Of a stretch of 64,000 nt of DNA, positions 1-64,000 are shown piece by piece; the stretch's first letter is position 1; each line of letters opens with the position of its first letter. The notes under the pieces are model-generated. The model was not told the origin of the DNA. It saw only the letters and a list, made by a program, of their open reading frames with translations, and did no database searches. The stretch spans positions 66,109,554-66,173,553 of the forward strand of contig OX485803.1 of NCBI GenBank assembly GCA_950295325.1, written 5' to 3'. A program made the translations under genes and the position numbers. This DNA is from Polytrichum commune (Eukaryota; Streptophyta; Polytrichopsida; Polytrichales; Polytrichaceae).

Positions 1-603
1 ATTTTATATATTTTACATGCACTTGTTTGGAGTGCTCTACCCAATGTGTTTTTGTTCATGAAGTTGGTGTTGAGTGCTCTACCATATGTGCTTATGTCCA
101 AACATCATAGATTTGGGATATTAGAACATATAATATATTTGAGATTGTTGACAATATAGTTTCGGGCATCTTTATGTTGTTTGATCCATATATTAATTTG
201 AGACTAGAGAAAGTCTCAATTTAATGAATATAGTGTTACTAGAGAAAATCGTATCCAAATGAACCACATAAGGTAGCTTAAATTACAATGAAAACGGTCA
301 CCAATAGTGAGTTTGTGTGCAATATCGGTTGTAGTCTTGATGGCCACGTCGAGAGGTTAGTATCACGGTGGTGTTTGATGTTTTAGCGAGATGGAGTGAC
401 GTTATGGTGAGTGTCTTCATTGTGGCTCATGCATACAAAATATTTTGGGAAATGGAGTCTTGGTTGGAAACCAAAATGACGTGTGTGGGTGACAATGAAA
501 TTACATCCCCTATACATGAGAAGTTTATAGAGTAAAACGAATGCTTACGTACTAACGGCATGCTAGAAAATGAACTCATGTATTAAATTTGTGATAAATG
601 GAG
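1..603. other. No gene seen
   Basis: AT-rich sequence. I find no convincing coding region, RNA gene or terminal repeats on either strand. Open frames here are short and carry no recognisable motif. Confidence 0.5.
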
Positions 604-724
604 CACCACGGGCCTTGGCTTGGTGGTTAGGCTCATGGCCCCCAATGAGGAGGTTGTGGGTTCTATTCCCCATGCCGGCGTGGTGCTCACCACCTTAGTC
701 CACCCAACTATGGTGGGGGGTCCT

Positions 725-988
725 TGGACCTTGTTGTATGGGTACCTCAAAGCCCTTTGGGGGGATACCATGTCCGGTATCTTCAAGGCACTAGTGGCTA
801 GCTAGGAACTAGTATAGTGTGTCACTATAGTGTCCATCCTTGAAAGGGGAGAGTAGTGGACCTTGTTGTATGGGTACCTCAAAGCCCTTTGGGGGGATAC
901 CATGTCCGGTATCTTCAAGGCACTAGTGGCTAGCTAGGAACTAGTATAGTGTGTCACTATAGTGTCCATCCTTGAAAGGGGAGAGTAG
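725..988 (+). repeat. 132-bp tandem direct duplication
   Basis: Bases 725-856 and 857-988 are essentially identical head-to-tail copies at offset 132, each starting TGGACCTTGTTG and ending GGGGAGAGTAG. The duplication lies inside the SINE-like element, so it is probably an internal body duplication. The near-identity suggests it is recent. Confidence 0.9.
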
Positions 989-1087
989 TATTGTCCCAGT
1001 GTCCCCTTGTCCAGTGGCCATCGGGTTCATTGGCATTACGAACGGACACACTTTATTCACGCCGGCCCCTTGCTAAAAAGGGACCGG

Positions 1088-1089
<2 letters not shown>

Positions 1090-1148
<59 letters not shown>
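1090..1148 (+). repeat. (TC)n microsatellite
   Basis: About 29 perfect TC units at the 3' end of the SINE-like unit. In one frame this reads as a serine-leucine run, which is an artefact and not a protein. Confidence 0.95.
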
Positions 1149-1153
<5 letters not shown>

Positions 1154-2554
1154 GTTTTTACTTTGCCATACATAAATTACTGAGCTCAGTAAACGTAAAC
1201 TTTAAAGGGTAAGTACCCTAAGGTTAAAAGAGCTCTACCTAACCATTGTCCGCCATAGATTATGATCATTGCATCTACGGACAAGGTTGAAAACCTAATC
1301 GTATAATAAGAGCAAGGGCTTGAGAAAATACCCTTTCACTCAAAGGTAAAACTGCACTAGGCGTTTATCTTTAGTAAGCTCTGAGATTAGGGTAGAGGAA
1401 GTTAACTAGTGGGAGAGTCAAGCTAAGTGCTTCAATCCGACCCCACAAGAAACCTCAATGGCAAAGGAACAGGTAAAATACTCTTTTAGGAGTATGTGAT
1501 GATGCAAAATCAATAGATGTACTGTCGTGTGATTGTGTGACATAGATAACAATTGGGTTCTGCTGTTATTCACCTCGTGTACGTAACTAATCCTCATTTC
1601 TTGTTGGTTGGTTGCATGGGCACAGGTGAGGCAGACCCTTCACAATTTTGAACGACATCCCTAGGTTTTGCTTATCTTTTTGGGTTCATACATGTAGTGC
1701 TCGTATGTTGTATGTATTCCATGATGAAGAAAGTGAATACTTACACATATATTGTTTATTGGGTTATATTTTGAAGTGCATCTGATGACAAAGGCTCTTT
1801 CGAGTTTTTGACTATAAGTTGTTTAGTACATACAAGGTTATTTCAAACAATGCAAGGGGTGTAGAGTTAGGTGAGTATGGACTACATACAATAGATGGTG
1901 CTAACCCATGAGTACACCATATGATAGAGTTACTAAGACATGCATGGTATTGAAATGAGGAGGGATCCCACCCACCCACCCGGTTTTTTGTTAAAAGTAC
2001 AAAGATATGTATATGAATGGAATGGCCTCTGTATGGAGGATGTTTTCTGAATATGACTATGCTTGAATATAAGCTTAGTTCTTACCAAGAAATGCCCAGC
2101 TCTCTGTGTGTGATAAATGGTTCCACGGCCAAGTGCTATAATTTGCACTCTATGGTAACTGCTACCCTCTTTGGTGACTGTTATTGCCCCACAATGACTG
2201 CTAAAAATATATAACCCCAGTGGTCATCTTGCCACTCAATATGTATACCCATAACACACAATTAGCAATCTAGTGGCTACTTCGTGTCTACCTAGCGGCT
2301 GTCGAAGTGGTGACAGTTACCACCCATGGATACCATTGGTGCCAAATACATAATCTTTATCACAAAAATGAATTTAACCGAGTGTCACATTCTTTGCAGT
2401 CAAAACGACAATGGACATGGTGGTACCAATCACATCTACCAAAGGGCAAATCCACCACCTGGCCTCTTGTCATTCATGTTGCGACCTCAAAAACATTAGT
2501 TCAGTCTTGCCCAATGAAGCTCACTACAGGCTCACTACTGGGTTGAGTGTGCTC
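1149..2554. other. No gene seen
   Basis: Intergenic, moderately AT-rich. I see no supported coding region, RNA gene or terminal repeat pair. Confidence 0.45.
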
Positions 2555-3062
2555 AAACCAACACCGGTCTAGACAAATTGAAGCATTAAAACCAGACACC
2601 CCAGTTGAGATAATACTCTAGTTCCGAGATTCTTATCAAACCTCTCAATCGTTTCTTGAAGTGCATAAAATAATCTTGTGAGGCACTGCTATGGACTTGC
2701 ATGGCTCCTAGGAGCAATCTCAAGTCTTTCACACCAGGCCCGGTCACTTCATACCATGTAAATACCATACCCTGCGAGCTATTGAAATGAGGAAATGCAG
2801 TGGTTGTGTGTCATTCACAATCATTTCATTAGAAAATGCATCTGATCGATAAATTCTTGTGGAGATGCAGAACTAGGATGCAACTGCTCCACCAGTACTT
2901 TCTCTTCATTTGACAATGTCCCGAGATATTTCCCATATCCTTTGGGTGTCGAGAAATTGCTAGTCATGTCCCTCACGCCTTGACATGTGCATTCAGAAGC
3001 TCCGTTGTACTCGAGGAAATGAAAAGCTGGAAATTGCCCTTGGGGTTGAGAACGAGTTAGGT
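2555..3062 (-). pseudogene. Duplicated fragment of the kinase gene (start of kinase domain 3)
   Basis: This block aligns without large gaps to 8518-9025 at a constant offset of about 5963, with perhaps 85-90 percent identity by eye. On the minus strand it encodes the same start of a kinase N-lobe found at the end of the large exon upstream (FSTPKGYGKY... then LSNEEKVLVEQLHPSSASP and EFIDQ). It also includes the sequence that forms the beginning of the following intron. It lies downstream of the last recognisable exon of the kinase locus (3173) and has no start or further exons of its own, so it is best read as a partial segmental duplication. Confidence 0.75.
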
Positions 3063-3172
3063 TTGTTTAATGAATAATCAACAATCAATAAGCTCTTGAT
3101 AATCAATTACATTGCAAGTTTACTAATGCGTAATGACAATTGCACACTAGAGTAGCAACTTGTAGCTTCAAA

Positions 3173-5277
3173 TCACTTCCTCTTCAGTGCGTCAATATAT
3201 TTTGCACGCATAAAAAGCAATGTCTCTCCCTTGTGGAGATATCCTTGCATCTTTGACACCACATCTTTAATAGGAGGACAATCTACTGCATCTTGTTCCA
3301 GACACCGGGCTGCTATATCCAAAGTCCATGCCAGGAGCTTGCGATCCAGAATGGATGGAAAAATCTCGTGCCTATCCTCAAAGAATGATCGTGCCTGCAG
3401 TATCATTTGCAATTTGTGCGATCAGTATCAAACTTACAAACCTCACTTGTGATTCAAGAGAATCTTATATCGTATTCCTAAAGGAGCCATTGACAATCCG
3501 AACTCTATAAATTTTATAGAGTATAACAAAAACAAAAACATCAAGCACATCCTTCAAACCTCATGTTTCCAGTTAGGAATTTCAAGAGGAAAAGCAAGCA
3601 TAAGTCTGAAATCCTTCAATCAACATTCCGGGGTAATTGTAGGAGAAAAATGACAACAAAATCAGACTTGCCAAACATACCTATTTGTGCTATCCTTTAT
3701 GCTTTATAGAAATGTAATTTATACTACACATTTACAGCACCGCTTAATTCCATACACCTAGGAGGTCACGCTAAACACACAACACTATGTAAAAAGCTTT
3801 ACTGATACTAGTGACTCTACCAATGAGCACACATCATCCACTCGTTTGCAAGTTTTACCTCTTTGAGGAAATGATCACCAAGCACATAAATACCTACATT
3901 CATTCCCATTAACCTACCTTCATCACCTATTTCAGTCATCAATCTGTATTCTTCATAAACCACTCGTTTATTGTCAAACATACTATATTGCTACAATCAC
4001 AAGTTCACCTACAGTGCCCAAACAATCGAACAAGTATTCATGCCAACCTCCCAGCAACCCTGCATCCCACTGTCAGATAAGATGCACACATAAAAGCTTC
4101 AAACTACACACATTTGAAGGCACTCTACTATCACACAACCACTTCATCTCCTCGTCCACGTGGAAGGTGCACATTCCCATATTATTTGCCATTATACTAC
4201 TCGCACAACAATCTGTATCATGCCTGATCTCAAGGCCAAACTACCTGTATATATGCAAGAAATACGGTTGAGAGTTCTACCCATGCCACCAGGTTCTGCT
4301 CCCCAGCTGCCCTCGCATTATCAATGGCTCTGCGCTCAGTGAATAATTCTAACAAGACCATGCCGAAGCTGTACACATCTGACTTGAAAGTGAACTGCCC
4401 AGTTATGACACATTCGGGAGCGCAATATCCATCATTGCCATTCACATCATTCTTACTACCCGGTGGCCCCATGTCAGCAAGCCTAAAACCATTCAGTTTT
4501 GGATATGACTGGCAATCTAAAAGAACTTTTGAAGAGTTGAGGTTTCCACAAATAACAGGTGGGCTCTCTTTATCATGCAGATACTCCAGACCCCTGGCCA
4601 CTCCATAGGCAATACGCATTCTTGACACCCAGTCCAAATCTGCATGTGCAAACAACAACTGCATCATCTCTCAACCTCACATGTTAGGCATCTCCTGAAA
4701 CATTCCACAACTTCCTGACTAGTCTAATGTTTCACAACTTAGACAGGAAATTCAAAAGCTTACCATATAGCCTATCTTTCAAGAAGGATGAGGGGGCACA
4801 ATCGTACAACAAGAAAAGTCGGTTGTTATCGGCACCATATCCAATTAAATTCACAAGATTCCGATGATACGACAGACTTTGCAGCAAGGCTTCTAAAAGA
4901 GGTTCTTGATAGCCTTGGAACCCATTTCGATCCAGCTGTCTCATTGAAAGAACCTGCACATTTTCCCGGTCTCCCCCCCATGAGCCACAAGAACCTATAG
5001 TATCTAGTATCCCTACAAGAACTGGACAACAAATTTTGTCCTTGACAGGAAACTGCAAAGGTGAAACACATTCACCAGGCCATAAACATGATGCCTTCAC
5101 TTGCCTGCCTGAAACCGGACCTTTCCAGCTTCGCCTTCAGCAGCATCCAACCTGATTCACCCTCGCCGGGTAGACGCTCCAGTCCAAAGTTCTCATTAGT
5201 GGCATCAAGCTCATGGATGGTAAATTTGCAGGCAACATTCTCATATGAAGATATCAATTCCAAAGTACCCGCATGAG
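3173..5277 (-). CDS. RLCK-VII-like kinase domain (kinase 4 of the locus), four exons, probable pseudokinase
   Basis: Exons by splice sites are 5277-5105, 4953-4764, 4639-4281 and 3394-3173; every junction keeps frame. The product follows the PBS1-like (RLCK subfamily VII) plan: [13 protein letters not shown] before the N-lobe, [48 protein letters not shown], then [20 protein letters not shown] and [19 protein letters not shown]. Key residues are lost. The glycine loop reads GEGESGW, the ATP-site lysine position is Arg in SMRQLD, the HRD-type loop reads CGNLNSSK, and DFG reads GFR. Intron 1 has a GC donor (GCAAGT). The intron upstream of 5277 joins in frame to an exon of kinase 3 (5957-5792, donor GTATGG), so this is probably the C-terminal part of one long multi-kinase gene. 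A separate gene is the alternative. Frames intact but catalysis lost suggests a pseudokinase rather than simple decay. Confidence 0.65.
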
Positions 5278-5791
5278 CTGTCACATATCAGTTTAACATC
5301 AGAACTTCCATCAACTTCAGCTCAAAATTAGTGAAGGTTGTATAATAATATACCATCTCAAAGACTTATTTTTCAAATTAGTTCCATCTCATCAGCACCA
5401 TAGAATCATTGGTACATACTCCTAGAAAGCCTTACTGAGTTCGCTAAGCCCCTCAGTGTCCACAATTTCTAAGATGACCGATTGATCCGGTGACCTTCGA
5501 GTTTGCGGGTGAATTACAATGGGTACTAGTAGCGTGATTTGGCGAAGATCTGAATCGCACCACTTGTATCCCAAGTAAAGATGCATCTCAGCTACTCAAG
5601 TTGTTGGCTCCATGTTTGACATCTATTCAATGCTATACATTCTAACCAATTCAACTACTGTTGAAGTGGTAGACGTTCATAAAACTGACAAACCTTTTCC
5701 TAAACATTCGCACAAAAATAAATTGATGAGAAAAATGACAAGGAAATAGGTCTATTTGTAAGAAACACAACTCAAATCTGAACTTCCATAC

Positions 5792-8126
5792 CTCTCCATG
5801 ATTCCGCCACTCCTTCTAGCTTTTGAATGACGCCAACCATACTCAATCTTGCATGCCCCTCTTCTAGGCACAGCGATGCTAGAATTGCAAGTTGTGACAT
5901 CGCCAAGTTGTTGAATTTGAGAAACCCAGGATGCACAAACTGCTCAATATGAACTGCCTGCAACATTCGTCTTAGTTTTTAGTTTTCTATGTTTATCTAT
6001 AATAATAGCGAGACATTCAAAAGCAAAACTCTTGATATTCATGGCTTGTTATGTACACAAATATCTAAGCTTATTCAACTTAACTTGCAGATACTCCTTT
6101 AGCCTTTTGTGTAAAATAACAAATTCATTCACGTTGAACACTGAAGTAACATAGTCATTTATGCCTTCATGTGAATTGACAAAGTTGTTGAAGTGGCCAC
6201 ATAAAGTAGACAATGCTAAAACCGTTGTATAAAACCCTTAGTATATCTACTTATATTAGATGGACAAAGGCCTTAGGCTAATGTGTCTTAGTCGCGATTG
6301 AAAGGCATTCCAATGCATCACATTATGCCTTATCCCAATGCCATATACAATAGTTACAAGGATTCAAAGTTTTATTGGTACATGATCCAAATGCATCAGG
6401 GAACTCGGGAGGTTGATGTTAAGCTTGTGAGCATTCTCAAAATCAAAATGTACTTATTGTGGAAAATTTTAGGATGTCGGTTTTGGGTGGGGTAATGGTT
6501 TAGCATGCTCCACCTTACTTAATTCATGACCCATGAACATCACAACGGCAAGATTGATCTCATGATTCTTGCGAATAATATGTTGTATTCGTGGAAGTAG
6601 AATTTCAAATCCATAAAAGACGAAGTAAAAATAGTCCCAATCCAGTGCATAGATAGATAGATAAGAAAAGTTGGGGATGTGTCATGACATTGGACGCAAT
6701 CATCACACGCTTGGAGCATGTGATGAGCCCAACTGATTCTTGTATTTCACAAGGGTAATGCAAGAAAATTCATGATTTAAAAGGGAGAACATTACCATAT
6801 TCTTCAAGTGCATAGGTGTACCAAAAGATGATTGCCATTTTGGCCCGCATACAAGCTGCCCCAATATGGTACCAAAATCTTCCATTTGCTTTGAGAGTTT
6901 CCTGCATAACCAAGATCATGGGGGATGAAATACCTGGACTTTAAACTTTGACATGAATCCTACCAGTAGATCACAAGGATAATCTGGTTCACTAGGCCAA
7001 TAATTAACTATTCAAGCACAACGTGATGGTGACACACATAACCTATCTAAAAATCAAGACTTCAGAGCTAGTGAGAAATATAGTCCTTACTCAGACTTCG
7101 TCAAGCTGTTTTCTTCCTCAAATTGTAATCCAAACATTACACATCCATTTCTTGTCACATGAATATTATCAAGAGTTGTGTTGTGGAGGACGATGCCCAT
7201 GTTGCATAATGAATTCAAGCCTATTTCGTGCACAACCACATGCTTCATCAAACATCTGGGGATGAAGGTGTCAAAATATCTCATATATAATACTGCTTGA
7301 AATGTCCAGCTAATCCAAGGATGGCACTCTAAGAACAATGATTGTGCAACTGAATATTTCTGCAAAATAAAGTGGTGATGGTAAAAAAGTCAATTTACCT
7401 CTTGCAATTTGCAATGCTATTGATTGTGGTTTGGTTGTAAAAAGGGAAACCTTTGCATTATCCTCTGCCAAAGAACATATCTCTATCTTCAAAACATCAA
7501 CGCACACTTGATACAACTGCAATCATCTAACATAACTATCACGGCAAGTTTGAATCTGAAAGGATCAAATTCCTACGAAACTAGTGTGACTCGCCTACAT
7601 ATACTTGTCGAGGCATTGTCTCCATATCCCTCGTGCCTATAACCACATGCTTCATTAAACATTCGCGAACGAAGTGTCAAAGTATCTCATAATTAATGCA
7701 TATAATATTGCCTTAAATGTGCACAATCCATGGATGGCATTCTAAGAACAATGATTGTCCTACTGACAATGAATTTGAAAATTAAGTGGTAATGGTTTAA
7801 GAACCTCCTTAGCACTTCCGCCCTGCAATGCTTTTGAGTGTTGTTTGGATGTAATTAGACAAACCTTTGCAATTCCCTGTGCCAAATATCTATAGTTCTA
7901 TCCTCAAAACATCAGCATACACGCCATACAACATTCACATCAATCACTGCAAGATTGAATCTGGTAGGATCAAATTCCTACGAAACTACTGTGACTCACC
8001 TAGATATACTTGTGCAGGCACTGTCTCCATATCCCTGTATATGAGTATTCGCTCACCCTCCTCCACGCAGAAGCCAATTGGGTTCATGACCAAACCGCAA
8101 GCTGGCACTTTTGTGTACATCTTGAC
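5792..8126 (-). pseudogene. Exons of a degenerate receptor-like kinase domain (kinase 3)
   Basis: Recognisable kinase exons occur in the correct order on the minus strand. 8126-8000 has NPIGFCVEEGERILIYRDME, and its acceptor TTCTAG joins in frame to the large upstream exon. Remains of the LDW...GIAKG exon lie near 7950-7862, with a second copy near 7530-7449. 7233 to about 7130 reads like the catalytic-loop exon but gives GIVLHNTTLDNIHVT, with no HRD. From 6901 down comes FGTILGQLVCGPKWQSSF, subdomain IX-like. 5957-5792 is subdomain XI-like (LASLCLEEGHARLSMVGVIQKLEG), with a donor that joins in frame to kinase 4. The middle exons carry stops or unclear borders, and a partial tandem duplication of about 430 bp (7430-7640 against 7860-8035) confuses them. 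It may be a decayed third domain or a poorly resolved part of the same transcript. Confidence 0.5.
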
Positions 8127-8783
8127 CTAGAACAAAGAAATCAAATCTCTCAATATAGTTTAGACCAGTGTTGGTCTCGTATCCTCCTTTTCTCATACCC
8201 ACTGTGTATCTATGATGAGGATTTCACATTTCTTGAGACCAGTAGGGTATAGAGAGTTGACGTTACTTTTGCTTTTGATACAATTTGGGTCCATACACAT
8301 TGCAAGAACCTTCATACCTAGGAAAAAAACTCCCTAGTATCAATATGGCTTCGAATGGTACTGACCCAAATAATGACTCGGCTGTACAAATATTTCTCAC
8401 CTTGACATACCAACCAAATATCAATATATGACTGGTGTATAATTCTGACACCCACGGGTGGTTCGTCCATACCATTATGGATGTTGATTATTGAAAACAT
8501 GGATTCACCTATATACCAAACCAACACTGGTCTACACAAATTGAAGCATTAAAATCAGGCACATCAGTTGAGATAATACTCTAGCTCCCAAATTCTTTTA
8601 AAACCTCTCAATTGTTTCTCGAAGTGCATAGAATGGCCTTGTGAGGCACTGAAATGAGCTTGCATACCTCCTAAGTGCAATCTCAAATTCTTCACACCGG
8701 GCCTGGTCACTTCATACCATATGAATACCATAATCTCCGAACTATTGAAATGAGGAAATGCAGTGGTGGTGTTCCATCCACAA

Positions 8784-11519
8784 TTATTTCATTAGAAAAT
8801 GTACCTGATTGATAAACTCTTTCGGAGATGCAGAACTAGGATGCAACTGGTCCACCAGTACTTTCTCTCCATTTGACAATATCCCGGGGTACTTCCCATA
8901 TCCTTTGGGTGTTGAGAAATTGCTAGTTATGTCCCTCACCTCTTGACATGTGGTTTCAGAAGCTCTGTTGTACTCCAGGATATCAAGAGCTGAAAATTGC
9001 CCTTGGTCTTGAGAAGGAGTCAGCTTTGTTGCCATATCCGCAGTTGAGGTAATTATATCCCGAGCTGACCAGATGGTTGGCCTCTTATGCTCATTAGGAT
9101 GTGTACACATGAGACTGAGGGTCAAGAGAGTATGAGCTTGGCCTGTATGGTAACCAGTATTCAGCCTCGGGTCAATGAAGTCTTTCACCCACTGTGGATC
9201 TAAGGTAAGTTTCTCTCCTATTGCATATTGATCTGAGGTATCAATATGGTGCTTCCTGATTCCACCTAGAACCTCCATTATGAAAATTCTAATCTTGTAA
9301 ACCATGCCTTTCAGATTATCCCCCTTGGTTGCCTTAACATATCGAGCATCGTGCACCAGACTTACATCAGTAAATTGTAAGTTGTAGCTCTTGTCCAAGA
9401 GGATGCTTTTGGTGCTGAGAGAAATCGAGCGAATCACATTGAGCTCAATCAGCTCCATGAAGTACACAACACACGCCATAAATCCAGTTAATATATGTAA
9501 CCGTGTTTTCCACGGGAGCGTCTTCTTTAATCCACTGAGATGCTCGTCAAGAGTGCTTGACCAAGCGTCATGCACAACATAAAGTCTGTTATGTTTTGAC
9601 TGTCTGAAAGAAGCGTAATGCCAGTATTGCAATTTCACCAGATGGTTCCGAGGATTGTCAGTCAATGCCTTCATCCCCTCTACATAATATCTACACTTTG
9701 CCATCGTCCTCAATTCCAATTCCTTCCTTGACTCGTAGATTAGAGAGGAATTAAAATCAAATACCTGTACTCCCCGTAAACCCACTGGTTGTGGGAAATT
9801 CCCCATGAGGATGGATGACAAAACCTCCCGATCACACTGGGGACTTATCAACTGCGACCTGAAGATCTTGGAGGACCTGAAGAACCTGTCCAACTTCAAC
9901 TGGTTCAACGAGGAAAAGCCTACTTTAACGAGTATGTCCTGCTCTGGCCCTGTTGCACGCCTGAGTGCACTCGTTTGATCCAAACTCGAAGTTTCTGCTA
10001 ATGACCAGCTCCTGTGGATCAGTTCAGAGCCTCTGAATAGGAAACCTTGGAGGAGTTGAAGCATGTTGCAGATCTGGGTGAAACTGGGACGGAGAGCTGG
10101 ATTTTTATCCCAGCATTGTGTCAAAAAAGATGCTAGAATTTTTGGACATGCCAACGACAGCTTTGGTCTTTCTCCACCCTTGGTGATGCTTTCATACAAC
10201 ATAGCTATTCTGCAATCACCTTCAGAGAAAGGTATAGCCCCAGTGAGTATCTCCGAACAGGTCATTGCAAAGCTGTAAGTGTCTGCTTTCCTCCAATCAA
10301 TTTTTGGTTTCAAGCCTTCTTTCAATCTTAACACCTCGGGTGCCATCCAACGAGCAGTTCCTAATATCCCAGTAGGCTCAGTTAACTCATGAGTCAGTGT
10401 CTTAGACAACCCAAAATCTGTCACCTTAATGTCTCCATAGCCCTCATCAGAGAGTCCTTCACAAGCTGAAGGGGTGACAAGGATATTCTGGGATTTCAAG
10501 TCGCGATGAACCACTCCTTTGCCATGAAGGTATTGCATGCCTAGGGCAATCTGCAACATAATGTCAGTGGCAGCTGCCAATGTAAAGGGGATGTATTTCT
10601 GCCCCTTCCATCGTTTCCTGATGAAATTGTGGAGGCTCATTGGCATGAGCTCCATCAAAAAAGAAACCTCACCTTCCATACTCACACAGAGCAGCTTTAC
10701 AATATGCGGATGGTTTAAATGCACCAGGGCGCTCACCTCCTTCATTAGCTCCAACTTCCGTGGTGAGTTGCTCTCATCAGGATTAGTAGCAAAGTGTTTT
10801 TTAGCACATTCTAGCCCCAACCAGCGCACCTTCAGAACCGATCCAGCTGAGCCTGACCCAATGGGTTCCCCAACTCTTGGGTACTCACGCTTTGCAACAT
10901 AGAATTGTGGGAGAGATGTACACAAGCCAGGGTTTGTGGATGACATGTAATTCTCACGTTCAATGAGGTATTCTGCGAGTTGGTGTTTCCAAGGATCTAT
11001 AATGGTGTCCTCTGAAACCTGTTGGTTCACTACCTCCTTAAGTCGTGCCATAAATTTTGAAGAATCTTGACGGAAGTCCTGCTTATGTTGCTCCACTGTT
11101 ACACTTGGAGCAGTGAACTGAATGTTACTGCAGATGTGAAGAACAGGTTCAACGGTCTCAGTAAACCCATTGATGCAGAAATGGAGCTTCCGGGACATCT
11201 GTATAAACACCTCTTGGTTGCCCGCTTGCATGATGGCTGCTTGCAGCCAATCCGGCTTACTGCACTCCTTCACGATTGCTTCTGTATGCTCCACAATGCG
11301 ATAGAACTCCTTATAAAATGGAAAACATTTTTGACGTAGTGTACGTGTTGGGAACAATAGGCTCTGGTAAAAATGATCATGAGTTTTTCTAAGATTTCCA
11401 AGGAGGCGCTTGCACTTTGCGTCGTTCAATTGCAAGATGATCCTCCTGGTCAACAAACCACTCTCAATTTCATCTAGGACAGCTCCAGCAAACCTCAAAT
11501 AATTAGCCATTGGTGCCAA
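8784..11519 (-). CDS. Large exon: helical N-terminal domain + active-looking kinase + pseudokinase + start of a third kinase
   Basis: An open frame of 911 codons. Residues 1-190 are a helical region resembling the DUF1221 / plant MLKL-type N-terminal bundle; this is a resemblance only. Residues 212-492 form a TKL-type protein kinase with GSGSAGSV loop (221-228), Lys in ECAKKHF (240-241), HRDLKSQN (338-345), TDFG (367-370) and WMAPE (391-395), so it should be catalytically competent. Residues about 560-825 are kinase-like but lack HRD (VIRSISLSTKS) and DFG (FTDVSL), so this is a pseudokinase. Residues about 864-905 begin a third kinase (TSNFSTPKGYGKY). A splice donor after codon 905 (CAG|GTACAT, exon end 8805) joins in frame to an exon at 8126, so the last six codons are probably intronic. 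Start Met is the first in the frame; the 5' flank has an upstream in-frame break. Likely a cytosolic signalling or immune-type kinase; no signal peptide or membrane helix is visible. Confidence 0.85.
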   Translation of the reverse strand: MAPMANYLRFAGAVLDEIESGLLTRRIILQLNDAKCKRLLGNLRKTHDHFYQSLLFPTRTLRQKCFPFYKEFYRIVEHTEAIVKECSKPDWLQAAIMQAGNQEVFIQMSRKLHFCINGFTETVEPVLHICSNIQFTAPSVTVEQHKQDFRQDSSKFMARLKEVVNQQVSEDTIIDPWKHQLAEYLIERENYMSSTNPGLCTSLPQFYVAKREYPRVGEPIGSGSAGSVLKVRWLGLECAKKHFATNPDESNSPRKLELMKEVSALVHLNHPHIVKLLCVSMEGEVSFLMELMPMSLHNFIRKRWKGQKYIPFTLAAATDIMLQIALGMQYLHGKGVVHRDLKSQNILVTPSACEGLSDEGYGDIKVTDFGLSKTLTHELTEPTGILGTARWMAPEVLRLKEGLKPKIDWRKADTYSFAMTCSEILTGAIPFSEGDCRIAMLYESITKGGERPKLSLACPKILASFLTQCWDKNPALRPSFTQICNMLQLLQGFLFRGSELIHRSWSLAETSSLDQTSALRRATGPEQDILVKVGFSSLNQLKLDRFFRSSKIFRSQLISPQCDREVLSSILMGNFPQPVGLRGVQVFDFNSSLIYESRKELELRTMAKCRYYVEGMKALTDNPRNHLVKLQYWHYASFRQSKHNRLYVVHDAWSSTLDEHLSGLKKTLPWKTRLHILTGFMACVVYFMELIELNVIRSISLSTKSILLDKSYNLQFTDVSLVHDARYVKATKGDNLKGMVYKIRIFIMEVLGGIRKHHIDTSDQYAIGEKLTLDPQWVKDFIDPRLNTGYHTGQAHTLLTLSLMCTHPNEHKRPTIWSARDIITSTADMATKLTPSQDQGQFSALDILEYNRASETTCQEVRDITSNFSTPKGYGKYPGILSNGEKVLVDQLHPSSASPKEFINQVHFLMK

Positions 11520-13218
11520 CGAGCATATCCTGCCTAATCAGGAAGTGCACAGTGCGCCCTGGTATCAAGTTCCTGCACGCAAGAGCAAGAGATGACAAGA
11601 AGATTACCTCGAGGTGAAAATTAGTTCACTTACACACCTTGACCAAGAAAGAAAGATAACACCTAAAAGATTATCCGAGGATAGGCAGAAGCACCCTTCA
11701 ACATTCACCGGAAATCTGCAATTAGTTTAAGCAACACCATGGATATACCTCAGCGAACGTGGAGAAATTTGAGCCAACTCGGTCACTCTCTTTACTTCTT
11801 CATTGTCAACCGCTTATTCATTAAAATGCTTCGGTTGTTCATTGTATTTTAACTTAAAGTAGTAAAATTTCCCAAAAATGAAGTTCGGTTCATTTCCTAG
11901 AGTTTGAATTTTAAACCCGAAATTAGGGAAAACGAACCAGTTGAACTGTAAGTAGTAGCCAGTTCTTCCCCTTCATTGTTATACTTAATACCCAAGAACT
12001 GCCCTTGCAATGCACGTTGTGACCCCACAACAAAGATCTGCACAAAGAACATTCCCTCAAGATAAGTGGTACAAGTTATTCTCTCTGGAGATGCACATCT
12101 TGCACACGTAAATGTCCATGTGTAGATGTCCGCGTGTAGATGGCCAACATCTTCAAAGAGATGGGAATTACAATACCATTGTGGTCTTCCTACTTCCTTT
12201 CTGGCCTTTCATTACTTCGTAAATTATATGGAATCCCGCATAATTTCTACAAGACCAAAATCTTCCGCAATTGACCTAGAAGAATATACTTGGAAGAATT
12301 TCCATCCCCACACAATATTATTCTTTATACCACATCTTGATGTACTTCTAGTACCATGACCCTTTTGGCTTCCTGGACTTTAACATCAATTTCTTTTTTT
12401 CATTTCATACACCTCTTTAAACAACTTTATCCATATCTTTGAAAGGTTTCCCCTCTGGCCAATCTTTGCAGAGACCTGCATTGAGAAGAAATCGCCTCTG
12501 GATCTTTCGAAAGGTATTCCGATACCTACACAAGATATTTCTTTATAGTACCATGTGTTACCCAAGAATCGGTGTCTCACTTTCTACACAATAATACTTC
12601 CTCGAGGTGACTAATCGTAGGAAGGACAGCAGATTTCTAAGATCTTTCAAGTCGGCCAGCATCACTTTCCTTCCAGGCTACTGTGAATCCAATAGAATCT
12701 CAAGGAAGAAAGGTATTTTCAGGACCTATAGAAGTTTTAGTTGAAAGATTCGTTATAAAGGTGTACAATTTGCATAACAATACCACAGAAAATGTTGAAG
12801 GGCCATCGTTCATCTAGTGCGTTCATCCAGTTACTTTGGACAGACTCTGTTAGACGATCTCAGAACGTTCTAGCATGGAAGGTTCCAGGTGAAACAAGGA
12901 ATTGCTGGATTACATTCAGGAAGCATTACAGGGAAAGTTATCTTAGCAGATGCAGTGTATCTTTTTTTCTTTTTCTTTTTTTTCTTTTTTTGGGACAGAA
13001 GGCCAAATCAGCCAACGCCAAAATGAACAGATGTAGTGTATCAGAGAGAAGCATGTGAGAACCATGAGTTCTAGATATGGAAATGCATAGGATAAGCAAG
13101 ATCCACCAGGCGTAGGAGTTATTGTAAGCAATATTTTGTAAGGTGCTAAATACACAGAGAATAAAATTTAATTTCAGTTGCAGAGTTAATCACATAGATA
13201 CTTGTGTAAATTGAGCAT
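11520..13218. other. 5' flank of the kinase locus; no gene seen
   Basis: Intergenic. It holds a T/CT-rich tract (12960-12990) and no convincing coding region. The first few hundred bases probably contain the promoter and 5' UTR of the minus-strand kinase gene, but I cannot place a TATA box or transcription start with confidence. Confidence 0.4.
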
Positions 13219-13614
13219 ACTTGCATCAATGAACGGGGAGTACCGAACTTTAGTTATGAGCTAGCCGAAATTTTTTGAAGATTTCCGAATGAGTTTGTAA
13301 TGATTCGGACGAGGTACCGACTTAAAATTAGAAAGGTCGGAAATTGGCCGGTTGAAATGAGAAAATATCGGCAATATAGCCGGTTGAGGCATCATATTTT
13401 AGGATATTTACGGAGCCAATTTTTAAATTTTAGGCAAGTAGCCGAAGGGATTAGGGATAGGGCGGAATTTTTTACTAGGGTAATACTAGAGTCATGACTC
13501 ATAAGGTTAAGATTCTAAGAACCATGAAGGCTAAGTAATTTAGGGAAGGTTCCGTTCACAAGGCCGATTAGGGTTTTGAGCCGCTCTAAGCATCCAAGGA
13601 CCCTCTGTCACGAG

Positions 13615-13621
13615 TATAAGG
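13615..13621 (+). promoter_or_regulatory. TATA box of the hAT transposon
   Basis: TATAAGG in the context CACGAGTATAAGGAGC, 390 bp inside the left end and upstream of the tandem array and transposase frame. The sequence is kept in the second copy of this end (21090s, opposite strand). Assignment as the transposase promoter is an inference from position. Confidence 0.45.
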
Positions 13622-13756
13622 AGCTGCAATCCTTTCTGCAGAGTATCTCACTCCTCCATCGGGATTTCTCTCTGTACTGCTCTTCCGCTTCTGCTAGATT
13701 CATCTTCATTTGGGTGCGAAGAGGAGTTTGTACTAGCCTTTGCGACCTTGATTTTG

Positions 13757-14345
13757 TCTTGATTCAGAGCTTACCCATCGAAATGCTTATTTCTTTAGTC
13801 TGTCTTGATTCAGAGCTTACCCATCGAAATGCTTATTTCTGCAGTCTGTTTTGATTCAGCCCTTACCCATCGAAATGCTTATTTCTACAGTCTGTTTTGA
13901 TTCAGAGCTTACCCATCGAAATGCTTATTTCTACAGTCTGTTCTTATTCAGCCCTTATCCATCGAAATGCTTATTTCTGCAAGCTGTCTTGATTTAGAGC
14001 TTACCCATCGAAATGCTTATTTCTGCAGTCTGTAATGCTTATTTCTGTAGTCTGTTTTGATTCAGAGCTTATCCATCGAAATGCTTATTTCTGCAGTCTG
14101 TTTTTATTCAACCCTTACCCATCGAAATGCTTATTTCTGCAGGCTATCTTGATTCAGAGCTTACCCATCGAAATGCTTATTTCTGCAGCTGTTTTGATTA
14201 AGAGTTTATCCATCGAAATGTGTTTCTGCAGTCTGTAATGCTTATTTCTGTAGTCTGTTTTGATTTAGAGCTTACCCATCGAAATGCTTATTTCTGCAGT
14301 CTATCTTTATTCAGAGCTTACCCATCGAAATGTTGTTTGTTTGCA
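13757..14345 (+). repeat. 46-bp tandem array inside the hAT element
   Basis: About 13 degenerate head-to-tail copies of a 46-bp unit containing CTTACCCATCGAAATGCTT and TTTCTGCAGTCTG. Several copies are one or a few bases short or long. It sits between the TATA box and the transposase frame, so it would lie in the 5' leader. Open frames across it are repeat artefacts. Confidence 0.9.
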
Positions 14346-14467
14346 GTCTGTCTGTCTGAAATCAGAATTAACCCTTCACTCAGCTTACTGGAATCTGTTT
14401 GTTCTGCTTTTTTGGTTACTGAAATTGTGTATAATTTTCTTATATGAATGTGGGCTTGAAATTAGGA

Positions 14468-16691
14468 ATGGCAAAACGACAAAGGTCCTTAAAGGAACAT
14501 TTTTGACCACTCCTCGAAATATTGACATAGATGATTTACCATCTGAAATATGTGCATTGGATGATTTACCATCTTCTGAAGTTCCAAATGCACAAGGTAT
14601 ATGGAAAGACCAATGGTATAGCCAATTTGATTGGCTAGATTTTTCTTCCGATTCGGGAAGAGTGTGTTGTAAAATCTACAAGGAGAACGGTGGACGTTCG
14701 GTATATGCTAAAGAGGGATCCAAAAATCTAAAGGTAAGTACATTTCATGATCATGCATGTTCTAGTGAACATAAAAAACTTTGTTGGGCTTTACAAAGTG
14801 GAGGTAAAGTGTTGGAGAAGACGATCAAACAAAGGCAACGTGCATGTGATGAATCATTGTTTTGTGCTGCTTACTTTATAGGAAAGCAATCCCTCCCTTA
14901 TGCAAAATTTCCTTCTTTGTGTTCATTGCTTGCTAGTGTAAAGGCTCCTATCACTGCATCTTTGTAACATGATGAAAAATCATGTGCTGATTTAATTGCA
15001 TGTATGTCTAATGTCATAAAAAAAAATCATATGTAGGGTTCAAAATTCTCCTTTATATGGTATCATGATTGATGAATATACGGACGTAAGTGTTACCGGT
15101 CATCTTGTTGTATTTGCTACAATTATAGAGGAAGGTGTGCCTTTGACTGTCTTTTTAGGCTTGTTAGAGATTGAAGGTGGAAAAAAAATGCTAGTATTAT
15201 TTTTGAATATTTAGTCAATCACTTAAAGATTTGGGAACTTGATTTATGCAAATGTATGACATTTGGCAGTGATGGTGCAAACACCATGGTGGGATTTCAT
15301 GATGGAGTAGCAATAAGATTGAAAAACAACCTAAACCCATTCATTTTGTTTTGTCATTGTGTTGCTCATAGGACTAATCTAGCGGCACTTGATGCATCTA
15401 AAACATCAGATTGCAAGATAATATCCGATGAGGTTGATAATATTTTGAATACAATTGCTTCATACTTTCATATATCAAATAAACATAAACATGCACTCAC
15501 AACCTTGCAAACAATATTTTTTTATGCTAAAAAAAGTATAAAACGGTATCATATGATATGATGGCTTAGTAGGTGGCAAGCTGTGACTACCTTATGTGAT
15601 TCATTAGAATTTGTTTTGTGTTTTTTTCGTGATGTGAAAGACAAAAAAAACCTTAGTCAAATAAAGGTTGTTTTTGCCAAATTAAAAATTTTAAATACAT
15701 ATACATTTTGTATTTTTTAGCTGATATCTTACATTCCTTAGCATTTTTATCAAAGATTTTTCAAAACAAATTTGTGGATGTCACAACTATTGGTAGTATT
15801 GTTAGAACCAAGATAGCACAAATTAGAATGTTGTTTATTGTTGAGCAAACAAATTTGAATGCTTGTACATTTAACTAAAACACTGGCTATCATGTCATTC
15901 CCGAATATGGCCCTCTTGGGGGTCATCTTCGAAAGCTTTCAAGTGAAATTCATGGAAAAATGTATCACGGTTTTGAAATGGACCAGTCTAAATTAGGAGA
16001 TGACCTTGACGAAGCACTTAAATTCCAACGTGCCTTTGCGGAAGCTGTTTGTGCAGGTTTGGATGCCAGATTTGTAGACAATGATCTTATTTCATGTTTT
16101 AAAATCTTAAATCCTACCAATATGCCTTCAAAGCAGATAGGCCTCCAAAATTGGGGGGTGGTTGAATTGAAGAAATTACTAGCACACTATGGGCATGATC
16201 GCTCCCAAGAAGGTTCAAAATTTCCCCCCTTCATTGATGTGATGGCTTGCAAGCGTGAATTTCTAGCTTTCAAATTGCAAGCCACCACTGAATGGGGAGA
16301 TAAGACTTGTAGAGATTTATGGGGCATGATCACATGGAATCATTCTTTGCAAACCCGATATCCTAATTTGCTTGTCCTTACTGATTTAGCTAGAGTACAA
16401 TGTGTATCGACATCCACTTGTGAAAGGACGTTTAGTGTCCAAAATTTAATAAAAACACGAGTGAGAAATAGACTTGGAAGTAAAAATTTGGAAGCTATGC
16501 TTAGAATTGCTTTAGAGGGACCAAATGAGAACTTTGATAATATTATTGAAGAGGCAATTCCTTTGTGGAAAAGTGGAACTAAATACCGGTTTTTATATGT
16601 TAATCCTTCATTTTATGTGTCTTCGGGAAGTGATGCATCTTGTTCATCAAGTTCAACTATGTTTTCTAATCCTGAGGATACAGATATCTAA
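14468..16691 (+). pseudogene. hAT transposase (TTF-zinc-finger / DUF4371 / C-terminal dimerisation type), broken
   Basis: The likely start is ATG 14468 (MAKRQRSLKEHF), the usual KRQRS-type beginning of this family. It runs into a stop at once, and the protein resumes in another frame (TTPRNIDIDDLP...). A TTF-like finger follows near 14600-14800 (GRVCCKIY ... FHDHACSSEHKK), with one expected Cys changed. The DUF4371 / RNase-H-like core lies at about 14970-15560 (YGIMIDEYTDVSVTGHLVVF, then MTFGSDGANTMVGFHDGV and FCHCVAHRTNLAAL). The C-terminal hAT dimerisation region at 15960-16691 is open (STCERTFSVQNLIKTRVRNRLGS). Several stops and frame changes (near 14966, 15182, 15560-15950) mean no functional transposase is made from this copy. 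Confidence 0.85.
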
Positions 16692-16764
16692 GAGATGCAT
16701 GTATTGTTGTACTAACTAGCCTCTTAATAACGTATGAACCCTTTTTGGATTTATATATATTTTT

Positions 16765-16835
16765 TAAGGCTAAATCCTTGGCCCCAAGTTGGTGGGGGCT
16801 TGGCAAGGTTCAAATCCTTCCAAGGATACTTGGAT
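16765..16835 (+). mobile_element. Possible SINE remnant inside the hAT element
   Basis: A perfect B-box match GGTTCAAATCC (about 16809) follows an A-box-like TGGCCCCAAGTTGG by some 28 bases, shorter than usual. No tail or target duplication was found. It may be chance. Confidence 0.25.
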
Positions 16836-17819
16836 TTTATATCAACACAAATTCACCCATTTAAAAGCATAATACCAATTTTTTTATAATATAAAAAGAA
16901 ACAAATCCGACATACAATACAAATCTTCGGAAACATACCGAATTGAAATTCACAAAATCGGAAAATTACCGAATGAGAAAGTTAAATATCGGAATTTAAC
17001 CGACAAAAAAAATTGGATTTAGGTAGCTTCCGATCAAAAAAATGAAAATCCGAATCTTTTCATAAAAGATCGGAAATCTACCGATTTTTGTAAAAAACTC
17101 CCCGGACTCTGACTTGCATCATCCTACACCCACTGAAGGAGACACAGGCGGGGATGAGCATAACCTGAGAGAAATCTGGATAGGAGGGCCATGTTTTTCC
17201 CCCCGCTCGTCCTTCCCTTTCCTGCTGCACATCCACGACCGCAATCGCAGACTAAGACTACTACGCGAAGTATGAATTTTCAAATTTATTGCAGATTGGC
17301 CATGGCCAGGATTCACCGACAGGAGGTTGAAGGGCCATCTTTCCCGACCTCTTCGTACTTTGAACACAACTGGAAGACAGAGATCGAACCATGTCTCTTG
17401 TCACCGCGTTTTCTCAAGCCTTCACAAGTCTTCTGAGGCCCACTTTACACTAGGAGTCGAGGCCAAGGGCCGAGGGAAATCTCGCCATCCTATTGGTAGA
17501 GAGCTTTAAGGCTAATCTGAAGAGCTTTAGACTAGAAATCAACGCCAACAATTGATTGAATACTATATTGTATAAAATGTTGGTTTTGAGATGGCCCCTA
17601 AGGCACAAAAGGAACCCTCATGGATTGGGGGGTCAACAAAGGGCTTTGGGGTCAACGAGTACACAAATAAAATATTTGCATTTGATCTCCACCGTTGGAT
17701 CAAACGAATGGCAACTCCAAACCTAGACCCTTCACACTTTTAATCTGCACTCATCATTTTCTTCTTCACTTCTTGTTTCTTGCTCTTGCTTTGTCTGTGT
17801 GTGATTGCTTGCTTGTAGA

Positions 17820-18370
17820 ATGGATAGCTCATTGCAGTATGCCGCAAGGATCATTGATGGGTTATCCAATCTGCAAGAGAGAGGTGTGTCTAGTGTAGGA
17901 TCTCACGCATTTCAACCATTCCATCATGTTCTAGCAAGAATAAGAAATTTATCTTTTTCAGTGTCAAACACGTATGATCGGTTCAATTCGATCACTGAAC
18001 CTATAGAAGTTGTTGAAAAGTGCAATGCAAAAAAACCAAAAAATGCCATATGTGGAGGCCCTAGCCATAGGAACCCTAGATGATGATGTAGACATCTGGA
18101 TTGTTCATGGAGGACGTTCAACAAAAAGAAAACAAACTTCACATGCGAAGGTTACAACAAAAGCAACAAAATCATAGAAAATAACATCAAAAGAGGAGCA
18201 TGAAGAAGATGAAGAATTTGCAATTTTAAAGAATTGGAGAGATTCTGATGTGAAAACATTCATTGCTTTACGAGGTGAAATAGAACCAAATTTTGTAAAG
18301 AATGCTAAGAAACAAGGTAATTTTCTACAATTTGTATATGATCTAGTGCTTCATGTTTGCAAAAGCCCAT
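17820..18370 (+). pseudogene. Broken gene with a Myb/SANT-like segment
   Basis: ATG 17820 opens a frame (MDSSLQYAARIIDGLSN...) that reads about 75 codons. It must then shift by one base in the A-rich stretch 18029-18042 to continue as PYVEALAIGTLDDDVDIWIV and STKRKQTSHAKVTTKATKS, followed by a stop (18175). The same frame then continues EEHEEDEEFAILKNWRDSDVKTFIALRGE. That last part resembles the first helices of a trihelix/Myb-SANT DNA-binding domain (W..xDV..LI.LRGE), as in plant trihelix factors and PIF/Harbinger-associated Myb-like proteins. The sequence then fades. With one frame change and two stops it is most likely a pseudogene or an element fragment. Function unknown. Confidence 0.5.
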
Positions 18371-18379
18371 AGAATAAAA

Positions 18380-19905
18380 CCCTAATAAATGAAAAAAAAA
18401 AACCAAATTCAAATTAAACAATTGAGCCTTTTAGAGGCCTTGGGTTTTGTTGTTGTCCGTTTGCAACATCTTCCTCCAATTGTAAGTATGTGGTGTGTCT
18501 TCAACATCACTATGTGGTGGTATTCTCACTGTAGAGACTAGACTAACCACCAACTCATCATTGTATCAAGTGTATAATTATTCAATTATTTCATATTTCA
18601 TTCCACAATAATGCTTATTTTTCTTCTAGGGTTAGGATTTAGGGTCCGAAATCAATTTTTTCAAATCATTTCTCTTCTGAATTTGCCTCTATATTGGTAC
18701 ATAAGTTGATACATGATTAAACCTACATGCCAGAATAATTGCAACAGTTCTAGGGTTCACAAAATCATTAGAGGCTTGTAAGAAGAAGTTCAATATATTA
18801 TTCAAACAATACAAATATGATAAAATAGCTAATGAACTTTTTAAATAAAATAAACATGAATACAAATTTTACGATTCAATTGATTAGTGATGGCATCAAA
18901 CTAAAACAGTCTTAAAGCATGTTACAACATCTGGAAATAAATGTTCAGACCAACCAACCACTTCAGCTACACTGAGCCTACATCGGAACGAACTTCACAA
19001 TTTGCTTTGAAGAGTGGTAAGAAGTCATTTCATGAACAAGTCATATATATGTTTTCCAAGATGGTTGAAAACAGTAGTAGTATGGTTAGAAATTTTTAAA
19101 ATTTGCATTTTGGGTCTACTACTTTCTGGTATAAAATTGAATAAAATCCTTTACGGCAGTAGTAAGATATTGGATCAAGTTTAGGAGCAATTATAAGTAC
19201 ATAGTTGCCCTCTATAATTCCAATAACATATGGAATTTCTTACAATGTTATCATTTGTTTTATACTTTGTCTGCTTGTTTTTTTAAATACTAAAGGCTTT
19301 AAATGTTTCCTAATGGATGTACAAATTTTTTGAACTATAATAGAAGTTGTATTTCTTGCAACTCCAAAGACCTCACCACATATTTGTAATATATTATTAC
19401 TTCCTAATCAACCTAATACTATAGCTACACACGTCTCTACTAGAATACAAGCTTTCATATGAGAATATGATTTTCTTAAAGAAAGTGTTATAATTGAACA
19501 CAAATATGTAAAGTTTATAGATGCAACCTTGTTCGTTGCTTAAACATTTGAGTTGAATAACTACCATTAATTGTCTCTCTATGTATCTACAAGCTCTCTC
19601 GTACATCCAATCACTACGTTTTCATGGTTCGTTGCTTTCAATGATCATGGCAAATATCATCGTCATAGTTCCATAGTGGTCACCAATGGCAAGTTGTTGT
19701 GCAGCTACTACAACCATCATGATCTGTCGAATGGCCATGAAAAACACTAGAACCACCAAGGTTTTGTGTATATGGAAAATCATAGTGTATACACAAAATC
19801 CTAAAGCTCAAGAGGTGAGACAAAATTCAAAACATGAAGAGCCCAAAGAGAATGAATGAGAGATGCAAGGAGGTATATGAAATTTTCAAGCCTTGGCCTC
19901 TAACT
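18380..19905. other. No gene seen
   Basis: Very AT-rich. No supported coding region, RNA gene or terminal repeats. Confidence 0.45.
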
Positions 19906-20785
19906 GTCACAACCCTTGCTAGCCCCATTAACAATATTGCCAATTTTCATTTCTAGCAAAGGTTACGAGCGCTAACCCTTCGCATTCCACCATGCTAATG
20001 GTTAGCTCCTCTTACCCTGGACCTTATAGTTCATAGGAGGGGAACCAACCCTCCTACTTTGCTTTCGGGACTCACCCCTTATTCGGTAACCAATTCTTAG
20101 ATGTGGACTTCCATCCATGGAAGTCCAATCTTATGTTGATCATCGCATTGCCGAAGCAACACTACAACAACCCGAAGCGTACTAGGCAACTATGGTCTCG
20201 CATTGGGCCAATACCCATGAAGGCCGTGCCGTTTGGCCTCGGGTGGGTGAGGCCACACCACCTCACCCATATAAGCCTCTAGCACACTACGCGGGGCCCC
20301 TACCCCATTGCCAAGAAACCTTATGTCTCTCTACCAAGAGCTGGGGCCAAGTAGACGTATTCCCTTAGCCGTTGGGCCTAGAAGCCCCCAGCAACTTCAG
20401 ACCATCATAACTTCTTTTTATGATGTCTGATGCTAACAAGCAACCACTTCATCCTCATCTACGCTTCACATAGATGCCGATGGACTCCTCACTTGCCTCA
20501 TTCAGGCAAGTATTGAGGAAGTTATGCCTGTTCAAACCTTTAGCAGTCCCGGGAGCCACTCCCAGGCCACTGCTGTACCAGGGCGCTGTCCCGGAACAGT
20601 GCCCCACTCAAATTGCCATAACTCCTAGCTCACACCTCCAATTAAGGTGTTCTTGAGCTTAATGGAATCACCACGCCATAAGCTACGCATAGCTCATGGC
20701 CCTACCCTCGGGCATCCAAATCTCCGTAGGTGGGAAGCGTTCCCAACGTCCGGGACCTCACTCACACTAGGATCAAACTGGACCT
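19906..20785 (+). repeat. GC-richer, repeat-like block, possible retroelement remnant
   Basis: Base composition shifts to GC-rich, with a TATA-like CATATAAGCC near 20268 and repeated phrases such as CATAACTCCT and CATAACTTCT. The composition and the TGTCACAACCC start suggest a degraded LTR or internal retroelement piece. No coding domain, primer-binding site or matching second LTR was found in the window, so the class is a guess. Confidence 0.3.
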
Positions 20786-20789
20786 CCAA

Positions 20790-20983
20790 ACTGGACCTTC
20801 ACCCTGGACCTCCGAAACAGATGTCTCCAACTGGATCGCAGTGGATCGCCGCACCGAACTAGACCTCCGAAACAGATGTCACCAACTGGATCGCAGGTGG
20901 ATCACCGCACCGAATTGGACCTTCGAACTCGACCTCCAAAACATATGTCTCCAACTAGATCGCAGGTGGATCCCCGCAAGTGG
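20790..20983 (+). repeat. 55-bp minisatellite, about three copies
   Basis: Units starting GACCTCCGAAACAGATGTC recur at 20807, 20862 and 20918/20931 (period 55-56, with a 13-bp insertion in the last). Each contains CAACTGGATCGCAGGTGGATC. The array abuts the inverted hAT end at 20985, in the same relative place as the unrelated 46-bp array of the complete hAT copy. Confidence 0.8.
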
Positions 20984-20984
20984 A

Positions 20985-21473
20985 TGCAAAAACAAACAGA
21001 AGCAGAAGAGCAATAGCGAAAGAGCACAGAGAGAAATCCCAGTAGAGGAGTGAGAGGAGTGAGATACTTTGCACAAGGGACTCAAACTCCTTATACTCGT
21101 GAGAGAGGGTCCTTGGGTGGTTAGAGCCTCAAAACCCTAATCAGCCCAGTGAACGGAACCAACCCTAAATTAATTAGCCTCCATGGTTCTTGACCTTATG
21201 AGTCATGACTCTAGTATTACCCTAGTAGAAATTTCCGTCCTATCCCTAGTCCCTTCGGCTACTTGCCTAAAATTTAAAAATTGGCTCGGTAAATATCCTA
21301 AAATATGATGCCTCAACCGGCTATATTGCCGTTCTTTTCTCATTTGAACCGGTCAATCTCCGACCTTAACAATTTTAAGTCGGCACCTCATCCGAATCAT
21401 TGCGAACTCATTCGGAAATCTCCAAAAAAATTCGGCTAGCTCGTAACTAAAGTTCGGTACTCCCCGTTCATTG
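20985..21473 (-). mobile_element. Second copy of the hAT 5' end, inverted
   Basis: The reverse complement matches 13227-13720 over its whole length, including the terminal CAATGAACGGGGAGT, the CGG/CCG subterminal motifs and the TATAAGG region. Similarity stops exactly at the element tip (21473). No transposase sequence or matching right end with the flanking 8-mer GTGCCGAG was found to its left, so it is a truncated or non-autonomous relative. Confidence 0.8.
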
Positions 21474-24400
21474 GTGCCGAGCACTACTGGTTGGTAGGCC
21501 CCATTATTATTTGTGTCCCAAACAATGAATGCACCCAACAATGGTTAAGTTTATCCTCTCTCTTATTGGTATTGGAAACCACTAATGCAGCTGAATAATG
21601 TTACGTATGATGTTTAAGGAGCGTTCAAAAGGTGTCGAAACCGCCCAATTTGCTGAACTCAAGTAGAGGCGTTTGACTTTGGCCAAAAAGACGGTTCCAC
21701 AAAATGAATTGCAAGGCATGAGTTTGATCTTGATGAAGTGATAAGAGAAAGCTCTTCATTCAAACCCCCACGCCGACTCCAGGCATGCCCCACCAAAAAC
21801 TTACGGAACGTGGAAAATTTTGTATGTAAAACAACCAACTCTCGACCCAAAGTTTGATTGAATCAAAGGATAACTATATTATGAATTGTCGAAAATGGGG
21901 CCTAAACCAACTCTGAAACTGAAATCAACATTATGTACCATATTCATATATCTGGGCGCTTCAAACTTACATAATATTGGGGTTGAGTTTATGTGTGGAC
22001 CCTTTCAATCTACACTAGCTTCATGATGCTTTTTTACGTTGGTTGTGCTCATCTAAGATACTTATCATAGTTGGTAAATTGGGAAGTTCAAACCTGTGCC
22101 AAATCCAGCTCAACCCAGAAACCGATAAGATTGCGAGTCCAGACGACAAGTATGCCAAATGAAATTGTGCCCTCACCAGCGTCACGCATTTTGTAGTGAA
22201 GTTCCGTATCTCCCCGAATCTGCTTCATTTTGTATTCAGTCATTAGGTATCATGTTCTACAAGTATAACCCTGAATTAGACTAGGAGGATGTGTCATCAG
22301 CTTGGAAGAATTCACACATTTCAGATATTATTGAGTTTTCAGTAAGTGCTTGCCATTCTTGATCCAAATATCGCAACCTCAAAGTCACCCACCAATCAAT
22401 CACACCAAGAGCACAGCCAAAGGTCATATTGTTCCAGATTCAACAAATAAACTTGATGTCAAATAGAATGAGATCTACCCAATGCAAGTAGATTGTTATG
22501 AGTTCCTTGCAAATATGCAAATATTGACTCCAATCGACTAATCAGAGGTTGAACATTGGTACCTAAATGTTCTTTGAAGCGGGTCAGGAGGATGCAACAG
22601 GATTGGAAGCAGATGAGGTTGCCAGCACTCCAAAACCTTCTTTATTTGATCAAGATAGGTGAACATCAACGAACTTTGCGATGCAATCTACAACTATGGG
22701 CCCATTTCCGAGATTCTCCACTCACTATACACTTTGTGACTCTACACTTTTCGCAATGGAAGGGAATCGGGGCTTTAAAACGGACACTTTTAACCCTGCA
22801 TCCACTTCTCGTAGATATGAAACATGCCATTAGTGTAAGTTGATTGGCAAATCCAAATCATTCCTGTATGCAACTTATGCCGTTGTAATCACCTTTGTCA
22901 TGATAGCTGCCTTGCTTGTAACCTAACTCCAATCTCTGGAAAAAAAATTGCATTCTATCGTGAACTATAAAGTGGGATAAAACATACGAGGAGTCAAATG
23001 ACATTCTTCATTATGCCTTCTTCATTGTACGTTGTACAGTCAACGTGCGGATACTCATAAAATCTGGAAAACAAACATTGATTTGGAATTCATATGAACA
23101 TCTTGTCAAAGTGAAAATTCTCTTTCTTACTAAATGATCATATGAGTCCCCCCCACACTTATGCTGATTATTCAACCTAAATTAGCCGCCTAATTCTGAG
23201 CACGTGGTTCAATCTATTATAAACGCACGTTTGTTTGGTGTCTGTTCTTAGATCCACACCTAATCACGCACCACTCAACTCCAAGTGTTCGTTTACCATG
23301 AATATCCGAATTAGGCTTGTTTACCTTAGTACACTTCGAAGTGCATCATTTTGCTACGATTTGTAAGGGATTGGATTTATGCTTGTCTTTAAATTTTGTG
23401 AACTGTAATCAAGTGCTTTAGATCCCAAACAACAAATCCGGAGCTGCGATAAATTGTGGCTTTGAGAGGATTGTAAATTACACGACGTGTGTGCATGTGT
23501 TGGGGATCACCTGGTAGCATTCTCCTTTGTGAGGCTAGCCGTTGTTATGGCAACTCCCATGTGTGCAACGGCTTTAATTCCTTCTTCAAGCGCGGCTATG
23601 TAGAGGAAATGTCACAACTACCGCCATGAAAGACAACCAAAGGTCCAGGAACTAAGCTGCCAACCAGACTCTCTTCTTAGCTCCAATGATGCTCACAAGC
23701 TTAATCAAACATGCACTCTATAACTCATCTTTACTACCATAGGTCAATAGCATGTCCGAACAATTTATCAATTTATCAATAGTTGGTCCAATACTTTAGA
23801 AATTCCAATTTTGTTTTCCGAATTTTTGATGGCAATTTTGACTTGTTCACAAATACTCAATCAAAAGGTGATCGGTGTTCGCAATGCAGACTGAAGCAAT
23901 TGTAAAAATGGGGAGGAAAGTGCCTCCTTTGACCTATCTCGCAAGTTGATGTTTGCAGCAACAAATTGGTAAGTAGATTTAGCGCAAGAACCAGAAGGCT
24001 CATGTGGTTCCAAATTTTTTTCACTTCATGAAGTTTGCAAGGGGCAGTGAAAGAAATGCCAATTGTTTGTTGAAATGAAAGTGGTATGATGTTCATATAT
24101 AATGCATTTATGTGATAAAGACATTCAAATGTGACTCAGATTAGAAGGGAGCCTACACATTATGAATAAGGAATCGGAGATACAAGAGGGGTGGAACCTG
24201 GAGAAGTGTCGTAAGAGAGAGCACCAACCTCCAGCATTGCAAATTCTGCGTAGGCCTGTCATAAATTAGACAAAAGAAAAGTCGGAATTACTATGGAATA
24301 TTCCCCACATTCAGACTGAATGTGGGAAATTTTGTGGAATATTGTCAGTCCCATAAAAAATTGTTATGAATTTGAATAATGTTATGAGGATGGCGTGGTT

Positions 24401-24740
24401 AAGTCACTGGCGCACCCATTGATTTGAGAAGGTGCAAATGGTGCATATCACTCGTTCAATTTTTTTAGTTTTATGTAGTAAACTCTTGTGGGAAGGAACC
24501 AGTGGTGGCATCCACCCACAATGCACCATTAACATGAGGAAATTTGCACACATATAGAATAATTACAATCATTGGATCTACCCAACCTTTATTTATTTAT
24601 TTTAAAATCACGAGTTTAATGATCACTTAAGAGTAGCCATGCTTAAAGTGGCGTATCAAGGGGGCCACAAAATGAGGTATACTAATTTTTTCTATTAGTG
24701 TGCACCATAATAATGATCCTCAGGGAACTATCTTTGAGAG
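21474..24740. other. No gene seen
   Basis: Long AT-rich stretch without supported genes. The only small structure noted is an 11-bp-arm hairpin at 24304-24326 (CCCACATTCAG / CTGAATGTGGG with one base between). Confidence 0.45.
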
Positions 24741-24860
24741 CCTCACTTGAGCTCCTCAAATGAGCTCAAAATGTGGTTCCACCGCAGGAACCGTCTTCAA
24801 ACCCACTTGAGCTCCTCAAACGAGATCAAAAGTGGGTCCCCATTGTGGAAATTGTCTTCA
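24741..24860 (+). repeat. 60-bp tandem duplication
   Basis: Two diverged head-to-tail copies at offset 60, each with CACTTGAGCTCCTCAAA, then CAAAA..TG(T)GG, and GTCTTCAAAC at the end. No coding potential. Confidence 0.7.
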
Positions 24861-27800
24861 AACGATTAGTCTCATGTATCATGTCATTTTTTTTTAATAC
24901 AATAACAATAATGTTTGCTGCATGTATAGACCCCCTAAGTGCCTTAAATACATACTAGGGCAAGGTTGGCATGTACACTTGGTAACGCTTGGTGGTACAT
25001 GTGGCAATAATCACATAACATACAAAATATGTCATGACTTGGAATTTTGGTTACCAAACCGTTTGTCATTGGCTGAGCTAGGTTGTTGTCATAATCAAGA
25101 GTCTTTCTACTAGCCATGGACGTCCAAATGTGACCCATGCATCTATAACAATGTAGCTCTTACGTACTAGAAGGGAATGGTTAAGTACCATTGAGGTCAC
25201 TAACATATGTACCATATGTCATCATATATGAGTGGTAGTATGGTAGTCAGAATGATATGAAACGAAGCTAAAGCATTTTTGTTTTTTTATTTTATTTTTG
25301 TGGAGAATTTGTTGGAAAGTGTCGGTGTAGATTTTTTGTAGTCCAAGCTCATCACCCCCCCCCCCCCCCGATTCCAGACCATATTATGTGTGATAACTAG
25401 TTTTGTATTCACAATTGCATACTATACTCTCAGCACGTAAAACAAAGCCTCAAGCCTTTAGGGGCTAAGTTAGATCTTTCAGTAGAATCCAAGCTCAACC
25501 TTCAACAGATAGACACTAATGGACAACAAAGCTCCCTTTAGGATGTGTTATCCTACATTCTCCAAAAGCATTCACGTAGAAAGGTGAACAAAAACAACAA
25601 CCAAACGCAATAACTTGGCATGTAACGATCATATCATGTAGCACACGCAAGGGTTGTCATTGATCTAGAAAGGATGTTTGAGAAGCACCAAAAATGGGCG
25701 TGGCAAAACACCCTAGGAATAGAGCAAATGTGAGTGACTAGGATGGGAAGACCCTAGGGCAACAATGTTCAAGCATTTTTAATTTTTTTATTATGCCTAT
25801 TTCTCTTTCATAGACCTTATTCTCTTAGTGAATTTGGTCTTGTTGCAAAAGTCTCAAGAAGAGGAATCCAATGGTATCTAATATGACATAGATGACCTCT
25901 GTATTTTCCACTATCTATGGATAATAAGAGAAGAATAAGAAAATTCATTATGCATGGGTCTTAAGAAGCGTATTCAAAAATCTTATTAAATAAGATTATG
26001 TTTTAATATGTCTCATCATGTATATAATTGCATAATTCTTTAATCTGATGCTCTTATTATAACACTTTCACGCTTTATTATGAACTTATTTATACATTGT
26101 CCGAGCCTTATTTTGCCAATGACCCCTACTTATTATACATGTGTTGCCACCCTCGGGAGAAGACAAGGGCTATGGTCATAGGTTTGAATACAATGCATAT
26201 TAGTGCTTTGCCTCAATGCTTACATGTCAAAACATAAGAAGAATTCAATACAACTCATGCCACATCTAGTGCCTTACCAACCAAGATTTTAAAACTAAAC
26301 TAAAAAAACTTGACTCAAGAAATGAAACCTCTTTTTGTAGATTGCAATGTGGAATTATGCAAAATTAAAATTAAAAAAAATCCTCTTGATCTTGCCCAAT
26401 GTGGCAACCAAAGAGGGTGATAGGGGACAGTTGCTCCTACAAGTCATGAAAGTCACTCTATGTATTATCAACAACAATTGTATTATCACACTAAATCAAT
26501 TATATAGTGTAGCATTCATCTTCCAATCTCAAGAAGATTTAGCACAAGGAAATGAAAAGGATTGAAAATTTCAAAAGAAAAAAGAGAGAGAAGTGAATTG
26601 TGTCAAGACAAAAGTGAAGAATTCCCTAGCCACATGACTAAAGTGTAAACCTGTGATTGCAAAGTAGTAATCTTCTTGAAAGAGGCTACTCTAGTCTTTT
26701 ATGTACACAACCACCTTCCATTTCTCGAGCACCAAAGTGTTGTTGTGACTAGGTAACCTACTTGGAAATCTCACTATGGAGAACTATCTAACAACTATCC
26801 ACCTATCAATTCAGGTTATCTTGCAAATGGCACTTCATCCATGTGGTTCACACAATTAAACGAACCAATGACAAATAGAACTTGTTTTATTTATTTATTT
26901 ATTTAGAACAAAATCCACTTTTTTTTTCTTCACCTGGGATCCCCCCACTACATAAAGTAAGCACCAATTTGTTTGATCTTACAATACATCTTGTTATCCA
27001 TGTCTGGGCCATCTCCTCCAAACTCCCTGCATTGCTTTCACATTTGTAGGGCTCACACTGCTCACTTCTAGCTACTTTACAATAATGTACATAGGAATAG
27101 GCTCGTATGGCTCACAATAATTGCATCACATAATTTGTTGGCTTTGTCTGTAAGACAGAGACTATGCATCAACTTCTTTGTTTCAAGAGCAAATTTCCTA
27201 ACCACTTTGTGTTCACACTTGAACATTACTTGTTCTTGTTATTTTTGGTCCACTTTATTTAATGTGGATGTTAACTATACTCTTCAAAATCCAGAACTTG
27301 TTTCCGTCAACATGTCAAGAATAATTCATACCAAGTACGTTGTCAAGCAGAGGCGCCCATAACGAATCACCGAAGAGACTTTGCGCCAGATCTAGCGAAG
27401 TATAAGGTGGTGCAAATTCATCATGTTTAGGAAGATAGAACCTAGGAGGATTGCAATTTTTTTTTCGGTAATTTTATTCTTTGAATGGAAAAAAAAAGGC
27501 TGTGATTTTTGGAAGCCAAAAGTTGACGCAAACATATTACCAATGTACATCTGGAGTTTGCCATGACCGCCCATTTTCATCGCTCGTTCCGCCTCACTCC
27601 AGCACTCAAAACCAAGACACGTGTCATGGCACTACTGGTTCTAGCATGATCGAAATTGAGTCCCAACTTGATTGAGATTTCCGGTACACTAAATAGATAG
27701 ATAGATAGATTGCCGATGGGTCCTGATCGGGGATAGGCACCTCTACTATACATGTATTCGCAAGTGCATGCAATTGGTATAAATATTCCAGTGAGAAAGT

Positions 27801-28918
27801 TTGGAATTATGGTGTCAGAAATTTTGAACTCCTGCGACTGCCAGCCTATTCTTGAATGTTTTGTAACACAAAGTCTAGAGTTGCTGATCTAGAGTGATCA
27901 GGTCCCCAATTTGGTAGATATGACTATGAGTGTTGTTGGCTATGGGTTGGTGATCAAGTTTCTATGACAAGCAGTGGGTAAAAATTGTCAATTTTTGTGG
28001 AGAAGTCAATACCTTCACGTTCTGAAATTGAATAAGCAAACATTTGCTCTAAAAGTACTGCAGGTTACGAACCATTACGAGACTGGAACAGTTGGTGGTT
28101 CCACATCTTGGCTATTGACCTCTGATCATCCTTTGCTTTTGTTGTATGTGTATGCGACTTTTGATGATCATTTGAATGTATTCACTTGAAACGATGATGT
28201 GTGAATAAGATGCAAGTGATCACATCATATTGAACAATGTCATGAGTTTGGAGATTAGAAGTATCTTCTATTGAAATTTGTGTCTCCACAAGTTAACATA
28301 ACATTAATTAGTAGCATAGACATGCACCCTTTCCGATTCGAGTGCAGGTGGGACTTTGCCTTGACAAGCGTACCTTGCCAACAAACGAGGTTCAGACAAC
28401 CTCGGGTTGAGTTGGCGGTAGGGTTGGAAGAGTTGCCACATGGGTTGAAGCATTTAGGTTCCACCACCATGATTGAACTGCACTTGTTCTTCACATGTGT
28501 AGTAGAGTGACGGAGTAGGTGGACGTGTAAGATAGAAAAAACAGTGATAAACTGAAGAAGAGGAAATAAATTGTTCGTATGCACATGCCTTATGCCCTTC
28601 AATAGTGATGAACTTCGAAGAGTGGGACCATGAAAGTTTCAACCACCAATTTGGGGCATGTTCTATATACATAGATTTCAAAATTGAGGATGATTAACTT
28701 ATATTTTATAATACATCTTTGATTTGCTTTGGAACCCCAACTCTTTTAAACAGTTGATTTACCTCTAATCTTTCATTTGAGTTCATATAGGGTGATATCA
28801 TGAAACATTAATACTTTGTGTTTTTATCATATAAATGATTCTTCAAAGTGAACATGTAGATAGTTCTCATTGGCCCCCCTCCCATGGTACAAGTCAATAT
28901 TCAAGTAAACATCATATA
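24861..28918. other. No gene seen; C15 homopolymer and GATA run
   Basis: AT-rich intergenic DNA. It contains a run of 15 C at 25355-25369 and a short (GATA)n at about 27693-27710. No supported coding region was found on either strand. Confidence 0.45.
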
Positions 28919-29186
28919 CACGGATGGCCTTATCAACTAAAATGAGCCAATTGGGCCATTATGAGACAATCCGTACCATCATAATTGGTGAGATCTTCCA
29001 TATTATAATTGATTATTTGTATGGTTTTATAAACATGTGTGGGTGTATTGGAATGATTGAGTTGTATTTTAAGAACCCTCAACGGGTATTCTCTCATACC
29101 AACTAGCAATCATTATGTTCCCATCACGTTCCCTACATTAAATTGAGTGGACCAATTGGCTCATTTTAGTTGATAAGACCATACGG
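28919..29186. mobile_element. MITE-like unit with about 35-bp terminal inverted repeats
   Basis: The left end reads CGGATGGCCTTATCAACTAA continuing AATGAGCCAATTGG. The right end read on the other strand is CGTATGGTCTTATCAACTAA continuing AATGAGCCAATTGG. The unit is 268 bp, AT-rich and non-coding. A target duplication could not be fixed, so the superfamily is open. Confidence 0.6.
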
Positions 29187-29189
29187 TCT

Positions 29190-30629
29190 CAATATCCATA
29201 TTTTAATTAATACATATTTGGCAACACAAACCATAAATTCCAATTAAATATACCTATATATATATATATATATATATATATTTCCACTGCTTAATAATAT
29301 ATCTTTGTCAATGGTTGAGTGGAGCATCATCGCGGAGCCTTTATAATGTCATATATTATAAATTTGTTATCGATAACATATTTTATTTCCAAAACAAATG
29401 TATATATATCGGTTTATATCAATAAGGTAGATAGGTAGGTAAGCCTTAATCAAATAGTGGACTCGATCAAAAGCCTAGATTTGAGTGGAACCTAGTTAGG
29501 TGTAGATCTAAGACCATCAACCAAAAAGACATGTTTTTGAAAGAGATTGAACTATGTGCTCAAATTATGTACTAACTATGCTAGAATCAATAGTGAACAT
29601 CAATGGAGGGTACCTATATGACCATTTAATGACACAAGTATCTTCACTTTGATAATGAACAAGATATGTTTACAACCTCCAAAAATTATGAAGTGAATGG
29701 CTACAGGAATGATTTGCTCTAGCAAATTATTTTTGCACTAACAGCAGATTTCAGATTGTACGAGAAGTGGGTGAAGAGAGAAAAATGTCCAAATAGTATG
29801 CGTCTATCTCAATCGTCGATGATATACAATTTCGATCGAGGTTTGCTTGTGTACTTATATGCTCCATGACATTACCTTATGAAACCCAAGTTGGTGATCA
29901 ACCTCACCATGGATAACCGGCCAACACCAGTACGTATCTTTTACAGATACATGTTACGCGTTTCAATGACTAACCAAAATTTGCAGATATACTCTCAAGT
30001 AATTTCTTTCAACAGATTCTTCCATTTCAAGCAGCTAAAATTTATAGGAGAAACAACAAACACACACCATCAAGGCTGCCGAAATAGTTGAGGCAAGAGA
30101 AATACAACTAATTCACTCCCACCAATTATAAGTCCCCACATGCTATATACAACTACCAAAATAATGCTTGTGAATGTCACAGGCAGTTTGAATTTGCTTT
30201 ACTAATTTGTACACACCTTTAAAATCTAGTTCAAATGATGTTTTCAAGCAGCATTGAGCTTGACACATCCTGATCTAAGAATATCTTCATTGATTCCCAC
30301 ACCATCAACTTTCTCCACGTCCGCGGTGAAGTCTGCCGAAGTGGGATGAAATTTAAATCCCCTGTTGTCTACGTGTACATTAGGGGAAATCTTTGTGTAT
30401 GAATCTTGTGGGCAGCGTCTACATTCCACTGCGCACATTGAATTGCCTCTCTCGTAGCGACTAATGAGTGAAACTTCGTATAATTTGGCCCGTGACAATT
30501 CTTCAATCCCAAATGTTACCACCATATCCATTTCCTTGTTGGAGGTTCATGGCAAGCAATTTCGTCGCAGGACCGAATTTCTTGATCTGTACATGAATAA
30601 GTTTAACGTCGAAAAATTTGTGGAAGATA
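29190..30629. other. No confident gene; (AT)n run
   Basis: Holds a (TA)n microsatellite at about 29253-29280. A 95-codon open frame at 30244-30531 (minus) lies just downstream of the C2 gene. It has no recognised motif and may be 3' UTR or an alternative exon. Confidence 0.4.
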
Positions 30630-31538
30630 TCAGTGTGCGTAAACGCCATGATGGAAGTAAGGAAACCCGCAACAATTTTCTTCAAACTCTACGTCTTCTG
30701 CAGTTTCCGGTTCGATAATTTCAGCCTGCTGCGTGGGAACCGTGACTAATTGATCCGTGCGATCCCCAATCCTCACTGAGAAGTTCAAGAGTCCCTGTTC
30801 ACGACCGGAGGGTCTCCGAACCTGTAACACATGAACATGGTGAATTTGTTATTCCAATTCCGAATTTGCATAGATGAAGGTCGAGTTATATGTACGAGAT
30901 GACAGTGTAGTTCAAAGACAACAAGTAACTGAAAGTTGCCAACGAGACCAGTTCAAGATCACCGAACCGGGCTTCGGAGATGCATAAACGTATCAAACCC
31001 TCATCCTAATATACAAAGTTCCTTGTCACCCACGCAAGCGGGGGAATTCAAGTATTAACAATGCAGTCCGAATCCAATAAACTTAGTCTGCGGCACATAA
31101 GTTAAGCTAAGATTATCAACGATCACGCGATGTCCGGGCAATGCACTCTACAAATCATGCTTCGAAGGAACTACTGACCGGAAGAGACATGAAGATAGCT
31201 TCGCCCGGCCCTCTCCAGTGAGAAGCCTTTCCTGGCAATTGTGACAAATTGAACGACAAAGAGCCAATTATCTTGCCCTGCGTGCTGTAATCGTGGATTT
31301 CAACGTGAATAACGACCTCCTCCTCGTGTTCGAAGACAAGACTCTCGTCGGCAACCAGGCGGAGCTTGGCATTCCATTCCGGGGCAATCCCGGCCTTATT
31401 GTCCTCGCGGCTAGCCACCTTCTCGGCCGGGTTAATCCACGCCACAACGTACGGGCTCATCTTCCCGCCGAAATGCCTCACGTCTCGCAGATCGTGAGCA
31501 GATATGGCAGTGAACTCAATCTCCCGATAGATTGTCAT
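30630..31538 (-). CDS. C2-domain protein, SRC2/BAP-like, two exons
   Basis: Exon 1 (31538-31179) and exon 2 (30821-30630) join in frame through a GTCAGT donor and a TTACAG acceptor, giving about 183 residues. The C2 domain fills residues 1-110: REIEFTAISAHDLRDVRHFGGKMSPYVVAWI, WNAKLRLVADE, then VVIHVEIHDYSTQGKIIGS. The spliced junction restores the family motif LPVRRPSGREQGLLNFSVRIGD, which supports the model strongly. Proteins of this plant family bind membranes, often with Ca2+, in defence or cold responses; here the usual acidic Ca2+ loops are only partly kept. I chose the Met at 31538 because homologues start just before the first C2 strand. The frame stays open upstream to a Met at 31709, so an N-terminal extension of 57 residues is possible. 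GC-rich DNA at 31.1-32.6 kb marks the gene and its promoter. Confidence 0.8.
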
Positions 31539-32620
31539 CTTGATATTACCTAACCTTTCTGTTGCTACCCTCTCCAACTTCTCCAACCTCGGACAGACTG
31601 ACGCCTGCTCAAACGGACAACAACCCGTTGTAGCAATCTCAACAGCACAATCTGTATCTGTAAACTCCTGACCAAAGCTTTCCGATACTGTTCCTGTCGA
31701 TCCCCGCACCTCTTATTTGCAACAGGATCCGCACCTCAAACTAAGAAGAGACTAACAATCTCGCTCGAAGCTTGCAGTAACCGCGAATCAGAACCGCAAT
31801 CAAAGTACAAGAAACCCAGACCCGAACAACTAAACTGAACAGCCGAACTTCTTTGTCGTCCTCCTCTTGATTCCTGAACCAGCTGAGTCTCTATCGCTTC
31901 AACTTTCCTTCAGCCAAGGCACTGCACACTGATCATTCGATCACTGACCTGCAAATTTAAACCCTTACAGCCCGCACTCAAACAGGCTTGCTCACATGCA
32001 ACTGCAATATTACCGCCACAGGTAAGTTGCTACCTGCCTACCAGCCAGTGAGAACCTACGCTGTGGACGTCTGTTCATCAGAAAGTGGACAGGATGCGAC
32101 CACGAGATGACTTCCTCCCGCGGATCCGAGCGACCAACTCATCACCCGCCGCCTGCATGCCGACGCAACGCAACTTCCCCCTCCTGCCGTGCTAGACGAC
32201 ATCTTTCTGCGGCCGCTTGCATTGAAAGTTACACATGGACCCCATTCGCACTCCACCTTTTCGTTGTTTTCTTATTGCGAAATTCTTGGTAAGCAAAAAT
32301 ATCATTTCACCCACCATTTCCACAGTAAGTATCTTATTCCGCTCGCGGAAGCAGGTCCGCAAGCATCTCCTCTTGGTCTACCGAACTTGGAAGTCGTCGA
32401 TGAGCTTCACATCCATAGGTCCACCTACGGTCGCCTAATACCGCCCGGACGGATCGACGCGCGTGGGCCAACCAGAAGCTGCCACGTCATAAATTTTGAA
32501 GGCAGATCTTCTACTGGCGAGACTACTTCGTAGCGTCAGTACGCTGAAGGGTGTCGACGCTGACGCTGACGCGCCGGGTATCACTCGTGGAGGTCGCGGC
32601 CGTCAAGAACGTCTGCGGTG
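31539..32620 (-). promoter_or_regulatory. GC-rich 5' region of the C2 gene
   Basis: Base composition is clearly richer in G+C and CpG than the flanks, as expected for a promoter and 5' UTR of the divergent minus-strand gene. No unique TATA box could be chosen. Open frames here are short and without motifs. Confidence 0.35.
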
Positions 32621-34280
32621 ACGTGGCAAAGATATGTGGCTCATGATGAGTAGGGTAGGGGGTGCCATACACGTCAGCAAAAAGGCTGGATTGATATGCT
32701 CTACTAATAATAAGGGGATGACGAAGCAGGTTGGAGTTAAGTTCACACTTTATTAGTGACATGGCGCCCATGTTTCTCAGCAATCCCATGGGCTTCCGAG
32801 GCCCTCAAGCAAGGCCCAATATACCTCACCCCCCCCCCCCTCGTAATTGCAGTGGAAATAGCGTGTGTTAGCTAAGGTAAGATAGACAAGTGTTATTTGG
32901 ACACTTTCCTAGGGGCACCCGCTTCTCGAATGATATGAAACGTGTAATTAGTGCGAGGCGAGCAAGCACATCTAATCGTTTCCGTAGCCATTCGCCTCAT
33001 AATTTTTGGAGCTAATATGAATATCTTATTCATTAACAAAGCGAAGATAGTGACATTCATTTAGTGGTCATATAGGTCTTTCCAATCGTGTTAATTATCG
33101 AGCTTGTAATGCTTAGCATGTCTTGAGCATATGGTCCAATCTTTATTAAACCCACATTTAAGATTTGGAAACGTTCGTGTTTAGATTCACACCAAACTGC
33201 ACATCACTGAAATTTACATGTACAAATTGTTGTTGTTCAATTTAGGCACCCACTTCTTGGAGGTTGCAAATCGTTCGATTAGTGTGAGATGATCACCAGT
33301 TCCCAATCATGTCCGTAGTCACTTCCCTCATAATTTTTGGAGCTCGTATGAATATTTGATTCAATGTCAAGGGAGGATCTTATGTGTGATTAAATCGTCA
33401 TTGACTACTAAGCCCTGGTCAAGTGTCGTATTTTGAACATGATGCAGTCCAATCTCTTTTGAACACATGTTTTTTTTTTTTTGGGAAATTGCGGTGCACA
33501 TTCTTACTCCCAAACCTAACCACACACACCACTTAAATATGGATGAGTGATCAAGAAACGTCACCATGAAAGGCGACATGCTTTTACCCTTACACGAAAC
33601 AATAAGCATGTGCATATAAAGCCACTCGAGGATCGGTTGGTCAATCTTCAAAGGCATGATGAGATGCGACACAAGTGTGAGGTGGCATTCAAAGTGACAC
33701 GGCCTTCAAATTCAATGCGGTTCCCGATAGCATCTCGGATAGTGGTCGTATCCACATCATTTGACTTTTCATATTTGGTGCCACCTCACGCACCATTTTT
33801 GATAAGGAAACCCCTCCCCCTCTCGGGCCCGATGTGGTTGGCTATCACGATTTTGCACGCCACATTAAAAAGGAGTTGCTTCTAAAGTTGTTTATATTCA
33901 ACAAACATTAGCACGCACGTGTGATGGACAAACCACATGGTTCCTCATTATGGCGGTTTATCAACAAGTAAGTTGGGAGGACGGTGGTGAGAGGCAATCC
34001 CACAAAACAACTTCTCCACCGAAAGTTGGAATGGAGATGATTTCTCTCATGTTTAGGTTTCCTAAGGTAAGCGAGCCTACCTTGGTTACATATCTTGATC
34101 AAACACCTAAGTTTGATTGGTAGGTGGTTTGGTGCAGATATGAGAACCAACATCAAAAGACATGTGGTTAAAGGAGGATAGATTGCGTGTTCAAAAGTTG
34201 CCAACCAATATAGGTTTAGTAGTCAACATGATTAGGGGAACCTATGCCTGGGAGGTGGACTCTTCATGCCATGTACGAAC
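32621..34280. other. No gene seen; C12 run and degenerate duplication
   Basis: Contains a run of 12 C at 32829-32840. There is also a diverged tandem duplication of about 160 bp at offset about 331 (32910-33070 against 33240-33400), sharing GGCACCC.CTTCT and CATAATTTTTGGAGCT. No supported gene. Confidence 0.5.
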
Positions 34281-34283
34281 TAA

Positions 34284-34862
34284 GGGCCGCTTTATATTAG
34301 GGCCCATTTCTAGGGCCCATTTCCAAACCCTAGACATCAACCAATGAGAGTGCTTAGATTGCCCAAATGGGCCCTAATATGGTCCCGAGGGCTTTATATT
34401 GAGAGTCGGTCCACTTCTCCTAAAGATTGCGTGGCGGGTGACATGGCAGCGTTTTGGAGGGAAAAAAGTGGGCCGAAGGCAAAAAAATGGGTCGAGGGTT
34501 TATGGAGACCCACTTCGCATCTACGGCCCACTTCACCCAACTTCCGTCATATAGTCATTTATGACTTTATGACTTTATGACTTTAGTTCAAGAAGGGGCA
34601 TAATTCATTTAAGACAAAGTGGGCCGTGGATTGGGCCTTACAATATAAAGTCCCTAGGCCCATTTGGAAGGCCCACTTTAAAGCGGAATTTCCAATTTGG
34701 GCCCTACAAGTGGGCCTATGGACTTTATATTGCAAGGCCCACTCAACGGCCCACTTTGTAAAGTAGGGCTAAAGTTAGAGTAAAGTAAGGCCCACTTCAA
34801 GTCCAAGTGGGCTCTCCTCCAAATGGGCCGGCTGCCAAATGGGCCCTAATATAAAGCGGCCC
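34284..34862. mobile_element. PIF/Harbinger-like MITE, 579 bp
   Basis: Terminal inverted repeats of about 26 bp begin GGGCCGCTTTATATTAGGGC and end in the exact complement. The flanking TAA on both sides (34281-34283 and 34863-34865) is the 3-bp target duplication typical of PIF/Harbinger. Inside are further inverted copies of the same words (GGGCCTTACAATATAAAGTCC at about 34634 against GGACTTTATATTGCAAGGCCC at about 34719), so the whole unit can fold into nested hairpins. No transposase; non-autonomous. Confidence 0.88.
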
Positions 34863-34865
34863 TAA

Positions 34866-36550
34866 CATGAGTGTAAGAAGGGGTCTTACTTGAGGCATCA
34901 TAGTACATAGTATACGTAAGGGAGACATATTGTTTTTCTCTAGTGTGCACATTTAGAAAGGCCATCAAGAATTTTGATGTACAGAAGGTGGCCTTAAGGT
35001 TTAGAGACAACGTTGACAATGAAATGTGTTGGTTTTTATCTAATTTACGTTTTCATCCATTATCGTCATATGATAATAATGCTCAATGACGGCCATGCCT
35101 ATTCTTGTTATGACGTGCGTTGGGGTTCTAGGTATTTATTAACTGGAGACACTTTGAGTTCTTAGGGGCTCCCTTGAGTTTTGATCTCCGGATTGTGGCG
35201 AAGTTAATGTGTTGTTGTCTTTGTTTATTTGATGCAATTGTTGAGTTACATGCTATGGATGAGAAAATGTTCAATGATGCAAAGTGAATGTGGATTGTAT
35301 ATGTCAGAAAGGCATGTTAAATTCATGATCTTGTTTTTTGTATTTGTAGTGAAGGCATTTATCACATTAAATCGAAAAGCTTAGTATAAATACACGAGTC
35401 CATTTCCTAGTATGTTGTTAGTATATATACAAATTTTTTAATCTTTCTCTATAAACTCTGCGTATATATGGGGCTTAATTTCACAGTGACCCACGCACGT
35501 CATTTAGTTTTACAATGAAGAGTCCACCCCCTGGGAACCTATGTGACTTTCTTGTGGTTCACTGGCAACGGACACCGAATATCCATAACAACTTGAGATC
35601 AACTCCAAAACTTGACGACATTGTTCATGGCTTCTTCAAGTGATGGTGGCTCATGGGAGAGTTTAAGGGCATGAGCATACCTTCATATAATGGATACACA
35701 TGGGCATGGGGGCATATGGTTGCATGGGCTTATGGGGTTGGGGTTGCCCACGATAATGATTCATATGCATGGGCCAAACTAGATGTGCAAAGTTGGAGTT
35801 TAGAATGGGACAAGAAACCTACTCGACTCCTAAAATAACATTTTTTTTAAATTAAAAAAAAAACCATGACTTCGTTAAGTGCAACCCAATTGACATGAAA
35901 AAACCACAAACCTATGAGGGACATATGTAGTTCAACCCCTTTACCTTGATAAGATTGTCAGGGACCCAGCTCAAATAACAAAACATCTATCCATGATCAT
36001 GAAGCACTTGTTTACAAGTGAGTGTCCCATGATGTCACCTTCTCTGCTTACAAGATCGTTTTTAATGGGGTGAAATGAGATTAATGTTGAAATCAAAGAA
36101 GCCAAAACACTTATGGGACGAGACAAATATCGATGGCTCGACCCAAGAAGTGCAGGCAGAGCCCTGGCTAGATCCAAGACAAATTGAAATTTGTGCCTTG
36201 ATGGTGTTAGGGCATGGATTGGCGTAGTCATAGTGGACATTAGAATGTATAGATTGGATGTGCAGATCCAATAGTATTTAGATCGGTTGTGGAAAACAAC
36301 ATTAGGTCAAAGATTTAAGGGTGAAGGCAAGTGGACGTGATCGATCCTGATCAACCATATCTAGGTGAACCAAAATATAGATAAGGGACAGGAGCGAATG
36401 AACCCCAAAAAATAGTGATTGGGTCTCTAAATGGAGACATTTGCAGCAAAAGTCCGGTATGGGAGTGGACCAAGATTCGACCCGATGATGGAAGAAAGGG
36501 GCAGATGGGTTGCTGGTGAAGGTCCAAAATGTGACGTGTAAATGATGGAG
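34866..36550. other. No gene seen
   Basis: AT-rich intergenic DNA before the LINE. Short open frames lack motifs. Confidence 0.4.
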
Positions 36551-36559
36551 GCGGTAATA

Positions 36560-39500
36560 AAAGTTTTGGCTGAAGCGAGTAACTAAATCTCGGAAGGTCA
36601 ACTCAACCCGTTAAAGAGCAAGTTGGTGAGATCCTCCCAACAAATCTCAAGAGGAATTTTAATGGGTTTCAAGTTATAAAAGATGCTATCACTTTCAAAG
36701 TAGATTCACAAAAATTGAATGCACGCATAGCCCTCTTGAAGGAACAAATATTGATTGCAAAGTTCTTGGGCTCTAAACCCGCCCTCCAAGATATGGAAAG
36801 GTGGCTACAAGCCTTGAACCAAGAGCTGAGAGATAGCCAATTATCATTTTGTATGAATGTAGGCAACGGGTTTTTTCCCCTCAATGGTGAGGATTCAAAT
36901 GCACTTCACAATGCTTTAATGTTGTCACCATTTAAGTCAAAATGGGGCACATGTACGATTCAAAGTTGGATCCCGGGATTCAATCCGGACAACCCCAACA
37001 ATCTCACATTTCCCACGTGGATAGCATTGAGGATATTATCATTTGAACATCATGTCTAGGTGCTTGCCATAGCGGATGAGATGTAAAGCATGCCACAATT
37101 GGAAGCATAGAGTCAGGGACTGCAAGGAGATCCAGAAACGGCTAGTGAGAGGAGGCAAGTGGCCAGCACATGCGCAACATATACATCAACAAGATAAAGG
37201 AAAAAACATAGAGATAGATGAGGATGGAATCCAACAAGTTAGACACCGAAAAAACACGTGGAAAAACATCTTTGATATAGTGAACGACGATTTGAAAAAG
37301 AGTGCATTTGAACTGGGAGAAGACGTAAGAGCAGCTCGTTACCGATCCAAACAACAAGGTATAGAGGCTAAGCCAAGCACCACGGATCAAGATGGGAAAT
37401 ACAATAGAAATCAGTTGGTGGGTTGCAAATAGATGGGCATCCAGAAATGAATATAACGTTGAAGCAAAGCGAGGTGACGACATAGGAACCTCGGGGGCAA
37501 GCTGCAGAGCCCGAGACCTCCAGAAAATTTGGAAACATAGAAAACACAGTATCATAGCAAAAAACGACAATGGCTAACAAAGGGTAGGAGGTGACAGAGG
37601 CAAATCTAAATAACCAAAAAATTGGGGCTGGAAGCTTATGTGAAACAACAATGGGTAAAGCAGGAACCATGGATACGGCGGATATTAGAGGAGTCACAAC
37701 ACCAACAAGGGGTAGAGGCGACCCAACATCCACCATGTTGTGGTCACCTAGGAAGCATGCAAGCCAAAAAATAGCCTCTAGAACCGGAAGAAGTGGAAGC
37801 TTCTGAAAATGAGGTTGCACTAGGAGATGAAGTAGACCCATGTGAAGAACTAGAGGCAGAGGTTGAAATGCAAGAAACCAAAGAAGAAGGCAACTGAGAC
37901 CCCAAATATGATGAGAGGGAACAGCTAGCAAAGGCGAGGAAGAAGGGGAAGATATGAGAAGTAAGGGGAAATCAAAGGAAAGGTAGAGGGCAAAGTCCCA
38001 CATGAGGGAACTGAAGGGGATGCCAAAGAATGGCCGGATGCAGCCAAATGTAGGGGTGCAACAAAAACGAGAAGGAAGACATGCCCCCATGTAGTTGCAC
38101 CGAGCACGGGGAGGAACCACATATGTGCTACACAAATGAAGGGGATAGTAGCAACGAAAATGGCAAGGAGGGAGCTAGAGACCCACGAAGCAACCGAGCC
38201 GGAAGAAGGCGAGCTTTAGAGGGAAGGAACATGAGGTCAAGAGGGAGACAAAACGCACCGAGAGGGGAAAATAATCTAGTGCAGGATCGTAGGGGTGGAG
38301 GATGACCCCTCAAGGCCAAAACGGCCAAGGGCTAGCCTCTGAGACCCTCGGTAACAACCACAACATATGGGAAGGATATAAGGGAAAATATTACTCGGAG
38401 GTCGCTAGAAAACCAAGACTAAGAGATGGAGTGGGGAAGAAGTTGCTAGACCTCCACACAACGACCTAAGCATGACAAACATACAAGTGTGGGGAGCCGA
38501 GCCGAAGAGTGGTTGAACCAATGACAAGGCCCAAAGACTTGGTAAGTGTGTGGGTTCCTCACCTAACAATGACATGGAACTCATTGGAAGCTCATATCCG
38601 GAAGCAGAAATGTTGCATCCAAACTCAAGTGGATAGCCAAAGATAATTTGGGAGACACAACTTAATCCAAAAATTAACAACAAAGGGAGCATATACAAGG
38701 ATATCCTAGCTAGCATAGGTTTGGATAGCCCAAATGCTTTAACATAGACTAGGGGTGAGGATGTAATCGAGCAAGGCCAAGTAGCATCGCTAGGCAATAC
38801 ACCTATATGTAGTAGTACTTCTAGCTTCATGGCTCTAGGGAAACATGTTCTAACCCCTAGATCAGGAAGAATATGGGAATATAGAAGCAAATCCCCACTA
38901 GGGGACTAGGAAAAGCAAGGTCTTGGGGAACTTTTGAGTAACCTTATAAAATAGAATATTATTACGCACAATATTCGGGGGCTTAATAACCCAGAGAGCA
39001 TTGCAAAGGAAAGGGGTTCTTCTTAATGCATTAACACCTAAAGTGGACATTGTTATGATCCAAAAGCACAAACCTAGAGGAAAAATGCTAGAAAATATAG
39101 GTACCAGACTCATGCGGGGGTATGGTAGTTGGATCCTAGAAGTTGCACCAGGGAAATTGGGTAGAGACTTCGTCATTAATAGGATCCTAGCAACCACCCG
39201 GGCTGCAAAAAAATGGCAAGGATACCTCCCAGGTAATTACAAGTTTTATTGGTCTCAAGCGTGAGACCCACTCCGCTCCTGTAAAGAAGTCGTGTTCATG
39301 TGGTCCATTTGGCATAAGGTGGTGGCAGTTAATGAATGAAGAGCTCGCATCACACCGGCTTCTATCTCTAAGCAATGTGTGTTATGCCTCCCTAACACAA
39401 GTGAATTGGTCAAGCATAAGATAAGGGATTGTATTTAAGCTAGAAGGGCGTGGAGATGGGCCACCTCCATAATGCATGAACTTTGTGGGGTCAAATTTGG

Positions 39501-39720
39501 TAAATACGACTGCTTCAATTGGAAGCAAGCCTTGCTCAAGGAGAGGATTCCTAAGAAATACACGGGGGGGGGGGGAATCAAAATTTGGCACCTTCTTAGA
39601 GGTATTACACTTTGAACTCTATGGATTGAACACAACGACAAAGTGTTCAACCATGAACAATAACATGATATTAAACATTATGGCACTTTTGGGAGTCCCA
39701 AAATTGCAAAACACGTGAAG
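36560..39720 (+). mobile_element. L1-like LINE, internally deleted and broken
   Basis: Three recognisable pieces lie in order on the plus strand. ORF1 DUF4283-type region spans about 36600-37058 (LIAKFLGSKPALQDMERWLQ, WGTCTIQSWIPGFNPDNPNN). A zinc knuckle lies at 37079-37125 (CKACHNWKHRVRDC, CX2CX4HX4C). The ORF2 endonuclease start lies at about 39000-39150 (LNALTPKVDIVMIQKHKPRG). The sequence then jumps to the C-terminal zf-RVT region at about 39300-39700 (KQCVMCLPNTSELVKHKIRDC, RRAWRWATSIMHELCG). The rest of the endonuclease and the whole reverse transcriptase are missing, and several stops break the frames. A G12 run (39564-39575) interrupts the last part. The element cannot move on its own. 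Confidence 0.75.
36600..37432 (+). pseudogene. LINE ORF1 remnant (DUF4283 plus CCHC zinc knuckle)
   Basis: The DUF4283-like domain ends at a stop after ILSFEHHV (37059). The knuckle follows in a different frame from 37077. In intact relatives these are one protein, so a small deletion or frameshift near 37060-37076 separates them. ORF1 proteins of this type bind the element RNA. Confidence 0.65.
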
Positions 39721-39738
39721 TTTGACCAAAATTCAACG

Positions 39739-39898
39739 TGGGAACGTGTATGTGAACGCCATCTGGACCCCGGGAACGTTCATGGGAACTTCAGTGGGAA
39801 CATGGGAACGTGCAGGGGAACTAGATTGGGAACATGGGAACGTGTGTGTGAACTCAGTTGGGAACGTGATGAACGTGGGAACGTTCATCGGGAACTTC
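39739..39898 (+). repeat. Cluster of GGGAAC words
   Basis: Eleven GGGAAC words, mostly followed by GTG, GTTC, ATG or TTC, lie in 160 bp just past the LINE 3' end, spaced irregularly at 9-30 bases. It looks like a decayed short tandem repeat. No protein is supported. Confidence 0.6.
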
Positions 39899-40286
39899 TT
39901 CGTACAAATGCCCGTGTTTGGGACATAACGTTGACTATTGTACACCGCTTACACACAATACTCACAATATTCATTATTAGTTGGCAAAGTACAACATTAC
40001 ACATCACATATGTAGCTTGGGGCATGACACATTCTCGAAAATGCGAGGAAATTAATGTTCAAAAGCCCTACATTGTGGTTTGTATACATTACATTAATGC
40101 GTGTACACCACACATGGAGGTATGTCATTGGTTGCAATGTGCACATATAGCAATATTGCAAGTATCAACAAATAAATCCTTCGTTCGGTTCAAAAAGGAC
40201 CGCCCTATCACCTACCACAAAACACTAGGATCTTCACACTTGCTCCTCTAATTCCGTATGCCCTTGGATTCCGGTGGCTTTGATCA

Positions 40287-43200
40287 CTAGGATGCGCGTC
40301 CCCCAGACTTACGTCTACCAGTTCCATGTCCACGGCCTCCCTGTTGCCCACTAGACTCCTCGACGTCCACCCCACCCACCCTGTTCCCACGCTCAGCTGT
40401 TGAACAACGTCGAAGATTATCTTTGGCAAATCCAATTTGCTCTATTGGGATTGTAACCTTTAAGGGCTCCACATCTTCATGTTCTAGCAGAGGCCAAGCT
40501 GCCAAAATGCAATCGATTGGCTGCCAGTCGGGAACGGAGTACTTCAAATCACGTTTCCACTTGAAGTTAGGATTTGAGTCCCAGCCATTCCATTTCTTTG
40601 ATAGGTCTCTGGTGGTTGAAGTGGGAGTGAACCATTGTACAAGTATTTGACGTGGATGCTCTCCCGTGACCGCCAAGTTCGGTCCAGACAAAGCACGGCA
40701 AACCCAAATGGGTCTACCTATATCTTGTTCTTGGGGACGCAATATTAGCATATGCCCCTCGTGCACATTATCCGCAATGCGGAAAGCAGCTGCAGGACGA
40801 AGGTTTGCTGGACCAACATAATGGTCGTCCGGTTGGTGCTCTTCCCGAAGCTCTCCATTCTGCATGAATGGATGTGCATCTGCTTCGACCCTACTCCGTG
40901 GCCAGAATCCCTCCCATAATGCATGCCCAGCAGTGTATACGTTTCTGAGAGGTGTCTCTAATGCCTCCTTCACCCCTATCCAGTACTGCAAAATATGCAT
41001 GTGTGAACCCATATATGCTCATGTCGTGTCATGGTCACATATTGATTGCCAATAGTCAATGAACCCTTGCAGTCCCACAACCACTTCCTCCAGTTTTGCC
41101 ATACCGCGCGGTGGTGCAGGAAAGGGGTCCCCGGATGGAAGACAGGGCTACCCTTTTATATTGGATTTCCACATCTTCACACCGTCTTTGGGCAACCACT
41201 CCTCATGCGTGCTAAGCACTTTGTATTGCATAACAGGCCAACCATCATCTCGGACATAGAATTTGAATTGTTGAGCCTTTGTGTGCCCAATGAGTTTCTC
41301 CTTACCACTTGGGATATGCTCCCTAACGTATGATCTCCAATCTAGAAGTTCCTCTATCATGTGTGGAATGACAGGAACCTTTTCCATATCTATGTATGAT
41401 TTCATGAGAAGGGGGATAGTGGGGTAGTCGTGTTCGCGCAGGTCCATACTCCATCTTCCAAATGATGCATCGATGTCGTCATGGGTGTGGCCAACCAATA
41501 GATAAGACACATGTACCTCCGTGAATATTTCTTTCGCCGTGAGCATAGACCAGAATGCCTTTACGAACCTACACTTGTTGTCCTTCCAGCAATTATCAAG
41601 CTGAACGTGCAGAATGGGTGGAAGAGGAATTGCCGGTATGGGCTCCGTGGGTGGGGCTCGTAACCCTTGCAAACATATTTCGCTCCCATGAAGAACAGCA
41701 CGATAAAGAGGTGACCGCCCAACACCATGAAAAAAACTCCGGGATGATGACATTGGTGGTTCCTCCAAATCACGTAGAAGTCTCGCGAATGACCCTACAG
41801 TATGGTTGCAATCTCCAGGGTACATGTCCAGTGCATAGTGGGCATATCTCTCATCTCCATGTCCATGTGCCATCATGCCTGTTACAGAAAGTGGTAGCTT
41901 TGTAAACATATCAGTATCTTTGTTCTTGGAGGCAAAACAAGGAGATGCGGTTTTACCATGATCCATTTTGTCGTGAATAATCGTCAACACTTTTTGGGGA
42001 TGCTCAATTGAAAGAGCCCTCATGCAACGGTATGCATTGCGAGCTGATTCTTGCTACACTTGGTGCTTCTCCAATTGTTTCGAAAACCCTGTGTGTGCAG
42101 CTGAACCTTTCACATGTTGAAGTATAATTGCGGAAAACGAATCACACTTCCCACAACGAGCAAAATTGTCACCAACCCTCTTCTTTATGTAGTGCTTAAA
42201 GTAGGTATTCCGAATTTTACTCAAAGTTGAAAGAGAGATTGGGAGCACACCACATTTCTCATTAACCTGCACATATAGAAATAACTTAACATTAATAATA
42301 CTTCACATGCTTCTCGATCCATATCGTATATGATATGTTAATGATTACCCATTCGTGTCTATTAAATACCCACAAACACACCTCGTGGTTGACCGACACA
42401 TACAAAGCGGATAATTGGGTCATATCGAATGCTTACCTCATTGATTGTAACCAGAAACTTCTTCCATTTTGTTCCGCGAGGCAATACCATTTCAACAACA
42501 CGTGTGCCATTTGGCAATGTGCGAGCCTTGTGAGGCATCATATTTGCTTTGTCTTCCAATAAAGTCGAAAGTGTTGCAGTAGCTTGTTGGGTGGATATTC
42601 GATTCCGTTTCATGTTTAGGTTCCCATGATCGCGTGGACGCATACCGCTCTTGAATTCTGAACGGTTCCTATAGAACGTCGTTTTGGAGACGGCAAATAT
42701 GTGTCTCCATGCTTTTTCACACACATTGCGACCACACAAGGTAACGACCTTCGTTGAGCATCCAGGTAGTACATGTAATTGGCCATGGACCTCGAGTTGT
42801 TTAGCATGTCTCATCCGTGGAGAACAAGTGTAAAACTCAGTTCGTAGCGCAAGTGCCTCTTCCCTGGGAAAATATCTAGTGCACTCCCTATCACAACACT
42901 CACTGGCTGATAGTTGTTGGACGCTATTATTATTGAGAATCTGGGATTTTTTTTGTCGGTCTACTCTGGGAGGTCGTGCGTGATGTGACATATGCCCTCT
43001 TCCCATCTTTCTTCCGTCTTTCTAGCAATGTGGTTTGCACACGCAACCTGCGTGTGCTCACTAGGAGGTGGTGTGCAAGAGTATACCTCTGGTGATAAAC
43101 ACAAGTAAGGGGCCACATTCGTAAGGAGAACACCCATCCCATGTCCATCATTCCCTCCAATGGCTCCATAATAAGCACACCCACATTATCTTCTCCAAGA

Positions 43201-43534
43201 CACTTGTCTTCCACACAATCCATTGGATTGACATTATGGCAAATTCCTTTTGCCACATTTTGTCCGGTCGCGTTTACAAGCATCACAGGAATGTTCAGCC
43301 ATTCCTCCCTTCTAAGCCCGCTGCAATCTACATCAATGTCCTCAATGCCAACATCGGCCTCGTCTTCCGTGAATACCGCTTCAGAGAGTGATGATCCCTG
43401 CATTGTAGAATCATGTTAATATGTTTACCCTTAACGTAAAACCCCTAATACCACATTAAATTTACATCACATTGCAAACTACAACAATAACTCACCTCCT
43501 CGGAACTCAAATGCTCTAGTTCCATTTGCTCCAT
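40287..43534 (-). pseudogene. DUF7869-type putative transposase gene, multi-exon, with two in-frame stops and a frame change
   Basis: Exons: 43534-43496 (MEQMELEHLSSEE), 43397-42437, 42266 to about 41065, and 40985-40287; most junctions have GT-AG sites and keep frame. Exon 2 carries a Cys-rich finger (ECCDRECTRYF ... VVTLCGRNVCEKAWRHIFAVS, KTTFYR). Exon 3 has a second Cys pair (ARCGKCDSF) and then the core: TIIHDKMDHGK, MAHGHGDERYAHYALD, ILHVQLDNCWKDNKCRFVKAF and LLVGHTHDDIDASFGRWS. LDNCxxDNK and VGHTHDDID are the hallmark acidic motifs of this family, probably a DDE-like nuclease core; I infer a mobile-element origin. Damage: a frame change near the A8 run at 42947-42954, TAG at 42054-42056 between HQV and QESARNAY, and TAG near 41148 after KSNIKG. 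The last exon ends in a Gly/Arg-rich tail. Confidence 0.75.
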
Positions 43535-43736
43535 TACCCTGATAACAACACACGTAACTTCATTAATCAATAAAGATGTTGCCCCTCACACGCACGAGAA
43601 CTAACACCACAATATCTACCTAACCTGATAGCCCATTTGCATCCGAAACCTATATTAATATGACCAAAAATATAGCCTTTTATTAACCGTGTCTTACGTA
43701 GAAACTTAAACCCTAAACCCTAAACGCTCTGAATTG

Positions 43737-43762
43737 AGGTTCCACTCGCCCGAGTGGAACCT
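43737..43762. repeat. Palindrome core P1
   Basis: 26-bp palindrome with arms AGGTTCCACTCG / CGAGTGGAACCT around CC. Compared with the common core (AGGTTCCTCTCG / CGAGAGGAACCT), a T-to-A change in the left arm is matched by A-to-T in the right arm, so pairing is kept. It lies about 200 bp upstream of the DUF7869-type gene, next to a telomere-like CCCTAAACCCTAAAC. Confidence 0.85.
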
Positions 43763-44228
43763 GCTTTACCCTGAGTGTTTGTTGGTCCTACTACCCATCA
43801 GAACCACCACCCAATTAATACATGATACATCATCCACTCGTATCAACAACCTTAGGTAATAAATAGCCTAAAATAGCCTAAACCCTAAACCATGCTTAAC
43901 TCGAAGTACTAAACATGACGAATTGCCAAGATTCGACTACAAATTTAAAAAACTCATTCTCATTTATGGGTGTTGCTCCTGACACGCATCAGACCTAACT
44001 CCACCCGTGTCTATTTTACCCATTACATAACCCAGTTGCATCCGCCACGTTTCAGTAATGTTCGAATAATTATGGCCTTTATTTTACCATGCCTTCCCTT
44101 CATGAAGGGTTAGATGTCTTTTGAGGACATGTTAAACGTGTCTTTTGAGGTGTCTTTTGAGGTCATGTTAAACAAGACATCTTTTGTCGGCAACATTTAA
44201 CACGACCCTGACACCTAAAATGGTGCCG

Positions 44229-44455
44229 AGGTTCCTCTCGGCCGAGAGGAACCTCCGTTGCCAAGGGCCAGCGTTGGATATCCAGAATCTGGCCTCTAGG
44301 TTCCTCTCGGCCGAGAGGAACCTAGGTTCCTCCTTGGAGCCTAGATATCCTCTAGGTTCCTCTCGGCCGAGAGGAACCTAGGTTCCTCCTTGGAGCCTAG
44401 ATATCCTCTAGGTTCCTCTCGGCCGAGAGGAGCCTTGGATATCCAAGGCTGGCCC
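44229..44455. repeat. Palindrome array A (cores P2-P5)
   Basis: Cores at 44229-44254, 44298-44323, 44354-44379 and 44410-44435 (the last with one mismatch). The last three are in a 56-bp tandem repeat whose linker reads AGGTTCCTCCTTGGAGCCTA then GATATCCTCT. The array ends with a second, different perfect palindrome, AGCCTTGGAT joined to its own complement (about 44432-44451). Confidence 0.9.
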
Positions 44456-44876
44456 TAAACATAATACTTGTCCACAAAACCCTAAACCCTCTATCCATAC
44501 AATACGGCGAGACAATCACTTCAAGTTCTAGGTCAGTTGCAGTTTCCAGAATTGGAGTTGAGATGCAAAACGTATGACAGGTCAAAGTCTATATTCCCTT
44601 TCTCCCAATATAGGCCCACATAGCAATTACACAAGCCCGTGGTTGGGAAATGAAGATAGTCAATTAGGTGAACTATACAAGCACAATCTGCTATGCCTCC
44701 ATGTTATCTATTTGTTACTCTCCTTCAGGTGTTCCATCACAAAATTAGCCGAATGAGCTATTAGTTGACCTGTCTGATCCCATATAGGAATTTGAAATCA
44801 CAATTCCGAGAGTGTAACTTCACTCCTGTACAACTGCATTGGAAGACATTTGATGTAGTCAAGATCGAGGTTCAAA

Positions 44877-44961
44877 TTATAAAAAATATTTCCATTGGAG
44901 ATAGGGTCTAAGTTGTCCATGTTCCCCACATGAAATTCCCGTCACATACAATCTGGCCTCT
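44877..44961. other. Linker between palindrome arrays A and B
   Basis: Short AT-rich stretch. Together with 44456-44876 it holds no gene. A 219-codon minus-strand open frame from 45536 to 44877 exists only because the palindromic repeats are free of stops. Confidence 0.5.
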
Positions 44962-45101
44962 AGGTTCCTCTTGGCCGAGAGGAACCTCGGCCAGCCTTGG
45001 ATATGAAGTCTGGCCTCTAGGTTCCTCTCGGCCGAGAGGATCCTCGGCCAGCCTTGGATATGAAGTCTGGCCTCTAGGTTCCTCTCGGCCGAGAGGAACC
45101 T
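44962..45101. repeat. Palindrome array B (cores P6-P8)
   Basis: Cores at 44962-44987, 45019-45044 and 45076-45101 in a 57-bp repeat. The linker CGGCCAGCCTTGGATATGAA then GTCTGGCCTCT is related to the flank of core P3 in array A. P6 has one C-to-T change at the central CpG-rich part and P7 has one arm mismatch. Confidence 0.9.
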
Positions 45102-45780
45102 CGGCACCCTATCGCAGTGGTCCGTACAATTGTACGGACTACACGCTTGCATCCTAGAATTGTACTGTAGAGACACCCCCCCACACCAGCAAGAAGCAGC
45201 AGGCTGAAAACAAAGTGTTTGTGAAACCATTACGGAGCTGAGGGACTGGTATCGGAGAATGAAGAGCTGGTGTGGCACCAGCGCAAGGCTTAAGCCAGTG
45301 AGGGACTTAAGCAGAAGCTGAGGGACCAGGGGTGGATGGTAACCAGACAGAGTTTGTGGGCGGCCACCAGGAGCGTAGAAGACAACTGGGAACGGGAACG
45401 ACCATGGGAACATGAACGGCCACTGAGGACGAGGACGGCCATCGGCCTCTGAAGTTAGCAAACCGGTTCGGGACGGCCGAACGGAGGTAGAGACGAACTG
45501 GTTTGAGCCTCGGACAGTAAATGTAAATAGGACCATTGTGAGAAGCGTAGAGGCGCGGTCCTATTGCCGTGTTTAGGAACACATGTGTAATAAAATTAGG
45601 ATGAATGAAATTCCAACTAGGGTGATAGGAAAAGTTATGTACGTAGGTAGTACATATTGGACTATTTGGATTCAAACTCTATGAATTAAGACATTTAAAC
45701 TCTGCTATAATTAGATTCAGTGCTAAATTTAGCCGAGCTAACATTTACAAAAATCCTAGGAAAACGTAGATTTGTGAGAC

Positions 45781-45788
45781 TATATAAG
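45781..45788 (+). promoter_or_regulatory. TATA-like box upstream of a tandem array
   Basis: TATATAAG in the context GACTATATAAGGAGGCC, 80 bp before a 53-bp tandem array. The order (TATA box, then transcribed tandem repeats) is like that of the hAT element, so this may be the promoter of an unrecognised element. No gene was found downstream. Confidence 0.3.
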
Positions 45789-45864
45789 GAGGCCACTTGA
45801 GGGCCCTAATACACTTCATTTCGTCCCGAATATTATACATGAGTGTCCGGACCTCGGACTTTGT

Positions 45865-46106
45865 TGAGACGTGAGGCACCCGTGGTGCAAATTAACTTGA
45901 GAGCTAAAAGATTACTTTGAGACGTGAGGCACCCGTGGTGCAAATTAACTTGAGAGCTAGAGAATTACTTTGAGACGTGAGGCACCCGTGGTGCAAATTA
46001 ATTTGAGAGCTAGAGAATTACTTTGAGACGTGAGGCACTCGTGGTGCGAACTAACATGAGAACTTGAGACGTGAGGCACCCGTGGTGCAAACTAACATGA
46101 GAGCAT
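45865..46106 (+). repeat. 53-bp tandem array, five copies
   Basis: Units start TGAGACGTGAGGCACCCGTG at 45865, 45918, 45971, 46024 and 46065 (the fourth unit is shortened to 41 bp). Copies are 90 percent or more alike. Each contains the inverted words GGCACC and GGTGC. Confidence 0.92.
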
Positions 46107-47395
46107 TCGTGAATGCAAGGCAATCGCACTCGACCTCAAGAATTACCTACGGCTTAGGGAATTGAAGAAATTACTTTGCGGCCAAGTTATGGGTTGAAGA
46201 AGAAGGGTGTATACGTGCACGTTCATCGGAAACTTGGAGGATTAAGTTTACCACATTAAAAGGCTTTGCATTCACAACCTATACAAAATTATACAAAAGT
46301 AAAAGTAAAGATTGAGGGTAGGAGGATTGGCCAAGTGGCTAGTACCGGCTTACTTGGGCAAGGTGTATCGACTCGGAGATTACACCTAGACCGTGATTAC
46401 CTCTTTCCAAGTGAAATCGGATTTGAGGTAATTGTAGGTGTAATCTACTTGAGTGGTACCCCAAGTCATCGAGCGCTAGGAGATGATTCAAAGGGAAGGG
46501 CTAAGCCGCCACCTCGCCTTCACATCACCTACCTTACCACATATAGCCTAAGGAGAGAATTTCCGGTAGCCAAAGGGGGACACTCGGGAATTAAGCAAAG
46601 ATTCGTAATGCCCCTCGGAATGTAGGTAAATATTAATCATACACCTTTGAGTGGTAGCGGATTATTATTCCGTGTGGACAAGAGAATCAACAAGGATTCT
46701 TTACCTTCAAGTGTTATTAGGTGATTTGGATATAGTGAGGAAATACTTATCCCTTGATACCGAACGTTTGACAAAGAATCCGATACTTGGGAACATGAGG
46801 GGATGATAAATATTCTAAGAGAGTAAAACATTTTAGGAATTAAGTGGCTTTGACTTAGTGAGGGAGAATGCTTGTCTTATGGAGAAATTGGGCAAGATGC
46901 TTGAAGACTTGAATGGAACGAGAGATATGTTATAAGAACTTGAATGGATAAATAGGATTGTGAATAATTTCAAACCATGAAAGATATTGTATAAGAGCGT
47001 TTCCCCTCTTAACACTTAACCGTGACATTACACTTCTGGGAAAACATTAGCTTGAGTTCCAAGACACTTACTCAATAGGAATTCGTGAGAGAATTATTAA
47101 GAGATATTGAACGTGCATTTACGTGTTTCCTGTTAAGGACACTTTAGGGGGACATAAACTTGTAAACTTAGATCAACTATTCCTAGAGAGTTTATAAGTA
47201 CATTGAAACTATATTACGGGATTGAGACACAGAAGATTGCAAACACCTTCACGAGATACAGGAACTAAAGAAGATCTAATTTTGGTGGGAGTAACTTCCA
47301 TGTAAACCGGTTCAGCAGCGGGTTACACCGTCTAAGGCTGGAAGGTTGAAGGTGGCCTCCCAACATGTACATACTACACGTAGGGCATATTTTTT
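46107..47395. other. No confident gene
   Basis: A 119-codon plus-strand frame at 46266-46625 has no recognisable domain. Given the TATA box and array upstream it could be a leftover of an unknown element, but I see no support beyond length. Confidence 0.35.
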
Positions 47396-47480
47396 CGGGG
47401 AGCAGTGGCTCAGGCAAAGCATGAGCTACTTGGGCCGGCACCTGCTAAAACCAGCATGTGTGGGTTCTGAACGCATGGAA
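47396..47480 (+). mobile_element. Possible SINE head
   Basis: An A-box-like AGTGGCTCAGGCAAAGC (about 47405) is followed after some 55 bases by a B-box-like GGGTTCTGAAC. No tail or target duplication was recognised. Confidence 0.3.
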
Positions 47481-47791
47481 TGGCAACAATGAGATATGGA
47501 AATGCTTGAAGAGTGAGCCACAAACGGTTGGAGGTATGGACCTTATATAGTAGTGTCAATTTTGGTTTGGTGGGAGACTAAGTTTGGGTACTAAAATATT
47601 TGAAGCTTCCCTCCCTATTGTACGGGGTCCTCTCTTGTAGGAGATATCATGGTTTGAGGTGTGGTAGTAGAGAATGATCGTTTGGCGAGTTGATGTGCTC
47701 CCTAGTTGATAGTACTTATAATGTACATTCTCCATTACCTTCCTTTGATTGCCAACGGCATGATACAACGAGATTTAGAGTGTACAGTCTA

Positions 47792-48172
47792 CCCTCTATA
47801 GATGTTAACCCTCGGGAGTGAATCAAAGTTAACATTTATAAAGGTGCTAATAATTAACAATTAGAAAATTAGTAAATTGCTTTTTTGACCAATATACAAA
47901 TGTTAAGTTTATGAATGTATACAAACCCAATCAATACTTTATTCAATAAAGTTTACAAATCACGGGTGAAGTATGAATCAATGATTCTTTGGTGAAAACC
48001 ATATTGTGGTTGTATTTCATTCATTAACATTTGCAGAGTCAAATTTACAAAGGGAGTACTATTTTGTTAATAGTTGACTCGTTTAACATTTATAGTGTGC
48101 AATATGTGGGCAGTAGAAGAAAGTTAACATTTAGAGAGGGTTAATACTTATAGGTGTAACATTTATAGAGGG
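47792..48172. mobile_element. MITE-like unit with 16-bp terminal inverted repeats
   Basis: Starts CCCTCTATAGATGTTAA and ends TAACATTTATAGAGGG (one mismatch). The interior is very AT-rich with further copies of TTAACATTTATA in both orientations. No coding capacity. The target duplication is not clear. Confidence 0.5.
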
Positions 48173-49987
48173 TGGCACTACATAGATCCTCTCAAATGTG
48201 TTCATTGTTGAACATGGAGTAGTTTGATCAAATTTGAAGATGTAGTCCACTTCCCCTAAAACATGTCTTTATGGTATTTGTTCTTTGACCCTCGTTGAAC
48301 TAGGGACCGACCAACTATGGGAGTCCTATTAAGAGAAATTATTGAATAACACATGCATACGTTAGTCTAGCGCCTCTTTGATGATGTTGCCACCCATCGA
48401 AAGGGGGTCGAGTTTCTAACCTATGTGGAATCGATAAGTGTTACCACTACTTGAATTAGCACAATACCCTACTCCATAGACTTGAGTCCATATTCATGCA
48501 TTTCAAACGTGTATAGTGAAAAAGAGCCAATTGTAAGGGGTGATGATGGGCATCAAAGAAGAACGGCTTTGCACCCACAAATTTGGGCACTTAAGTGAAG
48601 TTAATGGGGCCCACAACCATTTGCCGTGCTTTGTGTGTGTTGCATGCTTAATTATTAAGATTGCTACACCGAGAATTATTAAGGTTGTTCCAGGAAGGTG
48701 CACAATTACCCTTTGCATGCGGATGGGTGGGAAGTCATGAAGAACGGCGGCATATTCCTCAATTATTAGTTATATATTAAAATTTCACCAAGTTAGAACA
48801 AACTACTTGTGCACATCGCATTGCATGGCTTTGAAGCCTCTATGGGCTATAGTTAATGACATACTGGCTTTGCGGGCCCAATTAGCATGGTCATGTGTAG
48901 TCAAGTTTCATGATGGTCTTGTGATTCTTCTTTGCTACCCTGGCTACATTATAAATACCTATCGCACAAGATGATTAGGTATATGTTATGTAAGCAAAAC
49001 CATTGTATCATCTTATATATGTAATCATCAAGAAGTTACGTGGGGTCATATCCCCAACGTTAGTTTCTAATTGAAATGTCGAACTTTCCAATTAAAATGT
49101 CGAAGTTTCCATTATATTGAAGCAAATACTTCGTTTCTAATTAAAATGTCGAACTATTAAAGTATGACCTATTTTAGCAAACTATGTTTGTTGGATTGTG
49201 TGGAAATTAATGTATATACAAATCCTCCGAACTGTGTTCACTAGCAAGTGTAGATTAGTTATTAATATTGGAAGAAAGACGCGATCCATTGTATTTTAAA
49301 CATGTGTCTTCATGATGTTTGCTTTGTGATCCTCATTGATCTGCATACCTGGTCCAATCAAATATATTAGGTGTCCAATTAGGAAAATGTGCCACTTAAG
49401 ACCTAGTATGTACCTTATGGACAAAAATGCCAGTGCCTCCTAACTGTGCCTCAATTTTGTCGGAGGCAGATGACTCAGATGACGCAAGAATGATAAATAA
49501 CCATACTCCTAGTAAGATGACTTCGTAGAAGTACAAACTCAATTTCATGAAGGTTCCAAGCTACTTCATGGACTTAATAAACGTTAGCAAAGTGTTCTAT
49601 CGATTTCATGGTAGGGGGCCTTAAATTAACTCTAGCAGCTTTTTGGATCTTTGAAACCAATTTCATGAACTTCAATTCTACCATGACGTAGACAAATTTA
49701 GTAGACGTCCCATGTGAAGTGGCTCCACAAGTCTATTTATCAACCCATATTAATAGTATCTACATTACACTGGAAGGTGCGGTAGACTAGAGTACATTGC
49801 TATTCTCGCATATTATTACCAGTTTAATTTTATAGAGAGAAATCACTACTCAAACATTAGTGAGCACTCTAGGGCCCTTCTCTGGGGTTTTGCTTTAACA
49901 AGAAGACTCTAGCATCCCAATAGCTACTACAACTAACTAGCAAAACAACATCGTATCTTTTCACCAAACTACTTTCAAATAGACACA
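48173..49987. other. No gene seen
   Basis: AT-rich intergenic DNA. No supported coding region. Confidence 0.4.
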
Positions 49988-49990
49988 TCA

Positions 49991-50327
49991 TAGTAGAAAA
50001 TTATGTCAAAAACAACCGCAACCAAAATTGGTTGCGGTTATCTTGACCAGCGTGATCAACAATTGCTTAAACACTGCATATTTTTTTCTTGGTTAAGCAA
50101 CCAAAATTTTAAGTAATTTGTATTTGTGTAATAAATTGTTGGAAAGGTCTTGAAAACACCTTTCCAACGGTATATTACACGCTCTAAACGTCATGAAATT
50201 GTTGTTGTAAAACTATATATATATATATATATATATATATGTAATTGTTTAGCAACTGCAGATAAGGCTAGTCAAAAGAATCTCAGCCGATTTTGGCTAC
50301 GGTGTTTTTGGACATAATTTTCTACTA
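49991..50327. mobile_element. MITE-like foldback unit, 337 bp
   Basis: Ends are inverted: TAGTAGAAAATTATGTCAAA on the left and, read on the other strand, TAGTAGAAAATTATGTCCAA on the right. TCA flanks both sides (49988-49990, 50328-50330); the duplication could instead be TA. An internal hairpin pairs GTTGGAAAGGT with ACCTTTCCAAC (about 50139-50172), and an (AT)n run lies at about 50213-50240. Non-coding. Confidence 0.65.
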
Positions 50328-50330
50328 TCA

Positions 50331-53300
50331 TGAGCACCAATAAATATGGGAGAATTGCAAAATATCATCGTCTATCCAATTGGGAAGAGAGATCTATCCT
50401 TAGTGAAGCGCACACATGATCGGCTGAAATGATACGGGAGAACTGACCAATAGTTACAAATGCACATGTTGAGTTTGAGAAATAAATGTTTGAAGTTCAA
50501 CGCTTCAACATAATTATCGATCTTGTGAAATAACGTCAGAGGCCATTTGGTGGCGTTGATGTTTTGAAGCTACCGATCTTGTAGAGTTGAGTTTGAGAAA
50601 TAACCGGTTGGACTTGCAAACACTAGCATTTTGACCGATCATGCCCAAAAATCCCTTGGACATTAGCGTGCTACGTATCTTCCTCACACATCATGTTCCT
50701 AAACCCTAAATTCATACACTCTATAAGCAATCTTCAAAACATTTCAAAGGAAAAAGAGAGAGAGCCACTCACAACCTAGCCATGCCACGACACCACTTGT
50801 GTAATCACAACCTAACCAGGCCATCACAACACACTCAAAACTACCACACCCCTAGGAGTTCACACACCCTTTTTAGCCACACTACACTTGAGAGAGATGG
50901 GGCGAAAATGAGTCCTCTTTAGCATTTTGGGAAGGGCATTCCTCCTTCCCTAAGGGTTTCCTTTTATGCATGAAATATTGAATGTTATAAATAAAATTAG
51001 TCTCAATATTTGGGATGATGGGATTAAGGTCTCTCCCAAAGTGTGTGGGCCTTTATATATATATATATATATAACACCCCACCCTACTTAACCTTATGGT
51101 ATGTTAGTTTTGAAAATTCTCTAACATGGTCAATTTGTAACCACCCTAATTTATTTGTATTGCAAAGTTCAATATATAACTTGGTCATTGTTACAAATAT
51201 AGGTTTTATAATTTGTATGTAGCAACTTCAAAGTGGACTCCACATGGTTCTCACATAGTTTTGTAAAATATGGGAGTGACCCCCCCCCCCCCCCCGCCTT
51301 CTCCACATGAAAAAACAAAATGAGGGAAATTATACCTAGCTACATGTGACAACTGGTTCCTTGTACAAATGAAAATGAAAATGAAAATGAAAATGGTTCA
51401 TCTTCATCCACTATCATGGATGTTTTTATAGGACACATTTTTATCTTGTCAGCCCTAGGATATTTGCCTCTGCATTTTAGTGGCTTTTGCATTTTGTGTA
51501 TTTATCATCCTCGTTCGCATGGCACTATGCATTTTGAATGACTTTGATGAGGTTTTCAGGGGTGGGGTTTTTTCAACAAACATATCCCTCAATTTATGCA
51601 ATAGTACAATTTTTCTAACTAACTATACGGTATCTTGAAATCAATAAATGGCGTATATATACTACCATGCACCAAACTTCTCCCCTTTTAATTAATAAGC
51701 TCTAAACGCATGGGTCCTAAGTGCTAGGTGATCAACTTGAGTCCCTTACTAACCATCACGGTGGGTGTAAAAGGCCCCCATACATGAGCCATCAATGGAA
51801 AAACTCAAGAACCTCAACATACCCAAAAAATAATGAAATCCTTATACCAACTTGCCATAAAATACCTCACCTATTCAATCATATACAAAATAAAACTAAA
51901 AGTAGTCCATTGACAAACCACCATAGAACCCTGTTAAAATACCTCAATACCACCCACACACCCTCAACTACGCCCCCACCCCTCTCTTCAAACTTCCACA
52001 TAGAGCCCACCTTTCAAAAACAAAAACGGGTAGAGACCTCACCTTACATCATGGACACCCATTATCTACGTTAGGAGAATGGGCTCATATTTACGCTAAG
52101 GTAAGAGGAGGCCACTTAAGTTAGCTTCCTATTGGACACTTATATTTGGCTTGGAATTGGCAATATTGTTGCTTTAATTCCGTGGGTGAGTAATACATGT
52201 TGATTTAGCCACCTTTGCAAAAAACAAACTACACCTATCATCCTTCATAATTAGGAGTGTTATCCACCAACCTATGACACATTTGATTTTGTAAGTGAAG
52301 TGGGCAAATTAAGAGGTTGCATATGGTTGTGAGGTGCCAACCACTTGCATAGTGGGTATTTTATAATGATAACCTAATTTGGCAACATTTCATCTTATTC
52401 ATGACCACTTTAAAAACATGACACAACAAATGTTGGCATTAAACTTCGTTTTCATTGACAAATGACCCATGTAGAATTTGCTAGTGTCGCCATCCACTTA
52501 CACAACATTGCACAATGTAAGAGTTGCTTGCTTTAAAACCAAATTGGAAAGTAGAGAATCTTTTATTCCAGAGCCTAGACGAACACCTTCCTCAACTCCA
52601 ATTTCAACAACTTTAGATTGCTTGGTCATGATTCGCAATTGTTATCCTGCTCAAGCTTCTAATGCTCGAATCCATCACCTAGATAATTTTAAGTAGGCTA
52701 GAGGTTTCCACAATAGCCTCATCAACCTTAGTGCATGAACACCAATGTTTCAACATTTTTAATATATATTCTACATTCCATACTTGCTCACAATTATCTT
52801 CCTCTTGCATGCTACATTGTAATACATGACACTTGGGTGTGTAGTTAGGATTTTAAATAAGACATAAAGCCAATGAAATATTCAAGGAAGACTTCAAAGG
52901 TGATTCCGATATCATCTTGGTGTCACAAATTAATTTCACTAAGACATTCACATGATTAATTAAGGTTGTTTTGGTTTTGAATCGGTGTTTGGATGATGAT
53001 TCATAGGATAAAGTCTTACAAACTCTTACAACAATACATGCAATCGTGGTTGTCTCTCAATTCACACTATTTGCCCACCCAAGAGCTTGGCAGTGAGTTG
53101 ATTTCATTTAACAAACCCCTAGCAAAAGAAACTAAACATCTTTGAAAGCTGCATTACAATTGACTGATGGAGAGAGCATCCCTTGTAGGTTGGTCACCCA
53201 AACTCAACTACCCCCAAAGAACGCCCAATTTATGGTAAAGGATAGTGTTTTCTTGTCATCATGTTTCTCATTATCGTTTATTAAGGTTTCGAACCCTCGA

Positions 53301-53920
53301 TCTTCATCTCACAAAAAGCCACACGCCCCCCCCCCCCAAGAACACTAAGTTGAAGTCACACCCAACCCAACTCCTCATTAACACACTTAATAACCTCTCA
53401 CCAAGACCTCTCCCCAAATGTCCCATCTAATCAATCCCTACCTAAGATACAAAACCATTCATAAAGCCACGGTCACAAAGTTCCCCACCAAAAGGCAGTA
53501 AACACCTACATGTGAAGAAACTCTCTATTTACATTTGCTCGCTTGCATAAGAAGTTGGTGATGCTATTTATCTATTTGCATGTCAATCTTTCACAATGAT
53601 TACTTGGTCAACCTTTAATTATTGAAAAGCCAAAGCGCTTACAAAGTCTCTACATATGTCTTAAGTACTAAACCTACCTAATGTCCATATTTGAGCACAT
53701 ATAAGTCCAATCTTTTCTACACACTCTCTTTCTACCTATGGGGGGGGGGGTGGGTTTTTCTTAGCTTCACACCTATTCACACAAATAAGTGAAGGCCCTA
53801 AACGTCCAAACAACCTTTTCAACATGAGTGATTATGAACTCATAAGTAATACATTTGAATTGCCCAATGGAATAACAGTACATCGTGCGATGCCAAATAT
53901 TAATGTTAAATAATGTTAAT
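50331..53920. other. No gene seen; microsatellites and homopolymers
   Basis: Contains (AT)n at 51053-51071, a C16 run at 51280-51295, a (GAAAAT)n run at about 51369-51393, a C12 run at 53326-53337 and a G11 run at 53740-53750. A 50-bp phrase at 50603-50655 recurs, diverged, at 54065-54116. No supported gene. Confidence 0.5.
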
Positions 53921-53925
53921 TCTAA

Positions 53926-54048
53926 TAGGGTTTAGGGTTAAATGTAATAGGGTCATATATTTGCGTGGTGTTTTTATGGTTATTATTTTAAAAATTAAAA
54001 TTCATGTATTTGCCAAATCCTAAACCCTAAACCCTAAACCCTAAAACC
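53926..54048. repeat. Interstitial telomere-like repeats, opposed
   Basis: TAGGGTTTAGGG at 53926-53937 and CCTAAACCCTAAACCCTAAA onward at 54019-54048 are short runs of the plant telomere repeat facing opposite ways, about 80 bp apart. Too short to be a telomere. Confidence 0.7.
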
Positions 54049-56500
54049 AAACAATCACATTATGGAACCGGCTGGACTTGGAAACATTGGGATGTTGACC
54101 GATTATGCCCAAAAATCAGACCGGCCACTCCCACCATCATGGAAGGTTCGCACCCACTTTCTAAATTCACTGTCGGTCCAACAAATCATTGGCTCGGATT
54201 CCACTAATGTTATGGGTCCACAATGCCATGGGTGCATCTTAAAAACATAATCATCCTTGAGTGTTGCTAACCACAATTTCAGTATTGAGTACATGTTTAA
54301 TACATGGAAATGGGTCATGTGTTAGTTATTGGCCCAGGGGTGATGAAATATCATCTTTCCCCATCTTCAATTGTTTTTATGAACAACAATGGGTATTATA
54401 AGATAATACTAGTTGTGACCATGAGACCCCATTTTATTGATGTTGTCAAGAAACACTTGGAAATATTGTGTAATAACACATCTTGGGTAGTAAAAATTCA
54501 CGCCCTACTTTTGGGGTCCATTACTAGAAGCAAAATGAATTAGTATATTAGGTGATTGACAAAGAAGTGTGTGCAAGAAACATTACCACTACTATGATAA
54601 TGATTTACATTACTATTTGTTTGAAGTTATTTTTCAATAGAAAATCAATGCAAGCCACATTCATTGTATTGCTCAAATCTTAATGTGGTTAATTATTTGT
54701 ATTTTGTGCTTCTTTTTATGTAAAATAACATTAATTTTAGTTTATGTACATTATGGCATTACTTGATGAAATAGAACGCCCTATATGGTAGGTGTCTAAT
54801 GAAAAAAATTAACCGAATTAGGCCCGAGTTGATGTTTATCGCATGGAAGGATAGAATGTATTTACCACCAAACGAAATTGATCCTTATTAGGACAACCAT
54901 ATTTGTTGCCACTGACTCTCACCACCTTTGACGCACATAACATTCGGCCGTTACTTGACTATTCATACAATATTATCCAGCTTGATAATATAAGGTAGAT
55001 GTGCATAAATCAACCACAACAATAATTTGGACATCTATATATTTGAGTAGTGTGTAACGTCGAGACCTGGAATTGGCGGCACGAAGACACGTGTTAGCAA
55101 AGATGAGGATTATGTGCTCAAAATATGCTAACCATCCTAAGTTTGCTATGCAGCACGCATCCAACGGCCAAAATGGGTGTCTTCTTTCGTGTCACTATGT
55201 AATCGCACCTCAACAAAGAAAATAAATGAATAAATCATTTTTGAGGAGCATTGTTGCTGTATGAGTGTCTTTTAAATACAAAATACACGTATCTTCTACC
55301 ATGCTCTATATCATATGTAGGTATTAAATATTTTACCAATATGGAACGTTTAAGAATTACAATCATTGAACTTTATGTCCTAGTTTTAAAGGAATCAATA
55401 ATGATATAAGAAAATAAAGACAAGTGGCATATTAAGACACTTGATGTTGCATGATGCATCATAAAAAAAGCATTAGTTAACAATACAAATTAGTACAATG
55501 CCTCATTAACTCGTATATGTTTGTGATTGAATATTTGGTATGCCTCGCTTGAAATGAACGATCTACTATCATATGGTATTCACACCTATTAATCAAATCT
55601 ATGTAAGAAACTCCCCACACACTTGATTATCATATGAGAAACATCTCGGTTTCAGCAACATTTAACAACTAGACCAAATATGATATTTGTGTGACTTACT
55701 ATTGGGATTTACACGGTGTTATATCTTTATACTGATATAATAAAATTTAAACGTTATTAGTGATTATTATTAGTGCTTATTGTTAGGGTTCAACGAGGAC
55801 AAAGATTGAATTAATCATTGGTTGTGTGAGTCGCGTCGCATAATATGACATATACATGAGTGCGTAGATTAGATTTTGTGAATCATGATCACTATTGGAG
55901 TGAATAGTGATTGTGTTTTGTACACTCATATATGACAACCACAACACTTCCGATATTGGTATGGACCCATATATGACCACCACATCAGTTCCGCTATTGG
56001 TATCAACCCTTCTCAACAAACTTCCAAATGTGCATGATGATCAACAACAGGTTGAATTCTTCTATCAAAATTTTGAGACAAGTTTTGAGACAAGTTTTGA
56101 TAATCAAATTGACAATACCGTTGATTTATACTAATACGAATCGTTTTCTCATGGTGAGTGTTATCTTTTGAGTTTTCAATCCAATCTTTTCATATAATTA
56201 AGTCAAAACTTACATGAAAATGTTAACAAATCCACATATATGTAGTACTTAATGCGTGTGTGTGTGTGTTAGTATTTAATTAGTTGCTTATAAAATAATT
56301 CCAATATGTATATGATCCATGACGTAACTTTGTAATTTGACATATAAGATATGGATTCAATTATGACAAGTGTTTCTCATTACCGCATCGAAAAAGAGGT
56401 TGTAATCTCATTCCCATCTTGACATCAGATGTCGCAGATGGAGGCATAGGGTTTACGCACGCATCCAACGGCCAAAATAAAATTAGTTGAAAGAACAACC
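54049..56500. other. No gene seen
   Basis: AT-rich. A phrase CACGCATCCAACGGCCAAAA occurs at about 55157 and again at about 56459. A 75-codon frame at 55907-56134 lacks any motif. A GT run lies at about 56257-56269. Confidence 0.4.
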
Positions 56501-56942
56501 GGGGAAAAGGTACTCAATCAACACATGTCCCATCGGCGACTTTACTAGTCGGTACACTTGTCATCATGGGAAGGTGAGTTAATCCCGACCATCCATGATG
56601 ACGGCTTAATCTGAACCGTCGATTCCGGCCAGTAGCCGTACCCGCCCGGGTGGCGTCCATTCGAATGTCGGGCGACTCCTCATTTGTGTCTTCCTCTCCT
56701 CTCTTCCTCTCCTCTCTTCCTTCCAAGTTCCACTCACACCTTCCACGCTCTCAGATTCTGAGATTGAATTGTACATCCTAAACAAGATTGTTCGACTTTT
56801 CTCTACACCTGATCGCACTCCTGGTCGCACTCCAGTTCGACTTTTCTCTACTCCAGATTGTTCGCCTTTTCTCTCTAGGTTGGGGTGCTGAGTTCCATAG
56901 CCAAGTCTCCCACAATCCTCAGCCCTCCTTTCAGCAACTTGT
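56501..56942 (+). promoter_or_regulatory. GC- and CT-rich leader-like region
   Basis: A GC-rich segment (56575-56680) is followed by a long CT-rich stretch (56680-56880) with short direct repeats (GTTCGACTTTTCTCTAC twice). This is what a plant promoter with a CT-rich 5' leader looks like. It may belong to the plus-strand gene beginning at 58921, but no transcript evidence is available. Confidence 0.3.
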
Positions 56943-57660
56943 GGTAACTCTCAACTCAATGTGTTAGGTTCATCTTCAGTATGAATGTGGTTGTGTTGAA
57001 TGTGTATCAATGTGTTTGAATGTGTTAGGTTTATCTTCAGTATGAATGTGCTTGTGGTGAATCCTACATTGATTCTGCTTGTGTTGAATGTGTGTGTTTG
57101 TGTTGAATGTGTGCTTGTGTTGAAACCCATAGAACCTGGTTTAGTTTGTTTGAATGTGTTTGAATGTGTGTGTTTGTGTTGAAACTCATAGAACCTGGTT
57201 TAGTTTGTTTGAATGTGTTTGAATGTGTGTTTGTGTTGAAACTCCTAGAACCTGGTTTGAATGTGTTTGAATGTGCTTGTGGTGAATCCTACATTGATTC
57301 TGCTTGTGTTGAATGCATGTTTGTGTTGAATGTATGTTTGTGTTGAATGTATGTTGTGTTGAATGTGTGTGTTTGTGTTGAAATTCATAGAACCTGGTTA
57401 AGTTTGTTTGAATGTGTTTGAATGTGCTTGTGGTGAATCCTACATTGATTTTGCTTGTGTTGAATGTGTGTGTTTGTGTTGAATGTGTTTGTGTTGAAAC
57501 CCATAGAACCTGGTTTAGTTTGTTTGAATGTGTTTGAATGTGTGTTTGTGTTCAATCTGGTTGAATGTAGGCAGGGTTTGAATGTGTTTTTTGGTTGTGT
57601 TTGAGTACCTAGGGGTTGTATTCAATCTGTACAAGAGCTTGTGTGCTCTGAGTGTTTGAA
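56943..57660 (+). repeat. GT-rich degenerate minisatellite
   Basis: Short units of the type TGTGTTTGAATG combine into longer repeats containing TTGAAACCCATAGAACCTGG (starts near 57120, 57180, 57236, 57379 and 57494) and GGTGAATCCTACATTGATT. The top strand is strongly G+T-rich and nearly free of C outside the AGAACCTGG phrase. Cys-rich open frames across it are artefacts of the repeat. Confidence 0.85.
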
Positions 57661-57850
57661 TGTGTTATCTGATTGAATGTGTTATGTTTATGCTCATGCT
57701 TGTGTTTATGCTCATGCTTATACTTATGTTCATGCCCTTGTTAAATCCAATGTAAAACATTAACATAAACATAGAATCACATCAAATCAATCGATGAATG
57801 TAATGAGTGGTCCGAATTGTACGGAATTCCCATCCGTACACAAGTAGCTT

Positions 57851-58085
57851 TGGGGGAGGAGGTTCCTCTCGGTCGAGAGGAACCTCCTCCCCCCCTCATG
57901 AGTGAACCCTTGTGAGCCAGGGCTCACTCATGAGGGGGGGAGGAAGTTCCACTCGCCCGCGAGGAACCTCCTCCCCCCCTCATGAGTGACGCCTTGAGAG
58001 CCAGGGCTCACTCATGAGGGGGGGAGGAAGTTTTACTCGCCCGCGAGGAACCTCCTCCCCCCCTCATCACTGAGCCCTGGCTCTC
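57851..58085. repeat. Palindrome array C (cores P9-P11) with long arms
   Basis: Cores at 57860-57885, 57944-57969 and 58028-58053 with an 84-bp period. Around P10 the palindrome runs on for about 22 bases each side (TCACTCATGAGGGGGGGAGG against CCTCCCCCCCTCATGAGTGA), giving some 70 bp in all. Linkers contain their own inverted words (GAGCC...GGCTC). P10 and P11 have unpaired changes in the core arms (AAGTTCCACTCG and AAGTTTTACTCG on the left). Confidence 0.9.
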
Positions 58086-58469
58086 AAGGGTCTTCAACTT
58101 GACTATGCCTAAGTTCTTTAGGTCAAGCCTTGCGGCCGAATGTTTGTGTTTTTTATTTTTAGTGATGTAGGTTTCCAATTTCTAAACCACATTTTGTACT
58201 ATATAGATGTCCTTGTGGAGGACATGCGGTTTATTTAACCATATGCCTAGATGCGCCATGAGACTCCGTTGCATCCCCTGCAATCTCATCCGATTTTATT
58301 CATCCAAAATTTGGTTAGTGTTCCTTAAAGGATATACATCCATAGGTATGTCCGTCATCTATTTCACTTTCATCAGAGGTCTAACGCTAAACACCACTAA
58401 ATAAGATATCAAGTGTTTGATTATATCTAATGTTGCTACCACCATACCTTAGGAAGGGGTCACCGCTCA

Positions 58470-58815
58470 CAAGGGGTCAGTGATGAGGGGGGGAGGAGGT
58501 TCCTCGCGGGCGAGAGGAACCTCCTCCCCCGCTCATCACTGAGTCCTGCCTCACAAGGGGTCAGTGATGAGGTGGGGAGGAGGTTCCTCTCGCCCGCGAG
58601 GAACCTCCTCCCCACCTCATCACTGACCCCTTGCTCTGCGAGGCTGATAACCTCACAAGGGCTCACTGTGAGCTGGGGAGGTGGTTCCTCACGGGCGAGA
58701 GGATCCTCCTCCCCCCTCATCACTGAGCCCTGGCTCTGCGAGGCTGATAACCTCACAAGGGCTCACTGTGAGCTGGGGAAGTGGTTCCTCGCGGGCGAGA
58801 GGATCCTCCTCCCCT
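58470..58815. repeat. Palindrome array D (cores P12-P15) upstream of the ParB-like gene
   Basis: Cores at 58497-58522, 58581-58606, 58682-58707 and 58782-58807. P12 is the exact reverse complement of P13. Around P13 the arms read GATGAGGTGGGGAGG / CCTCCCCACCTCATC; the T that differs from P12 is matched by an A on the other side. P14 and P15 sit in a 100-bp repeat with the phrase GCGAGGCTGATAACCTCACA. The array ends 113 bp before the start codon of the next gene. Confidence 0.9.
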
Positions 58816-58920
58816 TCGCAATGTAGAAACACTATCACACCACTCTTGAGGTTCTCTTTCACACCACACTCTTGAGACTTCACACTCTTTCATACAGTCC
58901 ACATACACTAACCATTTCAA

Positions 58921-61900
58921 TGATTCGTGCAGGTGACATAGAGAGAGAAGTTTTATGGACCGATCTTGTTGGGGATATCCAAGTGGGGCCGAAGGGTGTC
59001 CACTGGGAATTAAGGGACACCCACTTGCGACACTGGTCGCTGCAAGTACATAGAAAAGACAATGAATCGCCTCTAAAATTAACATTCGCGTACCGGGTGG
59101 ACAAAAGCTGGATTCCAAACCCGGGAAATGCAATTACCTCGGCTGCTATCGGTGATAGCGACAAACTAAACGTGTCGGTCGTCGAAGGACTTGAAACACG
59201 AATTTTGTCCATCGATTGCAAGAGACACAGATTCCATATGGAGCCGTTCACGCAATCAATCTCGACGCTCCCTACTGCGGACAAAGAAGATATGGAGAGA
59301 GTGATGGGTTCTGGCATTTCCAAGAAGGCCATAAATTTTATACTTGAAGCAATAGGTGATATCAATGCAAGAGAGGCGTCCGAGAAGGAGGCGCTAAAGA
59401 AGCAAAAGAAGAAACAAGCGGAGACTCTTGTCGCTTCTAGGAATGATGGAGGAAATAAGAAGACACAAAAGAAACAGAGACCCGGAGAGGAAGCTGGAGG
59501 AACACGAGAGACTTCTAAGAGGTCTAAGAATGTTGCAGGTGACATTGGTCCGTTGGCCAGGACCCTCAACCCAACGCCAATTCTTGAGAACAATCCCGAG
59601 GAGACAACGGGCCCAAGGAAACCCCCGGCCACGAAGAGGACAACTGATGAACCCATGAAGACCAAGGCTAAGAAGATGAAGGCGACGGATGACACAGATG
59701 AAACTCCCCTAGTGCTCACTGCAGCAGAGAAGGGGAGAGTTATCGCGCAAGTTTGGAGGAAGCTGCAGCGGACCGGAAAAAGTTTGTCCAATTATTTGGA
59801 CACCTTTACCCTTCGGTGTGGAGAAAGTTTTCTATGTCCACATCAAGAAAATGATGCAAGCTAAATCTTACCAGGTTACGCGCCCACTGGATAAAGCCGG
59901 GGTAGCACTCATGAAGAACTACCTGATACAGACTCCACCGGCATGGTCTCATCACAATCTTTGCCTAATGCCGAAGCTCAATAAGGGTGAAAGATGGAGA
60001 AAATGGATGACTTGGGACGACATCAAGAATGGAAATTTTATCATTATCAACGGTCAACACAGCGTGGCTGCATCAAGGGAAATTATAGGGCACAAAGATA
60101 CAGAACAAACATTGAAAGATAAATTGAAGACGTGGCCTTGTACAATTGTCTGGAGCGAGGATCCAAGCATAACAGTCCGCCTATCTTATACCCTAAATAA
60201 CTCCAATTCATTTAACAAGTTCACCCCTACTTGGACAACCCATATTATATATTGTCGTAGAGTGTGGGTGAAACTAGGCAGGCCCCAGAAGCAACGGATT
60301 AACAAAGCCGAGGCAACGCTCGACCCCAAAATGATGGAGGCATGGAAAGTAAGTATGCATATTCATACAATGCACTTCCTCACTCCCTCCCTTCCTCACT
60401 CCCATGTAGTGCTCAAGGGAGGTTCCTCTCGGCCGAGAGGAACCTCCCTTGATAACTACATGGGAGGGATACATTCCTAAAAAGACATTACTACCTAAAT
60501 AGCAAGCTAATATGATGCCATGGTTGATTTCTTTCCCACTCCATCTCTCCTGTCTATTTCCCTTATGTTTGTATTCTAACACTTCCACATTGCAGAATTT
60601 TACAACAAGCATGGAGGCTTCGTTCACTGCCATTGCGAGAGGTATCACCCACGCGGACCTTAATGCTGAGCTCGCAATCATCATGGCCGACGATGAGACT
60701 GCCAGGTTGTGGAAGAAGATCTTCATTGCGCATGAGAAGGGGACCCTCATGAATCCCAACAAGCCAGGATCAACCTATTTGGATGAATACCTCGAAACGC
60801 AACAGAGACAACAAGTGCGTCATGAGAAGAAGAAATCGGCAACCACATTCGAGGAGAAGCCTTATGTCTGCAAACCATTAACTCGAGAAACTTTTAGGGT
60901 CTTGGCCGGTTTGACTAAACCTGACTATCTTTTGTGTGCAAAACGAATACTCGAAGTGAGGCCAGGCGAAGAGGTTCTTAGAGTGACTTTCAGGTCAACA
61001 AAGAACTCTAATGTGTCACTCTTGAAGTCGTGGTGTATCTTTAGGAAGTGGAAAAACATACTGCTGCAAGAATTGTCAGCACGTGACCCAAAAGATCTTG
61101 GCATTTGGGGAAAGGACGCGGAGGGTGCTGAGTGTCTCAACCGATCCGTTTGGTCTAAATTCAAGAAGGACCACTGTATCTCGAAGGCCAAGTGGATGAA
61201 GCTTTACCATGTTGCTACTGATAGTTGGCTGAACAAGAAGCGGATGCCCAATAACAAGTTTTTGGATCCGCCCCCAGTATGTATGCGTTTGTTGAATGAG
61301 TGGCATCATACGGACCTTGAAGAGAAAGACGGACAGGTGATTACACGATATGTCGAGTACAACGCTCTCAAAAGGAAGTTGCTGATCCCTGTGCAAGATA
61401 AGCGTGATCTTGATTGGATGTCGAAGTTCACCATAACAGGGGGGGTCATGGACTTTAGATTCATTCCAGGTTGTGTCGATCAACCAGTGTCCTCTTCGGT
61501 CGTGGAGTCCTTGGTGAAGTATTTTACGGATCCAATATGGTCTCCCGGACTCAAGACCATCCCAGCTTGGATGATTGTCTCCGACTTGCGAAACCACAAC
61601 GCAGCTGAGGAATTCATCTCAGCCATAATTCGTAAGCATCCGCAGACGTTCCTGAATATCCCGTCGGTGTATTTACCTTGTCACGCCGAGAATTATCCAT
61701 TCTACAAGGAAGTGGACTGCAAGAGGGAGTCACCGATGATTTACGTGGACTTCCTTACTTGCCCGAGCATCCTCCCGGGCCACAAAATCTTCCGATGTCC
61801 AATGATGCCGCCTGAAGCTCGGCGTTACAATGTGAACCCCAAGGAGTGGTCCGAACTTTCATACGAAGTGACCCGGGGGGAGTTGCGAATGGAGGTTTAT

Positions 61901-64000
61901 CTGTCGTTTTTCAGCTTCCTTGGAAGCACGGGAGGAGTCGTGATTAACTTATTCGGCGGCTTGAAGCCAATTGCTGCCGCATTGGTATGTTCTCTGCAAC
62001 ACCCTACACCTAGTCCCTCACTGCCTCTTTCCCCACTTAAAATCTTCCCTGCAGTGTACAAGGGAGGTTCCTCTCGGCCGAGAGGAACCTCCCTTGTACA
62101 CTGCATGGAAGATTTTAAGTGGGGAGGACTTTAAGTTTTAGAGGGTTGAAGTTTAAGGGTTGAAGTTCTTGTTTTAAATGGGTCAAGTTACATAACATTT
62201 ATATTGTTTATGTGGGCAGATGAACGACCAACATGTGTTTTCGTATATGGACTCTTGCTTTGTGCACACGCTGCCCGATAAGATTGAACACATTCGACCC
62301 CTTCGGGCAGTAGACTTCCAAGATGAAGAGGAGGATGATGCTGCGCACGGCAGAGCTTCGCAACCTCATCGTCAACAACATGCAACCCCAGCACTGTTGT
62401 TGGAGGATGCCCCCCGAGATCCTTCACCCGGTGTGGATATCGATGCCATGGACATTGATAGACACGACTCAGAGGGTGACGACTACGAAGAGCCTGAACA
62501 TGACGACGATGACAAAGAGGCGCCTAGCGAGCAGGATACAGACGTCGTTGCTAGCAGAGGGGAGGAACAACAGTTGGAATCGCAATCGGATAGCGATTCC
62601 ATTCAGTCACAAAGGCGACCGCACGATTTTCGTCATTCACCTTCCCCTTTGCAGGCCAGGGTGCTCGACTTTGCTGAGGATCCTGATCATGTCACCTCGC
62701 TGGCGGATGACCCGCTAGAGGAACCACATCAGGAGGTTGAACAGGCGGACACCCACGATGACGATGATGATGATGATGGCGGGGACGAACACGAGGGCGT
62801 GGAGGAGGAAATTGAGGTCCACGAGGAGGACCCTGATGAGGCCGTAGCGGAAGACCCTACTGAAGGGGAAGAGGCCGACCGCGAGGCCCCTGTCGAAGAA
62901 AACACAACCGAATACGTTGTGGGCACACCCGCACCCGATCTTCCAACCACCTCAGGACCACCGTCGCCACCACATCGCCATGAGAGCGGCGAAGATATCC
63001 CACCCCCTAGTCCACCGAAACCCAAGGCTTCCAAGCGAGGGAAGCACAAAGACCGGCAGTCGAAGAGACATAGTACACGGTCTCAAGAGCCGGCGATTAC
63101 AGAGACGTGGGTGGAGGAGAAAATCGTGGGCATCATGAACAGAACACTGCCCACCATGCTATCGGGCTTGCTCCAAGAAGCAATGAGCTTTGCTCGGCAA
63201 CAGACCCCTCAGCCGGTGCCGCAACCAACCCCTACAGTGGAAGTCGCCGTCGGAGCTGCCGAGATCGAGAGGGATATCACACAAGTGGAGGTTGGCGTCC
63301 AAGGAATGGAGGTGGATCGCGTGGATGGAGCCACGCATATGGAAGTTGAACCTGCAACCGAGGACACCCCCGACGACGAAGAGGCCAATGTAAGTATTCA
63401 AACCCCGTCTCATTTTAATTACTTTCTTTTGACCCTGTTCAAGTGACTGAATCTCCACCTGGATGTTTGATCCAGGTCGGAGACGGCGCGGCATCTTGAA
63501 GCCTCTTGTCGACTAGGACGCCTATTTCTTCAATACATTTAGATAGGATAGTGTAGAATTCATCCCTTGTGGGAAGATGAGGCCATATGTGCCACAATTT
63601 ATTATAAATAAAGTATAATCTTTTGGCTTGGACATGTAGTATCTATTTTGCATTCAAGTGTCTTTAATGATGTCTTGCAATTCACAGGCTTCCTTGCAGA
63701 ACCCAGAACAAGTGGATCAACCACACTTTGCAACATTGTCTCCTCGAACGTCGCCTACTATCAACGACGATCCCATGCCACTCTCGCCCGTTATGGGTCC
63801 CCTAAACGCAACGACAGCAACGGTGCAGAAGCGTGCCCCACCTACAGACTTAGACCCCTCTCCCAGTCAAGATGTGCCATCAATCATCACTATGAGTGAT
63901 AGTCCATTATCGCCAATACGATCACCGCGGACGAAAATCTTACCAACTGGTGGGACGGACTGTGTCCTCCCAGTGGCACATTGTACTGAGCCTCCACTTA
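58921..64000 (+). CDS. Large multi-exon gene with a ParB-like NGQH motif; runs off the right edge
   Basis: Exons 58921-60348, 60596-61984, 62220-63389 and 63688 to beyond 64000. All introns are GT-AG and phase 0, giving more than 1,430 residues. Start Met 58921 (MIRAGDIEREVLW). The first 160 residues are unrecognised, followed by a Lys-rich charged linker. One frame change is needed at about 59765-59781; beyond it comes PFGVEKVFYVHIKKMMQ and then FIIINGQHSVAASREIIG, like the DGQHR motif of ParB/sulfiredoxin-fold domains. Exon 2 (463 residues) ends in STGGVVINLFGGLKPIAAAL, which resembles motif I of Rossmann methyltransferases; this is a suggestion only, as I see no clear DPPY motif. Exon 3 is acidic and disordered (poly-Asp near 62755-62780), with a basic patch KPKASKRGKHKDRQSKRH that could be a nuclear signal. 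Introns 1 and 2 each hold a long palindrome. Could be a host gene or a large mobile element. Confidence 0.7.
60399..60466. repeat. 68-bp palindrome with core P16 in intron 1
   Basis: The common core (60420-60445) is extended by 21-base arms, CTCCCATGTAGTGCTCAAGGG and its near complement (two mismatching positions). It lies wholly inside the first intron of the ParB-like gene, just after a pyrimidine-rich tract ending in TAG. Confidence 0.92.
62030..62125. repeat. 96-bp palindrome with core P17 in intron 2
   Basis: The core (62065-62090) is extended by 35-base arms: the left arm begins TCCCCACTTAAAATCTTCCC and the right arm ends with its complement, with one mismatch in 35. The inner six bases of each arm (CAAGGG / CCCTTG) match P16, but the rest differ. 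The arms include a CTTCCCTGCAG acceptor-like sequence. It would form a very stable hairpin in RNA or single-stranded DNA. Confidence 0.95.

Follow-up and report, generated by a model that had tools for sequence, protein, structure and literature searches.

The window analysed here is a 64,000-nucleotide stretch of the Polytrichum commune genome whose right-hand part is occupied by one large DNA transposon with terminal inverted repeats (TIRs). This copy is 28.8 kb long: it covers positions 39662..64000 of the window and extends 4,470 bp beyond the window end, to position 5024 of L005. Its left TIR begins AACATGATATTAAACATTATGG at 39662, and a target-site duplication (TSD), CAAT, is found at 39658-39661 and again directly after the far end. 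The TIR, of about 28 bp (AACAYGATATTAAACATTATGGSACTTT), is present at both ends of the element (left, AACATGATATTAAACATTATGGCACTTT; right, read inward, AACACGATATTAAACATTATGGGACTTT). All 17 palindromes described below lie inside this element, and the window and two other clusters of the palindromic core have long common flanks with sharp ends. A perfect 4-bp TSD was found in all 12 copies of the window subfamily for which both ends were read (CAAT, CTAT, TTTG, CTTG, CATG, ATAG, ATTT, ATGG, TATT, TCTT, CAAA and CAAA). In one copy of the sister subfamily, about 21.7 kb long and with its ends read by eye from the sequence letters, the TSD was also 4 bp long (GGAT). The palindromes are therefore internal parts of a large TIR transposon family. 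An earlier note, made from the window alone, had reported no transposon ends; this holds for the palindromes themselves, but the enclosing transposon, with its right end beyond the window, had been missed.

The window copy carries a later 2.2-kb insertion (45166..47366), flanked on both sides by GTAC and absent from the two other copies compared. This insertion begins TGTAGAGACA and contains internal 53-bp tandem repeats (45864-46069). Short GTTCCC/GGGAAC repeats are located near both transposon ends (39772-39877 in the window and L005:4909-4968) and are possibly transposase-binding sites. A 5.6-kb internal-deletion derivative of the window subfamily (C3:20456397-20462014) retains intact ends and TSD with no palindrome at all; only one such copy was found, and the deletion may have happened after it had inserted.

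Gene 1 (40287..43415, minus strand) encodes a DUF7869 protein (PF25273, E 4e-42) in open frames at 40287-41018, 41148-42053, 42057-42302, 42362-43021 and 42930-43415. Among 11 sequences from the same genome, with identity down to 24%, the DUF7869 motif GHTHxDxD was invariant and the aspartate of the LDN (LDNC) motif was kept in ten. In a predicted model of low confidence (pLDDT 51), strands and helices follow one another as in an RNase H-like fold. The best structural alignments of this model were with retroviral integrase cores (Z 8.9, rmsd 3.2 over 97 residues), a score slightly higher than the Z of 7-8 commonly obtained when a model has no true match; a Foldseek search with the model gave no significant match (best E 0.03). 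Gene 1 probably encodes a DDE-type transposase, as judged from conserved motifs and a predicted fold. A match to BH1478 (0.57) was dismissed. DUF7869 is very abundant in this genome, with 1492 first-look candidates, many of them with long open frames; all 150 candidates scored passed the Pfam cut-off. None was found in 14 control genomes, and a literature search on DUF7869 returned no paper.

The gene 2 region (58827..64000, plus strand), which may hold more than one gene, consists of open frames that extend from 58827 to 68038 in extended numbering and are conserved in the sister copy. An exon ending at about 60351 contains the stretch NGQHSVAASR, invariant in 12/12 aligned copies. It is followed by an exon at 60596-61985 and by later exons, and a NIF/FCP1-like phosphatase domain is encoded beyond the window (L005:1341-2189, E 6e-9). 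Apart from this phosphatase, the gene 2 frames tested gave no Pfam match, and none gave a PDB match; the predicted model of the NGQHS exon (pLDDT 37) was too low in confidence for use. Candidate matches to Occludin_ELL (E 0.003), DUF5863 (0.01), HSP70 (0.35), AAA_lid_4 (0.13), mycosin (0.32), a zinc-finger protein (0.78) and a sulfiredoxin fold (0.85) were dismissed as below the curated cut-off or non-significant. None of the window frames located between about 47.9 and 56.5 kb had a match in the sister copy.

The 17 palindromes have centres from 43750 to 62078 and share a 20-bp core, TTCCWCTCG-NN-CGAGWGGAA. With up to three mismatches allowed, this core was found 17 times within the element, spanning 43737 to 62090, and not once in 44.6 kb of flanking sequence (39.66 kb to the left and 4.98 kb to the right). 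The 13-base arm, searched for with up to two mismatches, was matched 33 times in the window, where shuffled sequence would give 0.72; one of these matches, at 59483, is a lone arm inside gene 2. The count of 17 and their confinement to one stretch, both claimed in the earlier note, were thus borne out. The description of a near-identical core needs qualifying, since the left half is degraded in the palindromes at 57945 and 58029 and the palindrome at 43738 carries A/T instead of T/A at position 6.

The singles, tandem arrays and intron copies that had been reported are all real. Eight cores are located upstream of gene 1: a single palindrome with the position-6 A/T version (43737..43762), a group of four ending in a 56-bp tandem array of three (44229..44435), and three in a 57-bp array (44962..45101). 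Seven are located upstream of gene 2, namely three in an 84-bp array (57852..58078) and four in 84- and 100-bp arrays (58466..58814). The remaining two are in gene 2 introns, each flanked by conserved exon edges. The intron 1 palindrome (60399..60466, centred at 60433) has arms of 34 bp with two mismatches, and that of intron 2 (62030..62125, centred at 62078) arms of 48 bp with one mismatch. None of the 17 cores falls within a conserved exon. A second palindrome, GTCCGTACAATTGTACGGAC, and related sequence mark the inner borders of both array regions (45120-45139 and 57810-57839). CpG depletion gave no clear signal at the arrays: the observed/expected ratio was 0.51 and 0.45 in the arrays, and elsewhere 0.54 (left flank), 0.49 (intergenic middle), 0.65 (element as a whole) and 0.85 (a coding exon).

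The core was then sought in the genome assembly, of which seven large contigs represent 406 of 408 Mb. The 26-bp core with up to two mismatches, the search that the earlier note had proposed, gave 139 matches, showing that it is present elsewhere. The exact 20-bp pattern TTCCWCTCGNNCGAGWGGAA occurred at 400 places and its reversed control at none; the pattern ATCCACTCGNNCGAGTGGAT occurred at 62 places, again with no match for its control. Among the 50 matches listed of the 400, all on contig C1, a marker of the element lay no more than 10 kb away for 46 and no more than 35 kb away for 49, while only 1.1% of C1 lies within 20 kb of such a marker. The exception (C1:1726655-1736700) consists of tandem 79-bp units in which two palindromic cores alternate, adjacent to Copia-like open frames; the 10 kb read there (1728000-1737999) displayed no nucleotide match to the window element.

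This distribution bears on the suggestion of the earlier note that the palindromes are a new mini foldback element moving on its own. The gain of the intron 2 palindrome in the window subfamily, and its absence from the sister and distant copies read, could be taken as such a movement. However, 49 of the 50 matches listed (of 400) are in or near one transposon family. No target duplication was seen by eye at the palindrome edges of the intron 2 gain, and the intron 1 and intron 2 palindromes share bases beyond the core, as in a duplication inside the element. We consider this explanation very improbable. A MITE or foldback element was rejected on this genome distribution, the matches listed being almost all close to the transposon. 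A satellite was also rejected, the sites being singles and short arrays within the transposon, and a CRISPR-like reading found no support.

Of the 40 places located, 32 were read over the gene 2 segment (the eight left out are all of the sister type). Intron 1 contained at least one core in 32/32 of these copies, with a range of 1 to 10. Cores were present in all four groups sampled (window, sister, subfamily X and a distant group), and their number varied from copy to copy. The exon that follows reaches only 68-80% identity between groups. When the cores were masked in six query introns, no match was obtained across the window, X and distant groups; masked introns matched only within their own group, apart from the window intron, which matched six sister copies. 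The core sequence thus persists where the intron sequence around it has been lost. Arrays upstream of genes were observed in the three groups read, before both genes in the window and sister copies and before gene 1 in the more distant copy L009. The intron 2 palindrome at the window position was restricted to the window subfamily, where it was found in 9/11 copies and had been lost from the other two (L010 and L013). In three other copies (L018, L020 and L026) intron 2 is absent and its exons are joined, give or take a few bases, and another intron of 114-121 bp follows. In L029, L035 and L036, cores occur further on, in an apparent intron near the place of that follow-on intron.

The groups differ in the version of the core. 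The main versions are AGGTTCCTCTCGG/CCGAGAGGAACCT in the window subfamily, ACTTCCTCTCG in the sister and ACTTCCACTCGA in X; in the distant group several versions are mixed, mostly WTCCWCTCGA. Conservation inside the 20-bp core is partly built in by the pattern search; positions 11 and 12 are outside the search pattern. Position 6 is T.A in the window and sister groups and A.T in X and in 35/54 distant cores. Position 11 is G.C in the window and C.G in 35/39 sister cores. At position 12, the window has G.C, the sister and X groups have A.T, and the distant group has mostly G.T. Finally, position 1 is G.C in the window and sister groups, A.T in 45/54 distant cores and A.C in 6/6 X cores. In the other half of the palindrome, the changes between groups at positions 6 and 11 are mirrored; those at positions 12 and 1 are mirrored as well, with the distant group and X, respectively, as exceptions. 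In L030-L032, 11/11 cores keep A.A at position 6, that is, one A-type and one T-type half; this breaks pairing and leaves two readable half-sites. Some window arrays have unpaired centres.

All groups display high pairing between the arms as far as about position 10. Much longer pairing is restricted to parts of the window and sister subfamilies, and is longest of all in intron 2. In the distant group, pairing fades after some 11 bp of each arm in intron 1 and some 14 bp in the array of L009. A cross-copy control, in which a left arm was compared with the right arm of another copy of the same group, was mostly uninformative, as the copies are near identical.

The palindromes might act in RNA, as transcript hairpins steering splicing or diced into small RNAs. 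Two of the window sites are indeed intronic, with arms of 34 and 48 bp, and arm changes are often complementary. Pairing in a sense-strand RNA would favour G.T mismatches. Among 162 palindrome instances (cores with up to three mismatches; instances less than 45 bp from a fragment end dropped), G.T was not in excess over A.C on the sense strand, with 35 and 51 cases respectively; these counts are not independent, the copies being related. The reading as RNA hairpins is weakened by this mismatch comparison, within the limits of such non-independent counts. Moreover, 15 of the 17 window cores are upstream of predicted coding frames, distant-group pairing fades at the short distances given above, the 11 cores with A.A persist, and conservation concerns the sequence itself, beyond pairing. 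A role in RNA therefore appears improbable. Since the mismatches lack an RNA-wobble bias, a double-stranded DNA site for a dimeric protein is favoured.

The outer arms behave differently from the core. In the nine copies with an intron 2 palindrome (L010 and L013 left out), four left-arm positions are variable (22, 29, 33 and 35), all of which also vary on the right, where three further positions vary alone. The chance of such shared variable positions is 1.8e-4. Each of the four positions occurs as at least two standard pair types, with five extra types in total. Mismatched forms were also found: A.C in 5/9 copies at position 22, C.T in the window at position 29 and T.G in two copies at position 33.

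In intron 1, changes of several bases at once were found. The last right arm is GAGAACTAC in L003 and L010, with GTAGTTCTC as the first left arm. In L001, L011, L015 and L017 the last right arm is GAGCACTTC and the last left arm GAAGTGCTC, and L012 has GAAGTCCTC with GAGGACTTC. Over nine bases of this last right arm, 7/11 copies match one of their own left arms perfectly, in differing versions; of the other four, the window has two mismatches and L013, L014 and L016 have one each. These multi-base shifts toward the partner arm suggest template switching at a hairpin, selection on pairing being the alternative. The hairpin-based copying put forward in the earlier note is in this respect consistent with the outer arms, which change in step; it does not extend to the conserved core, better explained as a protein-binding site.

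The same observations could be taken further, and the palindromes regarded as a passive, functionless product of hairpins or cruciforms copying their own arms, combined with tandem duplication. Such a process would be expected to give arms that match each other within close copies, more than one base having changed at once, and a number of intron 1 cores that varies from 1 to 10. Against this, a single core sequence is retained in 32/32 copies, in one intron, across distant groups. We regard a purely passive origin as rather improbable, because neither this constant presence nor a shared core is expected without selection.

The reading we favour, with a probability of about 60%, is that the core is an operator for a dimeric, sequence-specific protein controlling the transposon, and that the long arms are a by-product. 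The 20-24 bp core would be a double-stranded DNA operator, each half being read by one subunit of the dimer. The predicted binding protein would probably be one of the transposon's own (a gene 2 product), a host protein being less likely. From sites near both promoters and in the introns, it could switch the genes of the element on or shield them from silencing, by analogy with VANC. Arrays would expand through tandem duplication, and protein and site would subsequently drift together. A simple operator would not be expected to have long palindromic arms, and these need a second mechanism; in the two subfamilies concerned, DNA polymerase may have switched template at a hairpin, copying one arm onto the other. 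From sequence comparison we infer that such a protein exists, that the element encodes it and that it acts on expression or silencing. Taken together, this unusual and well-conserved palindromic motif system of a large transposon is most likely an operator.

The core could also be bound by a host transcription factor or repressor instead of a protein of the element. Its near constancy over the entire family would fit such a factor, and none of the proteins of the element was found to have a recognised DNA-binding domain. Yet core versions differ between groups, and among the 50 matches listed of 400 the exact core is nearly confined to the element. A host factor is the less likely partner, and we hold it to be unlikely overall.

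If the core is an operator for a protein of the element, it would be a second case of motif arrays changing in concert, in an apparently unrelated transposon. This would suggest self-targeting control or anti-silencing as a general strategy of large DNA transposons, beyond Arabidopsis. The several natural pairs of core version and protein in one genome would allow co-evolution to be tested directly. Moreover, close copies at about 2-4% divergence, which record complementary arm changes, constitute a data set on template switching in a plant nucleus. A literature search for a similar plant element gave nothing matching in titles or abstract openings.

VANDAL transposons are Mutator-like elements with a TSD of about 9 bp. 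The present element is not a VANDAL, because of its 4-bp TSD and its DUF7869 gene. VANC21 target arrays are reported to occur upstream of VANA21 and within introns of VANB21 and VANC21; their copy number changes, and they diverge together (PMC5735166, PMC10398659). The VANC21 motif is described there as nine bases long, in tandem, in introns and upstream regions, and subfamily-specific (PMC5735166). The Arabidopsis arrays and those of the moss element are alike in having an element-specific motif, in tandem, in introns and upstream, with frequent gain and loss, and subfamily-specific versions that change together. They differ in that the VANC21 motif has 9 bases, whereas a palindrome of 20-24 bp is found here, in a DUF7869 element with a 4-bp TSD. 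No VANC relative was recognised here, and removal of DNA methylation, as by VANC, would be a hypothetical trait of the moss element.

CACTA/En-Spm-type transposons have subterminal transposase-binding repeats, and the likeness lies in a repeated motif, direct and inverted, inside a DNA transposon. In contrast, no core described here comes closer than 4 kb to an end of the element; the cores are found next to genes or in introns, and separate GTTCCC-type repeats occur near the ends.

ParB-parS systems use palindromic loading sites. The invariant NGQHS stretch of gene 2 is placed in what we take to be the position of the GxRR-type motif of ParB-like proteins. No significant sequence or fold match was obtained: a putative ParB/Srx-like domain in the NGQHS exon had no Pfam or PDB match, with a model pLDDT of 37. 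A speculative and rather doubtful extension of the operator reading is a control or anti-silencing system independent of VANDAL/VANC, in which a possibly ParB-like gene 2 protein would load at a palindromic core that co-evolves with it in each subfamily and spread from there, like ParB from parS, while hairpin switching rewrites the arms.

KDZ and other fungal DNA transposons carry TET/JBP dioxygenases with a proposed anti-silencing role, and Zisupton has an 8-bp TSD (PMC12730594). They resemble the moss element as DNA transposons with accessory genes, and differ from it in the nature of these genes and, for Zisupton, in an 8-bp instead of a 4-bp TSD.

Three further features were noted in the window: a single-frame protein kinase open reading frame of 917 amino acids (8784-11537, minus strand), an open reading frame with a hAT dimerisation domain (15879-16691, plus strand) and a plant-type telomere unit, AAACCCT, at 54015.
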